Below, in pieces: positions 1-64,000 of a stretch of DNA of 64,000 nucleotides (position 1 is its first letter; every line of letters begins with the position of its first letter). This DNA comes from Rhynchopus sp. YZ270_cl-10. Lineage: Eukaryota; Euglenozoa; Diplonemea; Diplonemida; Diplonemidae. The stretch covers positions 806,001 through 870,000 of the forward strand of contig OZ037901.1 of NCBI GenBank assembly GCA_964035575.1. The letters run 5' to 3'. The notes under the pieces are model-generated. The model ran no database searches. It had not been told where the DNA came from and was given only the letters and a program-made list of their open reading frames with translations. The position numbers and the translations under genes are program-made.

Positions 1-115
1 CCAGACTTTTCGCCAGACTTTTTTTTTAGTCTGCCAGACTTTTTTTTTTGCTTTTTAAAGTCTGGGAAGTTCCAAAAAAAAGTCTGCCAGACTCTGCCAG
101 ACTCTGCCAGACTAC
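1..115. repeat. Short tandem/palindromic repeat of GCCAGACT units
   Basis: The first 115 bases consist of repeated CCAGACT units separated by T-runs, with mirrored AGTCTG units, so the stretch can fold back on itself (AGTCTGGCAGACT-like palindromes). It is cut by the window edge, so its full length is unknown. No coding potential is seen. Confidence 0.75.
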
Positions 116-846
116 CATCTATGTCAACTTCATTTTTTTGTTTTTTTGTTTTTTTTTGTACAGTACCCGTTTTTAGTCTCTTCAGAATCAATACTCTTCT
201 ATTTTCCTGAATAGAACGTATTCGTTGTTACAGGTCTTTATCGTATGATTGCTACGAAGAAGAATAAAAAACGCATGAAAGAAAAATGCCTCTGGCTTTA
301 GAGGACAATGTCACTTACGTGATATAGTCTCTCTGTCTGCCTGTCTTTCGTCTCCCCTCATTTTCCCTTACCATCTCTCATACTCAAAAAACAAAGATCT
401 TTTTATTCCCCCCCTCCTTTTTTGTATCTACCTACACACCCTACCATTTTTTTAAAATTACGAACTCCGGCTGGGGAAATGACATCATCCCTGACAACAA
501 ACTTGTAGAAGCCAGCGCAGCTGAAGCTGTGCGATAACGAATATGATAAGGTGACTAAGCACGAGAGGCTTAGTCACCTTATCATCTTATAAACTTTTCT
601 TTTTTATCACTTTAAATTACCCCCTCCTTTCTCCTCTCCTTTTTTTTTCCATCTCTTTTTACAGATTTCTTTTGCTGTGGAATAAAAACCTTACCCCCTC
701 ATCCACACGCAAATCATACACAACACCCTCCGTTCAAAAAACCCCCTCTTCTTTTTTCACTAAATCATAGAGGTTTGTCACAAAACACCTCCCCTCCCCC
801 CGTTCCTTTCTCCTCTCTTCTCCCTTTATCCTGAGGGAGATTTCTT
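116..846. other. Intergenic, no gene seen; one perfect hairpin repeat
   Basis: AT-rich and pyrimidine-rich DNA upstream of the first gene. Apart from the perfect hairpin at 545-583 it holds only homopolymer tracts and a C/T-rich leader (about 780-840) just before the ATG. Confidence 0.6.
545..593 (+). repeat. Hairpin motif A, perfect 16-bp stem copy
   Basis: Bases 545-560 (GATAAGGTGACTAAGC) and 568-583 (GCTTAGTCACCTTATC) are exact reverse complements around the 7-base loop ACGAGAG. They are followed by ATCTTATAAAC and a T/C-rich tract. It is the only copy in which the outer stem is perfect. About twenty other copies in the window keep only the inner CTAAGC/GCTTAG stem. Confidence 0.9.
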
Positions 847-2100
847 ATGTCGCCTTTTGCTGAGCCGTCAGCACCGAGGATAGATACGCGGCAGAGTCAT
901 GACGGTGACATGCCGAGGAGCACCTCAGAGGGTTGTCCCACGGTGACGATGCAGTTGGAGAGGAATACTAATTCATTTACCAGAGATGCTATGACCACGG
1001 CTACTGCACAAAATACCTCTGAATCGGGCATTTTGAGTACTCATAACTCATATGAGGAGCCATCTGCACCGAGTCTTATAGAAATAGAGCAAAGTTATGC
1101 CGACCCAACGCATGACAGCAACCCTGATGCATCGCAAAGCAGTGCTCTGTGCTGCACAGAATCGCCAATCCCAGAGGATAGAGGTGTGACACGACAGCCT
1201 GCCACACAGCTCCCGGCGCTCCCCGCTGATGTTGTTGAGGTGCGTCTTGTGGTTTCAGGGAGTCTTCTTGGTGCGGAGGTGTCCCCGTCTTCTTCTTCTT
1301 CTTCTTCTCCTTCTTCCTCTCAGTCTGAGATGCAGCCGATTACCGTTGTATCGCACCTTCGGATTGATGAGGCTTTGGTGTACAGTACAATGTATTCTGT
1401 AATAGAATCTAGTGTTCTGCATGCGTTGAATAGTGTAGCATCTCCTACAGCACCGTTGCCGCCGATGCCTGCGTTCTCCGCGGTGTGTCAAGGTACCGAA
1501 GTGCACCATCAAAACGATTGGGATGAATGCATCCGGCTGTGGTTGCGAGAGACAGGGCATAGTGTGGTGCAAAATGCGGGGCAAAATAGAGTGCGTCCTC
1601 GCGTCTCCCCTCCGTTAAACATCACTGTAGGTCCGATAGATGAGTTCTGCCTGGTAAATGAAGAGGAATACTGTGACGTCCCAGTGTGCATAGGAAACCA
1701 AGCAAAGTGTTTGTCGTTGCCGATTCCGTTGCATCTGCCATTGCCAAACGCGGCGTTTTTGGTGGAAGGGATGAAGGCAAGGCGGGTGCGTGCTGTGACG
1801 GCACTGAAAGGGTTTTCATGTCTGGGTGGGGGTGTTGAAGAGGAGGAGGAGAGGGAGGAGGTGGAGGAAGGGGAGGAGGAGGAGGAGGACAGCGCAGGCC
1901 CCGTGATCACGCTGCGAGGTGCCTCAGACCCTGCGTTGGTGCATCCGTTGCTGAGGGATGCGGAAGTCAAGGCAAAGAAACAATACCCAGAGCAAACCGC
2001 ACTGTTAGAATCTCTAGGTTACTCAGTGACTCCCCTTGTCTTAGATGGGCTGCATCACTTTGAAGGGAATGTGTACCAAGTTATTCGACAGTGCCTCTGA
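847..2100 (+). CDS. Hypothetical acidic/Ser-rich protein
   Basis: A 417-residue open frame from a true ATG, 5 bases downstream of a purine stretch. I do not recognise a family. The first ~150 residues are polar and low in complexity and end in a Ser run near residue 148 coded by TCT/TCC repeats. A more ordered part follows (about 170-320, with YSTMYSVIESSVLHALNSV as a likely helix). Next come a Glu-run (about 331-348) and a C-terminal ~60 residues ending HHFEGNVYQVIRQCL that look globular. No signal peptide or membrane segment is seen. The acidic run splits the two ordered parts and may be a linker. Antisense frames across it are shadows created by the repeats. That it is a real gene rests on length, start and codon texture only. 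Confidence 0.7.
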   Translation: MSPFAEPSAPRIDTRQSHDGDMPRSTSEGCPTVTMQLERNTNSFTRDAMTTATAQNTSESGILSTHNSYEEPSAPSLIEIEQSYADPTHDSNPDASQSSALCCTESPIPEDRGVTRQPATQLPALPADVVEVRLVVSGSLLGAEVSPSSSSSSSPSSSQSEMQPITVVSHLRIDEALVYSTMYSVIESSVLHALNSVASPTAPLPPMPAFSAVCQGTEVHHQNDWDECIRLWLRETGHSVVQNAGQNRVRPRVSPPLNITVGPIDEFCLVNEEEYCDVPVCIGNQAKCLSLPIPLHLPLPNAAFLVEGMKARRVRAVTALKGFSCLGGGVEEEEEREEVEEGEEEEEDSAGPVITLRGASDPALVHPLLRDAEVKAKKQYPEQTALLESLGYSVTPLVLDGLHHFEGNVYQVIRQCL

Positions 2101-2436
2101 TTGTCTTATTGGGGGGAGGGGGGGGAGGGAGGGAGGGAGGGGAGGAGATTTAAAAAGGGTATGGAGATCCCCAAAAGAGAGAGAGTTGTGCAAAATAAAG
2201 GATTTTTTTTTTTTTGAGTTTTTGTCGAAAACGAATTTTTGTACAGCATTTCAGGCCTTCTTTTGAGGGGGATGGGATGGAGGGGGGGATTTGGGGAGAA
2301 AAAAAAAGGAGATAAATGAGTGCTGTTATCACATTTTACTTTTCATTGTCAGATGTATGTGCATGGGAAAGTGCATTCATTATACAAATTTTCTTGGTTT
2401 TGTTTTTTTTTTAAAGCGAACACATCCTTTTCTTAG

Positions 2437-2476
2437 AGGTGACTAAGCACGAGAGGCTTAGGTTCATCTTATAAAC
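2437..2476 (+). repeat. Hairpin motif A copy
   Basis: Typical full copy: GTGACTAAGC, loop ACGAGAG, GCTTAGGTTCATC, then TTATAAAC. It lies about 340 bases after the stop codon of the preceding gene, on the same strand. Confidence 0.85.
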
Positions 2477-3536
2477 CCTTCATTTTTTCCCCCCTGGGTG
2501 GGTGTGGGATTACACACAAGCTCCCACATGCTTACAAATGCCACACAAAAAAATCTATCTTTTGCGTTCCCACCGTTCCTTGGAAGGCTTTTATTTTCTA
2601 GCTTGCTTCCCATTCATTCCTCCGCCACCCTGTTATTTTTATTTTTATTTTTTTTGAATTTTTTTGAATTTTTTTTTTGTCAAGCGAACACATATTTACC
2701 TACGTGTTTCTCTCGCACGACGCGATGTGTGTACAGTACGGATTTTCTTTTGTCACCTCATGAAATGAAGGATAAAATAAAAAACAAAGCATTTTGAACA
2801 CACTTTGCGGTTCTGGGTGACGAACCGCGTTGCAGAGCCACTCCTCACCAAAGAGGTCGAGGTGTGTGCGTTTCACCACAACCTCTCCCATGGGTTTTAT
2901 CGTGTGATGAGTGTTAAGTTTCTATTTTTCATTTTCATTTTGCTTCAGAGAGTTTAGAATAACACTGTTCAGAGGATCATCTTACCGAACCTTTCTTTTG
3001 TTCTTGAAGGATATCTTGCGGGGGGGTTTTTTACTCATCTTTTTTTCTTTTGTTCCCCTGTTGCTTTCAGGCTATTTGATTCACGTCCTTTATGATTCCA
3101 GAGGCGTTTGCTACTCAGCTTTTCTTTGTTGGTGCGGACGCTTGGAAATTATCTTTCACATTTTTTTCTTCTCTTCAACTGCGCCATTATCAAATTCACC
3201 TTATTTTATCACGCAGTGAGCGGCCACTAAGAAGAGGAGACATCCCGAGGAAACCTCCGTTACGAGGACACAGTGACAAAGAGGCAAGGAAACACACACG
3301 CCCACAATACCGGCCTCGTTGTGTTGAAGGGATGTGTACTGAAGTGCATTTTTTTTTATTGTGGAATTCCAAACGATTTTTTTTTCTTTTGTTAAGGTAC
3401 CAGCATCACCTTTCATGAAAGGGAAGGATGTGGTGCACCCCTGTCAATGCTCTCTGTTCTCGCGGGAGTATGTGAACCTGTTGTTCACCTGTCTCTTACG
3501 AAGAGACGCTTGGTTGGACGTACAAATGACACCTTT

Positions 3537-3582
3537 GCCAAGTGACTCAAACACGAGAGGCTTCGGTTCATCCAATAAAGCT
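3537..3582 (+). repeat. Hairpin motif A, diverged copy
   Basis: Reads AGTGACTCAAACACGAGAGG followed by CTTCGGTTCATCCAATAAA. The loop ACGAGAG and the GGTTCATC box are kept and the stem is eroded. Confidence 0.6.
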
Positions 3583-4021
3583 TTTTTTGGCTTTTCGTCG
3601 TAAGGTGTGTCTGTGCAGAGGTACATTCATCTTATAAGCTCTTTTCTTTCCCCTTCCCCGTTCCTCTGGAGAACCTCATGAGATAATTTGTCTACCTAGT
3701 GGTGGTCGAGTGAGGTCGTAGTCCCGTTTTGTTGCACAGAGAAAGCTGATCTTATTAAAAAATGTGCACCTAATAAAAACAATGTGTAGATCGATTCTCT
3801 TAGCATCAGAACGGAAGGACACACAGCCACGCCAGGTTTCTAGCCTTCTTGCTGTTGATTGGACTTTGCAGTGTTTCCTTTTCTCAATGGTAAGAAAAAA
3901 AAAATGCAAAAAATAAAAGAAGGGTACGTAAATTTTTAGTTGCTTTTTCTGTGTGCTGTGTGCTGTGTGCTGTGTGCTCGTAACACTATCATGTACAGTA
4001 GTATCTAAAAAAACCCCACAC

Positions 4022-5052
4022 AACTTTCAAAATGACTGACACCAAGGCCAAGAACGAGCCCACCGTCACCGAGACGGTGGAGAAGGAGACCCGTGGATTC
4101 ATGGACGGCCAGATGGACTGGGGTGCCAACGGAGGAGGTCTGTTCGAGTGCTGCAACTGCTCCCCTTGCTGTGGAGGGTACTGCTGCCTGACGTGGTGGT
4201 GCTGTGGAAGCTGCAACGGGTGCAAGCTGTTCTCGTGGGCACTGGACCAGCCGTGCTCGCTGGTGAACCACATCCTGCCGATGTGCTGCCTGCCGATGGG
4301 ATGCTTCGTGCGTCACGCCATCCGCACCAAGCTTGGTGTGCAGGCAGGAGGACCCCTTGAGGGACTTGTGGCCGATTTCCTGTGCGCATGCTGCTGTGGT
4401 GCGTGCGCGTTCTGCCAGCAGCTGCGTGGAGCGCACACTGTTGGAGGACAGGAGTCGTGGGACTTCCTCGGAAACTTCAAGTTCAACGTCAGCGCCGACA
4501 GCGGATGCAAGTCGTTCCCCCCGTTCACCCCCATGAAGTAAGTTGATCAGATGAGAAGTATACGTGCACGCCGTCTCGGTCCTTCCACTTTCTTGCCATT
4601 ACCAACGCAAGAAGCAAGGTTGGGTATGTTTAGTTGTTTGATCTGTTCTTCTCCACAAACCCTCACACCCTCCAACAGATTTTGACGAGACTGTGCCATG
4701 CACGAACCCTCCCTTTTACCAGCTCCAAGTTCGGATAGTTTTCGTTCTCGACCGTGTTACCCAACGACGATCATGCAAATGATCAGCATAGTGGTGTGCT
4801 TGGTGCATTTGTCATCCACCCCCCATCTCCGCACCTTTGCACACTGTTGCTCGCCACGTTTTATTTTCTAGTCAATATTTTATCGCTCGCTTCCTTTGCA
4901 CACTTTGTATCCGACTTTCTGTGGCGCCCCTTTCTGAGCATGACTCGCTTCGCCCTCACGTACGATTCTGTATGATGAGGTGCCCGTTTGTGTGAGTACT
5001 GCAGCGAAGGGGTGACACAGGGGATCGGGTTGTTTAGATGTGTATATGAGAT
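4022..5052 (+). repeat. Segmental duplication, left copy (pairs with 6653-7683)
   Basis: PLAC8 copy 1 plus about 510 bp of 3' flank is repeated almost base for base 2,631 bp downstream around copy 3. Identity ends sharply after GTGTATATGAGA. The non-coding flank carries only scattered substitutions (for example AAGTATAC versus AAGCATAC), so the duplication is young. Confidence 0.9.
4032..4541 (+). CDS. PLAC8-family cysteine-rich protein, copy 1
   Basis: 169 residues with 22 Cys. The PLAC8 signature is clear: clustered Cys (40-64), CSLVNHILPMCCLPMGC (75-91), the RHAIRTKLGV segment (94-103), and CACCCGACAFCQQLR (118-132). PLAC8 proteins are small membrane-associated proteins, linked in plants to metal export and cell-size control and in animals to lysosomal and placental functions; the role here is unknown. 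Two weakly hydrophobic Cys-rich stretches could be membrane hairpins. The start is fixed by a leader shared with copies 2-4 (CAACTTTCAAAATGACTGA). Six tandem copies differ almost only in the first ~25 residues. The codon choice (GGA, CTG, AAG, TGC) is strongly biased, suggesting high expression. Confidence 0.93.
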   Translation: MTDTKAKNEPTVTETVEKETRGFMDGQMDWGANGGGLFECCNCSPCCGGYCCLTWWCCGSCNGCKLFSWALDQPCSLVNHILPMCCLPMGCFVRHAIRTKLGVQAGGPLEGLVADFLCACCCGACAFCQQLRGAHTVGGQESWDFLGNFKFNVSADSGCKSFPPFTPMK

Positions 5053-5329
5053 GCGTTTTTGTAGCGAGTTTACAGTAGAGGCATTTGTATTTTTCGAAGC
5101 CACTGAATTCTCACAGATTCTTGTTTCTTGTCCCGTTCCACGATAGTAATGTCAAAGGGGAAACATCAAGAGTATGAGTGAGTTGTCATGTCAATGTAAG
5201 CAGTACGCGTGTATATAAGAAAAGGTAGGTGTGGGTCTTCTCTTTCTTGCCTTCCTCACACATACATTACTACCCGAAAAACATCTCCACACAGTTATCT
5301 TCCAACAAAAAAAAAACAGAACTTTCAAA
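4542..5329. other. Intergenic; PLAC8 copy 1 flank and copy 2 promoter
   Basis: The left part (to about 5052) is the duplicated 3' flank. The right part (about 5185-5329) is the upstream region of copy 2, with a TATATAAG stretch near 5213. It is recognisably related to the upstream region of copy 4. No other gene is seen. Confidence 0.65.
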
Positions 5330-5830
5330 ATGACTGACGCCAAGAAGAACGAGCCCACCACCACCGAGACGGGAGAGAAGCGTGGATTCATGGACGGCCA
5401 GATGGACTGGGGTGCCAACGGAGGAGGTCTGTTCGACTGCTGCAACTGCTCCCCTTGCTGTGGAGGGTACTGCTGCCTGACGTGGTGGTGCTGTGGAAGC
5501 TGCAACGGATGCAAGCTGTTCTCGTGGGCACTGGACCAGCCGTGCTCGCTGGTGAACCACATCCTGCCGATGTGCTGCCTGCCGATGGGATGCTTCGTGC
5601 GTCACGCCATCCGTACCAAGCTTGGTGTGCAGGCAGGAGGACCTCTTGAGGGACTTGTGGCCGATTTCCTGTGCGCATGCTGCTGTGGTGCGTGCGCGTT
5701 CTGCCAGCAGCTGCGTGGAGCGCACACTGTTGGAGGACAGGAGTCGTGGGACTTCCTCGGAAACTTCAAGTTCAACGTCAGCGCCGACAGCGGATGCAAG
5801 TCGTTCCCCCCGTTCACCCCCATGAAGTAA
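5330..5830 (+). CDS. PLAC8-family cysteine-rich protein, copy 2
   Basis: 166 residues, chosen from the internal ATG at 5330 because the ACTTTCAAAATGACTGA leader matches copies 1, 3 and 4; an upstream in-frame start at 5231 would lie in promoter sequence. The N-terminus (MTDAKKNEPTTTETGEKRG) is shorter than copy 1, and GLFDCC replaces GLFECC. From FMDGQMDW onward the protein is otherwise the same as copy 1, including all core Cys and the RHAIRTKLGV and CCCGACAFCQQ motifs. The promoter resembles that of copy 4, suggesting that a two-gene unit (1+2) was duplicated to give 3+4. Confidence 0.93.
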   Translation: MTDAKKNEPTTTETGEKRGFMDGQMDWGANGGGLFDCCNCSPCCGGYCCLTWWCCGSCNGCKLFSWALDQPCSLVNHILPMCCLPMGCFVRHAIRTKLGVQAGGPLEGLVADFLCACCCGACAFCQQLRGAHTVGGQESWDFLGNFKFNVSADSGCKSFPPFTPMK

Positions 5831-6662
5831 GCTGATAGGATGCATCTTGTCAGGGCTTCTGTTATCTCTATGTCTGTAGACCTTTATATTTTTCCTCCTT
5901 TTTATTTGCCTTATTGGCCCCATGCTGAACAAGGCTCTTTTTGATCAAGTATGTAGTATCGTGATTTACTGCTCCGCTGGGTAGTGATACCTGCGGAGAA
6001 CCCCCTTTTTTTTACTCCTTTTTTATATTGCTCTCTGCAACCTTAGGACGCACAAATTTGGAGTACAACCATTTTTGTTTGTCGTTTTCCCCCCTCTTAT
6101 TTTTGCAGAGAGCTTTATGTCAGTCAAATGGTTCACACTTGGGACCACAAATTTGGGAGCAGATGTACGTTCTGTAAGGACCCAACATCTCTCCACTTTT
6201 CTAGATGTACGCGCGGAGGCACATGCATCATTTTTTAGTTTTCTTTTGAGTGAGCGGCCTGCACTTTCCCCTATGTCACCAGATGTGGCGCAGCTATCGG
6301 ATAATTCCTTTCGCTGCGAAGTCTAGTGTGCAGGTTGTATCATTCATATGCGCTCGACAGTTCCCCCCTTTTTTTAGTGTACCCTTCTCTCAGTCAAACG
6401 CAACGACTTGTTATAGGATCATCCTGAGAAAGCGTTGCCGTTGCATAAGCCACAGCAGGCAGACTGCTGTGGTGCAGAATAATGTGTCCACCACCTCCCA
6501 CCCGCAATATCGCCACGCATGATGTTCATCCACGAATACCCCCATGTATAAAGTATTCAAAGAAGAAAAAACAAAGTAAAGGGAATGTTTTTTTAAAAGT
6601 TTTGTGGGGGTGAACGCCAAAATGTAGCACAGACTCAAGAGGAAAAAAACACAACTTTCAAA
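5831..6662. other. Intergenic, nothing recognised
   Basis: AT-rich DNA between PLAC8 copies 2 and 3. The frames here are short and without domains. The last ~15 bases before 6663 are the shared ACAACTTTCAAA leader. Confidence 0.6.
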
Positions 6663-7683
6663 ATGACTGACGCCAAGGCCAAGAACGAGCCCACCGTCAC
6701 CGAGACGGTGGAGAAGGAGACCCGTGGATTCATGGACGGTCAGATGGACTGGGGTGCCAACGGAGGAGGTCTGTTCGAGTGCTGCAACTGCTCCCCTTGC
6801 TGTGGAGGGTACTGCTGCCTGACGTGGTGGTGCTGTGGAAGCTGCAACGGGTGCAAGCTGTTCTCGTGGGCACTGGACCAGCCGTGCTCGCTGGTGAACC
6901 ACATCCTGCCGATGTGCTGCCTGCCGATGGGATGCTTCGTGCGTCACGCCATCCGCACCAAGCTTGGTGTGCAGGCAGGAGGACCTCTTGAGGGACTTGT
7001 GGCCGATTTCCTGTGCGCATGCTGCTGTGGTGCGTGCGCGTTCTGCCAGCAGCTGCGTGGAGCGCACACTGTTGGAGGACAGGAGTCGTGGGACTTCCTC
7101 GGAAACTTCAAGTTCAACGTCAGCGCCGACAGCGGATGCAAGTCGTTCCCCCCGTTCACCCCCATGAAGTAAGTTGATCAGATGAGAAGCATACGTGCAC
7201 GCCGTCTCGGTCCTTCCACTTTCTTGCCATTACCAACGCAAGAAGCAAGGTTGGGTATGTTTAGTTGTTTGATCTGTTCTTCTCCACAAACCCTCACATC
7301 CTCCAACAGATTTTGACGAGACTGTGCCATGCACGAACCCTCCCTTTTACCAGCTCCAAGTTCGGATAGTTTTCGTTCTCGACCGTGTTACCCAACGACG
7401 ATCATGCAAATGATCAGCATAGTGGTGTGCTTGGTGCATTTGTCATCCACCCCCCATCTCCGCACCTTTGCACACTGTTGCTCGCCACGTTTTATTTTCT
7501 AGTCAATATTTTATCGCTCGCTTCCTTTGCACACTTTGTATCCGACTTTCTGTGGCGCCCCTTTCTGAGCATGACTCGCTTCGCCCTCACGTACGATTCT
7601 GTATGATGAGGTGCCCGTTTGTGTGAGTACTGCAGCGAAGGGGTGACACAGGGGATCGGGTTGTTTAGATGTGTATATGAGAC
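6653..7683 (+). repeat. Segmental duplication, right copy (pairs with 4022-5052)
   Basis: Contains PLAC8 copy 3 and the same ~510-bp 3' flank as copy 1. Identity is lost after GTGTATATGAGA at 7683, where unique sequence begins. Confidence 0.9.
6663..7172 (+). CDS. PLAC8-family cysteine-rich protein, copy 3
   Basis: 169 residues, differing from copy 1 at a single residue near the start (MTDAKAK instead of MTDTKAK). It has all 22 Cys, the RHAIRTKLGV segment and the CCCGACAFCQQLR motif. The leader ACAACTTTCAAA precedes the ATG. It lies on the young duplicated segment together with its 3' flank; the region further upstream is unrelated to that of copy 1, so the duplication breakpoint is close to the start codon. 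Confidence 0.93.
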   Translation: MTDAKAKNEPTVTETVEKETRGFMDGQMDWGANGGGLFECCNCSPCCGGYCCLTWWCCGSCNGCKLFSWALDQPCSLVNHILPMCCLPMGCFVRHAIRTKLGVQAGGPLEGLVADFLCACCCGACAFCQQLRGAHTVGGQESWDFLGNFKFNVSADSGCKSFPPFTPMK

Positions 7684-8000
7684 TCACGTTTCCATTTCTA
7701 GTTCTTGTTAAGTGTGCCATATTGAGCACATTCTCTCTCAAGAGCACTACGGTTTTTGTTGTCGTGTGATTATGTAAGTAGTCAGCATTACCTATTGTCC
7801 CTCTCTTATTCATTACTCTGGACCAAAGGCTTAAAAAAACAAAGAAAATCACAAAACCCAGAGTAACATGTCAATGTATAGCAGTAAAGTAGACAGGTGC
7901 AGTGTTCCCGTTTTTTTGCCTTCCTCACACACGAAACAAATACCCGAAATCACCCCCACACAGTTATCTATTTAAGAACACACAACTTTCAACTTTCAAA
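7173..8000. other. Intergenic; duplicated flank and copy 4 promoter
   Basis: To 7683 this is the duplicated 3' flank of copies 1 and 3. From about 7865 it resembles the upstream region of copy 2: CATGTCAATGTA, then TTGCCTTCCTCACACA, then CACACAGTTATCT. The resemblance supports a common promoter origin. No other gene is seen. Confidence 0.65.
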
Positions 8001-8498
8001 ATGACTGACACCAAGAACAACGAGCCCACCACCCAGGAGACCGAGAAGCGTGGATTCATGGACGGTCAGATGGACTGGGGTGCCAACGGAGGAGGTCTGT
8101 TCGATATCTGCAACTGCTCCCCTTGCTGTGGAGGGTACTGCTGCCTGACGTGGTGGTGCTGTGGAAGCTGCAACGGGTGCAAGCTGTTCTCGTGGGCACT
8201 GGACCAGCCGTGCTCGCTGGTGAACCACATCCTGCCGATGTGCTGCCTGCCGATGGGATGCTTCGTGCGTCACGCCATCCGCACCAAGCTTGGTGTGCAG
8301 GCAGGAGGACCCCTTGAGGGACTTGTGGCCGATTTCCTGTGCGCATGCTGCTGTGGTGCGTGCTCGTTCTGCCAGCAGCTGCGTGGAGCGCACACTGTTG
8401 GAGGACAGGAGTCGTGGGACTTCCTCGGAAACTTCAAGTTCAACGTCAGCGCCGACAGCGGATGCAAGTCGTTCCCCCCGTTCACCCCCATGAAGTAA
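8001..8498 (+). CDS. PLAC8-family cysteine-rich protein, copy 4
   Basis: 165 residues from the ATG at 8001; the 33-codon in-frame extension upstream (from 7902) corresponds to promoter sequence in copy 2 and is not counted. The N-terminus is MTDTKNNEPTTQETEKRG. This is the most diverged copy: GLFDICNC replaces GLFECCNC, so one Cys of the first cluster is lost, and GACSFCQQ replaces GACAFCQQ. The rest of the PLAC8 core is unchanged. The leader contains a doubled CAACTTTCAACTTTCAAA. Confidence 0.93.
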   Translation: MTDTKNNEPTTQETEKRGFMDGQMDWGANGGGLFDICNCSPCCGGYCCLTWWCCGSCNGCKLFSWALDQPCSLVNHILPMCCLPMGCFVRHAIRTKLGVQAGGPLEGLVADFLCACCCGACSFCQQLRGAHTVGGQESWDFLGNFKFNVSADSGCKSFPPFTPMK

Positions 8499-9744
8499 GC
8501 TGGTTGCGTCACAGGGCAACGGCTGTGTGCAATGAATCAACATTAGAAGCCGTCTTCTGAAAAAAATATTTTTGCAACATGCCGTTGCGCTGTGTGGAAG
8601 CAATCAGGAGCAGCCTGTCCTCCGGTCCGTAGGCACTGCTATCCCCACGCCACAGGCCCTGTCAAGGGCCCTTGCAAAAATAGGAGGGGGAAAAATATTC
8701 GCAAAGTGTGTTCTGCCCCCTTCCCCTTCCCCCATTCCCCTGCTCGAAGACTGTTGTATCTCTCTCATGACCCGTGTTTTCGGGTCGCACTATTTTTTAC
8801 CGTTTTACCATAAATCGATTCCATCATTTCCGCGGTTGGTCTTAACCCCAACCCGCATCTTTCCTCACAAAAAGGTATTTGTGAGGTTAAGATATTTTGC
8901 GTTTTTTTTTATTCTGATCTTATTTAGAAAAAACATAAACTACAATTTGACCTGTGTGGTACGCTGTCAGGTTTTAGATGATGTGTGGACATGCATGCAC
9001 AATCTTGCAATTTACTTGAGCGTCGTCTCCTGGTCTGAAAAGTTATCCCCCCCTTTTTTGCTCTTTTTTTGATATTTGTTGAGGTCACACTTGGGTCAGG
9101 CATCATGCCGCTGTGGCGTTCCTTGAATTAAAAGTAAATGTGTTTTCTGGATGGGTTGTAGACAGAATAGTATATGTTTTTAGCGTTCTTGGAATGTTGC
9201 CCTTCTTCTTCTTTTTCTTTTATTGACCAATACGGGGTCCATGACACTCTAGTCGTACGTTCCCGTAGTTCTCTATATTTTCGGTATGAAGTTCTGCCCC
9301 TTTATCCCGTAGCTGTCCAACAAACTATTTTAGTTGTGAAATGTTTTCCCTGAGTTCCCCACCCCCAGCTTATTCCACTTCCAAAAAGATGTAAGAAAAA
9401 GCGAGGGGGGTCAAAGCTGTAAAAAAAACAGCGGGGGGAAAAAAAGAAACAAAATGAAGAAAAAAAGGGGGTTGTTTTTGTGTGATGAACAGGATGTTAG
9501 TATTGCTGTCTCCAAGCAGTGTTGAACCATGAGAGGTTCGGGCTCGTGTGGTGACGGACATTTTTTTGTGGCGATCCGTCTCGAGGAGTACGTACCGGAT
9601 TGCCTCGTCTTGGCTGGTTTTGTGCCTTCCAGAGCGGAGAAAGCGACCTGTGAATGCGGTGCAAACTTTCAACTTATCTTTCTCTTTCGTAAAACATCAC
9701 ACCACAACAGCTGAACACTAGTAACACACCCAAAAACTCTTAAA
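8499..9744. other. Intergenic, nothing recognised
   Basis: About 1.2 kb of AT-rich DNA without a supported gene or a clear repeat copy. The frame spanning 8572-9072 is low in complexity (Phe/Ser-rich) and has no domain. Confidence 0.6.
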
Positions 9745-10218
9745 ATGACTGAGCCAGCAGGAGAGAAGCGTGGATTCATGGACGGCCAGATGGACTGGGG
9801 TGCCAACGGAGGAGGTCTGTTCGAGTGCTGCAACTGCTCCCCTTGCTGTGGAGGGTACTGCTGCCTGACGTGGTGGTGCTGTGGAAGCTGCAACGGGTGC
9901 AAGCTGTTCTCGTGGGCACTGGACCAGCCGTGCTCGCTGGTGAACCACATCCTGCCGATGTGCTGCCTGCCGATGGGATGCTTCGTGCGTCACGCCATCC
10001 GCACCAAGCTTGGTGTGCAGGCAGGAGGACCCCTTGAGGGACTTGTGGCCGATTTCCTGTGCGCATGCTGCTGTGGTGCGTGCGCGTTCTGCCAGCAGCT
10101 GCGTGGAGCGCACACTGTTGGAGGACAGGAGTCGTGGGACTTCCTCGGAAACTTCAAGTTCAACGTCAGCGCCGACAGCGGATGCAAGTCGTTCCCCCCG
10201 TTCACCCCCATGAAGTAA
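9745..10218 (+). CDS. PLAC8-family cysteine-rich protein, copy 5
   Basis: 157 residues with the shortest N-terminus of the family (MTEPAGEKRG, shared with copy 6), then the common PLAC8 core with GLFECC. The leader is different from copies 1-4: ACACACCCAAAAACTCTTAA before AATG, again shared with copy 6. The 3' flank also matches copy 6 for about 40 bases (CAACGTGT, GGAGTTCGTTTTGTAAGCTG). Copies 5 and 6 therefore form a second sublineage whose cores have been kept identical to the first. Confidence 0.93.
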   Translation: MTEPAGEKRGFMDGQMDWGANGGGLFECCNCSPCCGGYCCLTWWCCGSCNGCKLFSWALDQPCSLVNHILPMCCLPMGCFVRHAIRTKLGVQAGGPLEGLVADFLCACCCGACAFCQQLRGAHTVGGQESWDFLGNFKFNVSADSGCKSFPPFTPMK

Positions 10219-11690
10219 GCCTGCAACGTGTAGGGAGTTCGTTTTGTAAGCTGACAATACTCAAACAAAAAAAAATTGAACGTAACCACCTCCCCTCTCC
10301 TTGTTCCTTGCACACCCTTCCCCCCACTGTGCACTGAGCGTTATACCTTTTATTGCACTGTCTCCCATTTGAGTCACTTCGTGACATTTTGCTCTCTCTT
10401 TTTTTGGAAGTATGTCCCCTCTTTGGGATGGGTGCGCACAAGACACGCACATTCGTCTTCAAGTATACTCTCTCTCTCTCTTTTATTTTATCTCCAAACC
10501 CCTCGCACTTTTTTTTCCTTTTTTCAGTGCTGCTGACCTTCCCTGTAGATGCTGGTTTTTGAAGATATTTGCGTTATTTTTTTTTATCTTAACAGCCCAT
10601 TGTGTCTTCTTTGCTGGCATCTACACACTTCGTGTTTGTTATTATCGTTTTTTTTTATGCGTTTGCGGAAACATACATGTCCCCGTGAGGGGTGTATGGG
10701 TCTTTAATTTGATTTGTGAGCGTTTTTGGAGCCGAATGTGGGAAAAAAATATCAAAAAATGAGGGGAAAAATGAGGAGAGTCTACCGCCAATAATGGTGT
10801 ATGCGGCTTTTTGGGGTTGGTAGCCCCCACAAAAAAACTTAGTGGAGCTCATCCTCGGGTGTCTACACTGATACAACCAAGTTTTAAAAAAAAAACCAAA
10901 AAATGGAGTCGCGTCGTACCGCCCATATTGTAAATAAATAAGTCAAACAGATTTGACTCTCTTTGACACTTTGTGTTGTCGATAAAAGGAAAATAATATA
11001 GTGAAAGACTGTCTGTTTGGCGTTTACGCTGAACCAGCAGCCCCCTTCTATCAGCCTACACTGAACCAACAGATTACCGAGAAAAAAAAGGAAATTGCGC
11101 AACACAAGAGATAATTAAACGAAGTTTCAAAAAAAGAGAAAAAAGCGAGGTGTCTACACGTTATCAATTATTCAAAAAAGGAAGGAAAAAAAAAAAAGTA
11201 TTCTGGATACGCTAAATGCACCCTTTCAATAGAGTATTGAGTTATGTTTTGGGTGCATATTTGTGAGATCAGATTTTTCTTTTTTTAAAAAAAACTGGAG
11301 ATTGAAAAATAGAAAAAAAGGGAGGCAAACGTAGACGCAATTAGCAACGACTTTTCAAAAAAAAAAAGATGACTGTAGGGAAAATGCGCTTTGCACAGTG
11401 TGGCAATTACTATTACAGCAAATTGAAGAAATACAAACAGTATACAGTGTACTGTATTTCCATCACCCCCCATTGCTAAAGTACTCGGCAACTTGCGTAG
11501 CAACAGCTGTCTTTTTTTTGTTTTTTTTGTTTTTCAGAGAAGTGCCCCTGTATGGTGGTATAAAAAAAGCAACAACGATACTGTAAAAAAAAAAAAGTGG
11601 GGGGGTCGTATTTGTGGTCAATTATCAATGCACGTACTTTTCCACCCTTTCTTCAGATTGCTCGATAAAACACACCCAAAAACTCTTAAA
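10219..11690. other. Intergenic; one motif D copy
   Basis: AT-rich, with motif D at about 10840-10895 and a related CTACACTGAACCAACAG segment near 11056. T- and A-runs are frequent. No gene is supported. Confidence 0.6.
10840..10895 (+). repeat. Dispersed motif D copy
   Basis: GTGGAGCTCATCCTCGGGTG, then TCTACACTGATACAACCAAG and TTTT plus an A-run. The same order of blocks recurs at 28385, 51357 and 51662, always on the + strand. Confidence 0.75.
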
Positions 11691-12164
11691 ATGACTGAGC
11701 CAGCAGGAGAGAAGCGTGGATTCATGGACGGCCAGATGGACTGGGGTGCCAACGGAGGAGGTCTGTTCGACTGCTGCAACTGCTCCCCTTGCTGTGGAGG
11801 GTACTGCTGCCTGACGTGGTGGTGCTGTGGAAGCTGCAACGGGTGCAAGCTGTTCTCGTGGGCACTGGACCAGCCGTGCTCGCTGGTGAACCACATCCTG
11901 CCGATGTGCTGCTTGCCGATGGGATGCTTCGTGCGCCACGCCATCCGTACCAAGCTTGGTGTGCAGGCAGGAGGACCTCTTGAGGGACTTGTGGCCGATT
12001 TCCTGTGCGCATGCTGCTGTGGTGCGTGCGCGTTCTGCCAGCAGCTGCGTGGAGCGCACACTGTTGGAGGACAGGAGTCGTGGGACTTCCTCGGAAACTT
12101 CAAGTTCAACGTCAGCGCCGACAGCGGATGCAAGTCGTTCCCCCCGTTCACCCCCATGAAGTAA
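11691..12164 (+). CDS. PLAC8-family cysteine-rich protein, copy 6
   Basis: 157 residues with the same N-terminus and leader as copy 5, but GLFDCC as in copy 2. The rest of the core is identical, including RHAIRTKLGV and CCCGACAFCQQLR. The start is the ATG after CCCAAAAACTCTTAAA; the 66-codon upstream extension is A/T-rich leader. Silent differences (for example TTGCCG for CTGCCG, CGCCAC for CGTCAC) show that it is a separate copy. It is the last gene of the PLAC8 array. Confidence 0.93.
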   Translation: MTEPAGEKRGFMDGQMDWGANGGGLFDCCNCSPCCGGYCCLTWWCCGSCNGCKLFSWALDQPCSLVNHILPMCCLPMGCFVRHAIRTKLGVQAGGPLEGLVADFLCACCCGACAFCQQLRGAHTVGGQESWDFLGNFKFNVSADSGCKSFPPFTPMK

Positions 12165-13711
12165 GCTGGCAACGTGTCAGGAGTTCGTTTTGTAAGCTGC
12201 AAAACGTTAAAGCTCCACTGTACATAGTAACACGAATATGTGCACCCAACGTACACACAACAAGGCGCCCTTTTGTTTTTTGCCACTGCCACCCCCCTTC
12301 CCCCCTTCTTCCATTATTGTAAACAAAAACATAGGCATTTTTTTTTTGTCCTCAAAGTACTAGATCCCCCCCGCTCCTTTTTCTTCCAAAAATAATTGCC
12401 CATTTGGGCATGAATGCTGGAAGAGGGATTATTTTTGGTTTTAATTTTTTCAAAATGAAGAGTAGATGACTTTCGTTTATTTTTTTTCTAAGTTTTGTCC
12501 CCCCTACAGTCGGTAATTCGCTGTTACCTACATCCCCCCCTCACAACTCTCCTCAGCAAGATACCTTAACTTTTTTTTTTTTGTGACAGCACAACAAAAA
12601 TAAACCACGTGAAAAGAACGCAAACAAAACGTTCTTAACTTAACCCCAGATTTCACCACGTTTCTTTGTGTTACGCTCATTATTTTTTTTTTTTTGTTCT
12701 TGCTAGCAAAACGGGTGTAACGCTGCAGCAGACAGGTCTGGTTGGGGAAGAGAGAGAGAGAAAAGAAGAGAAGCAAGACGAGAATGCTCACAGAGAAGGT
12801 TAAAAGGGACTTTTCGACTAAGAAGAAGGTCGAATGCCTGTTACCCTTCTTTCTTTACCTCTTCTCCTTTCCCCCTCCCGATTTTCTGCTTCAGTCTAAC
12901 CACCAAACTGATGTTTTTTTTCCCCCGAAGGTGAACCTAAGTATACAAAGAGTCTTAGGATTATTTTACCAAAAATTTTTTTTAGGTGACTAAGCATGAG
13001 AGGCTTAGGTTCATCTCATAAACCGTTTTTTTTTTTTCTTTTTCCCCCATTACCCCCCCGCTCTTTTTCAACGCACAAAAAAACAAAATATTTTTTTGTG
13101 TCGTCGTCCACTATGTAAATTATAAGGATTGCAATTTTTCAGAAAAAAAAAGGCATTTTTTTTTTTCCAGTGTATTCGCAAGGATGTTTCTAGGGTTTTT
13201 TGGTTTTTCGATTGTTCATCATTTGAAATCGGTCGTCGGCATGCTTCGCGCGCGCCTCCTGCCACAGTGGAGAGAAGAAGGGTCAATTTTGTACACGAAG
13301 TCGACTATGCGTTTCCAGAAGTAGGGGGATGTTGCAGCAAACGTTGTCGACGAGACTTTTGTCCAAGAATTTCGTTACTTTCTCCGAATTGTTCAGAAAC
13401 GCACACCACACCACAATACCATACGGCGAAAGAGGCGAAAGATGAGTTCGATTTAGCGCCATATTCTGCGCAAGAATTACCCTCACTAGGCATTAAATAA
13501 ACCACTACACCATACAGAATTCTTGGGTGGATAACCCCCTTATACACTTTCACCTGCGTGGAAAAATACACACCAAACGCACAAAAGGGACCCCACAGAT
13601 GAGATAACAGCCCTATTCATCAAAGGGCAGTTATTGCAAAAGGGGGGGTTGGGTGTCTGAGTGACCCCTCCTCTTACTCTCCCCTTTTTCCCTCTTTTTG
13701 TTTCTTTGCCA
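12165..13711. other. Intergenic; motif A copy, no supported gene
   Basis: Homopolymer-rich. Motif A lies at 12985-13024, with a diverged CCTAAG/CTTAGG hairpin just upstream (about 12925-12965). Frames around 13129-13571 on both strands have no domain. Confidence 0.6.
12985..13024 (+). repeat. Hairpin motif A copy
   Basis: AGGTGACTAAGCATGAGAGG then CTTAGGTTCATCTCATAAAC, followed by a long T-run. One loop base differs from the consensus. Confidence 0.8.
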
Positions 13712-15003
13712 ATGCTGGTTCGTGAGGCCATTCTGCAAGGGGGTGGCAGTGGTAGCGGGGTAGGCGTAGGTGGGAGCAGCGACGGCAACAGCACCGCGAG
13801 CGTGCCACCATCCTCACATCCATCCGACAGCAGCGACACGGACTCCCTGCACCTCCCATTCCTCATCGCTGGGGTGTTTATCATGGTATGCAATTTTTTT
13901 TAGCACATATCAGACGTATCCGAAATGGAAGTAGGACTCCATGGTTTGGGTGTCCTCTCCCCGGTACACTGTTCACGAAGAGGGCTTTTTGTATTTCAAC
14001 TCTACCTTTCCCTCCCCCCCTTCTCTCTTCTCTTCGCTATTATTGCTTTTATCTATTCAAAAAAACTAGACGATATCATCCGCCAACTGATCTTGATAAC
14101 AATAAAAATATAACAGTGTTTTTCGTTGAACGCAGCAAAAAGTTTCCTGGCTTTCTTTTTGTCTAGTTTCTTAATACACTACGTGTTTGGAAAAAATATT
14201 TATTTATCAAAAACCCCCTTCTCTCTTCTCACCATAATTTCACACAGATCGCGTTCATCTCTCTATTCCTCTACTGTGTTTGCAAGGCGCTTCATAAGAC
14301 AGATCACCGGAGTGATGATGAGGAGGCGCTTGCACACCCATCTACACCTCCACCACACACACAACGCTCAGCCACCGCATCCTCGAGTACAGGCAGCCTT
14401 CTGAACGAAAGCCAACAGAGCCTTCATGAGACGTGCACACCGCTTCTTACACAGACGACAACTCTTGAGGGGATCACCGAGGAGGTTAAGGCACGGCGTC
14501 TTCGCGCAATGTGCGCGCTGCGGGAACGCTTTCCGACAAAAAGCTTTGCCGACATCGCTGCAGTTCTTTTAGCAGAAAACTGGAGTGAATCCGATGCGGC
14601 GATTGTCCTTCACACCCGCATCAGCCCCAAAGGCCTCACTGCGCACACCCTTAACCGCAGCCGCCACACCTCTCTCGTACGCAACATGACAGCACCATCC
14701 CTCCCCCCTGCCCAACAACTCCCTCTCTCCCGCACCCCACAACCCCACAGCCCTCTCGGGGCCACCACCAACTCCTCCTCCTCCACCCTCTCCACTCCAG
14801 AACACCACAAAAACGCTCTCTCCTTGATCGCTTCCACGAAGGGAGCTGGAGGAGGAGGGGGTGGTGGTGGTGGAGGGGGGGGCACAGCTATCCCCCTGAA
14901 CGCAAGGCTTTCGTCTGTGGGGCGTGGAGGTGCGGGGAGGGGAGGGTCTTCGTCATCGTTACCGACATTTACTCGGAGGATGTCAACGGTGAGTGGGGTG
15001 TGA
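13712..15003 (+). CDS. Single-pass membrane protein with CUE-like domain (two exons)
   Basis: Proposed model: join 13712-13885 and 14248-15003, 309 residues. The 362-bp intron starts GTATGC and ends CACACAG (phase 0). Splicing unites two half-helices into one membrane segment: LPFLIAGVFIM from exon 1 and IAFISLFLYCVCKALHK from exon 2 (about residues 48-75), which strongly supports the model. The ~47 N-terminal residues are Gly/Ser-rich and probably lumenal or extracellular. The cytosolic side carries a CUE-like domain (about 140-185; RERFP, FADIAAVLL and AAIVLH fit the FP and Leu-Leu patterns), then a Ser/Thr/Pro- and Gly-rich tail. CUE domains bind ubiquitin. An anchored CUE recalls yeast Cue1, which recruits an E2 to the ER, but the gene symbol is not assigned. 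A GTGAGT just before the stop could be a further splice site. Confidence 0.75.
13886..14247 (+). other. Predicted intron of the CUE-domain gene
   Basis: GTATGC at the 5' end, TTTCACACAG at the 3' end, 362 bp, phase 0, with T-rich interior and in-frame stops. It contains a motif C-like block (13922-14010), so a dispersed repeat sits inside a transcribed region. Confidence 0.75.
13922..14010 (+). repeat. Dispersed motif C copy
   Basis: Blocks: GAAATGGAAGTAGGACTCCA, TGGTTTGGGTGTCC, CCCGGTACACTGTTCACGAA, GAGGGCTTTTTGTATTTCAA. The same block order is found at 56251-56352, and the later blocks at 38195, 51193 and 56735. Confidence 0.75.
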
Positions 15004-15079
15004 AAAAAGGGGGAAGATTTCGGTGATTTGTTGAGGGGTGATGTGTCGGTCAAAATCTGTTTTTTGTGTGAATTTGTTT

Positions 15080-15120
15080 AAGGTGACTAAGCACAGAGAG
15101 GCTTAGGTTCATCTTATAAC
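15080..15120 (+). repeat. Hairpin motif A copy
   Basis: AAGGTGACTAAGC, loop ACAGAGAG, GCTTAGGTTCATC, then TTATAAC. The loop is one base longer than usual. Confidence 0.8.
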
Positions 15121-15334
15121 CTTTTCTTTGTTTGTCGGTGAAACCAAAAAACCGCGAAATATTCTGCAGGTTTAAAAAAAAAGAAACACATCCGAGTCGT
15201 AGTATACCTGGGCCGGGAAAATGTTCGGAAACTCTCGGAAAAATCGAAAAAGTTCCAGAATTTTTACGGTTCATAGTATTTTACGGTTACGGTACGTGGT
15301 ACCTCTGCTCGTTTATCGATTTTTTTTTTTTTGT

Positions 15335-15485
15335 ACGCACACTACTTTTGTGAGCGGAAAGTGTCAACGTCGTTCACCCAACCGTGCTCCGCAAACACCA
15401 CCACCCAACAGGTGAGAGTGTGTGTGGAAGCGTCAACGCATCAAACTACAAGAAAGGGGAGTGAGGGGAACGTGACACTTTTCTT
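15335..15485 (+). repeat. Dispersed repeat shared with 50860-50975
   Basis: Same block order as the 50860 copy, with a few extra bases (CCGTGCTCCGCAAACACCAC is inserted before CACCCAACAGG). It ends GTGACACTTTTC plus a T-run. Confidence 0.8.
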
Positions 15486-15760
15486 TTTTTTTTTTGGTTC
15501 TGTATTGTGTGTCTCACTATTTAGTGCCCAGGGTTTTGTATCTCCACTATTCTAGCATAGATCGAACGATGTAGCGATAAAACCGAAAAGAGTTGCGCCC
15601 CTTTTTCTTTGTCGCAAAACAGCCCCATAAAAAAAGGGGCCATCATTATGGAAATAACCTTCATTTTTGCGCAAGAAGCGCGTTTTTTTCTTTCTTTTTT
15701 TTGCGAATAAGGGAGAGCAAAAAATGGTCCATTTTTAAGGCTTGTCTTAAAATTGGGTTG

Positions 15761-16281
15761 TTTTTCAACTTACCTTCCTTCACCCCCCTGTAAGGGCAAC
15801 CGTAGGTGAAGTAAGGTATAGTATTGAAATCGATGTGGGGGGGGAGTAAAGGGTCAATTTTACAAAACCAGATTTTGAGGAAAATTTTAGCCGAAAATGG
15901 GCCCCACGTATAAGGAACCGGGCTCATATTTCTCAAAATTTAAGTGGTCAAAAAATTGTCCAATTTTTGAGATTGACCCCACCACTGCACGGGCGGAGCC
16001 CAAAAATGCAAATAAGGACTCTTTTCAACTTACCTTCCTTCACCCCCCTGTAAGGGCAACCGTAGGTGAAGTAAGGTATAGTATTGAAATCGATGTGGGG
16101 GGGGGAGTAAAGGGTCAATTTTACAAAACCAGATTTTGAGGAAAATTTTAGCCGAAAATGGGCCCCACGTATAAGGAACCGGGTTCATATTTCTCAAAAT
16201 TTAAGTGGTCAAAAAATTGTCCAATTTTTGAGATTGACCCCACCACTGCACGGGCGGAGCCCAAAAATGCAAATAAGGACT
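15761..16281 (+). repeat. Tandem duplication, 260-bp unit, two copies
   Basis: Bases 15761-16020 and 16021-16281 are nearly identical head-to-tail copies, both starting at TTTTCAACTTACCTTCCTTC and ending AATAAGGACTCTTTT. Differences are one extra G in a G-run and one C/T change. The unit carries GTAAGGGCAACCGTAGGTGA and no open frame, and nothing similar was seen elsewhere in the window. Confidence 0.92.
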
Positions 16282-17058
16282 CTTTTTAATTTGTTCTCTT
16301 GAAATGTGTAATTTCATGTTTTCGCGAAAAATATAACAACTGATCCTACAAGGGTTGAAGGAAGGTGGTTGAAAACAACAATAACAACACGGACAAGTAA
16401 TTGCTAAGAAAAAAACGGGTGTGCTGTGGAAAACTCCGCGCGATTTTCGAAACCACCGTAGCATCCTGGCGATTTGCTGGTGTGATCGATGTGTTGTAGT
16501 CTGTGCATTCTGTGTTCCTTCCGCACTGCTCCAACGGCGACTACAATGTCGGGAGCCTGTGGACAAAAACGAGCTGGACCACGCCGAGCCTGCCGAGCGG
16601 GCGTCCAACAGCGCTATCGAGCAGATGGTGCTACACGAAGAGGACAGCCCCCCCTTCTTGAACGTTTCAGATGCTGGCGTCCCAGTGGGTCTGGCAGTGT
16701 ACGAAGAGCGTTAGCATACCTGCAGAAGAGCAGAATGCTGGGCTTATTGTAGATTATTTCTACAGGATGGAGTTCCACATCACACCCCGTTTTTTTTTCC
16801 GATAGCAATTACTTGTTTTTTTTTTTTCCCCGCTCTCTCTCTCTCTTCCTCCACAAAATCAACCAACATCACAAATAATAATTACAAAAAAACTCGATCG
16901 TCAATACAACCAAATTATAGCAACAAAAAACACTCAGCCCTGCTTTTTTTCTCCCCTCAGCGTTACCCTCCAATACCAAAAAGGGGGGTGTTCAAATTTT
17001 CGCCCTTTTTTTTTTCGCTTTTCCCCGCTTTTTTTTTCTGTAGGCAACTCCAAAATGC

Positions 17059-17140
17059 AACACTCCGGGGTTCAATAACCCGCGGAGTGTCGGTGCCTGC
17101 TGTCCCAGAGGCGTTGTGCACTATCAACTTCACTTTTTCC
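17059..17140 (+). repeat. Dispersed motif B copy with long hairpin
   Basis: ACACTCCG-GGGTT, loop CAAT, AACCC-GCGGAGTGT forms a stem of about 13 bp with one bulge. It is followed by CGGTGCCTGCTGTCCCAGAG, GCGTTGTGCACTATCAACTT and a C/T-rich tract. The last two blocks define motif B. Confidence 0.8.
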
Positions 17141-17786
17141 GTGATTTCTTTAAGGATCCTGTGAAGAAAAACCGTGGCTGCTATGTTTAATAGTAGTCTA
17201 TAATCAAACAAAAAAAACTTTTGTGATTTCTTTTTCCCCTTTTCTGCGATCGAATTAATTTCGAATTTGAACACCCCCGCACACCCCCCAGAAGAAAGAA
17301 AAAAAAATTGAACGAAAAAGATTGTCTCTGAAGAGATTCGCGGTGATGCAATGCCACCCAATCTTAACCCCTATTTGCCCCGTACTCCACCCTTCGCCTA
17401 CTGATGGACGTGGTTTGTGTCTTTTTTTTGAGGCTACTAAAGCTAAGCACCGTATGGGGCTTAGCCTACAGTTTGTCTATCACTTTGTTCTCTTAGTGAC
17501 TGCGTCCGCCTACGGGTGAGACGTTTCGCGCGATTCTACTTCTGTTTTCAAGCTCTAGCCTTTTAACAAACAATACAAACAAATTCCATCGTTTTTTTTT
17601 TTCCTCTCCACAAAAAAAAAGCATAACTCAACTCTTTCTAAGAGAATCAAAGAACAAAAGAAATTTCAAAATAATTTTTGCGGCCCAAAAAAATCAATAC
17701 ATTTTCCCCAACTTTTTTCTCTTTCATTGTTTCAAGTTTCAAATAAGGATTTGCCCTTTGTGAGGTGCATTACTTATCCAAAAGTG

Positions 17787-17788
<2 letters not shown>

Positions 17789-17819
<31 letters not shown>
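17789..17819. repeat. Poly-A tract, 31 bases
   Basis: Uninterrupted run of A. No target-site duplication or retroposed gene is seen beside it. Confidence 0.9.
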
Positions 17820-17820
<1 letters not shown>

Positions 17821-17951
17821 CACTGTGAGAGCGGTTGTTTTGGGTTTTCTTCATTTGGGGGGTAAATTGTGTTGCCGTAATATTATTTTGTTGAGAACAC
17901 TTTTGACTGTTGTTATAAGTCATACGATTTTTTTTTTTGCTATCAGATGTA

Positions 17952-18068
17952 CAGACCTCCAGCAAATGTTGGTGGGGTAAAATCACCCACCAATTTTTTT
18001 TTTATAAATATTCAAGCCCTCAAACATACACCATTTTTTTACCCCACCAAACGTTTGTTGGACTTCTG
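17952..18068. mobile_element. Mariner-like MITE (TA-flanked hairpin), copy 1
   Basis: Inverted ends starting CAGA inside TA dinucleotides (17950-17951 and 18069-18070). The arms carry GTTGGTGGGGTAAAA and the complement TTTTACCCCACCAAAC. The layout matches the better kept copy at 58725-58826. The CAG start with TA flanks is typical of Tc1/mariner-derived miniature elements. Non-coding. Confidence 0.65.
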
Positions 18069-18526
18069 TAGTATTTTTTTATACGGGAATGACCTTTTCC
18101 CCCTCTGCTCGGGGGCATATTTTTTTATGGTCTTTCTCCCCTCTTCTCCTTCTCCTTTTCCTTTTCCATTAGTTTGACCATCTGTGGTCTCATGGTCTTT
18201 CTTTCTTTTGTTTTTGTTTTGGCTTCTTTCATTGTTAAATGCATCACAACTGAACCCTCCACCGACTTCATGCAGTTGTACGTCACATCCGATATGCTCT
18301 ACTCTAGAGCACCACTGGCACAGCCAGAAGGCGTTACAGTGGAGGCGTCTGTCTGTGTGGGTGCAATATTTATATCGTGGGCACGATGGTGGGGAGGTGC
18401 CACGAACTCCCAACGCAAGGGAGTATCGAATACCTAGAGCGGTTATTTTCTTAGCCGTGACTTTTTTTTTTTTTTTTTTTTTTGTTGGGCCGTTCGTGAT
18501 GTACTGTAAAAAAAAAATAGTGAATT

Positions 18527-19290
18527 AAACCCCCCCCCCGCATAAGGTTTACATCCAATAAGGTTTACGAACCGCATAAGGTTTACGAACCCGTCTAAGG
18601 TTTACGTCCCGCATAAGGTTTACCAAGACTTATTTAATTTTGAAAAGTGGATTTTTTTGAAAAAAATATGGGATTTTCGTTGGTATCTGGTCAAAACTTG
18701 GTCGCTAGCCCGGGGGCTCCGGCGAAAAGTCAAAAATTCACTTCGATCACGAACCCGTAAACCCACAAACGAACGTGTTGAAGGACCTTGAGATAAGAGT
18801 CTTGCACCCTCTATTCTATTTTTGGCGGCCACACTGCCTATTGGAACAGCTGGAGTGGAGAGAATGTTTCTTCTCATGAAATTGGTCAAGACTCGCTTGC
18901 GAGCTACGATGCACGACGAAAAACTCGAGGACACTATGTACACAGCCCTCGAACTCCCCTTCAACGATGGCACCGGTATGGACAAAGCGATCTCGAGATC
19001 GAGGTGGATGCATTTAGGAATAACTCCAGCCAGTGCGGAAAACGTAGACAGAAGAACAAGTGCAGCTAGGTGCTGCCTCTTCGAAACATACAAGAAATAA
19101 TGTTACGTGTTCGTGCAATGAGAGGGGGCAGGTCTTACTTTAATAAAAAGAGGTGTCCTCGTAAACCTTATGCGGAACTACTTTCCGTCCCGTTAAGGTT
19201 TACGAAGGAACTAAAACCCGTGTAAGGTTTACGAACCCGTTAGTATTTACCAATAATGTATGTAAACCTTATGCGGGGGGGGGGGGTTTA
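18527..19290 (+). mobile_element. hAT-type DNA transposon remnant
   Basis: The ends are inverted: TAAACCCCCCCCCCGCATAA then GGTTTAC at 18527, and GTAAACCTTATGCG plus a G-run and TTTA at the right. The TAAGGTTTAC unit recurs about five times inside the left end and about four times inside the right, in mixed orientation, as expected for subterminal transposase-binding sites. The interior encodes a C-terminal hAT dimerisation domain. I could not find a clean 8-bp target-site duplication, possibly because the palindrome array adjoins the right end. Confidence 0.75.
18800..19100 (+). pseudogene. hAT transposase C-terminal (hATC) fragment
   Basis: The frame reads LAPSILFLAATLPIGTAGVE then RMFLLMKLVKTRLRATMHDE, closely following the hATC dimerisation signature (small residues, ER, F, then K/R-R-L). 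Only the last ~100 residues of a transposase are present; the DNA-binding BED finger and catalytic core are absent. The source element is therefore not autonomous. It ends at a TAA before the right subterminal repeats. Confidence 0.75.
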
Positions 19291-20477
19291 GGGGGTACGA
19301 CTCCAGCCATTTTTTGCGCACGGAAAATTCATTTGGCATTATCTGGTCATCTCCAAGGCAACTGCGGGTGAAAAACACCCTCAGAGTGGGTCACAGGGGG
19401 CCTGTGGGTCGAAAAACGACCCAGAAGCCACCCCAGAATACAAAAAAATGGAAAAAAATAGTGAAAAAACGGCTTTTTTCACGTTTTGGCCACTTTGGGC
19501 AAAATAGCGATTTTTCGAGAAAATCAAAAACCGGGATATTTTTTGACATCACAAAGCCTCCTTTGGCACAAATATACCCCAAAAGTGGCCTGTGAGTCCA
19601 TTCCAACCTGTTTTGGACATAATTGACACTTTTGGAAGTGTTTTTTTGGTGTTTTTAGGTCAAAAAAATGCCCAAGACGTCCCCAAGACATCCCCAAGAC
19701 ACTTTGCACACCCCCTGTTACGGTCATATTTTTTTCGTTTTTTTGCCTGAAACCCCCAAAATACCCCTCCCGGACCCCACATAGTCCCGAATATCCATCA
19801 CACACCCACTCAGAGTGAGTAGAAGCACCCCAAAAAAAATATTTTTTAAAGCCCTAAAATTGTGCTTCAGTTTCGGCAGCATCCATGTTGAAGTTGAAGG
19901 GCTTTAAAAAATATTTTTTTTGGGGTGCTTCTACTCACTCTGAGTGGGTGTGTGATGGATATTCGGGACTATGTGGGGTCCGGGAGGGGTATTTTGGGGG
20001 TTTCAGGCAAAAAAACGAAAAAAATATGACCGTAACAGGGGGTGTGCAAAGTGTCTTGGGGATGTCTTGGGGACGTCTTGGGCATTTTTTTGACCTAAAA
20101 ACACCAAAAAAACACTTCCAAAAGTGTCAATTATGTCCAAAACAGGTTGGAATGGACTCACAGGCCACTTTTGGGGTATATTTGTGCCAAAGGAGGCTTT
20201 GTGATGTCAAAAAATATCCCGGTTTTTGATTTTTTTCTCGAAAAATCGCTATTTTGCCCAAAGTGGCCAAAACGTGAAAAAAGCCGTTTTTTCACTATTT
20301 TTTTCCATTTTTTTGTATTCTGGGGTGGCTTCTGGGTCGTTTTTCGACCCACAGGCCCCCTGTGACCCACTCTGAGGGTGTTTTTCACCCGCAGTTGCCT
20401 TGGAGATGGCCAGATAATGCCAAATGAATTTTCCGTGCGTTTGGTCCCAGCCAAAATGGCTGGAGTCGTATCCCCTA
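19291..20477. repeat. Long palindrome P1 (arms ~565-577 bp)
   Basis: Left arm 19291-19854, loop 19855-19898, right arm 19899-20475. The arms are nearly perfect reverse complements, starting GGGGGTACGACTCCAGCC and ending GGCTGGAGTCGTATCCCC. The left arm lacks a 14-bp block near its outer end and 3 bases in an A/T run. There is no coding sequence; apparent frames are mirrored in the two arms. It is preceded by a G-run plus TTTA and followed by CTAGG and a G-run. It is the inverted twin of P4. Confidence 0.95.
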
Positions 20478-20487
20478 GGTGGGGGGG

Positions 20488-21277
20488 TAGGGGGGGTCAT
20501 ATCTATGTGAGAAAATGACATTTTTCAAAAATGCCCGAAAACCCCACAAAAAGGGTAAAAACCAAGAAAATCCACCCCACAGGCCCAAAAAAATGTGGTG
20601 TGCCCCGCTTTCCACCCTTTTTGTGCCTCTCAGGTACCCAAATCGCGGTTTTTAAAAAATTGCCTACCAGTGGTACCTGAGGCAGGCTATTTGTGGGCAA
20701 TTTGCAAAAACACCCTCCCACACCGGTTCCACACCGTTTTTTTGATGTTTTATGGGGCATGCGCCCCCACAGGTGCCCAGGACCACCCTGGAATCGGGTT
20801 TCTGCAACTTTCTGGGTGTTTGAAATAAAATATGGGCGTTTTTAGGCCATTTTCAGGCTATTTTGGCCTATTTTGGCCTATTTTCACTGCCTGACCGGTG
20901 TTTCAGGTTTTATGAGGTTTGAGCCCCAACAGGTGTCACGAAACACCCCAGTAACGGTTCTGTGGGTCTCCTGTGGGGTTTTGGGGGTGAAATATACCCT
21001 TTGCTCTATGTTCTGGGCCATATTGGGGTGTTTTCTGTTTCATAGTCAACCTGAAGGGCAAACCAAGGGGGCACTCAGGTACCACATGTAGGCAATTTTT
21101 AAAAAACTGTGATTTGGGCCCCTGAGAGGCACAAAAAGGGTGGAAAACGGGGCACACCACATTTTTTTGGGCCTGTGGGGTGGATTTTCTACTTTTTTTT
21201 ACCTTAGAATCGCTTTTGACAACATTTTGAAAAATGTCATTTTCTCACACTTTTAATACAGGATATGACCGCCCCTA
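20488..21277. repeat. Long palindrome P2 (arms ~200 bp, unique centre)
   Basis: Outer arms 20488-20700 and about 21065-21277 are inverted copies (shared blocks include CCACCCCACAGGCCC and AAAATGTGGTGTGCCCCG) with visible indels. They surround about 360 bp of centre that does not pair well. The arms are more diverged than in P1, P3 or P4, so P2 looks older. It ends TAGGGG and CCCCTA like its neighbours. Confidence 0.85.
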
Positions 21278-21293
21278 GGGGGGGGGGGGGGGG

Positions 21294-22503
21294 TAGGGTC
21301 TATCAAAAGGGTACTAAAAAGGGTGGCAAAAAGTCATTTTTTAAAAAAAACCCCAACCACGGCTTTCATAGTGTTTCTGACCATACCAACCCACCCACAC
21401 CCCCCCAAAAACCGTCTCAGGCCCCGAGTTTACCCTTTTTTGGCACTTCGGTGGCCCTGATTTTAAAAATTCAGGAAAAAAAAAAGGGTGTCCATGACTT
21501 CGTACCTTTTCACCCCCCCTCTGTTCCTGCATTTATTTAAAATTCAGTTTCCTCTTCTGCTTTGGGCGAGTACTGCTGGATGAAACCAGAAAATATGTCC
21601 ATTGGGACCCCAAAAATCGAATTCCGCCCGGTTTTGAGCACTTTTGACCACTTCTGAGCGACTTTTTTGCATTTTTTCAAAAGTGACCACCAACTTGTAC
21701 CTTGCCCACCCCGTAGATAGAGCAACTCACACATTCATCACGCCTCAGTGTGGGCCAGGGGCCAGAAAAGCCCCCAAAGCCACATGTTTTCACCCCAGAA
21801 CCTATCCCGAGGGGTACCCAGGCTGTTTCGGGGTGTTTAGAGGGACTTGGTGTAACTTAGAACCATGTTTCAAAAAGGGTACAGGTATTTGGTCCCTTGG
21901 GAGGGCAAGCCCTTGGTACGAGTTCATGGACACTTTTTGAAACATGGTTCTAAGTTACACCAAGTCCCTCTAAACACCCCGAAACAGCCTGGGTACCCCT
22001 CGGGATAGGTTCTGGGGTGAAAATATGTGTCTTGGGGGCTTTTCTGGCCCCTGGCTCACTGCGAGGCGTGATGAATGTGTGAGTTGCTCTATCTACGGGG
22101 GGGTGGGCAGGTACAAGTTGGTGGTCACTTTTTAAAAATGCAAAAAAGTCGCTCAGAAGTGGTCAAAAGTGCTCAAAACCGGGCGGAATTCGATTTTTGG
22201 GGTCCCAATGGACATATTTTCTGGTTTCATCCAGCAGTACTCGCCCAAAGCAGAAGAGGAAACTGAATTTTAAATAAATGCAGGAACAGAGGGGGGGTGA
22301 AAAGGTACGAAGTCATGGACACCCTTTTTTTTTTTTTGAATTTTTAAAATCAGGGCCACTAAAGTGCCAAAAAAGGGTAAACTCGGGGCCTGAGACGGTT
22401 TTTGGGGGGGTGTGGGTGGGTTGGTATGGTCAGAAACACTATGAAAGCCGTGGTTGGGGTTTCTCAAAAAATGACGTTTGCCACTAGCTTTTGATAGACC
22501 CTA
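21294..22503. repeat. Long palindrome P3 (arms ~570-585 bp)
   Basis: Left arm 21294-21877, loop about 21878-21932, right arm 21933-22503. It starts TAGGGTCTATCAAAAG and ends CTTTTGATAGACCCTA. The arms match closely, with scattered substitutions and small indels (for example in A/T runs). Its sequence is unrelated to P1/P4 apart from the terminal TAGGG/CCCTA. Non-coding. Confidence 0.93.
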
Positions 22504-22518
22504 GGGGGGGGGGGGGGG

Positions 22519-23717
22519 TAGGGGATACGACTCCAGCCATTTTGGCTGGGACCAAACGCACGGAAAATTCATTTGGCATTATCTGGCCATCTCCAAGGCA
22601 ACTGCGGGTGAAAAACACCCTCAGAGTGGGTCACAGGGGGCCTGTGGGTCGAAAAACGACCCAGAAGCCACCCCAGAATACAAAAAAATGGAAAAAAATA
22701 GTGAAAAAACGGCTTTTTTCACGTTTTGGCCACTTTGGGCAAAATAGCGATTTTTCGAGAAAAAAATCAAAAACCGGGATATTTTTTGACATCACAAAGC
22801 CTCCTTTGGCACAAATATACCCCAAAAGTGGCCTGTGAGTCCATTCCAACCTGTTTTGGACATATTTGACACTTTTGGAAGTGTTTTTTTGGTGTTTTTA
22901 GGTCAAAAAAATGCCCAAGACGTCCCCAAGACATCCCCAAGACACTTTGCACACCCCCTGTTACGGTCATATTTTTTTCGTTTTTTTGCCTGAAACCCCC
23001 AAAATACCCCTCCCGGACCCCACATAGTCCCGAATATCCATCACACACCCACTCAGAGTGAGTAGAAGCACCCCAAAAAAAATATTTTTTAAAGCCCTTC
23101 AACTTCAACATGGATGCTGCCGAAACTGAAGCACAATTTTAGGGCTTTAAAAAATATTTTTTTTGGGGTGCTTCTACTCACTCTGAGTGGGTGTGTGATG
23201 GATATTCGGGACTATGTGGGGTCCGGGAGGGGTATTTTGGGGGTTTCAGGCAAAAAAACGAAAAAAATATGACCGTAACAGGGGGTGTGCAAAGTGTCTT
23301 GGGGATGTCTTGGGGACGTCTTGGGCATTTTTTTGACCTAAAAACACCAAAAAAACACTTCCAAAAGTGTCAATTATGTCCAAAACAGGTTGGAATGGAC
23401 TCACAGGCCACTTTTGGGGTATATTTGTGCCAAAGGAGGCTTTGTGATGTCAAAAAATATCCCGGTTTTTGATTTTCTCGAAAAATCGCTATTTTGCCCA
23501 AAGTGGCCAAAACGTGAAAAAAGCCGTTTTTTCACTATTTTTTTCCATTTTTTTGTATTCTGGGGTGGCTTCTGGGTCGTTTTTCGACCCACAGGCCCCC
23601 TGTGACCCACTCTGAGGGTGTTTTTCACCCGCAGTTGCCTTGGAGATGGCCAGATAATGCCAAATGAATTTTCCGTGCGTTTGGTCCCAGCCAAAATGGC
23701 TGGAGTCGTATCCCCTA
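22519..23717. repeat. Long palindrome P4 (arms ~576 bp), inverted twin of P1
   Basis: Left arm 22519-23097, loop 23098-23141, right arm 23142-23717. Both arms keep the outer GGCTGGGACCAAAC block that P1 has lost from one arm. The loop is the reverse complement of the P1 loop, and the 3-base length difference inside the arms is mirrored, so P4 is P1 in opposite orientation. Arm-to-arm and P1-to-P4 identity look about 98-99% by eye. Confidence 0.95.
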
Positions 23718-23834
23718 GGGGGGGGGGGGGGGTTTAGCAGTTGTTCGTATAGGTAACGCAACGCAATGCTACACAGATTATCAAGAAAAAAGACAAAAAA
23801 AACAAAAGGAACATTATTTGCAGGCATATTGCTA

Positions 23835-24010
23835 AGTGCCGTTTCGCCGTTTTGCCTTTTTGGCCAAAATCACAAAATTTTTTTTTTTGAAAACGCCGTT
23901 TCGCCGTTTTGCCTTTTAAAAAAACGCCGTTTTCAAAATTGGCGAAGCGCCGTTCCCCCCGAGAAAACGGCGTTTTCAACGCGACAAAACGCCGTTTCCT
24001 GCCGTCATTT
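23835..24010. repeat. GCCGTTTCGCCGTTTTG repeat block
   Basis: At least four copies of CGCCGTTTTG/AACGCCGTTT and inverted AACGGCGTTTTC units in about 175 bp, with a further copy at 24549-24563. GC-skewed against the surrounding AT-rich DNA. Possibly the subterminal region of an unrecognised element. Confidence 0.6.
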
Positions 24011-24927
24011 TTTGAGAAAAAGGATCTGGCAAAATCATAAAAGTAGCGTACCGTGCGCCTGCGGCGCAAGCTTACATCACACCCTTCCCATGCTGTAAAA
24101 TAGTGCAATTTTAAGCGCGATTTTTGAAATGTTGCGTACCGTGGCTTCGCCAGGAACCTTTGGTTACCTGACTAACCTTTGGTTAGTCCATAGCCACCAT
24201 TTCTTTTATAAATTTACTAAGGTTACTGATAAGAAGGCGGACACCCACTACGGATTGCGGATCACCAGTGGCTGAAAGCTACCAAGGCACAGAGGAGGGA
24301 AGCTTTCCCGCAGAGAAGGGTTGGGGTGGTGTAGGTTGGCCGTGCATCACAAAATGCCGAGAATATTTTTCGCTGAGTTTTCCGCACAGAAAAAAATGAC
24401 TGCCTCACACAAAACCACCTTTTTGGTGGAGGCTAGGGGGGCTATATAATACCCTCTGTGGTTGGCAGGGAGGCGCGCGCGAAGCGCGCGACGACCGCTT
24501 TCAACGGGGGGAAATTTTTTTTTTTTTTTGGCCTGGAAAAAAAAAAGGTGTCGCCGTTTTGCTTTTTTCCACTTTCGGCAAAGTTAGCAGTATGCCTGAT
24601 TATTTGTAGACAACGTTTGTTAGAACGTCAAAAAAAAAACAAAAGAGCACAGTTGTTTTCCATAAACGATGCAATTTTCCTTCGCAAGGATACATTAGGT
24701 TGATCAGCGGGGAAAGAAGACCCTGTTGAGTTTGACTCTAGTCTGACTTTGTGCAGTGACATGAGAGGTGTAGTTATAGGTGGGAGGCTTTCAACAATGA
24801 AATACCACTACTCTTATCGTCGCTTTACTTATCCAATGATGGGGAGACGGCCACCTACATTCAACAAAATGAAAATACGGTCGAACGGACACATGGTGAG
24901 ATTTTATTGTTTTTTTTATTTTTTTGG

Positions 24928-24980
24928 CAGTGCCTGCAATCCCAGAGGCGTTTGCTACCATCCATCAACTCCACTTTTTT
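24928..24980 (+). repeat. Dispersed motif B copy
   Basis: AGTGCCTGCAATCCCAGAGG, CGTTTGCTACCATCCATCAA, CTCCAC and a long T-run. Confidence 0.75.
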
Positions 24981-25452
24981 TTTGTCCGTTTTTTGTCCGA
25001 TTATCACGCTTGATTTTAGCGGTCGTTTTCTCTGTCTTTGGTCGAACAAAACAAAACCCTGTCTTTTTTCCTAATGATTTTATTGGGTTCTAAAACGGAA
25101 AATGGTATTGTCTCTTTTGTCAAATTTTTGGCGATAGACATGAAAAAGAAAAAAAGGAAAAACGTTGTCTCGTGCGTGTCTGTAGTTTCTACGATTTCTA
25201 CTGAAAGATGTGTGTGCGTGAGAGCGCCCACAAGTCATCTTTTCAAGTTTTTCTTCTGTTTTTTTGTTCAAACAATTTCTCTCCTGTTTTTTTTTACCGT
25301 ATTCTTTAGGTATCTATTGCGTGCACTGTTCGTCGGTGTTTTGAAAGATATGTGCATGAGAGGATGCATAGCTCTTCAAATCTTCTTTGAAACGTGTTGT
25401 TTCGGGACCCAACCAAACATAATCGCCAGATTTTTTTTTATATTCCTTTTTC

Positions 25453-25494
25453 AAGATGACTAAAGCACGAGAGGATTGGGTTCATCTTTACAAA
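25453..25494 (+). repeat. Hairpin motif A copy (diverged)
   Basis: GATGACTAAAGCACGAGAGG, ATTGGGTTCATC, TTTACAAA, then a T-rich tract. Confidence 0.7.
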
Positions 25495-25884
25495 TTTTTC
25501 TGTTTCTTTTTTTTGTCTGTTTTTTTTTTTTTGTGATGCAGTTTTCCTTCCTTTGGGGGGGGTTTTTTTTATGATTTCTGGTGGGTTTGTTTCACCATAG
25601 GTGATACACCACCAGTGTGGATAAATTCAGAATAATTTTGCTGTTTTTTTTCCTGAGAACCAAGGGGCTACCATGCCTTCGGCTAACGCTGTGTTACATA
25701 ACCTAATTTGAATAGGCGAATGTCAATACATTACAATAAACCTTATCCCAGCCTGCCCCCGTGGTACAACAGAAGTATCACTTTACAAAACGTTTCCCCT
25801 TTTCCTTTTCCTTTTCCTTTTCCCCCATAAAATATGTCCGATGTGTTAAGCATAGTTCCCTCTCTCCCTCTCTCTCTTTCTTTA

Positions 25885-25925
25885 AGGAGTGACTAAGCAC
25901 GAGGCTTAGGTTCATGTTGTAAACT
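25885..25925 (+). repeat. Hairpin motif A copy
   Basis: AGGAGTGACTAAGCACGAGG, CTTAGGTTCATG, TTGTAAAC. The loop is shortened to ACGAG. It is preceded by a CT-rich repeat. Confidence 0.8.
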
Positions 25926-26014
25926 TTTTCATATTTTTTTTTTTTGTCTTTAGCATGTTGGTATTAAAAAAGAAACTATAAAATGCTTCCACTCAAGGGA
26001 TAGCCGTATCTCTT

Positions 26015-26055
26015 CAAGGTGACTATACAAGAGGCGTTTAGGTTGATCACAAAAT
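26015..26055 (+). repeat. Hairpin motif A copy (diverged)
   Basis: AAGGTGACTATACAAGAGGC, GTTTAGGTTGATC, ACAAAATG. About 100 bases after the previous copy. Confidence 0.6.
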
Positions 26056-26149
26056 GTTTCTTTTTCTTTTTATTTGAGAAAAGAGAGAGAGCGAGAGGGA
26101 GAGAGGGAACTGTTCACATATCGGTTAAAAAAAGAGAGGGAAATGCAAA

Positions 26150-26515
26150 AATAGCTATTTTTTACCGACCAGAAAAGTTGTTTTCTTGATGAGTGTTTTC
26201 TGAGTGCACACTCTGAAATCACGAATCAAGAGAAAACGACTTTTTGGGAGGTGAAAACAGGGCTTTGTTGAAATTCTCTGGCTTTGAGGAACTTTCACAC
26301 ACAATTTTAACGGGTTTTACCTGTGTGTGTGTACCTGTGTACCTGGGTACCTGTGCCGAAAATAAACCAGTACCCAGGTGCCTGGGTGCCCAGACACACC
26401 ACTGTACCACCCAGAATCCAGTTTCCCACCCAGAAAAGTGAAAATGGCTACTCGACCAGAAAAGTAGCTGGAAAAAGTTCAGAAAAGCCAGAAAATTTCA
26501 ACAAAAAGCTTTCCC
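26150..26515. mobile_element. Degenerate foldback element
   Basis: The block around 26266-26297 (TTGTTGAAATTCTCTGGC, then TTTGAGGAACTTTC) is the reverse complement, with mismatches, of GAAAAAGTTCAGAAAAGCC, AGAAAATTTCAAC at 26470-26502. Inner parts also pair (GTACCTGTGTACCTGGG with CCCAGGTGCC), and the outer left arm has its own hairpin (TTGTTTTCTTGAT / ATCAAGAGAAAAC). Non-coding. No target duplication was found. Confidence 0.65.
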
Positions 26516-27410
26516 CTCTCTGTTCATCTTGCTATCATTACTGTACTTTTGGAGGGCCTGTCTTTGCTTGTTTTCTCGTTTTTTTTTTTCTCTATTTTCT
26601 GCCTTTTTTTTTTTTTTTTTTTGGTATTTTCTTCTTTTTTGAGACAATGTAATTATGTTCGTCCAAAAAGATGATCTTTCCGGGGGAAAATATGGCAGAC
26701 AAAAGACAAACGCGAAAACACACCCAAAAACGCAAAACCACGCCTATTGTGCTTATTGTTCTTCTTCTTCTTTTTTTTTTGTTAAAAATGATGCTATACC
26801 TATTGTATGTGCCCCCGTCAGGCACATTCATCTTTCAAAGCTTCGTTTTGTTTATTTTTTTGTATTTCCTTTTCTTCCATATGCCTTCTTGTATTGTGCC
26901 TGGTGCAACCGTATATTCCAATATTTCCCCTTCACATATCCCCTCAGTATAGTTCAATAGCAGTACGTTTTTTTTCGTTTTTCGTTGTGTCGTACGTTTA
27001 TGATTTTATGCTCCCCCCCTATAAAAGGTAGGGGGAAGGTGACGGCTGTGTGCACGACGGTGAAAGTAAATGACCTGATTTGTGCCTGATTTTACTTTGT
27101 GATTTTATCGTTGTAAGCCAACCGGTGAAATTACTACTTTAAAACCACGAGGCACAACGCAGGCCATTTGCTATCACTATCGTGCGCAGGCCGCTTGCGT
27201 AGTGGCTTGCCGTTGTCTGGTTTTGAAAGCATACAGTGTCGAAGCGCAGTTACGTCTCCTAGTGGGGGGAACCTGTTTCCCCCACCCTGTATTTGGCCTG
27301 GGATTTCCCCAGGTAATGCCTTCGTTCTGTTGAAAAAAAAAGGGAGGGTTGTAAATCTGATCTCCGCTCGTTTGTGCGTCAGCACAAAAAAAATTTTTTT
27401 TGAAGCCCAA

Positions 27411-27447
27411 GATGACTAAGTACGGCTTAGGTTCAATCTTACAAACT
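27411..27447 (+). repeat. Hairpin motif A copy (short loop)
   Basis: GATGACTAAG TACG GCTTAGGTTCAATC, TTACAAAC. The loop is cut to about four bases while the stem and GGTTCAATC box remain. Confidence 0.7.
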
Positions 27448-27900
27448 TTTCTTTGAATATGTGGTGCTTTCGGAAGTCGGCCAACGACCTGTCAATATCG
27501 ACCCCTCCCGGAGCACCAATATGGAGTAAATTTTTGGGGTTTTCCCCGCCAGAAGACTGAAAGTCGGTCAACAGATTCTCACATTTTTATATTTCTCTCC
27601 ATCTCTATCTTTTGTTTTGTTTTGTCAATATGTGTGTTGTGTGTGCATGAGAAGAGGCGTATGTATTCCTCTGAGTGTTTCTCTTTCTTTCCCTTTGACA
27701 CCTCAGGTTCTATCAGTTTATGTTGTCTCGTTTACCCATTTTTTTGCGTGAAGTTGTGTCATGTATGGAGAGTTGCCCAAATGAGTAGACATGGGAAAAG
27801 CACCTGGTTTTCTATAGGCGCGTTCCTGTCCCTCCAGAAAGCAATGAAAGAGAGACAAACTTGAAAGAAAAAAAACAAAGCTTGCAGCGATCCCCCCATA

Positions 27901-27940
27901 AAGGTGACTAAAGCACGGAAGGCTTAGGTTCATCTCATCC
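27901..27940 (+). repeat. Hairpin motif A copy
   Basis: AAGGTGACTAAAGCACGGAA, GGCTTAGGTTCATCTCATCC. The stem has one extra A. Confidence 0.75.
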
Positions 27941-28384
27941 AGTAAAACAAGAAACTTGGCGCACCAAAAAAGAAATGACAGATTTTTTGGGGGGTTTTCT
28001 TGCAATTGACCGACTTTTTTTGCCGACTGTAAACCTTTTCTTTTAAACGATGGTGTGGGTGGACAAAGCCAAAAAAAAAAAACGCACCCCCAATAAAGTC
28101 CTGAAAGTCAAAGTGACCTTTCTTTTTTGGACTCAACCACACCAAACGACCCTTTTACAGAAAGTGGCATATGAGCAACAAATCTGTATGCAGCAATACA
28201 CTTACAAGGTAATCAATCAACGATGAAAAAACTACTTCTCAGAGTTGAGGGCGATTCTGGCGTCTATAATATTATCTTGTAGGTGCAATGGCCTTCGGTA
28301 GCGCTGTTCTGCAGAACCTACCTTGGGTAGGCGATTGTCGAGAAAAAAATACCCCCCTTTTTTTGATATTCCAAACAAAAAAAT

Positions 28385-28435
28385 AGTGGAGTTCATCCTC
28401 GGGTGTCTACACTAATACAACCAAGTTTTTCAAAA
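28385..28435 (+). repeat. Dispersed motif D copy
   Basis: GTGGAGTTCATCCTCGGGTG, TCTACACTAATACAACCAAG, TTTTTCAAAAAAAT. It follows a CCTACC-TTGG-GTAGG hairpin (about 28315-28335). Confidence 0.8.
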
Positions 28436-28557
28436 AAATAATTATCGGCTGTTGTAATAGGTCAGATAAAGAGCTGCTCGAAGTTACCCACCAAAAAAAA
28501 AGTCTTTGTAAAAAAGCACGGGCATTTTGTTTTATTCCTTGTGTGAAGACCTTTTTT

Positions 28558-28597
28558 GGTGACTAAGCGCGAGAGGCTTAGGTTCATTTTACAAATA
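28558..28597 (+). repeat. Hairpin motif A copy
   Basis: GGTGACTAAGCGCGAGAGGC, TTAGGTTCATTTTACAAA. One loop substitution. Confidence 0.8.
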
Positions 28598-29250
28598 TTC
28601 TTTTATCAAATCTTTTCTTCTTCCCTCTCTCTTTTACAATGTCATGTCATGTGTACGAGGACCACACCGGATTTTACCGGGTGTGGTCACACACCCGGCA
28701 TATTAAATTCCCCTGCTCTTAAACGTAGCTTTTCCCTCTTTTTTCATCCACTTTTTATCTATCTTTGGTCCCTATACCTGCTTTTCAATTCATTGAAATG
28801 TATTTGGTTATAATACTATCTTGGTACATTGCTCGGGCTTTGTATTTTCAAGACATTTTTTTTTGTTTTTTTTTTTGTGTCAATACCCAATCAATCGTAT
28901 CGATACACAGCTTACTGTACAGAAGGGGCTAACACCCAACATACCCCTTGGTGGGTGAATTTTATTTGTGTAGGAAACCCCGATTTCTGTATAAAGCTGT
29001 GATACGTAGGCATGCGGGAAAGTTTTCTTTACCCCCCCGTATTTATTCGTCTTTTCGGCCTCAAAGAGGTTTTTCTCTTCACGGCCAGGTAGTCAGTGGG
29101 AGCGTATTGCAGTAATAAAACTATTTTCGCAGAATGTTCATTACTTTACGCACAAAAACAAAACGAAAAAAAGATGTTAACGTTCGTCTTTGATAACATT
29201 TTCTTTTTTACTACATTCCGAATATTTGAGTTCACCTTGTACTCTATTTG

Positions 29251-29283
29251 AAGGTGACTGAGCACAGGCTTAGCCTCGTCAAA
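29251..29283 (+). repeat. Hairpin motif A copy (diverged)
   Basis: AAGGTGACTGAGCACAGGCT then TAGCCTCGTCAAATC. The loop is shortened. Confidence 0.6.
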
Positions 29284-29370
29284 TCAACAATTTATTTTGG
29301 GGGTTTCTTTTGGGTGCATGAGCACAACCGCAACTGCGTTTTAGCACATTTCAACGACTCTTTTTTTTTA

Positions 29371-29412
29371 AAAAGTGACTAAGCACAACAGGCTTAGGTT
29401 CATATTATAAAA
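29371..29412 (+). repeat. Hairpin motif A copy, followed by motif B
   Basis: AAAAGTGACTAAGCACAACA, GGCTTAGGTTCATATTATAA. A motif B unit (GCCTGCGTCCCAGAGGCGTT, TTGCACTATCAAAA) follows at 29416-29450, so the two families sit directly in tandem. Confidence 0.8.
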
Positions 29413-30144
29413 CAATGCCTGCGTCCCAGAGGCGTTTTGCACTATCAAAAATACTGTTTTATGGCAGTTCTTCTCCCCCTTTATTACTTTGTGAAGATGG
29501 ATGCGCGTATTCCACTTTAAAAAAGCCCCTTTTTTCTTTTTCATCTTTCCCAGTTTTTTTTTTTCTCTTTTTACTCGCTTTTTCACCACCGCCTTCTGCA
29601 GGAAATGCGGAGCACATTACTTTTTTTTTCTTCAATATTCATATTTTTAAGAAAATATGACCCACCCCCCTCAAGGGAAGTTCACAAAGAAAAAAGCTAT
29701 GGCGAAAATCAAAACTTTCCCCTTTTTTTCAATTCCGTTCAGTCAAAAAAGAATCCTCAATTCCTCCATCCCTTTTTTTTATACCCTTCTCCACATTTAA
29801 TGGGACCCTCTTCTATCTATGAACGGGGAGATATTTTTTCCAGTAGTGCTCAGTAAGCTCACAGGTTCTCACAAAACTCTCGCAAGCTCTCACAGTCTGT
29901 TGCGTGTCTCATGGAGACGATCATAGATGGTCCAATTTAAGGATCCCGGGACTTTCGTAATTATTCCCGCGAGCGCTTGGAAGAAAAATTGTGGTTGGTA
30001 TTGTGGATAGTTTGATCAACAGATTTACTCAAAACATCATCCTAAAGCATCTAACGGAAGGTGCTTTTTTCCCCCTAATAATTGCTCCCCCTCTCTCTCC
30101 CCAATTATCAACGAATTTAAAGAGGAAAAAAAGGGGGATTCACA

Positions 30145-32059
30145 ATGAGCGAGGTGGAGATTCAAATCAACCAGGACTCTGCCGCCAAGGTAGAGCCGAA
30201 TTCTCCTGCAGGGACAGAACAGCAGAGTCTGTCTGTTTCAAAGCCTGCAGCGGCATTGAATAGTACTGGGGGGGCAAGCTCGGGGACAAATAACCGCAGC
30301 AAACGGAGTATGTTTGAACCTCAAGAGGCCGCACCACAGTCTCTCGGAAAACCTTCTGTGTCACGCAAACCCAGCACCGTAGTACCATCACGCAACACCA
30401 GCAGCCCAACCCCCTCCGCAGACCCAACCAGCCCCGGAAGCCGTCCCTCCGCAAAAGCGAAGACCCCCTGGGGAGACCAGCTCAAACCCCTCAAAAGAAC
30501 CGACTCGAATAAGTCATCTACCTCACGCCTTCCCCCTTCCTCCCCTGCTGGACCCATTACTGCTTCTCCTGTTTCTCCTAAGGAATCTGCTGCCGTTATG
30601 TCCCCTGTTGCAGTAAAGTCTCCTGTTGGAAGCAGAACCGGAAGTGTAATTGAAGTGAAAATTCCGGCAGGATCGGAGACAGGGTCGCAGGCTGGGGGAG
30701 GAGGAGGAGGAGGAGGAGGAGGGGGGTCTCAATCAGGTGAACCTGAAGCGAATATGTCCCGTCAAGGAAGCGCAGCGTCGAGAGGAGTGATGAGCAAGGC
30801 AGGGTCGTTCGTTCAGTCGCTTCTTGGCGCGAATTCTGATAAAGGCGATGCAGACGACGACCTCGCGGGGGTCGACTGGAAATTGACTGCAAAGACCCAC
30901 AACGAAACCATCGAAAAGCTCCGCTCTGATCTGGACCGCGAAAAATCCCGCACCGCAGAGCTGAACACCGAAAACCGGAGTCTCAAAGAAAAGGTCTCCG
31001 ACCTTGAACACCAGGTCCTCGAAGCAGCACATCACGACGAACCAAGCGAAAAGGAAGCTTCGGGTGGAGCGAAGAAAAGCAAGGCGCTCCTTGCGAAGAA
31101 GGACGCCCGCATCAAGGAGCTGGAGGTGCAGCTGCGGAGTGCTGCGGAACGGCGGGGGTCGACTGCAAGCGCATTTCCTGCCGACGTTGTTTCTAAGGCA
31201 CAAAGCGAGCAATCAGCCGCAGGGACGCGCCGCGAGATGAAGGAGAAGGAGCGGCGGATTTCGGAGCTCCAATCCGAGGTGGAGCGCCTCCACAGTGAGA
31301 AGGGGCGCACTGCTGCCGCGCCAGCTGGGGGCCAGATCGTTGCAGACCTGCGTGTCTCCGTACAGCAGAAGGACGTCCTCCTGCAGGAGGCGAAGGCCGC
31401 CATCAAAGCGCTCGAGACCAAGCTCCGCAACGCCCAGGAGGCCATCGTCTCTGCAACCGACTACGGCTGGGAGAACGACATCAAGCTTGCGCAGGCACGC
31501 CGTGCCCTCGCCTCCATCCTCGAACACCACTCCCCAGGGAGGCTGCGTGACACAAAGGGGTCCCCCTCTAGCCGCGCGGCGCAGGCAAAGAAATACGAAG
31601 AGCAGCGTGCACAGCTCGCAAGCCGCTTGGAGGACCTTGCGCAGGCGAAGGCGAAGGCGGTCAGTGAAGAGGACTATGCTGAGGCGCAGACGCTCCACAA
31701 GGCCATTGCGGAGCTCAAGGTATGTTCTTCTTCTTCTTCTTCTTCTTCCATTCCCTTTCGACACTTCAAAAACGTTGCATGCGTCACTGTGCCCCCTCTC
31801 TTCTTTCCCGCTCACCTCTCACCACTCACCACTCACCTTACAGGAACAGCTCGCAGCGCTGCCTGAGGGCAGAGGAAGCTCTGCGTCCCCCTCGCCCAGC
31901 CCCATGGGGGGCATGGTCCTTGCCCCAGCGTCCCCACAGCAGACAGGTGCACCCGCACCAGTGATAGTCGCCGCTGAGTCGCCGAAGTTCTCGCCAAACC
32001 GCTACGCAGTGAACACCAACTACGGGTACCGCAACGCAAGCAGGGGCGCTGCTGGCTAA
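30145..32059 (+). CDS. Coiled-coil protein with UVR-like motif (two exons)
   Basis: Model: join 30145-31719 and 31844-32059, 596 residues; the intron is phase 0. Residues 1-200 are Ser/Pro/Thr-rich and probably disordered, ending in a Gly run (about 186-195). Heptad-rich coiled coil covers about 250-450 (KTHNETIEKLRSDLDREKSR, then SLKEKVSDLEHQV). Around residues 488-530 a UVR-like motif is formed across the splice junction: LEDLAQAKAKAVSEEDYAEA, then QTLHKAIAELK joined to EQLAAL. The C-terminal ~60 residues are Pro/Ala-rich and end NASRGAAG. UVR motifs mediate helical protein contacts; the function here is unknown, though structural or cytoskeletal is plausible. Reading through the intron would break the UVR helix, which supports splicing. 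Confidence 0.85.
31720..31843 (+). other. Intron, 124 bp
   Basis: Begins GTATGTTC, ends CACCTTACAG, phase 0, contains a TTC repeat and a CTCACCACTCACC repeat. The downstream exon is open for 71 codons in the continuing frame. Confidence 0.88.
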
Positions 32060-32330
32060 AAAAAAATGTAAAATGCAACAGAGTCCTTTTTAGGTGCTTG
32101 AAAAGAGAGAGAAAAATAGCCTATCTTTTGTTGTATTTTCCCCCTTAGATGCTGCAGAGATGAGAAGGAAACTCATCTTTCCAAAAAAGAAATGTTTTTT
32201 TTTTTTTGTGTTATCTGGGATGAGTGGAGACAGTAATCTGTTCTTTTTTTTTTCCATTTGTATATTCCTTTCTCCCCTACCCCCAACTACCTTGTTTGTA
32301 AACGCCCTCCACTGTTTTATTTTTTCTTTT

Positions 32331-32378
32331 GGGTAACTAAGCACAGAGGCTTAGTCATCTAAAACTCAGGTTCATTTG
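32331..32378 (+). repeat. Hairpin motif A copy (variant)
   Basis: GGGTAACTAAGCACAGAGGC, TTAGTCATCTAAAACTCAGG, TTCATTTG. The stem extends one base further than usual (ACTAAGC/GCTTAGT), and the GGTTCAT box is displaced about 13 bases downstream. Confidence 0.65.
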
Positions 32379-32937
32379 ATTTTTAGTCTTTTTTTTTTTG
32401 CTTTTTTTTGTCGCTGCACAAATGCGTTGTCTTTTTTTTTGTGTCGCTCGTTTTCAGCACAAAATGATGAATGCATAACATAAATGAACGTTTTGTTTCC
32501 CTTCAAAACGTACCCTATTATATAAAGCAACCAAACGTTGAGGGTTTCCCCCCTTTAGGAAAGGCCCCAAGCATAGAGAGGAAGAGCATGAGAGAGGAGA
32601 AGAGAGGGATCGCCAGACAGGGAGAGAAGCGTTATAGTGTACGAAAAAACGGGGTTCATCAAAGTTTTTATGGTGTGGCAGTGGCAAAAATAGCTGGTTT
32701 CAGCTACACCATTTTATTTTTTCGTACAGTACCTTCTCCTGCTCCTCTGCCCCTGTCCTTTTTTTCTCCCCCTTCCTTGTGTTGGTTTGTTTGTTTGTTT
32801 GTTTGTTTTTTTTATGGGCAGAGCTTGTTTCATTGCAACAACAGGAGTGAACCTCGCTAAAACGCTTATAGAAAGATGTGTATCCACGCGAGGCACTCAT
32901 TCATCTTCCAACGTCTCTCTTTTCAATGCGGAGTGTT

Positions 32938-32985
32938 ATGTGCCTGCTGTCCCAGAGTCGTTTGTACTGATCAAACTTCACTTTG
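32938..32985 (+). repeat. Dispersed motif B copy
   Basis: TGTGCCTGCTGTCCCAGAGT, CGTTTGTACTGATCAAACTT, CACTTTG. It is preceded by GCACTCATTCATCTTCCAA of the related short motif. Confidence 0.7.
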
Positions 32986-33480
32986 TTTTCTTCTTTTCTT
33001 CCACCGTACGTACCTTTTTAAAACATTTCTTTGTTTGCACCTTACGCATAGCTCACAAAGCCACCCAATAAGAGCGTCCCTGTGTCTGCTCTTTTCCTTT
33101 TTTTATTGTGAATTATAAAACACCCATTTCTTCTCCACATACCCCTCTCTCCCAATGTACCTTCCACTCTCGCCCCCACAAGGGCTTCTTCCTTTAGGGA
33201 ACCTGCTTAAATACTTGTTCCAATTTTTTTGTGTCATTTTTTTTATTTTGTACCCACGAGACAGCTGAAAAGGCAGCAAAAAAAAAACCCTCCCCTCCAA
33301 ACATTTTTTACCCCCTCAAATAACCATTCTTACAATTCCTCCCCTCCTCTTCCTCCTCTCGGAATCTCATCTTATACTTCAGAAAAGAAAATACACCCGC
33401 ACGCCCCCTACTCCTCTTCTTCTCGATGCTGTGAGTATAGTTGTAGAAAAAAAAGACAGTTTTTTTTTTTTTTGGACGAA

Positions 33481-36062
33481 ATGTCAGATGACAATGGTAT
33501 CAGTCGTTCCGCCGCGTTGGCAAGGTTGAAGCAACAGGTGGATGAGATCCGGAGTGAGCTGAGCACGAAGGGGGCGGAGGTGGAGAGGAAGATCTTTGGG
33601 GGTGCGGTGCAGGCGCAGGGGACGCCGCCTGCGCATCCTGTGCGGCAGTCGCGGGATATGTCGCCAAGGAGAGTGGACGACGATGAGAGCATGACACCGC
33701 AGGCAGCAGATCTGTCCCCTCCACCGCCGCCGTCAGCAGCGATGGTGCTGCCGCAGCATCCAGGTAGTGTGACGGCAATGCCGCAGGAGGCAGGGCGTCA
33801 GGGTGTGCGTGGTGAGGCAGGGCGCATGCAAGGTGTGCAGTCGGCGCCGTCGTCGCCAGGTGCGCGTGAGGCGCATCTGCGCAGGCAGTTGGAAGACCAG
33901 CAGCGGCAGTTGGAGTTGTTCCAAAGCCAGATCGACAGTCAAAACAGCACAATGCTGCGGTTGAGTGCAAAGGTGGCGCAGGTGAGTCAGCAGGAGGGGT
34001 CTGCGGTGTCATGGGGGCAGCAGCAGCAGCAACAACAGCAACAACAGCAGCAACAGCAGCAACAGCAGCAGCAGCAGCAGCAGCAACACAACCACCAAAA
34101 CAACCAACGAACCTCTCCTGCACAGCAGATGTCTCCGCCAGTGCGTGGTGCGAGTGGTGCTGGTGCTGGTAGCATGGGTGTTGCAAACCGCTTCGACGCG
34201 CTCGCAGTGCTCTCGATGGAGCTGGAGGAGGTGCTGCGGATCTGTCCTGCGTTCAGGGTATGTGGGTAGTGAGGGGTGAGGGGATATGTTACATTGCGTT
34301 GACTATTTCTTAATTTACAGCGAAACTTCGAAGGCTGCAACGCAGCGCGACGCTCCGAGATCCGTGCCTCCTGGGGGACCAGCGCAGCCTGGCTCACACC
34401 GCTTCTGCAGGACTGCTGGCAGCAGGACAACTTTGCTCCGGTAATGTGAACCCTTTCCCCCCCTCTAATATATAGCACCTGCTGTACCAATGAAGTGTCC
34501 GCTCACCACGCGAGTGTTTTGCACTTTCAACTTTTTTCCAATTTATTTCTCCCTGAAAAACCTACACAAACCCACAGCTCGGCTACCCAGCACGCCAGGA
34601 AAAACCTCGGTCGCTCATCCCTGCGACACACAGCGTCACAGTGGACCTCCCACAACACGACGTTTCGCCACTACCACCACCACCGCCACCACTGCCCGCA
34701 CACACAGAACACAACCACCACACCGCACCACACATCCACCCGGCATCTATCTCCCCACCAAGGAACCCCATTGGGTTGGCATCAGGACCGCACCCCGTGC
34801 ACCCTGTGCACCCGCAGTCCCCAAATGCACTGCAGGATTCAGCCCTGTTGAGTACCGCACACAGCACAGCAGAGCTTTCCCCAAGGGTACTGTACACGGG
34901 GGAAGATTCTGAGCTGCAGCACCAACAACGCGGTGCGACGTACATCCAAAATGCGTTTATCAGTCATTATGACCGGCAGGGTGGTGCGAACGCTACCCAA
35001 AACGACCACCAACAACAGCAACACCAACAGCCCCAACAACACCAACAACACCAGGGCCAGCACCCCCAGCAGCAGCAGCCGCTCCCCCAGCAACAACACC
35101 ACCACCAGCCCCAACACCAACAACAGCAACCCCGCAGCCACAGCACCACTGCCATCGAACAAGGCATCGCAGATGAAATCGCCTCCCGCGCCCCTCCTCA
35201 AACCGAATACACTGAGTACGTCCAGGACGAGAACCGAGCTTTGCGTCAACGATGCGGTGAGATGCAGAATGCGATTGAAGCACTTGACGCACAGTGCATT
35301 GAATGGCAAGAAGCTGCAGAAAGCGTCCGCCTTGAAGTCACCGAGCTGCGAGCCGCTGCAGCACAGTCGCAGCAGGAGGCGGAGCAGACGCACTCTGCAG
35401 CCACCTCTGCTGGGGAACGCTTTCGCGAAGAACGCATTCAATCGGAACGCGCTCTGAACGACGCCCTCAACACCGCCTCTGCTACACAACAGCGCCTCAA
35501 CCAGACCGCCGACCGCAACGAAGAACTCTCTGCACTGCTCTCCATGCGCGACGCACGCATCAACGAAATGGAACGCAGTGCGCACCTCGCCGCCGAAACG
35601 CTCACCCGCAGGGAGGCAGAGATCCGCGACAAGGAGCACCTCCTCACCGCTCAGGGCACAGAACTCCTCGAACTCCGTGCCCGCCTTTCCGTCATGCAGT
35701 CACCCCCACCACAACCACATCCGATCCCCGTCCACATCGCATACCCAGACGAACCGCCAATGCTACCAATGCAACCCTTCCCCCCAGGTGTCCCTATCTC
35801 ACCCACAAATGGTGGCCTCATATCTGCATCGCCGTATGCATTGGACCAGAGGCAGGGGTATACGGCTGGGGGTTATATAGGGGGTGTGGTTGGTGGTGGT
35901 GGTGGAGGTGGTGGTGGTGGAGGTGGTGGTGGTGGTGTGTTGCCCGTAGGTGTGGGTGTCGGGGGGGTGGTAGCGCCAGTGTCGCCTGTGATGCAGCGTT
36001 CCTATGGGTCGAGACTGCAGGAGTTGGTTGCACGGAGGAAGATGGAGGCGAATGCACCATAG
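33481..36062 (+). CDS. Q/H-rich coiled-coil protein (three exons)
   Basis: Model: join 33481-34257, 34321-34440 and 34578-36062, 793 residues, both introns phase 0. Exon 1 has a short coiled coil (MSDDNGISRSAALARLKQQV onward), a second one (about 120-165, REAHLRRQLEDQQRQLELFQ) and a Gln run (about 180-203) coded by mixed CAG/CAA. The segment spanning the exon 1/2/3 joints (EVLRICPAFRRNFEGCN ... LLQDCWQQDNFAPLGYP) is the most ordered part. Exon 3 has Pro and His-rich DNA-repeat-coded stretches, Gln/His repeats (about 420-470), a long coiled coil (about 490-680, ending near LLELRARLSVMQS) and a poly-Gly run near the C-terminus before LQELVARRKMEANAP. A scaffold or cytoskeletal role is possible, but no family is recognised. 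Confidence 0.82.
34258..34320 (+). other. Intron, 63 bp
   Basis: GTATGTGGG at the 5' end, CTTAATTTACAG at the 3' end, phase 0. It contains in-frame stops and is the shortest intron in the window. Confidence 0.85.
34441..34577 (+). other. Intron, 137 bp
   Basis: GTAATGTGAACC at the 5' end and CAAACCCACAG at the 3' end, phase 0. It carries stops in the incoming frame, and the downstream exon is open from 34578 to 36062. The 5' site is GTAATG rather than GTATG. Confidence 0.75.
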
Positions 36063-36801
36063 TTTTTTTTTTTTCCTTCTAAAAAAAATGGAGGGGAACA
36101 AAATGGTAGTATTATTCAAAGATTGAAGGACCTCTTAGTTGATGAGGGTGCTTTAAGTTGTGGCAAAAAAATTAAGCAAAAAAAAGCATCGTTGGATAGG
36201 TGATGTGTCAATGTGTCAATGCAACAAAAAGTGTGGTGAAAAAAAAGATATACGAACGGGAAAAAAGAAGATGTGATGGAGGGGTGGAAGGGATGAGACA
36301 AAACTGTATTAGATTTTTTTTTGTGTTTTTCAATTATTATTACCAAGGCTGGTGTTACCGAACAACTATCAAGAACATGGCAAGGACATGTCGATATAGG
36401 CCCCCCTCCGGAACACCAGAAGTGCCTCATTTTATTTGGTGTATTAGATTTTGTTCTGCACACTTGTTCCCACAGAGGCATTGTTGCACCATTCAAAAAT
36501 TCATTTTATTCCACCATTTTTTTTGTATTGTTTCTAGAGTAGGATTTTTTTTGATAGAAATCCGAACCCTCCCTCCCTCCCTCCCCCCCTCAGTTTTTAG
36601 TTTCGCCATTAAAAAAAATCTTCCTTCACCGGCTGACTACCGCACCGTGCACCTCCCCACCTCCCCACTCCTATGCCTAGGAAAAAAAAAAATACCCCTC
36701 CTCCTCCCTTACACAAAAAAAAGCCCCCTTTTTTTCTTCATCTTCTCTTTGCTTTTCTTTTCTCCTCTTCCTCCCCCCTCTATTTATACCCTACCTACCC
36801 C
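36063..36801. other. Intergenic, nothing recognised beyond low complexity
   Basis: Contains a segment at about 36370-36425 (GGACATGTCGATATAGGCCC, CCCTCCGGAACACCAG) that resembles 27490-27525, and C/T-rich tracts before the next ATG. Confidence 0.55.
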
Positions 36802-37581
36802 ATGGAAGATGGTGCCCACCATCGTACTGTCAGAGTCCTGGTAATGGGGGATAGTGGAGTAGGAAAGAGCGAATTTGTGAGCGAACTCTGTGGCATGAGC
36901 AAGGCGACGAAAGGGGGCACCGGACTGCAGGCGTGGGTCAGCGTGGAAGGGGGGCTGGGAGGGACGAAGGATGTCATTGAATTTGTCGAACTCTGTGGGG
37001 ACACCAGCTACCACAAGAGTGTACGGTGGCCGATGTACAAGAACGTGGATGCAGTTATTTTGGTTTACGACCTTACCGACGATTCGTCTGCCTTCTCTTT
37101 AAAACAATGGCAAAGTAGTTTTGACGATTATACTGCAGAGCAAAGCAACACCGTAGGTCTCCAGCATGACGTCGAAGCAATGTCGGCGCGGACTGCGGTG
37201 CCAGAGTCTTTGAGAACCAGAGGAGGGGGGAGAAGTTGTGTTGCGTCGCCTCAAGCAATTCCGATTTTGGTGGTAGGGACGCACAGCGATGCGGTGCAAC
37301 GAACCCGGCGGAACCATGTGTCAATTTGGCGGAAAATTTCCCGCACGCTGCTTGCATTTCAACGGACCATGGCGTCGATTCTCCGGCAGGTTCTGTTCCT
37401 CCCGATGCCGTCCTTTCTGTTCTCTGCTGGAGAAAAGGAGCAGGTCCTCGAGGAATTAAAATCAAGAAATACCCACTTCATGGAGTACTCATCGCAATCA
37501 AAAGAGGATAAACCCGAAAGGCTTCAAGAGGCCAAGGAGTTTTTGAGTACGTTGTTAGAGAGCGTGCATCCCACGATATAG
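36802..37581 (+). CDS. RABL3-like small GTPase
   Basis: 259 residues from the ATG at 36802; the in-frame extension upstream is C/T-rich leader. The P-loop GDSGVGKS (16-23) is perfect, and VILVYDLTDDSS (85-96) is the Rab-type strand and loop. The switch II position reads CGDTSYHKS instead of WDxxGQ, and the G4 box is GTHSD (159-163) instead of NKxD, with EYSSQ (228-232) as G5. No C-terminal prenylation Cys is present. These departures, plus the long insert before G4, resemble the RABL3/LIP1 branch, which also lacks the lipid tail. RABL3 acts in small-GTPase trafficking (Ras/Rac prenylation contacts in animals). The loss of the catalytic Gln suggests slow or no GTP hydrolysis. It could also be another atypical Rab-like protein. 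Confidence 0.8.
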   Translation: MEDGAHHRTVRVLVMGDSGVGKSEFVSELCGMSKATKGGTGLQAWVSVEGGLGGTKDVIEFVELCGDTSYHKSVRWPMYKNVDAVILVYDLTDDSSAFSLKQWQSSFDDYTAEQSNTVGLQHDVEAMSARTAVPESLRTRGGGRSCVASPQAIPILVVGTHSDAVQRTRRNHVSIWRKISRTLLAFQRTMASILRQVLFLPMPSFLFSAGEKEQVLEELKSRNTHFMEYSSQSKEDKPERLQEAKEFLSTLLESVHPTI

Positions 37582-38194
37582 AGGAGGGGGTGGAGGGGGA
37601 TGGGGTTGGAAAAAGAAATGAGATGGATGATATTTTGTGTTCCGTTTTCATCTCAAAAAAAGAGAAAATCCCCTGTAGAGAGGGAGAGAGAGAGAGAAGT
37701 AAAAAATAAAAATAAAATTAGCCTTTCGGGCGACTTTGTTGTACAGAACCCCGTCCTCGGACAGGGTGATTGTCGAAACTACAAAAAGACAGTGGAGATT
37801 GCACAACTGTGGCAACACAACCGAGGCAACTACACTACTCCAACAATTTTTCAAAAAAAAAAAAAAAAAAAAAAAAAAAAGATTAAATTCATTAGGGCCA
37901 TTAGAGCCGCTACTTTAGTGTACAGTACAAAAAACCCCGTTTTCTGTCCTCGGGGGGGTTTTTTTTTTGTAATATTTTTGTGTAATATCAGAAACCAATC
38001 TACTGAAGTTTCAACTTGTGCACGAAGCATTTTACTTTTCTTTTCTACGTTTTGCAAAACACACAACATAAAAAGAAAGATGGGACCATTTTTGTTGATC
38101 CCTCACCATATACTATGAATTTATTGATTGCATATGATGAAAATACTTTTTTGTTTTATTGTAGATTAGGATCACATGGTTGAGGGGTCCACCC

Positions 38195-38265
38195 CCCCGG
38201 TGTATTGAATACCAAGGTACACTGTTTCACGAGAGGGCTTTCGTTTGAAGATATCTCCTACGCCC
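38195..38265 (+). repeat. Dispersed motif C copy
   Basis: CCCCCGGTGTATTGAATACC, AAGGTACACTGTTTCACGAG, AGGGCTTTCGTTTGAAG. Confidence 0.7.
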
Positions 38266-38673
38266 TGCTTGCATTTCAAGCCAAAAATAGGGAATCAAGA
38301 GAATCAAGAAGTGTTGTGTGTTTTTAGGAAGGGGGGGACGTATGTCTGTCTATGCTCATCAAGGTGTACTATCCCCCTCCTACTCCATCCCGATGAAGGG
38401 GAAGAATAAAAATTAGTGAACAATTTTTTTTTTTAATGTGGCAGGGTCCACAACGATTGCTGGGGGGTTTTTTTTAAGTGACACAGGCGCGTGAGAGGTT
38501 CAGAGATCGTCTTACCAAAATTTTATCTTTTCCCCCCTGCATTCATTGAGATGAGCAACTAACTATCATTCATGTGCATGCGAGAGTGAGAGCCATCTGT
38601 AATGCAATGCATTGCCCCCTTTGTTTCGCTGTCACAAGAGAGGGCTGTGTATTTCAAGTTATGTTTTGTTGTA

Positions 38674-38704
38674 ATGTTGACTAAGCAAAGAGTCTTAGGT
38701 TAAT
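38674..38704 (+). repeat. Hairpin motif A copy (diverged)
   Basis: ATGTTGACTAAGCAAAGAGT then CTTAGGTTAATTG. It directly follows a motif C fragment (GAGAGGGCTGTGTATTTCAA). Confidence 0.65.
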
Positions 38705-38880
38705 TGGGATGAGATTTTTGACTAAGAGTGACTGTCTGAATGGCGGCTACTAAACCAAACAGATTTTCAAAAAAAAAAAAAGCTTTTTTTTTGCCATTTT
38801 TGCCCCCAAAAAGGAATAGAGAGGAGAGGGGCATGTTGGTGTCACCACACTCTATCTTGCGCACTACACCATCCCCAAGC

Positions 38881-38925
38881 GGGGGTCAGCCCAGCCGTTT
38901 TCTGTAACGCTCTAGGCTGACCCCC
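38881..38925. ncRNA. Possible structured RNA hairpin
   Basis: GGGGGTCAGCC (38881-38891) and GGCTGACCCCC (38915-38925) pair perfectly over 11 bases around a 23-base loop containing AGCCGTTTTCTGTAACGCTC. The stem is GC-rich in AT-rich surroundings. No promoter or family is recognised; it may equally be a small inverted-repeat insertion. Confidence 0.35.
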
Positions 38926-39194
38926 TATAATCTCCGATTCTCTCTTTTTTTTTTAAAATGTATGAGGCGTTTGCACTTTCAACTTCTCTTTTTTTATGGT
39001 ATTGGTGTGCTCAGTAGCACTGTACTGGAATTTTGGTCGGGACCTGTCAGGGACCTGTCAAATGCCGGTGTTTTGGGGCATGCACGTACACAACGCATTC
39101 GCATACAATACAGTACAGGATTTTGTTTTGATATCCCCCAAAGACCTGTCAGAATAGCCCATTTATGAGCACCATTTATGCTAATGAAGTGCTC

Positions 39195-39290
39195 TCTGGG
39201 GTTCAATAACCAGTGGGAACCAGTGTCCACGTCCGCCGATGAACGGCGAGACGTTTGCACTTTTCAACTTTTCTTTTTCTAACCCAAAAA
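39195..39290 (+). repeat. Dispersed motif B copy (long form)
   Basis: CTGGGGTTCAATAACCAGTG corresponds to the hairpin head of the 17059 copy, followed by CCAGTGTCCACGTCCG and GAGACGTTTGCACTTTTCAA. It shows that the head and tail blocks belong to one unit. Confidence 0.7.
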
Positions 39291-39438
39291 AAGCAAAGGT
39301 GTTTATCGCATCTCTCCGTCCTATGTCTTAGTCAAGCCCCCTCATAAATCGATAAACCAGCGTACGATGTGCACCTCCTTGTGACACATTCATCTTTCAA
39401 GTTTTCCTGTCTGCCCTCTGTATGGTTTTCTCTTCTCG

Positions 39439-39475
39439 ATGACTAGGCACGTGAGGCTTAGGTTATCTGACCAGC
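39439..39475 (+). repeat. Hairpin motif A copy
   Basis: GATGACTAGGCACGTGAGGC, TTAGGTTATCTGACCAG. One stem base is changed. Confidence 0.7.
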
Positions 39476-39828
39476 TTTTTGTGTCGTTCTATTTGCGTTG
39501 TTCGTAGGTGAGGGGGTGAAGTGGGGAGGGGACGTCTTTCAACAATAAGAAATGGGGGTTGTCTGGCCCATTGCGGCCACCAGCCGTTACCCAATTATTT
39601 TAAGATGTGGATGTGATGCATGTTCATCTTTCAAGTTTTTTTTCCCCCTCTCTTTTTCAGAGGTCTGCTCGTGTTGTTTGTTTGGGGGTGAGAAGTTCCT
39701 GGTATTTTGCATTTCGCGAAATGACTCAAACAAACAAAATGTAACATGAAATAAAATAAAATAAAAGAGATATTGTTGACCAGCCTGTTGCGGTGGAAGG
39801 CTTGCTGCAACGCTTGGCAGACAATTTG

Positions 39829-39863
39829 GGTGACTAAGCAGAGGCTTTCGGTTTATCTTACAA
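39829..39863 (+). repeat. Hairpin motif A copy
   Basis: GGTGACTAAGCAGAGGCTTT, CGGTTTATCTTAC. It lies about 215 bases upstream of the first phosphatase start codon. Confidence 0.7.
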
Positions 39864-40009
39864 TTTCTCTCTTGTGTGTGTGTAGAGTGCAAAAACACTT
39901 AGGGCAGAGCATGCAAGCTGCGTCTTCTGTCCTCTCTTTCGTTCCTTTCGTCTGTCTTCTGTTTCTGGATTTGGTGTACTTTTAGCCTGTTACAAAGAAA
40001 AAAAAAAGG

Positions 40010-40079
40010 TTTTGTGTTTTGAATAGTATGTTCTACCCAGCCAAACCCCAGTCACAACCACAGATATAAAGAACGCACA
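40010..40079 (+). promoter_or_regulatory. Conserved upstream region of phosphatase 1
   Basis: About 70 bases immediately before the ATG are almost identical to the region before phosphatase 2 (42565-42634): TTTGAATAGTATGTTCTACC, CAGCCAAACCCCAGTCACAA and AGATATAAAGAACGCACA. Because further upstream the two loci differ, the block probably holds the core promoter and a very short 5' leader. The TATAAAG lies only about 10 bases before the start codon. Confidence 0.6.
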
Positions 40080-41681
40080 ATGTATGGTCTGTTGCTGTGT
40101 GCCGCAAGCACCGTGCTTGCAAACACAAGGCAGGTGCACACTGCGCTTGGGATGACGGAGGACACACTCAACGTGCAGTGGGCGTCTGATGTGTCGAGTG
40201 CGCAGTCGGAGCTGATGTGGGGGCTTTCCTCGTCGGCACTGACCAACCACGCTGTGGGAGACGTGATGAACTTCACACAAGACAAGGGCCGCACATGGCA
40301 GACACGCACAGCAACCATGACCGGTCTGACTGTGGGGACGAAGTACTACTACAAGGTGGGTGACAGCCTGAGCGGTTTCAGCGCCGTGTTCGATGTGACC
40401 AACAGACAAGTTGCCATGCCGTACAGACACATGCTGTTTGGTGACATGGGCAACACACACGCCTACACGATCTGCTCTGCATGCACATCCAAGGCAACTT
40501 GCAACGCCACCACCTGCGCACAGAACACAACCGTGGGTCTTGTGAGCGAGGTTGAGACCTCGGGCATGTTCCTCCACGCTGGTGACTTTGGGTACGACCT
40601 GAACAGCGCTGAGGGAAAGACTGGAGACGAGTTCATGAACAACATCGAGCAGTTGGCAGCACGTGTGCCCTACATGATCAGCCACGGCAACCACGAGGAC
40701 AGCCACGGTGGCTTCGCGCACTACGCAGCAAGGTTCAGGTCGCAGCCTGCGAACTCTGGTACGATGTCATCGTCCGAGGGAACCGTGCCGAACACCCTCT
40801 ACTTCTCGTGGGACTACGGGATGGTGCACTACATCGCACTGTCGACTGAGCTGTGGCACACCATCGAGGGGAAGGACAAGGCCATCACAGAGGAATCGTG
40901 CCTGAAGTGGGTTGAGGCCGACCTGATCAAGGCCAACCTGCCTGAGAACCGTGCGAAGTACCCCTGGATCCTGGTCCACGGACACCGCCCCCTTTACAGC
41001 TCGTCTGGATCGGACACCAAGATCCGCAAGGCCTTTGAGACGATGTTCCACAAGTACGGAGTGTCCTTCTCTGTGAACGGCCACCAGCACAACTACGAGC
41101 GCTCGTGGCCCACCCTGGACGACAAGTCTGAGAAGAGCTACGAGAACCCGAACGCCACCATCTACATCGTGACTGGTGCCGCAGGAAGCCACGAGATGCA
41201 CACTCCTTTCTGGGAGTCGCAGCCGAAGTGGTCTGCCTTCCGCTCAAACACCTTTGGATACACCCGCATGATTGTCTACAACTCCAGCCACGTCCACTTC
41301 CAGCAGATCCGCACCGACCCCACCCTCTTCCCCCTCTCTGGATACGGTGACATCATCGACGACTACTGGGTGGTGCAGGGCCACCAGGGTGGCTTCAACC
41401 CCCTCTTCGCACCGAAGGAGACCGGCATTGGCGGAACGTCATACGACCACTTTGACCCCACCTTCCGCCCGATGCTTGGTGAGACCGACAAATCGATCCC
41501 CCTGTACAAGGTGATCCAGGCATACAAGGCCAAGCACGGTTCTGTTGCCTATGTGCAGAAGCTTGATGAGCTTCTGGCATTCCTGAACAAGAACGCTCAG
41601 TCGACTGGTGAGTGGGAGGACGGCAACCTGGCCGCAGAGGACCAGGCTGCTGCTCAGTGGATCCACGGAGGACAGCAGTAG
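40080..41681 (+). CDS. Secreted purple acid phosphatase, copy 1
   Basis: 533 residues. The signal peptide is about residues 1-16 (MYGLLLCAASTVLANT). An N-terminal fibronectin-III-like domain (about 17-110) is followed by the metallophosphatase domain with all five metal-ligand blocks: GDMG (121-124), GDFGY (168-172), GNHE (203-206), VHGH (299-302) and GHQH (334-337). The Tyr of GDFGY is the charge-transfer ligand that colours these Fe-Me enzymes. A Cys-rich insertion (CSACTSKATCNATTC, 132-146) between blocks I and II is shared by all four copies. The C-terminal ~100 residues follow the catalytic core. It probably releases phosphate from external phosphomonoesters. No membrane anchor is seen. 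GDFGY differs from GDFAY in the other copies. Confidence 0.95.
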   Translation: MYGLLLCAASTVLANTRQVHTALGMTEDTLNVQWASDVSSAQSELMWGLSSSALTNHAVGDVMNFTQDKGRTWQTRTATMTGLTVGTKYYYKVGDSLSGFSAVFDVTNRQVAMPYRHMLFGDMGNTHAYTICSACTSKATCNATTCAQNTTVGLVSEVETSGMFLHAGDFGYDLNSAEGKTGDEFMNNIEQLAARVPYMISHGNHEDSHGGFAHYAARFRSQPANSGTMSSSEGTVPNTLYFSWDYGMVHYIALSTELWHTIEGKDKAITEESCLKWVEADLIKANLPENRAKYPWILVHGHRPLYSSSGSDTKIRKAFETMFHKYGVSFSVNGHQHNYERSWPTLDDKSEKSYENPNATIYIVTGAAGSHEMHTPFWESQPKWSAFRSNTFGYTRMIVYNSSHVHFQQIRTDPTLFPLSGYGDIIDDYWVVQGHQGGFNPLFAPKETGIGGTSYDHFDPTFRPMLGETDKSIPLYKVIQAYKAKHGSVAYVQKLDELLAFLNKNAQSTGEWEDGNLAAEDQAAAQWIHGGQQ

Positions 41682-42634
41682 AGGAGCTATTCGGAGGAAA
41701 AGACGGCAGTGGAGAAACTGCTGAAGTACTAAAACGGAGTGATAACGTTTTGATTAATTTCATTATTTTACACCCAAACGTGTGCCCTGTGACTTTTGAT
41801 TTATGCAAAGGTGGTTCATAGATGTATGTGCATGTGGTCACATATGTTTACGGAGTTTTGTTTTCTTTGTCTTTACTGCGTCGGCACGCCCGTGCGGCAA
41901 GTGTTTGATGCTGAAGCATGCATCGTTTTATTTGCGATATGCCAAAAATAGACAAAAAAAACCGAAGTTGTCGCGCCACATACGAACCATGGTAGAAAGG
42001 GATGTGCAGGGAGTGTTGTGAGGGCATGATTCCACTCTGGACAGGTTCTTTTCGTACGAATGGCTTCGTTGGATGAGACAGCAGCTTTTTCGCATGAATG
42101 TCATGTTGTGATTCTGTTTGTTTGTTTACTTTTTTTTAACGGTGCTTACGTCAGGTAAAGACGTTTTGCGCTTTCAGATTCCCTCTCTTTTTTACCGTTT
42201 TCTTCTCGCTTTTCCCCCATTTTTTCCTTGTTGGAGCCAGTCTTCATATGGAGCAGAAGATGTGATGAAGGTGGCAACTTTTCACTAAGTCGCCGCTGTC
42301 AACACAAAACGCAGCTCCCCACCCCCCTACGCAATTGGATGTGTCGCTTGGTGACATGTTTGTTGGGGTGGTTAAAAGTATGAAAGCTGTCTCGCAGTTC
42401 AGTATTACATATTTTCTTGAATTGTCTGAATTCGTCGAGACCCCCGGCTCCAAGACCCTCCCCCTAAGGAAACAACGTTCTCCATCCGTATAGCTCTTTA
42501 TGTACAACGAAAACCCGATCCACAACCATCACTTAGCCAAAAAAAAAAAAAAAAAAGAGGGGGTGTTTGTGTTTTGAATAGTATGTTCTACCCAGCCAAA
42601 CCCCAGTCACAACCTCAGATATAAAGAACGCACA
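41682..42634. other. Intergenic between phosphatases 1 and 2
   Basis: A diverged motif B (about 42147-42190: GTGCTTACGTCAGGTAAAG, then ACGTTTTGCGCTTTCAG) and the conserved promoter block at 42565-42634. Nothing else is recognised. Confidence 0.6.
42565..42634 (+). promoter_or_regulatory. Conserved upstream region of phosphatase 2
   Basis: Matches 40010-40079 almost base for base (CCTCAG instead of CCACAG before ATATAAAG). The identity stops abruptly at the G/A-rich run upstream. Confidence 0.6.
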
Positions 42635-44242
42635 ATGTATGGTCTGTTGTTATGTGCCGCAAGCACCGTGCTTGCAAACACAAGGCAGGTGCACACTGCG
42701 CTTGGGATGACGGAGGACACACTCAACGTGCAGTGGGCGTCTGATGTGTCGAGTGCACAGTCGGAGCTGATGTGGGGGCTTTCCTCGTCGGCACTGACCA
42801 ACCACGCTGTGGGAGACGTGATGAACTTCACCCAGGACAACGGCCGCACATGGCAGACACGCACAGCAACCATGACTGGTCTGACTGTGGGGACGAAGTA
42901 CTACTACAAGGTGGGTGACAGCCTGAGCGGTTTCAGCGCTGTGTTCGATGTGACCAACAGACAAGTTGCCATGCCGTACAGACACATGCTGTTTGGGGAC
43001 ATGGGCAACACACACGCCTACACGATCTGCTCTGCATGCACGGCGAGCACAACTTGCAACGCCACCACCTGTGCACAGAACACAACTGTGGGTCTTGTGA
43101 GCGAGGTTGAGACCTCGGGCATGTTCCTCCACGCTGGTGACTTTGCGTACGACCTTGACAGCAATTATGGCAAGACTGGAGACGAGTTCATGAACAACAT
43201 CGAGCAGTTGGCAGCACGTGTGCCCTACATGATCAGCCACGGCAACCACGAGGACAGCAAGGGTGCATTCGCGCACTACGCAGCAAGGTTCAGGTCGCAG
43301 CCTGTGAACTCTGTTCCCGCCATGATGACGTCGCCGGCGGGCACCGTGCCGAACACCCTCTACTTCTCGTGGGACTACGGGATGGTGCACTACATCTCGA
43401 TTTCGACTGAGCTGTGGCACTCCATTACGGGGAAGGACGGCAACATTACGAAGGACGCCTGCGTGAAGTGGATTGAGGCCGACCTGATCAAGGCCAACCT
43501 GCCTGAGAACCGTGCGAAGTACCCCTGGATCCTGGTCCACGGACACCGCCCCCTTTACAGCTCGTCTGGATCGGACACGTCGATCAGGTCGAGCTTGGAG
43601 ACGATGTTCCACAAGTACGGAGTGTCCTTCTCTGTGAACGGCCACCAGCACAACTACGAGCGTTCGTGGCCCACCCTGGACAACAAGTCTGAGAAGAGCT
43701 ACGAGAACCCGAACGCCACCATCTACATCGTGACTGGTGCCGCAGGAAGCCACGAGATGCACACACCCTTCAGCAAGGATCAGCCGGACTGGTCTGCCTT
43801 CCGCTCAAACACCTTCGGGTACACCCGCATGATTGTCTACAACTCCAGCCACATCAACTTCCAGCAGATCCGCACCGACCCCACCCTCTTCCCCCTCTCT
43901 GGATACGGTGACATCATCGACGACTACTGGGTGGTGCAGGGCCACCAGGGTGGCTTCAACCCCCTCTTCGCACCGAAGGAGACCGGCATTGGCGGAACGT
44001 CGTATGACCACTTTGACCCCACCTTCCGCCCGATGCTTGGTGAGACCGACAAATCGATCCCCCTGTACAAGGTGATCCAGGCATACAAGGCCAAGCACGG
44101 TTTAGTGGCCTATGTGCAGAAGCTTGATGAGCTTCTGGCATTCCTGAACAAGAACGCTCAGTCGACTGGTGAGTGGGAGGACGGCAACCTGGATGCAAAG
44201 GAGCAGGCTGCTGCTCAGTGGATCCACGGAGGACAGCAGTAG
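42635..44242 (+). CDS. Secreted purple acid phosphatase, copy 2
   Basis: 535 residues, over 90% identical to copy 1, with the same signal peptide and all five metal-binding blocks (GDMG, GDFAY, GNHE, VHGH, GHQH). Differences cluster in a few surface stretches: CTASTTC in the Cys-rich insert, DLDSNYGK after block II, SVPAMMTSPAG near residue 226, the SITGKDGNITKD loop and SKDQPD. The patchy pattern, with long identical tracts between short divergent loops, suggests gene conversion between the tandem copies. It lies about 950 bp downstream of copy 1 and shares its promoter block. Confidence 0.95.
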   Translation: MYGLLLCAASTVLANTRQVHTALGMTEDTLNVQWASDVSSAQSELMWGLSSSALTNHAVGDVMNFTQDNGRTWQTRTATMTGLTVGTKYYYKVGDSLSGFSAVFDVTNRQVAMPYRHMLFGDMGNTHAYTICSACTASTTCNATTCAQNTTVGLVSEVETSGMFLHAGDFAYDLDSNYGKTGDEFMNNIEQLAARVPYMISHGNHEDSKGAFAHYAARFRSQPVNSVPAMMTSPAGTVPNTLYFSWDYGMVHYISISTELWHSITGKDGNITKDACVKWIEADLIKANLPENRAKYPWILVHGHRPLYSSSGSDTSIRSSLETMFHKYGVSFSVNGHQHNYERSWPTLDNKSEKSYENPNATIYIVTGAAGSHEMHTPFSKDQPDWSAFRSNTFGYTRMIVYNSSHINFQQIRTDPTLFPLSGYGDIIDDYWVVQGHQGGFNPLFAPKETGIGGTSYDHFDPTFRPMLGETDKSIPLYKVIQAYKAKHGLVAYVQKLDELLAFLNKNAQSTGEWEDGNLDAKEQAAAQWIHGGQQ

Positions 44243-44742
44243 AGGAGCTGATAAATAGAAGTGTTATGTAGAACACCATTGTTCCCCCCACACCCTGGCA
44301 GATGGCTGCGCATAGGTTCGTCTTACATTAAAGAACAGTGTCTGGACACCTATTTTTACACATTTTTTGCCAACCCCCCTTGTGTACCGTGTGCTGCTTG
44401 TTATTGTTTCCCTTTTTTGGAGTCCTTTTTGGGTTCATAGTGGTCCCTAGAGGCTCTGCCCCCTTTGGACACTGTACCCGAAACGTCACAGCTGTTTTAT
44501 TGACCCCGCTCTTTTGTTTTAACCTTCTGCCATTTTGCTGGGTCAAAAAATGCGATACGATATGATTGAAAACCATTTTCCTTTTTCCAAGCACTCAGTC
44601 CTTTAAACAAATTCGGTTTCTGGTTATGGGCTGTGCACGGCATGTATGTGTCATTATCAGCTCATCCAGACCCGCAATACGTAGACAATTTTAAGGATGC
44701 AATGATCCAGAAAGGTTCATTCCTGCTTTTATCCCCCCGAAA

Positions 44743-44795
44743 GTGTCGGTGCCTGCGTCCCAGAGGCGTTTGCACTATCAACTTCATCTTTTTTT
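44743..44795 (+). repeat. Dispersed motif B copy (near consensus)
   Basis: TGTCGGTGCCTGCGTCCCAG, AGGCGTTTGCACTATCAACT, TCATC and a T-run. It is the clearest copy of the motif B core and lies about 20 bases from the hAT insertion site. Confidence 0.8.
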
Positions 44796-44810
44796 TTTTG
44801 TCGAACAGTC

Positions 44811-45572
44811 GACGATGGCAGGGCAGGAGCTTGGAATATGGGTTTGGGGCAAAATCGGGTCAAATTCTGTTAAATCGGGTCAGGTCCCGAGCTTTTCCGC
44901 CTTCGGCGGAAAAGCTCTTGTGAAGACAAACACATGTACAATGAGAAGGCACGTTTCACAAAATGGTACACGTTGATGATACACAAATGTTGCACCACCC
45001 CCGCGGAATGCATGTTGCCCTTGACACTGGCGATGAGGTCATCAAGGTAGGGTTGCGCAATGGAGGTGTGGAATGTGTGCGTAGGCCCTCGCCAGTTCAG
45101 GTACTCTCTCTGGGCAGGTGTACCCTTCGAGCAAACGTCGGAGGGCGTTCCGTATCCCCGGCAACACTTGTCACTGCCTGAGCCCCTCTTTGGTGTGTCA
45201 CCAGCGAGTTGATATAAGGTTGCACCCGTCTGTTGCAATCCCATGATATTTTGCCCAAAGGTGGGACCTAACGGCTAGGTCGAGTTCGGCATCCCTCTTG
45301 GGTTAGGGTTTGATCGGGGTGGAGCGCACGTATTAGGGCATTCTGGCTTCTTTGAGCTTCGTGCTCGTCGCGATGGGGTCACATAGCAGTTCCTCATCCT
45401 TCTCAGACCCCCTCATGCGACAAGTAGAGTACCCTACTTTTTTGATTTTTTCCCTCAAAAATCTATAGTTTTTTTTTTTTTTTTTGCCCTGACCCGTTTT
45501 TTTCTATGGGGCCTAAGGAAATCGGGTCAATCTGACCCGATTTAACCCCCAAGCTCCTCCCCTGGACGATGG
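44811..45572. mobile_element. Non-autonomous hAT element with 8-bp target-site duplication
   Basis: The element occupies 44819-45564 (746 bp). The terminal inverted repeats are CAGGGCAGGAGCTTGG (left) and CCAAGCTCCTCCCCTG (right), 15 of 16 matching. It is flanked by a perfect 8-bp duplication GACGATGG at 44811-44818 and 45565-45572. CAGGG ends plus an 8-bp duplication are diagnostic of hAT elements. Subterminal AATCGGGTCA units occur twice near each end in mixed orientation. Inside lies a strong GAGCTTTTCCGCC/GGCGGAAAAGCTC hairpin (44889-44917). The minus-strand frame 44870-45244 has no recognised transposase domain. The intact duplication suggests a fairly recent insertion. Confidence 0.9.
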
Positions 45573-45858
45573 CCACCAAGCTATGGTGCACGATTGCACC
45601 TTTCTCTGCACACATTGCCAAAGAGGGGAGGGTTGCCTTCCCCTTATGGTCTTGTGGGGTGAGGGATTTCCCCCTCTCCTTTCATGCGAGAACTGTCCTT
45701 GCGTCATGTCACTGTGTTTATCACAAATTATATTGCACAAACGTTAGTATAAACCCTTCAATTCTATTTTTTGTTTCCCGCCTTCATTTTTTGCAATCTA
45801 CACAGCCAAAATTACAGAAAAATTGCCAAAAGTTTTGCCCCCAAAAAGATAACCAAAA

Positions 45859-47493
45859 ATGTCGACCCCAAAGGCACCGACGACAGCAGCGAAGTGTGTG
45901 ATGCGGCAGCTGAAGCAGTTGGCAGACTCGCCGATCAAGGGGTGCTGTGCAGGGCCGCTGGACGACAACCTGTTTGAGATCCACTGCACTGTGGTGGGGC
46001 CGGATGGGACGCCGTATGCAGGGGTGAAGCTGCACTTTGTGCTGGAGCTGTCTGAGACGTACCCGGTGACGCCGCCGAACGCGTACTTTGTGACGGACAT
46101 TGCGTACCACGGTGGGGCGAGCATGAAGGACGCAAAGGGGCGGACGTCGGTGTGTCTGAACCTGTTTGGGAACTTCTCGGGGGCACACACGGAGTGGGCG
46201 ACGAGTGCGGAGGGGTGGTCGAGTGGGTATTCGCTGGAGACAGTGCTGGTGCAGATGCAGAGTGTGCTGCACGACACGTTCCTGTCGACGTCGGGTGCGG
46301 ACGTGGCGCGTGCACAGAAGTCTGCGGTGTCTGGGCGGTGCTCGTGCGGGCACACGGACAAGGTGCCGTACCCGTCGATTCCGACGGAGTCGCGGACGGA
46401 CGGGGCTGGGGCAGGGGCGCGTGGGGTGCCTGTGTGCTATGCGACGAATGCGTCTGTGGAGGAGGAGGGGGTGATCCTGGGGATTGGGATTGCGGTGGAG
46501 CGTGGGCACATGACGACACCTGCGGAGCTGCTGAGTCTTGAGGCGTTCCGTGGCGGGGTGGTGCGGAGCAGCGACAACGCGACGGCGTTCCAGCACTTCC
46601 TGCCGCTGTCGCTGAATGCGGCGCACCACGCACGCCTGCTGGCGGACAAGTCTCTGCTGCACACGAGTGTGAAGGGGCTGTGCGATGCGCTGGGGCGGGA
46701 GGACCTGAAGACGCTGGCGTTCCCTGCGGCGCTTGCGACTGTGTGTGCGCTGGTGATGACGTCGCTTGTGGTGGAGGTGAACAAGCGGGCGGACGGGGCG
46801 GCAAGCGACCACTTCATTGACCAGTACTATCGGCTGCTGCACACGCTGCTTGTTGTGGACGGGGAGTCGAAGGGGGCGATCTCGCGGTGGGCGCACAGCC
46901 GCGTTGTGGAGCCGTTTGTGCGTGAGCCGAGCAAGCGCAGCAAGGACCACACACCGAACCTGGGGCTTGTGCTGGCGGTGCTGCCGCTTGCGCGCTTTGA
47001 GTGGAAGGATGTGTCTGGGCCGCTGACGGAGGAGAGCAGCGCCCGCAACGTGTTCTGGGTCGTTGAGGGGCCACGTGCGCAGCCCGGCCCACACACGGAG
47101 CTTGCAGACCCGACGTACGGGACTGCTGCAGACCGCTGCAGGAAGATGTTTGACAGCACACCAGTGTCGCGGAAGCTGATGTGCTTCCAGCGTGTCTTCA
47201 TGGATGTGGCGAAGGGGACAAGCCTGGCGGAGCTGGAGGCGTGCTGGGGCGGCATCAGTGCCGAGGCGAAGGGGCACATCAAGCAGGCGCATGCGGATGT
47301 TGCGAAGATGACCACGTGGGACGAGCACTACGCACACCTGGGGGTGTCGCTCACGACTGGTGTTGAGGCACAGGCACGCAGGCTTGTCAAGGCCTTGGAG
47401 AGGAGCAAGGAGCTGGGCTACCATGCACGTCCTCGGGGTGGCAAGGGTGGCAAGGGGGGGAAGGGTGGGAAGGGCTACAAGGGGAGGAAGTGA
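45859..47493 (+). CDS. Atypical E2 (UBC-like) protein with Gly-Lys tail
   Basis: 544 residues. Residues 1-150 follow the ubiquitin-conjugating fold: an N-terminal helix (RQLKQL), GPDGTPYAGV (47-56), YPVTPPNAYFVTDI (68-81) and the active-site strand GRTSVCLNLFGN with Cys99, then W113 and a C-terminal helix (SLETVLVQMQSVL). The HPN triad that normally precedes the catalytic Cys is replaced by YHGG (83-86), so activity may be altered. A Cys/His patch (RCSCGH, about 162-167) follows. The C-terminal ~370 residues are helical and belong to no family I recognise. The last 20 residues are GGK repeats ending GYKGRK, possibly RNA-binding. Coding GC is high. It may be a ubiquitin-like conjugating enzyme with its own substrate-recruiting part, or an inactive E2 variant. 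Confidence 0.82.
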   Translation: MSTPKAPTTAAKCVMRQLKQLADSPIKGCCAGPLDDNLFEIHCTVVGPDGTPYAGVKLHFVLELSETYPVTPPNAYFVTDIAYHGGASMKDAKGRTSVCLNLFGNFSGAHTEWATSAEGWSSGYSLETVLVQMQSVLHDTFLSTSGADVARAQKSAVSGRCSCGHTDKVPYPSIPTESRTDGAGAGARGVPVCYATNASVEEEGVILGIGIAVERGHMTTPAELLSLEAFRGGVVRSSDNATAFQHFLPLSLNAAHHARLLADKSLLHTSVKGLCDALGREDLKTLAFPAALATVCALVMTSLVVEVNKRADGAASDHFIDQYYRLLHTLLVVDGESKGAISRWAHSRVVEPFVREPSKRSKDHTPNLGLVLAVLPLARFEWKDVSGPLTEESSARNVFWVVEGPRAQPGPHTELADPTYGTAADRCRKMFDSTPVSRKLMCFQRVFMDVAKGTSLAELEACWGGISAEAKGHIKQAHADVAKMTTWDEHYAHLGVSLTTGVEAQARRLVKALERSKELGYHARPRGGKGGKGGKGGKGYKGRK

Positions 47494-48257
47494 TGTTCTG
47501 TGTGCCTGTGTGAGTTGCGTCGCACACACACAGCCGCCTTGACTTGACCTCACGACTGCGTGATGTGTGCTAACGTTGTTTGCTTCTTTCTTCTGCTGTT
47601 GACTGCCTCCACACGTCTGTCCACAAAGTCCTACCTTTACACCTCTAACCAAACTCGCCGCAGTGCACATGGCTGCCTGCAGAGCGCTCTTAGGCATGGA
47701 GTGGACACGTGTGTTGGTGTCAGGAGCTTTGCCTTTTGTCTTTTGTTTTTTTGCTTCTTGTCTGTACCAACATAAAATATCTGCCTTTTGTATTTTGCTT
47801 TTAAATGGAAGAGCCAATGGTCTTATGAAGGCCTTTGGCAATAACAATGGGTTCATGTTTCGACGACATTCTTTTATTGATTTTTGCTGTTTCATTTGCA
47901 ACGCCTAACCCCTCACCGATGCTTGAGGTACTGAGAACACCCCAAACTCCTCGCTTTATTGTGGTCATCCAGCAATCTCGTACGGTGATACCTTTCCAGA
48001 TGTGTTTCATCTTTCACGCCTTTTTGAAAAAGTGACTGAGCACGAGAGGCTTAGGTTCATCTTGCCAACTAGGCGTATCTTTTTAAAACTTTGCTTTTCT
48101 TTGACATTATTTTTAATATACAGTGGAGCTTGCACAGGTGGCAACTGCACTATTCCAACAATTCTTCAAAATAAAAGTCACTCATTATTTCCTCCGATCC
48201 TCCCGCACCATCCTCCCACATCCCAGACCACCACCAGAATTCACAACACCCAACAAA
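47494..48257. other. Intergenic; motif A and a CTATTCCAACAA unit
   Basis: Motif A at 48031-48070, and at 48123-48180 GTGGAGCTTGCACAGGTGGC, AACTGCACTATTCCAACAAT, TCTTCAAAATAAAA, a unit also present near 37790-37860. No gene is supported. Confidence 0.6.
48031..48070 (+). repeat. Hairpin motif A copy
   Basis: AGTGACTGAGCACGAGAGGC, TTAGGTTCATC, TTGCCAAC. One stem change (CTGAGC). Confidence 0.8.
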
Positions 48258-49925
48258 ATGATGAAATCTGCAGCACTTCTTTTGAGTGCTGTGTGCTCTG
48301 TCTCGGCCATTGGCCAGGTCCACGTTGCCTTTGGCACCACGGACGATGTCCTGACAGTATCCTGGACGAGCGAGGACGGGTCTGCCGCGAGCGAGGTGGC
48401 GTGGGGGAAGACCCCAACGACCCTGGACTCGAAGGCCACGGGGGACTGCCAGAACTACTCACTGGACGCGGGGCGTGTGTGGTACACACGCACTGCGAGC
48501 ATGACCGATCTTGAGGTGGGCGCGACGTACTCCTACCAGGTGGGCGACAGCAAGAACGGCTTCTCGGAGGTGTTCAACGTGACCAACCGTCAGCAGCCCC
48601 CTGCAGGCCAGCCCTTCCGCCACATGATGTTTGGCGACATGGGTGCGAAGTGCGCCTTCTCCCTCTGCAACGCATGCACGCAGAACGACACCGTCTGCGA
48701 CGCAAACACCTGCGCAGGCAACACCACCGCAGGGCTCGTTGGCGAGACTGGTGCCGGTATGTTCCTCCACGTCGGTGACTTCGCATACAACCTTGCCGAC
48801 GACAACGGAACTGTCGGTGACCAATTCTTCAGGAACATGGAGCAGGTCGCAGCCAAGGTGCCCTACATGATCAGCCACGGAAACCACGAGGACAAGAAGG
48901 GGAACCTCGAGCACTTCCTTGCACGCTTCAGAGCGCAACCTGTCAACTCCGTGCCGGACACAGTCACGACAGCGAACATCTCTGCGCCGAACACCCTCTT
49001 CTTCTCATGGGACTACGGCAACGTGCACTGGATTGCCTTCTCCACGGAGCTCTTTATCGACACTTTCGAGGCCGTCGTTGACGTTAAGAGACAGGAGTTC
49101 CTTGACTGGATTGAGGCCGACCTCATCAAGGCCAACCTCCCCGAGAACCGCGCGAAGAACCCCTGGATCGTTGTGCACGGCCACCGCACGCTGTACCACG
49201 GCTCGCACAACACAATCCCCCAGCCGACCATTGTCGCAGCGATGGAGCCGCTCTTCCACAAATACGGTGTCTCCTTCTCGATCAACGGCCACGAGCACTC
49301 CTACCAGCGGTCCTACCCCGTCTACCAGTCCAAGGTGGAGTACGGCTATGAGAACCCCAACGCCACCATCTACATCGTCACCGGGTGTGCCGGCAGCAGA
49401 GAGATGCACTCCCCCTTTGGCAACCCTGCCCCTGCGTGGTCTGCCTTCCGCTCCAACTCCTTTGGATACACCAGGCTGCTTGTTCACAACGCCACCCACG
49501 CACACATCCAGCAGGTCAGCACCGACCCGACAACCTTCCCCATGGGACAGTACGGAGACGTCCTCGACGACTTCTGGGTGGTGCAGAACTACCAGGGCGG
49601 GTTCAACTCAAGCTATGCACCCAAAATCGAGGTGACCAGAGACGATGAATGCCCTGCAGGTCTCTGTGAGTCGCACGACCACTTTGACCCCATCCTGCGT
49701 CCGCTCCTTGGTGAGACCGACCAATCCATCCCTCTGCACAAGGTGATCCAGGACTACAAAGACAAGCACGGAGAGGTTGCCTGGGTGCGCCACCTGCACA
49801 CCCTCCTCGCGCACGTCAACGGTGAGTCCACTGAGAAGCGTGTCCTCTGGGAGGATGGCAACCTCGACGCTGAGGAGCAGGCTGCACTCCGCTCCCTGCA
49901 GTGGAAAGACCAGGAAGACGCATAG
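48258..49925 (+). CDS. Secreted purple acid phosphatase, copy 3
   Basis: 555 residues from the ATG at 48258, chosen because it gives a signal peptide (MMKSAALLLSAVCSVSAIG) at the position seen in the paralogues; the 45-codon upstream extension runs through repeat DNA. All metal-ligand blocks are present: FGDMGAK, GDFAYN, GNHED, VVHGHRTLY and NGHEHSYQRS. GHEH replaces GHQH of the other copies. The Cys-rich insert (CNACTQNDTVCDANTC) is conserved. A 20-residue addition before the C-terminal part (VTRDDECPAGLCESHDHFDP) adds two Cys and is shared with copy 4. More diverged from copies 1 and 2 than they are from each other. Confidence 0.95.
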   Translation: MMKSAALLLSAVCSVSAIGQVHVAFGTTDDVLTVSWTSEDGSAASEVAWGKTPTTLDSKATGDCQNYSLDAGRVWYTRTASMTDLEVGATYSYQVGDSKNGFSEVFNVTNRQQPPAGQPFRHMMFGDMGAKCAFSLCNACTQNDTVCDANTCAGNTTAGLVGETGAGMFLHVGDFAYNLADDNGTVGDQFFRNMEQVAAKVPYMISHGNHEDKKGNLEHFLARFRAQPVNSVPDTVTTANISAPNTLFFSWDYGNVHWIAFSTELFIDTFEAVVDVKRQEFLDWIEADLIKANLPENRAKNPWIVVHGHRTLYHGSHNTIPQPTIVAAMEPLFHKYGVSFSINGHEHSYQRSYPVYQSKVEYGYENPNATIYIVTGCAGSREMHSPFGNPAPAWSAFRSNSFGYTRLLVHNATHAHIQQVSTDPTTFPMGQYGDVLDDFWVVQNYQGGFNSSYAPKIEVTRDDECPAGLCESHDHFDPILRPLLGETDQSIPLHKVIQDYKDKHGEVAWVRHLHTLLAHVNGESTEKRVLWEDGNLDAEEQAALRSLQWKDQEDA

Positions 49926-50539
49926 AAAGGATTGAGAAAAAAGGGGGGAAAGTGTCTCTTCTTTTCGTTACTTTGTCGTGAAATGACTCCTTCCTCTAGA
50001 TAACTCAACATCTTTTTTTTCCCGCGTTTCGTTTTGTTTTACCGCCGTACGGCGATGATGAGAAATTAGAGGTGTCTAAGTAAACGTTATCCCCCCTTTT
50101 TTTTTCTCGATGTCATGTTCATCATGGAAATGAACAAAAAATATGTTTCAGGTTTTGCTCTGACGGCAGAGGCAAGAAATAAAATGAGGGATTGCAACTC
50201 AAAAGGTTGACTTCCCCCCTTTTTTTTTCTCACTCTGCGGTCGGCAAAATTTTTCAAAAAAAAAAAAAAAATCAAAAAAAAAACTATACATCACTGTTAT
50301 TACCTTCCCCTGGTAGGTGTAAAGTGACTGTTGATGGAGGGGGGTTGGGTGGGGGAAAAGGCAGGCGGGGCTTGCTTTGCGGCTAACCTCCCTCAGGGCT
50401 ATGTCCGAAAGGTCGTCAGCAGAGCAATCGTTCCTGTCCATTTTCTACACACCCCCAGCCCCTTTCCCCGATTATGTTTGTTTTGTGTGTGTATTTTTTT
50501 GTTATCCCAGCGAGTGAAGTGATCTTTTTTTTTTCCAAT

Positions 50540-50572
50540 GTGACTAAGCACTGTGAGTCTTAGATGCATCTT
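50540..50572 (+). repeat. Hairpin motif A copy (diverged)
   Basis: TGTGACTAAGCACTGTGAGT then CTTAGATGCATC, followed by a T-run. Confidence 0.65.
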
Positions 50573-50654
50573 TTTTCGTGATCTTGTATTGTGGGTGATT
50601 TTGTTTCCCTCCCGAGCTTCCGATTTCTTTTCAACTTTACCCCCTCTTTTAAAA

Positions 50655-50695
50655 AGCTGACTAAGCACGAGAGGCTTAGGTTCATCTTGCCAACC
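50655..50695 (+). repeat. Hairpin motif A copy
   Basis: AGCTGACTAAGCACGAGAGG, CTTAGGTTCATC, TTGCCAAC. Close to consensus. Confidence 0.82.
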
Positions 50696-50859
50696 TTTCA
50701 TTCGTTTCATGTACTGTGCTGTCAAAGCGCTGTTTTATGTGATCAAAAAAAAGAGGGGAAAACCAAAAACCCAATTTAAAAGACAGGTAATGTCCACAAC
50801 TGCACATCACGTCTGCATATGCAACTGGGTGCACATTTGTCTCGCAACTATTTTTTTTT

Positions 50860-50975
50860 TGCGCACACTACTTTGTGAGCGGAAAGTGTCAATGTCGTTC
50901 ACTCACCCCAACAGGTGAGGGTGTGTGTGGAAGCGTCAACGCATCAAACAACTACAAGAAGGGGGGGTGAGGGAA
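50860..50975 (+). repeat. Dispersed repeat shared with 15335-15470
   Basis: Both places read GCGCACACTACTTTGTGAGC (CGCACACTACTTTTGTGAGC in the other), GGAAAGTGTCAAnGTCGTTC, then CCAACAGGTGAGnGTGTGTG and GAAGCGTCAACGCATCAAAC, and end with GGGAACG and GTGACACTTTT. About 110 bp at roughly 85-90% identity by eye, on the + strand in both. Confidence 0.8.
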
Positions 50976-51104
50976 CGACACGTGACACTTTTTATACTTT
51001 TGATTTAAAGATGTCTTTGCTATGAGGTAGATTCATCTTGCAACTTTTTCATTTTATTTTTTTACAGGACCTGAGTTCTAGAACCAGTACTTTTTTTTTA
51101 GGAA

Positions 51105-51144
51105 AGGTGACTAAGCACGAGAGGCTTAGGATCATCTTGTAAAC
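51105..51144 (+). repeat. Hairpin motif A copy
   Basis: AAGGTGACTAAGCACGAGAG, GCTTAGGATCATC, TTGTAAAC. One change in the GGTTCATC box. Confidence 0.83.
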
Positions 51145-51192
51145 TTTTCTTTATTTTTGCTCCTTTCAAAAAACCTCAACATTTTTTTTTGA

Positions 51193-51230
51193 GGTACACT
51201 GTCTCAGGGGCTTTGTATTTCAAGTCAATT
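51193..51230 (+). repeat. Dispersed motif C copy (3' part)
   Basis: GAGGTACACTGTCTCAGGGG, CTTTGTATTTCAAGTCAA, then a T-run. Confidence 0.75.
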
Positions 51231-51356
51231 TTTTTTGTTCCGCTGTTTTACAGATCATCAAAAAAAAAGCTAAAAAGGGCAGCGTGACGCATCGCTAAAT
51301 GATCGTATATGGTGAAATGCATCTACACACGGAAGCCCCGTCCATAAGGTACGTAT

Positions 51357-51412
51357 AGTGGAGCACACTCTAGGGTGGCTACACTAATACAACCAAGTTT
51401 TCAAAAGTCAAT
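51357..51412 (+). repeat. Dispersed motif D copy
   Basis: GTGGAGCACACTCTAGGGTG, GCTACACTAATACAACCAAG, TTTTCAAAAG. Confidence 0.75.
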
Positions 51413-51661
51413 TTTTTTTTCTCTCGCGGAGGTGTTTGTTTCTCGTATAGGGAAGAATGGCAGTATGCCCATAGTGTTATTCTGTTCTTGTTTTTTTTTG
51501 AACAGCAAAAATGTTTCATCGTATGTGATGAGACAGGCATGTTTATCCAGTGGCCTTTATTTATTCTAGATGGGTGTTGTACGAGACACATTCATCTTTC
51601 AAGTTTTCATTTATTCTCCACTATTTTTTTGTTTTTGTGGGAGGAGGGGAAAAAAGCTATA

Positions 51662-51715
51662 GGTGGTGGTCATCCTCGGGTGTCCAAACTATCGCAACCA
51701 AGTTTTCAAAGAAAA
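51662..51715 (+). repeat. Dispersed motif D copy
   Basis: GGTGGTGGTCATCCTCGGGT, GTCCAAACTATCGCAACCAA, GTTTTCAAAG. Confidence 0.72.
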
Positions 51716-52088
51716 AAAAGATAATTCGAAGAGAAAAAAAAGGTGTTTAATATATGCCCCCCCGTGTGTGTGGCATGATAACTCACACATCATTGAATTG
51801 CTCTCTTTTTTTTTTGGGTACGAAGCACAACGCCGCAGTATCATATCAAACTTTTCTCCCCCCCTTTTTTTCATATTAGGCCCGACGAAGGGGGAAAACA
51901 CTGCACCTCTCCTCTCTCTCTCTCTCTCTTTGTTCCACCCTCTCCCACCCCCCAACAAAAAAATACTCCAGCAAAAAATGCAAACCCCATTCGTGCTTTA
52001 TTTTCCGAATCTTCAGTTTTTTTTCACCGCACGTCACTCAAAAAAAAAAACAAAATTCCCCATTCCAGATTATAGAAAAATTCAGAAT

Positions 52089-53759
52089 ATGGGTTCATTT
52101 GACAGGATCGGGTTGCTTTGCTGTGTTGCGTTGCTTCCTGTTGTTCTTGGAGGGGAGGTTCATGTAGCATTGGGGAAGACGGACGACTCGCTTGCTGTGC
52201 AGTGGTCCACTGAGGATGATGCTGGGACCTCGACTGTGTATTGGGGACACTCTCCAGACCGTCTGGTGTACAACGCTACAGGCGACACGCGTGCATTCCA
52301 TGTGGATGTCTTCAGGAAGTGGCAGACCCGTGTTGTGTATATGACCGGCCTCGAGGTGGGTGCTGTGTACTACTATAAAGCGGGCGATACGCACAACGGC
52401 TTCTCGGACATCTTCTCTGTGCGCAACCGCAAGCAGTCCCCGCCGTACTACCACGTTCTCTTTGGTGATATGGGCAGCGCTGCTGCGTTCACCCTGTGCA
52501 CGGCGTGCACGCAGCACAACGAGGTGTGTGATGCGAAGTCCTGCGAGAAGAACACCACCGTCGGGCTTGTCAGTGAGGTGGAGGCAGCGGATATGTTCCT
52601 CCACGTTGGCGACTTTGCGTACAACCTTGGCTCCGATGATGGAAAGACCGGCAAGCAGTTCTTCGAGAACATCGAGCAGGTCGCAGCCAAGGTGCCCTAC
52701 ATGGTCAGCCATGGCAACCACGAGGACGCGCCAGACTCTCTTGCGCACTACATCGAACGCTTCAGGTCGCAGCCAGTCAACTCCGAGCCGTCTGAGTACG
52801 AGACCCTGAACGGCAAGGCGCCAAACACAATGTACTTCTCGTGGAACGTCGGGATGGTGCACTATGTCTCCTTCTCGACCGAGCTCTTCCACCTGCCGGT
52901 CGACCTTTATTCGTGGAAGGTGACGAAGGCGACCTTCCTGAAGTGGTTCGAGGAGGACATGATCAAGGCCAACCTGCCCGCCAACCGCGCAAAGTACCCC
53001 TGGATCATTGTGCACGGCCACCGCCCCCTCTACTCCTCCTCCGACAGCGGCGCCGACAAGGATGTGCGTGAAGCCATGGAGCCTCTCTTCTTCAAATACG
53101 GTGTCTCCTTCTCGATCAACGGCCACCAGCACAACTACGAACGCTCCTTCCCTGTCTACCGGGACAAGGTCGAGCTCAGCAATGTCAACCCCAACGCCAC
53201 CATCTACATCGTCTCTGGCTGCGCGGGAAGCAAAGAAATGCACACCCCCTTCACGAAGGACCAGCCTAGCTGGTCTGCCTTCCGCTCAAACACCTTTGGA
53301 TACACCAGGATGTACGTGCACAACTCCAGCCACATCCACTTCCAGCAGGTCCGCACCGACCCCACATTCTTCCCGCTCTCTGGATACGGTGACATCATCG
53401 ACGATGTGTGGATCGTGCAGGAGCACCAGGGCGGGTTTTTGGAGGAGAAAGCGCCGACAAAGAGGGTTGCCGCCTGTCCGGAGGGGGTGTGTGAGTCGCA
53501 TGACCACTTTGCACCGATTCTCTCGCCTATGCTAGGCGAGGCAGACGTGACGAAGCCGTTGCACAAAGTTATTCAGAACTACCGCGCCAAGTACGGTGAA
53601 CACGCTTGGGCCAGCAAGCTCTCAGAGCTCCTCGCCAAGGTCAACCAGCAAGGTGACCAGCTCAAGCATACCGTCAAAAACGACGCAGTCTGGGAAGACG
53701 GCCTTCTCGATGCAAAGGAGAGGTCTGCACTTCAGTGGATCGACTCTAATGGGCAGTAG
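52089..53759 (+). CDS. Secreted purple acid phosphatase, copy 4
   Basis: 556 residues from the ATG at 52089, which opens a signal peptide (MGSFDRIGLLCCVALLPVVL, cut near Gly-Gly-Glu). The open frame extends 142 codons upstream, but that part is repeat-laden leader DNA. Metal-ligand blocks: FGDMGSA, GDFAYN, GNHED, IVHGHRPLY and NGHQHNYERS. The Cys-rich insert reads CTACTQHNEVCDAKSC. It shares with copy 3 the two extra Cys near the C-terminus (ACPEGVCESHDHF). The C-terminal end has a short insertion (QQGDQLKHTVKNDA). Relationships: copies 1+2 and 3+4 form the two natural pairs, separated by the E2-like gene and the hAT element. Confidence 0.95.
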   Translation: MGSFDRIGLLCCVALLPVVLGGEVHVALGKTDDSLAVQWSTEDDAGTSTVYWGHSPDRLVYNATGDTRAFHVDVFRKWQTRVVYMTGLEVGAVYYYKAGDTHNGFSDIFSVRNRKQSPPYYHVLFGDMGSAAAFTLCTACTQHNEVCDAKSCEKNTTVGLVSEVEAADMFLHVGDFAYNLGSDDGKTGKQFFENIEQVAAKVPYMVSHGNHEDAPDSLAHYIERFRSQPVNSEPSEYETLNGKAPNTMYFSWNVGMVHYVSFSTELFHLPVDLYSWKVTKATFLKWFEEDMIKANLPANRAKYPWIIVHGHRPLYSSSDSGADKDVREAMEPLFFKYGVSFSINGHQHNYERSFPVYRDKVELSNVNPNATIYIVSGCAGSKEMHTPFTKDQPSWSAFRSNTFGYTRMYVHNSSHIHFQQVRTDPTFFPLSGYGDIIDDVWIVQEHQGGFLEEKAPTKRVAACPEGVCESHDHFAPILSPMLGEADVTKPLHKVIQNYRAKYGEHAWASKLSELLAKVNQQGDQLKHTVKNDAVWEDGLLDAKERSALQWIDSNGQ

Positions 53760-54844
53760 GTTTAAAAAACGGCGTTTTTCGTTGTCAGGAAAATAGAAGC
53801 GAAGTGATGGTGCCTAGCTGTGTTTTTTTTTACCCTTTCACACAATCCACAACTACCGTAAAGAATCGAATACAGTATAGCATTATCCTGAAGTCAGCTT
53901 CTCTTTTTCGTAGCGACAAAAAAGTATAGCTTTTGGTTTTACCGATTAAAAAAACTTTTTTGGGGTGGGGCTGGAATAGGTTGGAATGTTGGAATGCGGA
54001 AAATAAATACGCCAGACTTATTTTTTTCTCCCCGCAATACCGTGTTGTAAAAAGTGTGTAACGAAATGCTTTCATTTCAATGACACAGCCTTTGATATAA
54101 CAAACGTGAGGTTGCAAAAAATGGAAGAGAAAAAAGTCAGGGTATAAAAAAAAAAATCCATAGACCAAACAATTCCCCTAAAAAATGTAATATCAGCAGC
54201 CCCCCCTTGTTGTATTGTTTCCCCATCTTTTCATTTCATTTCAAAATTTTTTTTGTTCTTGAAGAAACGGGGTGTTGCTCACCCCCTTTTTTCAGCGTTT
54301 CTTTCGGGAAAAAAGACTTGAAAGATGTGTAAATTTACATCATCTTTTCAAGCCTTTCCCCCCCCCCCCCCCCCCCCACAGTGCTTTCGTCCCAGAGGTC
54401 GTTAGGCATCTATCAACGTTCCCTCTCTTTTCTTTCTTCAAATTCGCTTTTTTTCTTTGTCCACTTCTTTATGTATGTGGATCTGACTTTTTTTTGTTGT
54501 TTTTTTGGCTCTGCCAAACAAAGGTATTCGATGCAAACGAGTGTGTCTTGAGAAGCTTTTTTATACATGCCAGGCTTTCCCTGTGACCCCTGATTTGAAT
54601 GAATACCATTTTTTTTTTCTTTTTTGCAAAACAATCTATGACAGCTTGACAGCAAAAGAAAAGGCCTCCATTCTTTACGTTTCACCCTAGGTGCATGCCC
54701 CCAGCCAGCATCTCCCAAAAAAACCCCTTAGTTCTGTTTTTGGAGCGAAGTGATCGTTGAGACAATAAAAATAAAAATAAAAATAAAAATAAAACACACC
54801 CCATATCAGCAAAATACGCCCCACATACACAAAATATCCCAAAA
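53760..54844. other. Intergenic; poly-C and AAAAT tracts, motif B
   Basis: A poly-C run at 54359-54377, a motif B copy (54380-54425), an AAAAT repeat (54767-54795) and the conserved leader at 54794-54844. No gene is supported. Confidence 0.6.
54794..54844 (+). promoter_or_regulatory. Shared 5' leader of surface proteins A and D
   Basis: CAGCAAAATACGCCCCACAT then ACACAAAATATCCC directly before the ATG is almost identical to 60804-60859 upstream of gene D. Sequence further upstream differs. It marks the transcript start region or a recombination end. Confidence 0.55.
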
Positions 54845-55795
54845 ATGATGGGCCTCGTGCCCTCATCTTCACTTCTGCTGACATTATTACTGCTGCTTCT
54901 GAACCCGCACTGTGCCCACCCCGAATACATTACCAGCAGCGAGGTGAACCTGGTGGCACAGGGCACACATGAGTTCATTATGCATACCGTACCTGAGACG
55001 AACATGACGTTCCTGCATAGCGTCACTGTTGATATCAAAGCGTTGGGGTGGTGTTCGCAGAGAGTTTGGGTGATGGTAGATATTGTGTCTGGGGTCTCTG
55101 TGTCACAAACGGTGTCTTCCGATGGAGACAGCACTTTGGTTGTTGGCGCGTCTGTTGCGGACAATGTGATGTACGTGACCATCACGAACACCAGCCCCTG
55201 CTCTGCTGCGGTCTCCGTTACGGCCAACCTGTACCTGGAGGACGCAGACCTACACACCGTGGTGGCTGGGGTGGAGACCGGGAAAGATTACGAACACACC
55301 TTCATGATGGTGCCGGAGGCTTCCATGGTGCAGACAGTGCGTCTCACAACGGACTGCGAGGAGGGTAGTTACATGATAGCTCGTGCTGTGCTCGCAAGCC
55401 CGCCAGTCTCCTTCTACTTCAACGTCTCCGACTCCAATGCAGTGGTCTACAATGTGGGGGATTTTTTTGTTCCGGGTGATGAAGGCTCGCCCACCCGAAA
55501 CTACAACTATCTCAGCTTCACGGATTTTAGAGGCAACTGTTACCCATTGAAGATGTCAGCGGAGTTGGTGTGTACCAAGGTATCCATTCCAGGTACACAA
55601 GAGCCCGAAGGGCCTATAGACACAGCCGTGCCGTACACATACGCACCATGGGTGATCAGACCACAGGGTGAGCCGCGTCTCAAGGTGTGGGTGTATGTGG
55701 CAGTGGGGGTGGGTGCTGTGGTGGTGGGGTTTGCTGCAGTCTGCTATTGCAGCAGAAGGGTTGACGTAGAGGGTCAATACTCTGAAGGCGTGTGA
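54845..55795 (+). CDS. Mosaic type I membrane protein A
   Basis: 316 residues. Signal peptide about 1-24 (a Leu-rich core and NPHCAHP), ectodomain 25-278, one membrane helix (about 279-301, VYVAVGVGAVVVGFAAVC) and a 15-residue cytosolic tail (SRRVDVEGQYSEGV). Unknown family. The first ~60 residues are identical to B and D, while the middle (WCSQRVWVMVDIVSG onward) is its own. The end from DTAVPYTYAPWVIR onward is identical to B, even in the 3' untranslated DNA. The ectodomain appears to be two related ~110-residue beta-rich repeats, each with a Cys pair. Several NxS/T sites (for example NMT) are available for glycosylation. Likely a cell-surface protein. Confidence 0.88.
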   Translation: MMGLVPSSSLLLTLLLLLLNPHCAHPEYITSSEVNLVAQGTHEFIMHTVPETNMTFLHSVTVDIKALGWCSQRVWVMVDIVSGVSVSQTVSSDGDSTLVVGASVADNVMYVTITNTSPCSAAVSVTANLYLEDADLHTVVAGVETGKDYEHTFMMVPEASMVQTVRLTTDCEEGSYMIARAVLASPPVSFYFNVSDSNAVVYNVGDFFVPGDEGSPTRNYNYLSFTDFRGNCYPLKMSAELVCTKVSIPGTQEPEGPIDTAVPYTYAPWVIRPQGEPRLKVWVYVAVGVGAVVVGFAAVCYCSRRVDVEGQYSEGV

Positions 55796-56069
55796 ACCAC
55801 AGCATCTTCGAATGGCCGTTGACTCGAAGTCACCCTTGCCTACTTGCTGGGCTGGTCGGGTTTCTGCTGCTGTGGGGTGGAGAAGGGGGGAGCGTTTGCT
55901 GGATACGCAGTTGTAATCTCAATGTTCGTTTTATTGTTTGTTTCTTTCAAGTTTCATTTTTCATGCAAAGAGAGAGGATCAAGGCCTCTGCTACTATCGC
56001 GTTCTTCAAAAAGTAGTCTTTCCTCGTGAGAGCATACGTACTCTGGGCTCCCTCTCTTTTCATGAAATG

Positions 56070-56166
56070 CATACAAACATCGGTGGGTAAAAAGCCCTCC
56101 TTAGGGTTTTTTGAATATCCCAACGTACACCTTAGTTTTTTTTTGCCACCGGTGTTTGTCTGACTG
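56070..56166. mobile_element. Mariner-like MITE, copy 2 (eroded ends)
   Basis: CAAACATCGGTGGGTAAAAA and the inverted TTTTTTTTGCCACCGGTGTT, TG, around an interior (CCTCCTTAGGGTTTTTTGAA, TATCCCAACGTACACC) that matches the interior of 58725-58826. The outermost CAGT ends are damaged. Confidence 0.6.
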
Positions 56167-56250
56167 GACATGCGAAACGCATTCCATTGCACAGCCGACT
56201 CACCTCTTCGAATTTTTTGTTTTGTTTTGTTTATCAGATGTAAACGACGA

Positions 56251-56352
56251 AATGGATGTAGGACTGCATGGTTGGGTGTCCACCCCCCGGTACACCCGTT
56301 CATTGTACCAAGGTACACTGTCATGAGAGGGCTTTGTATTTCAAGTAAACTT
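56251..56352 (+). repeat. Dispersed motif C copy (longest)
   Basis: AATGGATGTAGGACTGCATG, GTTGGGTGTCCACCCCCCGG, TACACCCGTTCATTGTACCA, AGGTACACTGTCATGAGAGG, GCTTTGTATTTCAAGT. It gives the full block order of motif C. A motif B unit follows within ten bases. Confidence 0.8.
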
Positions 56353-56734
56353 TCTTTCAGTGTCTGCGTCCGATGAACAGTGGGGTGTTTGCACTTTCAA
56401 CTTTGTCTTTTACTATCAACCTACGTTCACTTTCTCTTTTCTCAGGCATCTTTGGTCTGATGTGAAGACGAATGTCTCTAAAATTCTGCTCTTTTTGTGT
56501 CTCAGAGGAAAAAATCCGCCTTTTATTTCTCAATTCTTCAATATAATATCAACTAAACTAACCTCCGACCCCCTTTTTTTCGTCACTCACCCCTTCCCTG
56601 AAGATGCAACCAATCGTCTTATTAAGGCGACTGAAGTTCTAGAGCTCAGCACAGAGAAGCTCAGGATTGGTGTGGTCAAAGGTCACAGAGTACACCGTAA
56701 AGACTTCGCAAAAACTTGCAAACTCTTTTTTGGT

Positions 56735-56795
56735 ACAGCGGTCATGTACCAAGGTGCACTGTCACGAGAGGGCTTTGTATTTCAAGTCAATTTTT
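56735..56795 (+). repeat. Dispersed motif C copy
   Basis: GGTCATGTACCAAGGTGCAC, TGTCACGAGAGGGCTTTGTA, TTTCAAGTCAA, T-run. Confidence 0.78.
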
Positions 56796-56870
56796 TTGTT
56801 TTCATCATTTCACCATATACCATGCAGAACTACACACAGAGAGGCGGAGGGTCAGCACGGGGCAACCGCC

Positions 56871-57785
56871 ATGCGGTTGCTGCTGACATCACTACTGCTG
56901 CTTCTGAACCCGCACTGTGCCCACCCCGAATACATTACCAGCAGCGAGGTGAACCTGGTGGCACAGGGCACACATGAGTTCATTATGCATACCGTACCTG
57001 AGACGAACATGACGTTCCTGCATAGCGTCACTGTTGAGTGGAAGACCTTGGGGGCGTGCACGGGTTTGGGGTTGACTGCCGATGTTGTGTCGGGTGAGTA
57101 CCACGCCACACAAACATTTGAGACAGACACGAAGATGGCGCTTGGTTTGCAGTGGGATATGGGTGAGAACGATTCGGTTGTCGTGACGGTGTCGGACCTG
57201 AGTTGCGATGCTGCTGTGTTCATTGCAGGTAATGTGTACCTGAGGCACGCTGAGATGGATGCTGTGATAACAGCCACGGGTGCAGATGAGGACTACGTGG
57301 CTTCCATTCTTCCCGACGCGGCAATGGTGATGTCGCTGAAGATTGCGCCAAAAGGCATCTGCCCGCCACTCTCCACATACACAGCTACAGTGAAAATGAC
57401 GAACCCCTACTTTGAGCAAAACTACACCATAACAGACGCACTAAAGCCAGAGGCTTTCTTCGAGATAGCAGCCCTCTACGTTCCTGATGCGGAGGGGGAC
57501 ACCAAAATAACGATCACAAAGCTGGACGGGGCTTGTGTGCTACACCGTGACCAGGATATATCTCTGACCTGCATCGGTGTATCCGTCCCCGAGACACCCA
57601 CACCCAAAGACACAGCCGTGCCGTACACATACGCACCATGGGTGATCAGACCACAGGGTGAGCCGCGTCTCAAGGTGTGGGTGTACGTGGCAGTGGGGGT
57701 GGGTGCTGTGGTGGTGGGGTTTGCTGCAGTCTGCTATTGCAGCAGAAGGGTTGACGTAGAGGGTCAATACTCTGAAGGCGTGTGA
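56871..57785 (+). CDS. Mosaic type I membrane protein B
   Basis: 304 residues from the ATG at 56871 (MRLLLTSLLLLLNPHCAHP as signal peptide). The start differs from A, C and D: the first exon-like block MMGLVPS is missing and the gene begins inside the Leu-rich core. The ectodomain shares SVTVEWKTLGAC and ADVVSGEY with C. The second half (KIAPKGICPPLSTYTATVKM) is unique. The membrane segment, tail (SRRVDVEGQYSEGV) and about 45 bases of 3' flank are the same as A. A mosaic of C-like and A-like parts, consistent with recombination or conversion between family members. Unknown function; predicted surface glycoprotein. Confidence 0.88.
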   Translation: MRLLLTSLLLLLNPHCAHPEYITSSEVNLVAQGTHEFIMHTVPETNMTFLHSVTVEWKTLGACTGLGLTADVVSGEYHATQTFETDTKMALGLQWDMGENDSVVVTVSDLSCDAAVFIAGNVYLRHAEMDAVITATGADEDYVASILPDAAMVMSLKIAPKGICPPLSTYTATVKMTNPYFEQNYTITDALKPEAFFEIAALYVPDAEGDTKITITKLDGACVLHRDQDISLTCIGVSVPETPTPKDTAVPYTYAPWVIRPQGEPRLKVWVYVAVGVGAVVVGFAAVCYCSRRVDVEGQYSEGV

Positions 57786-58724
57786 ACCACAGCATCTTCG
57801 AATGGCCGTTGACTCGACGTCCCCCTTGCCTAGACGAATGAGAGGCCGGCACCCTAGGTGTAGTGTTGACTCGCTAGGGATCGGGTGTGTACCTCCACAG
57901 TGTGTGACCACCTTCGTTTCCCAGGGTTAGCCATCCCAGTACTTTTTACCCTCAGGTAAAGACCTTCACAAGGTTTCTGGAGGAAGTGCCACGAAAGGAC
58001 CCCCGGATGCAGGTTTAGGTCCAGCCCACGTCCTTTCTTTCAAAAGAATATTATTAACCATGAACATCCTTGTGCTTTGTCTTTCGATTGTAAAGTTTTG
58101 AAAAAATTAATTTGTAACCATTTTGTTGCATTTGCCCTCCCAGAGGTGTCTGTGCGCGAACTTCCTCTTTCTCTCTCTTTGTTTTATTTTTTCCCCCCAT
58201 TTATACAGCTGTTGCCGTTATCCCTCTTCCCTCCTCCCCGGTACAGCATCACAACTGCAGAAGAGGCAACGGGTGTCATGTCACTCTTCACTCTTCCAAT
58301 ACAGCATGCACCCACCTATTCGTGCATTCAGCGCTGCCTCGTTTCTTTTGTTCCTAACACGTAGTAATAATAATTATTAAAAAACTAGACAAAAAAGAAA
58401 TCCAGTGTTCAGATCTTGTACACCAGTATTTCCCCTTTATTCCTTTCGCTTTGCACCAGATTTTTACCCCCCTATTTGGCTGCGTTCAACGAAAAACACT
58501 GTTATTTTGTTATGAAGATCGGTTGGTGGATGATATTGTCTTAGTTTTCTCTCTTCATTAATGAGTTCTGCATGACATGCTTCGAGTAAACACACATCAA
58601 ATATATTCCGTACTGATGTGGGAACGATGTGAATTTGGAACTATGTTTGGGTAGCATTGCCTGAGACACATTAGTCTTTCTTTTTGGTTTTTGCTTTTCG
58701 TGCTTACTGTTGAAGTAGTGAGTA

Positions 58725-58826
58725 CAGTAAGACAACAAACATAGGAGGGGTAAAAACCTTCCTTAGAGTTTTGAAATTCCAAAATCCACCTATGTTTTTA
58801 CCCCTCCGGTGTTTGTTGTCTCACTG
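58725..58826. mobile_element. Mariner-like MITE, copy 3 (well preserved)
   Basis: 102 bp inside TA dinucleotides (58723-58724 and 58827-58828). The left end CAGTAAGACAACAAACATAG pairs with the right end GGTGTTTGTTGTCTCACTG, and AGGGGTAAAAAC pairs with GTTTTTACCCCT. The CAGT terminus plus TA duplication is characteristic of Tc1/mariner-derived miniature elements. No coding capacity. Confidence 0.85.
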
Positions 58827-58894
58827 TATATGAATTTGTTTTTCGAACAATGTGTCAGTGTGGCGCATTTATTTTGAAAGTTTTTTTCTTCTTC

Positions 58895-58930
58895 AAGTGA
58901 CTACTCACGATGTGGGCTCATCTTGCAAAG
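58895..58930 (+). repeat. Hairpin motif A copy (strongly diverged)
   Basis: AAGTGACTACTCACGATGTG, GGCTCATCTTGCAAAG. Only the order of blocks is preserved. Confidence 0.45.
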
Positions 58931-59105
58931 CTTTTTCTCCGTGTGTCGTGTCGTCGATTGTGGTCGTGTTACTTTCTTGAGAATGTCATGAAAAATAATA
59001 AAAGTGCGCAAAGTGTCCGCAACCCAGTGTTTGAAGCTCCTCCTTACTGTTGAAATGTTACCTCCCTACAGAGCTACCGGGGGGGATTGACATAACACCC
59101 AAAAA

Positions 59106-60155
59106 ATGATGGGCTTCGTGCCCTCACATTCACTCCTGCTGACATTATTACTGCTGCTTCTGAACCCGCACTGTGCCCACCCCGAATACATTACCAGCAG
59201 CGAGGTGAACCTGGTGGCACAGGGCACACATGAGTTCATTATGCACACCGTACCTGGGACGAACATGACGTTCCTGCACAGCGTCACTGTTGAGTGGAAG
59301 ACCTTGGGGGCGTGCATGAGTTTGGGGTTGACTGCCGATGTTGTGTCGGGTGAGTACCACGTCACTCATACATTTGAGACAGACACGAAGATGGTGCTTG
59401 GTTTGCAGTGGGCTGTGGGTGAGGAGGATGCAATCATTGTGACGGTGTCGGACCTGAGTTGTGATGCTGCTGTGTTCATTGCCTTGAATGTGTATCACAG
59501 GGAGACAGCGTTTGACGAAGTGAGGAGCGCCTATCCAAAAGGAATGAACACATATGCGCAGTACATGCCAGAGGAGGCTCCTATGGTCAAGAGCGTGCAG
59601 CTGTCCGGCCTCACCTGCCCCTCATCACAAACATACACTGCCACGTTCTCAATGGATAACCCTGAGTATGCGTCGCCCCCGTTCACAGTAACAGGTGGGG
59701 AAGGTGGGCTCGGAGCAGCGTTGTCGTTCAATGTCGGTCGCTGGTTTGTATCCGACCCGGAGAAAGGCATTCTCGCAAACCAAAACACAATCACCTTCAC
59801 AGTGCTGGAGGGCGACTGCCAGTTCAGAACTGACTTCGAGCTGGACCTCGTCTGCGTCAGTGTATCCGTTCCAGAGACACCCACACCCAAAGACACAGCC
59901 GTGCCGTACACATACGCACCATGGGTGATCAGACCACAGGGTGAGCCGCGTCTCAAGGTGTGGGTGTACGTGGCAGTGGGGGTGGGTGCTGTGGTGGTGG
60001 GGTTTGCTGCTCTGATCTGCTTCCAATGTGCGAAGTGCAGGTTCACAGATGCGTGGCCCACACCCAATGCATGTGGTCCTGGTGAGGAGGACGCACTGAG
60101 GGGGGATACTATGAAGACCGTCTACTCTCAATCGGGAGGTACGTTACCGGTCTGA
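59106..60155 (+). CDS. Mosaic type I membrane protein C
   Basis: 349 residues, the longest of the family. The signal peptide is about 1-24 (MMGFVPSHSLLLTLLLLLLN). The ectodomain first half is close to B; the second half (LTCPSSQTYTATFSMDNPEY onward) is unique. The stalk PKDTAVPYTYAPWVIR and the membrane helix (about 285-306) match A and B, but the protein then switches to its own 41-residue tail (AKCRFTDAWPTPNACGPGEE, then DALRGDTMKTVYSQSGG). The tail switch occurs within the helix (VGFAALICFQC versus VGFAAVCYC), at nucleotide about 60012. The tail contains YSQSG and Cys residues that could be modification sites. Confidence 0.88.
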   Translation: MMGFVPSHSLLLTLLLLLLNPHCAHPEYITSSEVNLVAQGTHEFIMHTVPGTNMTFLHSVTVEWKTLGACMSLGLTADVVSGEYHVTHTFETDTKMVLGLQWAVGEEDAIIVTVSDLSCDAAVFIALNVYHRETAFDEVRSAYPKGMNTYAQYMPEEAPMVKSVQLSGLTCPSSQTYTATFSMDNPEYASPPFTVTGGEGGLGAALSFNVGRWFVSDPEKGILANQNTITFTVLEGDCQFRTDFELDLVCVSVSVPETPTPKDTAVPYTYAPWVIRPQGEPRLKVWVYVAVGVGAVVVGFAALICFQCAKCRFTDAWPTPNACGPGEEDALRGDTMKTVYSQSGGTLPV

Positions 60156-60859
60156 AAAGGGGGAGGGGTGGTTTAATTCATTTGTGCTTGCGTCTGCAGA
60201 GGCGTTTGCTTTCAACTTAATTCAAGGGGTGACAAACACAACAAAGTGCTCAGAATCATCTTTCCGAGTGTTCTACTATAGGTTTGCTTCAATTACTGTT
60301 TATGCTACGTTCTGGTTAGTACTGTTGTTCTGTGCGTGGTGTACATTCATCTTTCAGGTTTTTATTTTGTACTTTGAAATGCTCTTCGCTGTAACCGACA
60401 TTGTGCGGTACCCACGTGACCACGTTTTGTTTCAATAAATGCAGGAGAAAGGTCGGTTTGATTGCTTTTTGCGGGTTTGCTTTTGGATATATCATCTTCG
60501 CTCTTGTGTATTGGGGCAAGGCCAATATCATCATTTGTTTTCTTTGCGTGACCCGTTGTATTCAATATTTTATTATTCTCGTTGGTGCCTGCGTCCGCCG
60601 GTGGCCAGTGAGGTATTTGCATTTTGAACTTCTCTTTTGGCGACATCTTTGCCATCCCAGTTGTCTGAGGTAGCTCGTCTAGGCTTATGTTCATCTTACC
60701 TTTCTCTTCTTTTGCAACACTTAACGGCAGTCTCAAAGCACCAGAGTACGATTTTGCAAACAAATATCCCTTTTTTCTCCAATCTCAATTATCACCGGGA
60801 AAAACACACACCCCACATCCTCAGCAAAATACGCCCCACATACACAAAATATCCCCAAA
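60156..60859. other. Intergenic; two motif B copies and a leader
   Basis: Motif B at 60187-60225 and 60583-60640, a GTACATTCATCTTTCAGG unit (about 60341), a weak motif A-like unit (60662-60700) and the shared leader 60804-60859. Confidence 0.6.
60804..60859 (+). promoter_or_regulatory. Shared 5' leader of surface proteins D and A
   Basis: Same CAGCAAAATACGCCCCACAT and ACACAAAATATCCCC blocks as upstream of gene A, directly before the ATG. Confidence 0.55.
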
Positions 60860-61831
60860 ATGATGGGCCTCGTGCCCTCACATTCACTTCTGCTGACATT
60901 ATTACTGCTGCTTCTGAACCCGCACTGTGCCCACCCCGAATACATTACCAGCAGCGAGGTGAACCTGGTGGCACAGGGCACACATGAGTTCATTATGCAT
61001 ACCGTACCTGAGACGAACATGACGTTCCTGCATAGCGTCACTGTTGAGTGGAAGACCTTGGGGGCGTGCACGGGTTTGGGGATGGGTGTTGTGGTTGCGT
61101 GTCGTGACTATGCGGTTACGAAGGTGTTTCCTGATGAGGATGCTGATATATCACTTGTCCTCCAGTGGGATGTGGGTGCGGTGGACGCCATCGTTGTGAC
61201 AGTGTCGAACCTGACGTGTGCCGCAGCCGTCCACATTATCTCAAATATGTACCCAGTCCGCGAGAGTGACGACATCGTTTTGCACAGTGGCCTTGTTGAC
61301 GCCGACACTGATATTTTAGTTGCGTACTCCCCTTCGGCTCGATTTATTGAGTCAATGGAGTTTGAAATGCAGGGCATCTGTACCAAGCAGACCTTTGTGA
61401 CTATCACTGTAATGATGACAGAGCCTCCAGGGACGTACCGGTCGATTGTGTTTAAGGGTAGTGACCCGGTGTTGGTGTCTATCCGTAAGGTGATGGACCC
61501 GGATCGGGTGGGTGGGTTTTTGCAGTTCAACTATTCATCGAACTGCCCTGAGGTGCAGTGCAAAGTGAACGTGGTGTGCAAGGGCATGGTGCCAAGCGTG
61601 ACACCAATACCATCCTTCCATGTACACACCCCAGAGCCACCTGCACCCAGCTTCGCACCGTTCTCTTCAGGGTCCGAGAACCCCGTCGATGCGTCTCTTT
61701 GTGTTCTTGCCGCCTTCTGCAGTGTTGCCGCAGGTTTCGCAGCCTTCTGGTTTTATGGAGAAACCCTCAAAAAAAGAATGCATGCGGAACTAGAAGAAGG
61801 TGATTCAGTCTCAGCCAGGGGGGACGTGTAG
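60860..61831 (+). CDS. Mosaic type I membrane protein D
   Basis: 323 residues. N-terminal ~75 residues nearly identical to A-C (signal peptide, HTVPETNMTFLHSVTVEWKT), then its own ectodomain (MGVVVACRDYAVTKVFPDED onward) with the repeat pattern ending SSNCPEVQCKVNVVC. The C-terminal end is unrelated to A-C: a Pro/Ser-rich stalk (PIPSFHVHTPEPPAPSFAPF), a different membrane helix (about 275-299, LCVLAAFCSVAAGFAAFWFY) and a basic-acidic tail (GETLKKRMHAELEEGDSVSA). So N- and C-terminal modules assort independently in this family. Predicted surface protein of unknown function. Confidence 0.87.
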   Translation: MMGLVPSHSLLLTLLLLLLNPHCAHPEYITSSEVNLVAQGTHEFIMHTVPETNMTFLHSVTVEWKTLGACTGLGMGVVVACRDYAVTKVFPDEDADISLVLQWDVGAVDAIVVTVSNLTCAAAVHIISNMYPVRESDDIVLHSGLVDADTDILVAYSPSARFIESMEFEMQGICTKQTFVTITVMMTEPPGTYRSIVFKGSDPVLVSIRKVMDPDRVGGFLQFNYSSNCPEVQCKVNVVCKGMVPSVTPIPSFHVHTPEPPAPSFAPFSSGSENPVDASLCVLAAFCSVAAGFAAFWFYGETLKKRMHAELEEGDSVSARGDV

Positions 61832-62571
61832 GGGGAAGGGGCCTGCAATTGTTCGATAGTCGACAGCTGCACAGGACAGCTGTGGTCGAGGTGGTACAGT
61901 GCCTGCGAGTCTGCACGGTACCCACTCTCTTTTGTTTACAACGAGCCGTTTATGTTTGCGTGTCTGTCCTTTGATCTATTTTTTTTTCTTCTTTTTTTTT
62001 TTGCTGTTCTTTACTGTTTGCTTGCGCCCCACCCCCTTTGTTACCTTTTTCAAGAAAAAAAACCGTTATTTTCGTATCGCTTGAAAGGAAAAGAAAGAAA
62101 AGGGAGAGTAGAAACTATCCGCCTGTCGAAAGATGTTTTGTTGCGGATTTTACGTACACACGCCTTCCACACTGTTTTCTCTCTCTCTCTCTCTCTCTCT
62201 CTTTCTTAAGATGTCTAAAGCAAATAAGGCTTAACATCTCTCTACGTTTACCTAGTCATTCTACAATATTTTCCACATTCTTTTTTGTTCTATTTTTCCT
62301 AGCGGATCATTTTTTTTTTGGTCACCTCAGTTTTTTTACCCTTTGAGATGCGTGCACAGTGACGCTCATTTTCAAAGGAACCCCTTTGATTCAATGCCCC
62401 TCTGCCGTTTTTCCGCCTCTCCGGGTGAAGCACTTTAAACTTCCCTTTTATTTTCGCGCACAACGTACTGAAAAAAAGCAAATGAACCAACTTTTTTTAC
62501 ACCACATTCCAACTCGAATACCCCTAATTTTTTCTCCAGAGTATACACAAAAAAAAGTTGAATCGGCAAAC
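61832..62571. other. Intergenic; CT repeat and a hairpin
   Basis: A CT microsatellite at about 62180-62203, followed by AAGATGTCTAAAGC, AAATAA, GGCTTAACATCT (62207-62240). This is a motif A-like hairpin whose outer stem (AGATGT/ACATCT) has changed on both sides while pairing is kept. No gene is supported. Confidence 0.55.
62207..62240 (+). repeat. Motif A-like hairpin with covarying stem
   Basis: The outer stem AGATGT/ACATCT differs from the GATAAGGTGA/TCACCTTATC stem of the 545 copy but still pairs. The inner TAAAGC/GGCTTA corresponds to CTAAGC/GCTTAG. Confidence 0.5.
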
Positions 62572-63498
62572 ATGACATGGTTTGTGTTGATGGTGAGCGT
62601 ACTGCTTCCTTGGTCGTTGCGTGCAACTGAAATAGCTACTGCTACCCAGTTTGTCCCTGCTGGAGGAAAGCATACTTTCAACCCTGTTGTGGCCCCAGCT
62701 GGCGAGACCGTGCTGTCGCAGATTAATGTGCATTCGTTTACGAACTCAGAGCAAGAGTGCTACAGCTCCAATGGTACTATCATCCTCACTGGTGCAGGCG
62801 AGACAAAAATTCTGACGTTCTGGATTTTTCTAAACGTTACTCAGTATACCCCAATCTCCTCGCAGACAACCGGGCCACTCACTGCGACATTTGAAGCTGC
62901 GGAGGAGTGCGCGCAAACCGTCTATTTATCATTCAACTTTTACCCTCTAGGCACCGACACTACTGAGCAAAGTGTTTTGGTTACATCGGAAATGGGTCCA
63001 ACGAAGTTTGCAATGTCGTTAGTGGATAATTTCCGTTTTGTCACGCACCTTACCGTGACCATGGTGTCGCCCTGTGAAGGTGATGCAAACCATATTGCCA
63101 TGACGTTAGATGAGTCGCCTGCATCAGGGGATGCGAATCTGAGCAAAAAAGGAGACTCCTTTGTGGTGCAGGTTGGACGGTTCATTGCAGGGGATTTGTC
63201 TGGGGAGGTGGTGCGTTCGGGGGGCGTAGACCTGGAGTGTACGGTGGTGCTGAATGTGACAGCAGCATTGGTTTCCAGTTCGGTGCCAAGCACGACAGTG
63301 CCGGACACCAGTGCACCGTACACAATGGTGCCGGGCCTGCCTTCAGGGAGCACACCGGATAACACAAAACTGTACACTATCCTCGGTGTCTTAGGTGGCC
63401 TCTCTGCGCTGGCAGTCATTGCCGCCTGTTCCTACAGACACTTCTACACCAGGAGGAGGACATACGTCGATGTGGATGGGTCTCTGCGAAAATGCTAA
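62572..63498 (+). CDS. Mosaic type I membrane protein E (diverged member)
   Basis: 308 residues from the ATG at 62572, the first that gives a signal peptide (MTWFVLMVSVLLPWSLRAT). The ectodomain keeps the family plan: a V-AxGxHTFN opening (PAGGKHTFNPVV, like AQGTHEFIMHTV), two beta-rich repeats, then a Thr/Pro-rich stalk (SSVPSTTVPDTSAPYTMVPG). The stalk resembles PKDTAVPYTYAPWV of A-C, followed by a membrane helix (about 265-288, LYTILGVLGGLSALAVIAA) and a basic 20-residue tail ending RKC. It shares no long identical tracts with A-D, so it has escaped recent conversion and is probably the oldest branch. Unknown function. Confidence 0.85.
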   Translation: MTWFVLMVSVLLPWSLRATEIATATQFVPAGGKHTFNPVVAPAGETVLSQINVHSFTNSEQECYSSNGTIILTGAGETKILTFWIFLNVTQYTPISSQTTGPLTATFEAAEECAQTVYLSFNFYPLGTDTTEQSVLVTSEMGPTKFAMSLVDNFRFVTHLTVTMVSPCEGDANHIAMTLDESPASGDANLSKKGDSFVVQVGRFIAGDLSGEVVRSGGVDLECTVVLNVTAALVSSSVPSTTVPDTSAPYTMVPGLPSGSTPDNTKLYTILGVLGGLSALAVIAACSYRHFYTRRRTYVDVDGSLRKC

Positions 63499-64000
63499 AG
63501 AATTTAGCAAAATCACCGATTGTGTTGTGTTGTCTGTAGATGATTGTAGGTGACCTGCAATCAGTCTACAAAAATAAACTAAGCTTTTTAAATAGCATGA
63601 GAAAGAGCCGCCTCAATCCCTTTCAATAAAATACTATGGTTCACCGCGGCCTTCTTGGCATTTTTTTTTAGCACCTTTTCTCTCCCCCTTCAATTCTTGG
63701 TATTTTATGAAGTCTTTACTTGAACGATGAGTGTGCGTAGAGAGGCATGCGGCACTCTCACAAGTTTTCTTTTTTGATTGATTCGCTTTCTATTTTGTTG
63801 TTTATTTTTGCATTTTGTTCACGTTTTACTCTTCGTGGGTTTTAATCCCCTATTTTTTCAGTCATCGGGGGGTTTGTTTCAAAAATCCCCTAGAAATCCC
63901 TGATTTTGTTTATGATTTGCTGCTTGCTCAAACCACCTGATTTTGCCTTTACGCGCCTTTACGCGGGGTAAAAATCAGGTGGTCAAAGCACATAATTTAT
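63499..64000. other. Intergenic to window end, one terminal hairpin
   Basis: T-rich, no gene. Near the end ACCACCTGATTTTGCC (about 63932) and AAAATCAGGTGGTC (about 63971) are inverted copies around TTTACGCGCCTTTACGCG, so a small foldback or the start of an element may be cut by the window edge. A GTAGGTGACCTGC hairpin-like stretch lies at about 63546. Confidence 0.5.

Follow-up and report, generated by a model that had tools for sequence, protein, structure and literature searches.

Introduction

Nearest in style to the elements described here is MuTAnT, a group of Mutator-like elements of Medicago truncatula with 218 short non-autonomous copies reported (PMC4486113). In the part of that account consulted, MuTAnT, like our elements, has long foldback ends, short non-autonomous copies, an end mask beginning GGGG and a simple repeat that serves as the insertion site and is duplicated (PMC4486113). 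MuTAnT, however, targets (TA)n with a 9-nt duplication, whereas our elements lie in G-homopolymers with a duplication of 11; an autonomous copy with mudrA is known for MuTAnT and none was found here; and arrays in which the repeat joins unrelated families, as seen here, do not figure in the MuTAnT account as consulted (PMC4486113). In the same partial source Micron of rice and TAFT of maize also insert into microsatellites, but these are TA repeats, not G-runs (PMC4486113). Foldback elements such as FARE1 (named in PMC4486113) and Drosophila Tetris (PMC4079207) likewise have long inverted arms that fill much of the element. The first-pass annotation of this locus had recognised no named family with such a structure, and this stands within the literature searched, the nearest analogue being a TA-repeat element in the text available to us (PMC4486113).

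A limited literature search, by titles and the starts of abstracts, gave no G-homopolymer-targeting transposon that we recognised. Classical foldback elements make a 9-bp duplication, and we know of no G-run target for foldback elements such as FARE1 and Tetris. In the host group itself, TATE elements of Euglenozoa are reported for Diplonema papillatum; in the part of the source consulted they are telomere-associated by name and protein-carrying, unlike the elements here (PMC10161547). Closer to home, four MULEs of the same genome (L061, L064, L065 and L066) resemble our elements in having a homopolymer of the same polarity on both sides and complex inverted ends, but differ in that the runs are A/T, the ends begin GGGA and a transposase domain is present. 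The telomere repeat TTAGGG resembles the TAGGG end, but to our knowledge neither a foldback structure nor an 11-bp G-run duplication is described for TATE.

Results

The window, a 64,000-nucleotide stretch of contig OZ037901.1 from Rhynchopus sp. YZ270_cl-10, contains four TAGG...CCTA elements, P1 to P4, in one row with G-runs between them. The features of the array are as follows, with a dot where no strand applies.

18526..19288, strand., neighbour element with inverted ends carrying a C-run/G-run: TAAAC10-GCATAAGGTTTACAT ... ATGTAAACCTTATGC-G12-TT, then TA
19278..19288, + strand, P1 target duplication, left copy GGGGGGGGGTT (sequence reading; length 11 from the duplication-length test)
19289..20477, + strand, P1, 1,189 bp; family E foldback, outer ends L and R, in the orientation opposite to P4
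20478..20487, + strand, P1/P2 spacer GGTGGGGGGG, 10 nt, interrupted by one T
20488..21277, strand., P2, 790 bp; TAGGGG...CCCCTA, weakly palindromic, another family
21278..21293, + strand, P2/P3 joint, G16; also a joint-pattern match (contig 827273-827298)
21294..22503, strand., P3, 1,210 bp; TAGGGTCTATC...GATAGACCCTA palindrome, a third family
22504..22518, + strand, P3/P4 joint, G15; also a joint-pattern match (contig 828499-828523)
22519..23717, - strand, P4, 1,199 bp; family E foldback with two R-type ends
23718..23732, + strand, right-hand outer run, G15 (read from sequence)
23724..23734, + strand, P1 target duplication, right copy GGGGGGGGGTT, beyond P4 (sequence reading; probable partner of the left copy)

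The first-pass annotation had described four palindromes in a row joined by G-runs, each beginning TAGGG and ending CCCTA, and this was confirmed, with two corrections: P1 begins at 19289 and not at 19273, and the spacers have the proposed lengths of 10-16 but the first is not pure G, as it includes one T. The outer run on the left is G12, and every run in the array is G on the + strand. The array is located in the right-hand G-run of the neighbour element, which has 18-bp subterminal tandem repeats.

P1, P3 and P4 are near-perfect palindromes, as had been claimed for three of the four. Global alignment of each left half with the reverse-complemented right half gave 575/608 identical columns for P1, 567/621 for P3 and 587/604 for P4, and just 287/443 for P2, a weak palindrome. 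The predicted RNA fold of P4 is a single hairpin of -1147 kcal/mol, a value without a shuffle control at that length. P1 and P4 form one family, their best match being 98.8% in inverted orientation, while P2 and P3 matched neither these nor one another at E<=1e-3, which agrees with the earlier view that the interiors are unrelated. There was no reading frame of at least 120 aa within P1-P4. The 104-bp right end of P3 was found again in L045, and an end similar to that of P2, TAGGGGCGGTCA, adjoins another G-run in L017.

Such elements are widespread. A search for further genomic copies, which the annotation had proposed, found 638 ends TAGGGGNTMCGACTCC of the P1/P4 type plus a sister type in the 152-Mb genome (control 1), contrary to the absence of other copies that would have refuted the annotation. 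At least 80 arm matches, all 97-100% over the matched part, came from the 40 of 711 candidate places that were scored. The near-identical copies lie on many of the assembly's 126 contigs, so the array is not a chance structure. No E-type end that was exact but followed by another base was found (0 matches to TAGGGGRTACGACTCCB). The loci examined comprised 30 of the 80 arm matches (L001-L030), the first 10 of 29 G-run matches (L031-L040) and 10 picked by hand, partly for unusual spacing, among the 100 ends listed first out of 638 (L041-L050). Other TAGG-ended types also lie at G-runs, with 27 distinct 14-letter end types in the loci examined, X ends (described below) included. On viral contigs, 13 stretches had one end-motif match each, which we took as chance.

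In the loci examined, every one of the 36 complete copies had a G/C-run, defined as a run of at least five G/C lying within four letters of the element, on at least one side. Runs were present on both sides in 29 of the 36 and had the same polarity in 28 of these, L017 being the one with opposite polarity. As L031, L033, L038 and L039 came from a search requiring a G-run, we also counted without them (run on at least one side in 32/32, same polarity in 24/25). The seven copies with a one-sided run had element X on the other side. Genome-wide, 365 of the 7,063 G-runs of 11 or more lie directly after a CCCTA end (control 1). The element-to-element joint pattern gave 99 matches (control 0), although one run was counted twice and some had no clear joint; 75 were pure-G joints, on many contigs, with runs of 8-32 (median 15; run lengths are assembly values). 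The genome-wide ends and the G-run flanks thus support the proposal that these are distinct elements from a single class that inserted into G-runs.

What is duplicated on insertion, which the annotation had left to be defined, is 11 bp. Exact duplications containing a non-G letter were found at 11 bp in 6 of 28 copies; the remaining lengths between 6 and 16 bp gave one at 8 bp, one at 14 bp and otherwise none. Pairing flanks of different copies gave a chance level of 1.46% at 11 bp, or about 0.4 expected. The duplicated 11-mers GGGGGGGGGTT, CGGGGGGGGGG and GAGGGGGGGGT have outside letters that differ between copies. L014 and L021 fit 11 bp given a one-base difference in run length, L048 has a duplication of just 8 bp, and L022 departs by one base. 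The majority of duplications consist of G alone and hence carry no information. L004, L005, L016, L019, L023, L026 and L027, E copies with the other end either damaged or beyond the stretch, were left out of the count. No whole paralogous empty site appeared among the flank matches listed between the loci examined; the cases listed had one adjacent element next to a G-run with no E, as in L008 compared with L038.

The central loop lay in one orientation relative to the outer ends in 13 of 24 E copies and in the other in 8, and the remaining three had two R ends. These two orientations, together with the copies with two like ends, suggest that recombination can take place between arms. Nearly all private changes were confined to a single arm, so conversion between the arms is not constant.

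Several candidates for an autonomous partner were considered and rejected. L041, at 5.4 kb the longest of the E copies found, looked by eye like an ordinary copy with nested repeats. L042, a 2.7-kb E' copy, contains a piece that is probably a LINE, given its poly-A tail. Of its 333-aa frame, 256 aa are matched by frames elsewhere that reach 2,736 aa, the closest at 97-100%. The hAT-like 588-aa reading frame inside the L082 array (judged by eye) belongs to a separate insertion, which spans a G-run/element joint, has the same eight letters on both sides (GGGGTAGG) as its own 8-bp duplication, and has other ends, CAGTGTTG. L083 (4.2 kb, TAGGGTCAGCGACTCC ends, C-runs on both sides) has subterminal minisatellites and no frame of at least 120 aa. 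In L005 a mariner is inserted in an E arm.

The second family, X (TA-GGCATA...TATGCC-TA), is located in CC-TA-GG joints. The 14 left ends listed adjoin CC and the 14 right ends listed adjoin GG, and where E meets X a single TA is common to the two. X takes TA, CTAG or CCTAGG as its own target. L038 contains one word that may represent a diverged X end not located in a CC-TA-GG joint.

Discussion

We consider it very probable that the palindromes are foldback-type DNA transposons beside G-runs, with an 11-bp duplication in informative copies, a transposase that likely comes from elsewhere and rows that likely arise by serial insertion. The best reading is that they are G-homopolymer-specific, MULE-like in behaviour, and regenerate their target. 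A DDE transposase would make a staggered cut and, supplied in trans, could move copies that lack a 120-aa reading frame. Every new copy would end up with a G-run to its left and another to its right, offering fresh landing sites, and rows therefore likely grow by serial insertion. P1 was probably the first to land, as its 11-mer G9TT, to the left of P1, recurs beyond P4; it would have entered the G-run of the neighbour element's terminus, and P2, P3 and P4 would then have landed in the right-hand G-run.

Alternatively, the G-runs might belong to the ends of the elements themselves and travel with them, with no targeting or duplication. Runs do abut nearly every copy, and the unrelated neighbour element at 18526-19288 seems to have its C/G-run inside inverted ends. 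But a run within an inverted end would give opposite polarity on the two sides, where we see the same polarity in 28 of 29 copies, and the duplicated 11-mers include copy-specific letters from outside the run; we regard own-end runs as very unlikely. Those duplications bear equally on a Tc1/mariner-like insertion at TA, duplicating TA, that happens to be between G-runs. TA does flank the copies (...TA-GGGG...CCCC-TA...) and one TA is common to E/X joints, but the shared TA is explained by the target of X, and each site would need a pre-existing tandem 11-mer around TA. As the copy-specific 11-mers lie outside TA, TA as the whole duplication is contradicted, and we think this reading just as improbable. 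An assembly artefact, or an array made of mis-joined palindromes, is in our view also very unlikely. Sequencing is difficult through long palindromes and G-homopolymers, but 75 pure-G joints on many contigs, copy-specific duplications and younger insertions within or across DNA of this kind (the mariner of L005, the LINE-like piece of L042 and the hAT-like element of L082) argue against it. The assembly's 126 contigs, with copies on many of them, also weaken the concern.

To which superfamily the G-run foldback elements belong is a matter of inference. MULEs make target duplications of 8-11 bp, which the 11 bp here fits, and long terminal inverted repeats or foldback arms are present in P1, P3, P4 and the 24 E copies. 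Transposase domain matches in the genome comprised 12 to PF10551 and 3 to PF00872; no TAGGG ends at G-runs were found at the 10 of 12 PF10551 places examined. In the four local MULE copies whose two ends could be placed, the ends start with GGGA, unlike the TAGG ends here, but since families differ in their ends this does not speak against the superfamily. All four of those copies lie in A/T-homopolymers; L062 and L068, for which one end was set, lack a run immediately beside it. MULEs are the best candidate in view of the 11-bp duplication, the long foldback arms and the local MULEs at A/T-homopolymers. A relation to hAT elements seems to us unlikely, if less so than the explanations above. 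The TAGGG end letters fit the hAT end consensus, and the host has hAT-like genes, one frame being inside the L082 array, but the 11-bp duplication contradicts the 8 bp of hAT, and the L082 element has different ends and its own 8-bp duplication. The KDZ profile PF18758 had no matches in the genome, and the control genomes were also without a match.

It is an evenly balanced question whether the elements form a two-tier community, in which the TAGG-ended foldback class inserts only in G-homopolymers and copies the target with each insertion, while X inserts almost only in the resulting CCC-TA-GGG joints. If so, insertion sites would multiply with the elements, and arrays could grow without a limit of target supply.

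Diplonemids are abundant marine protists. In the part consulted, the D. papillatum genome paper asks for rigorous identification of transposable elements (PMC10161547). In the assembly studied here, near-perfect palindromes of more than 1 kb occur in number in a nuclear genome. A G-homopolymer-targeting transposon that duplicates its target would not use up its sites, and would give those who model target-site ecology a clear example from nature.

The array of four elements

Positions 19289-23717 hold four elements, each starting with TAGGG and ending with CCCTA:

19289-20477: P1, near-perfect palindrome (575 of 608 columns identical between halves)
20488-21277: P2, weak palindrome (287 of 443 columns)
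21294-22503: P3, near-perfect palindrome (567 of 621 columns)
22519-23717: P4, near-perfect palindrome (587 of 604 columns)

Read on the + strand from left to right, the joints are GGTGGGGGGG, G16 and G15, and the array is bounded by G12 before P1 and G15 after P4. These boundaries and joints confirm the row of four elements joined by G-runs described in the first-pass annotation. Its three near-perfect palindromes are P1, P3 and P4, the remaining one, P2, being only weakly palindromic, and the joints are all G on the + strand as it claimed, except that the one between P1 and P2 contains a T. P1 and P4 belong to one family (E), in opposite orientation, and are 98.8% identical with P4 reversed. 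P2 and P3 gave no match at E<=1e-3 to this family or to each other, which bears out the unrelated interiors.

The 11 letters adjoining P1 on the left, GGGGGGGGGTT, recur to the right of P4 at 23724-23734. As the two T's of this 11-mer recur there, the simplest order would be insertion of P1, with P2, P3 and P4 then entering its right-hand G-run. The array's G-run is part of the inverted end of an element at 18526-19288, both ends of which read TAAAC(10-12)GCATAAGGTTTACAT, and this element seems to have supplied the run. It has a C-run/G-run inside its inverted ends and 18-bp subterminal repeats. At 15762-16286 there are two tandem 261-bp copies, 99% alike, with a G8/G9 run in each.

Copies and joints across the genome

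The genome searched comprises 152,426,579 bases in 126 contigs, the window being C69:806001-870000. An arm of P1 gave at least 80 matches, all 97-100% identical over the matched part, with 40 of 711 candidate places scored. The search for further copies proposed with the first-pass annotation found 638 occurrences of the shared end TAGGGGNTMCGACTCC, against 1 for the control. The end TACGACTCC marks family E and TCCGACTCC a sister family, E'. At the loci examined, 27 distinct 14-letter end types adjoin G-runs of at least 9, including those of another element family, X.

Of 7,063 G-runs in the genome with a length of 11 or more, 365 have CCCTA directly before them; reading the pattern backwards gave 1. 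Joints were sought as CCCTA followed by 8 or more G, a further 0-24 letters and TAGGG. This pattern matched 99 times, with 0 for the control; two of the 99 share one run, and 24 contain other letters, some showing no clear joint. The 75 pure-G joints, of length 8-32 and median 15, include P2/P3 and P3/P4 of the window; P1/P2, with its T, falls outside them.

That the array is an assembly artefact is spoken against by later insertions into such DNA. An element that looks hAT-like by eye, with GGGGTAGG on either side, sits exactly across a G-run/E joint of L082; L005 has a mariner (DDE_3) inside an E arm, and L042 a LINE-like piece, its class inferred, with a poly-A tail.

Two kinds of outer end, L and R, can be told apart in 24 E copies. 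Measured against these ends, the 42-nt loop points one way in 13 copies and the other way in 8; 3 copies have two R ends. The varying loop orientation and the copies with two R ends point to recombination or conversion between arms. Private changes are nearly all confined to one arm, and conversion is therefore not constant. The L/R difference aside, few columns vary, which suggests a recent spread of E.

Within the E loop (19856-19897 and 23099-23140 in the window) lies ATGGATGCTGCCGAAACTGAAGCACAATTTTAG, a 10-codon frame read from the + strand in P4 and from the - strand in P1; it might be left over from the start of a transposase. At L083, 56-4287, C-runs enclose a 4.2-kb element whose ends are TAGGGTCAGCGACTCC; it has a 1.1-kb palindrome, ACCTGGTCA minisatellites near both ends, and no long reading frame.

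Target and duplication

Counting as a run at least 5 G or C at most 4 letters from the element, we scored 36 complete E/E' copies among the loci examined, leaving out L004, L005, L016, L019, L023, L026 and L027, which have one end damaged or beyond the stretch. All 36 have a run on at least one side and 29 on both, with equal polarity in 28 of the 29. L031, L033, L038 and L039 were picked by a pattern that demanded a G-run; leaving them out gives 32 of 32 with a run on at least one side, 25 with runs on both, and equal polarity in 24 of these 25.

In the 28 same-polarity copies we asked whether the k letters on the left equal those on the right, with at least one non-G. Six copies matched exactly at k=11 (L010, L013, L015, L042, L049, L050), one at k=8 (L048) and one at k=14 (L028), and none at k=6, 7, 9, 10, 12, 13, 15 or 16. 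When flanks of different copies were paired, 1.46% of 756 pairs matched at k=11. This peak sets the target duplication, which consists largely of G, at 11 bp. Allowing for a one-base difference in run length, L014 and L021 agree with it; L022 is one base off. The duplicated stretch that the first-pass annotation had proposed to define is thus set by the flanks of these 28 copies. Together with the runs at 36 of 36 copies, it supports the reading of separate elements of one class, and narrows the mechanism to insertion into G-runs with target duplication.

Element X

In the ends listed for X (TA-GGCATA...TATGCC-TA), 14 left and 14 right, the left TA is preceded by CC and the right TA followed by GG. 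At the loci examined its ends lie left of a G-run 11 times and right of one 0 times, against 23 and 30 for E ends. These flanks and this one-sidedness place X in the joint CCC-TA-GGG made by TAGGG elements. Both X ends are present at L005, L006, L024, L029 and L035; there X follows E or E' and precedes a G-run, with a TA on either side of X. In 7 of 7 E/E' copies with a one-sided run, X lies on the other side. Four TATGCCTA words (L034, L038, L066 and window 36679) were excluded, their inner letters being unlike X; the L038 word could be an X end that has diverged, which would make it an exception to the joint rule. X is 213-1,354 bp long in copies with both ends present. It occurs at L005, L006, L011, L012, L016, L024, L029, L035, L044, L045 and others, and several X elements contain TACTG-type simple repeat arrays.

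Neighbouring genes

Four purple acid phosphatase genes lie in one orientation at 40080-53759; the second and third are separated by a frame resembling a ubiquitin-conjugating enzyme (45859-47493). Two named Diplonema papillatum proteins (53% and 51%) are among the homologues of the phosphatase at 42635-44242, as are transcriptome sequences with the prefixes Rhum (59%), Sspe (51%) and Hpha (46%). Hpha is presumably Hemistasia; Rhum and Sspe we read as Rhynchopus humris and Sulcionema specki. The latter two are diplonemids named in PMC12621601. The sole Rfam match in the window is a eukaryotic LSU rRNA fragment at 24736-24900 (RF02543, 64.4 bits), in agreement with PMC10161547, which describes 28S rRNA of D. 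papillatum as dispersed in pieces. The homologues and this fragment make a diplonemid the probable host.

Candidate mover and known transposons

Searches of the genome with PF10551, PF00872 and PF18758, with 10 of 12 PF10551 places inspected, found no transposase linked to TAGG ends. PF00872 added no place to those of PF10551, and PF18758 gave 0 matches, as did its controls. Mutator-like (MULE) transposases are present: 5 of the 12 PF10551 matches belong to open reading frames 988-1,088 aa long. Both element ends could be set at 4 of the 10 places, one at 2 and neither at 4. All four with both ends set (L061, L064, L065 and L066, the last by its outermost ends) have A/T-runs of equal polarity on both sides; L062 and L068 have no run directly at the one end set. 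Homopolymer targeting may thus be a habit of local MULEs. This habit, the duplication length and the foldback arms make a MULE the best candidate mover of the TAGG-ended elements.

Among the literature matches listed, titles and abstract openings named no G-homopolymer-specific transposon. The nearest counterpart we found is MuTAnT of Medicago (PMC4486113), a group of foldback MULEs that insert into TA microsatellites and duplicate 9 nt. Both are foldback elements, whereas those here target G-homopolymers, duplicate 11 bp, form multi-family arrays and have yielded no autonomous copy.
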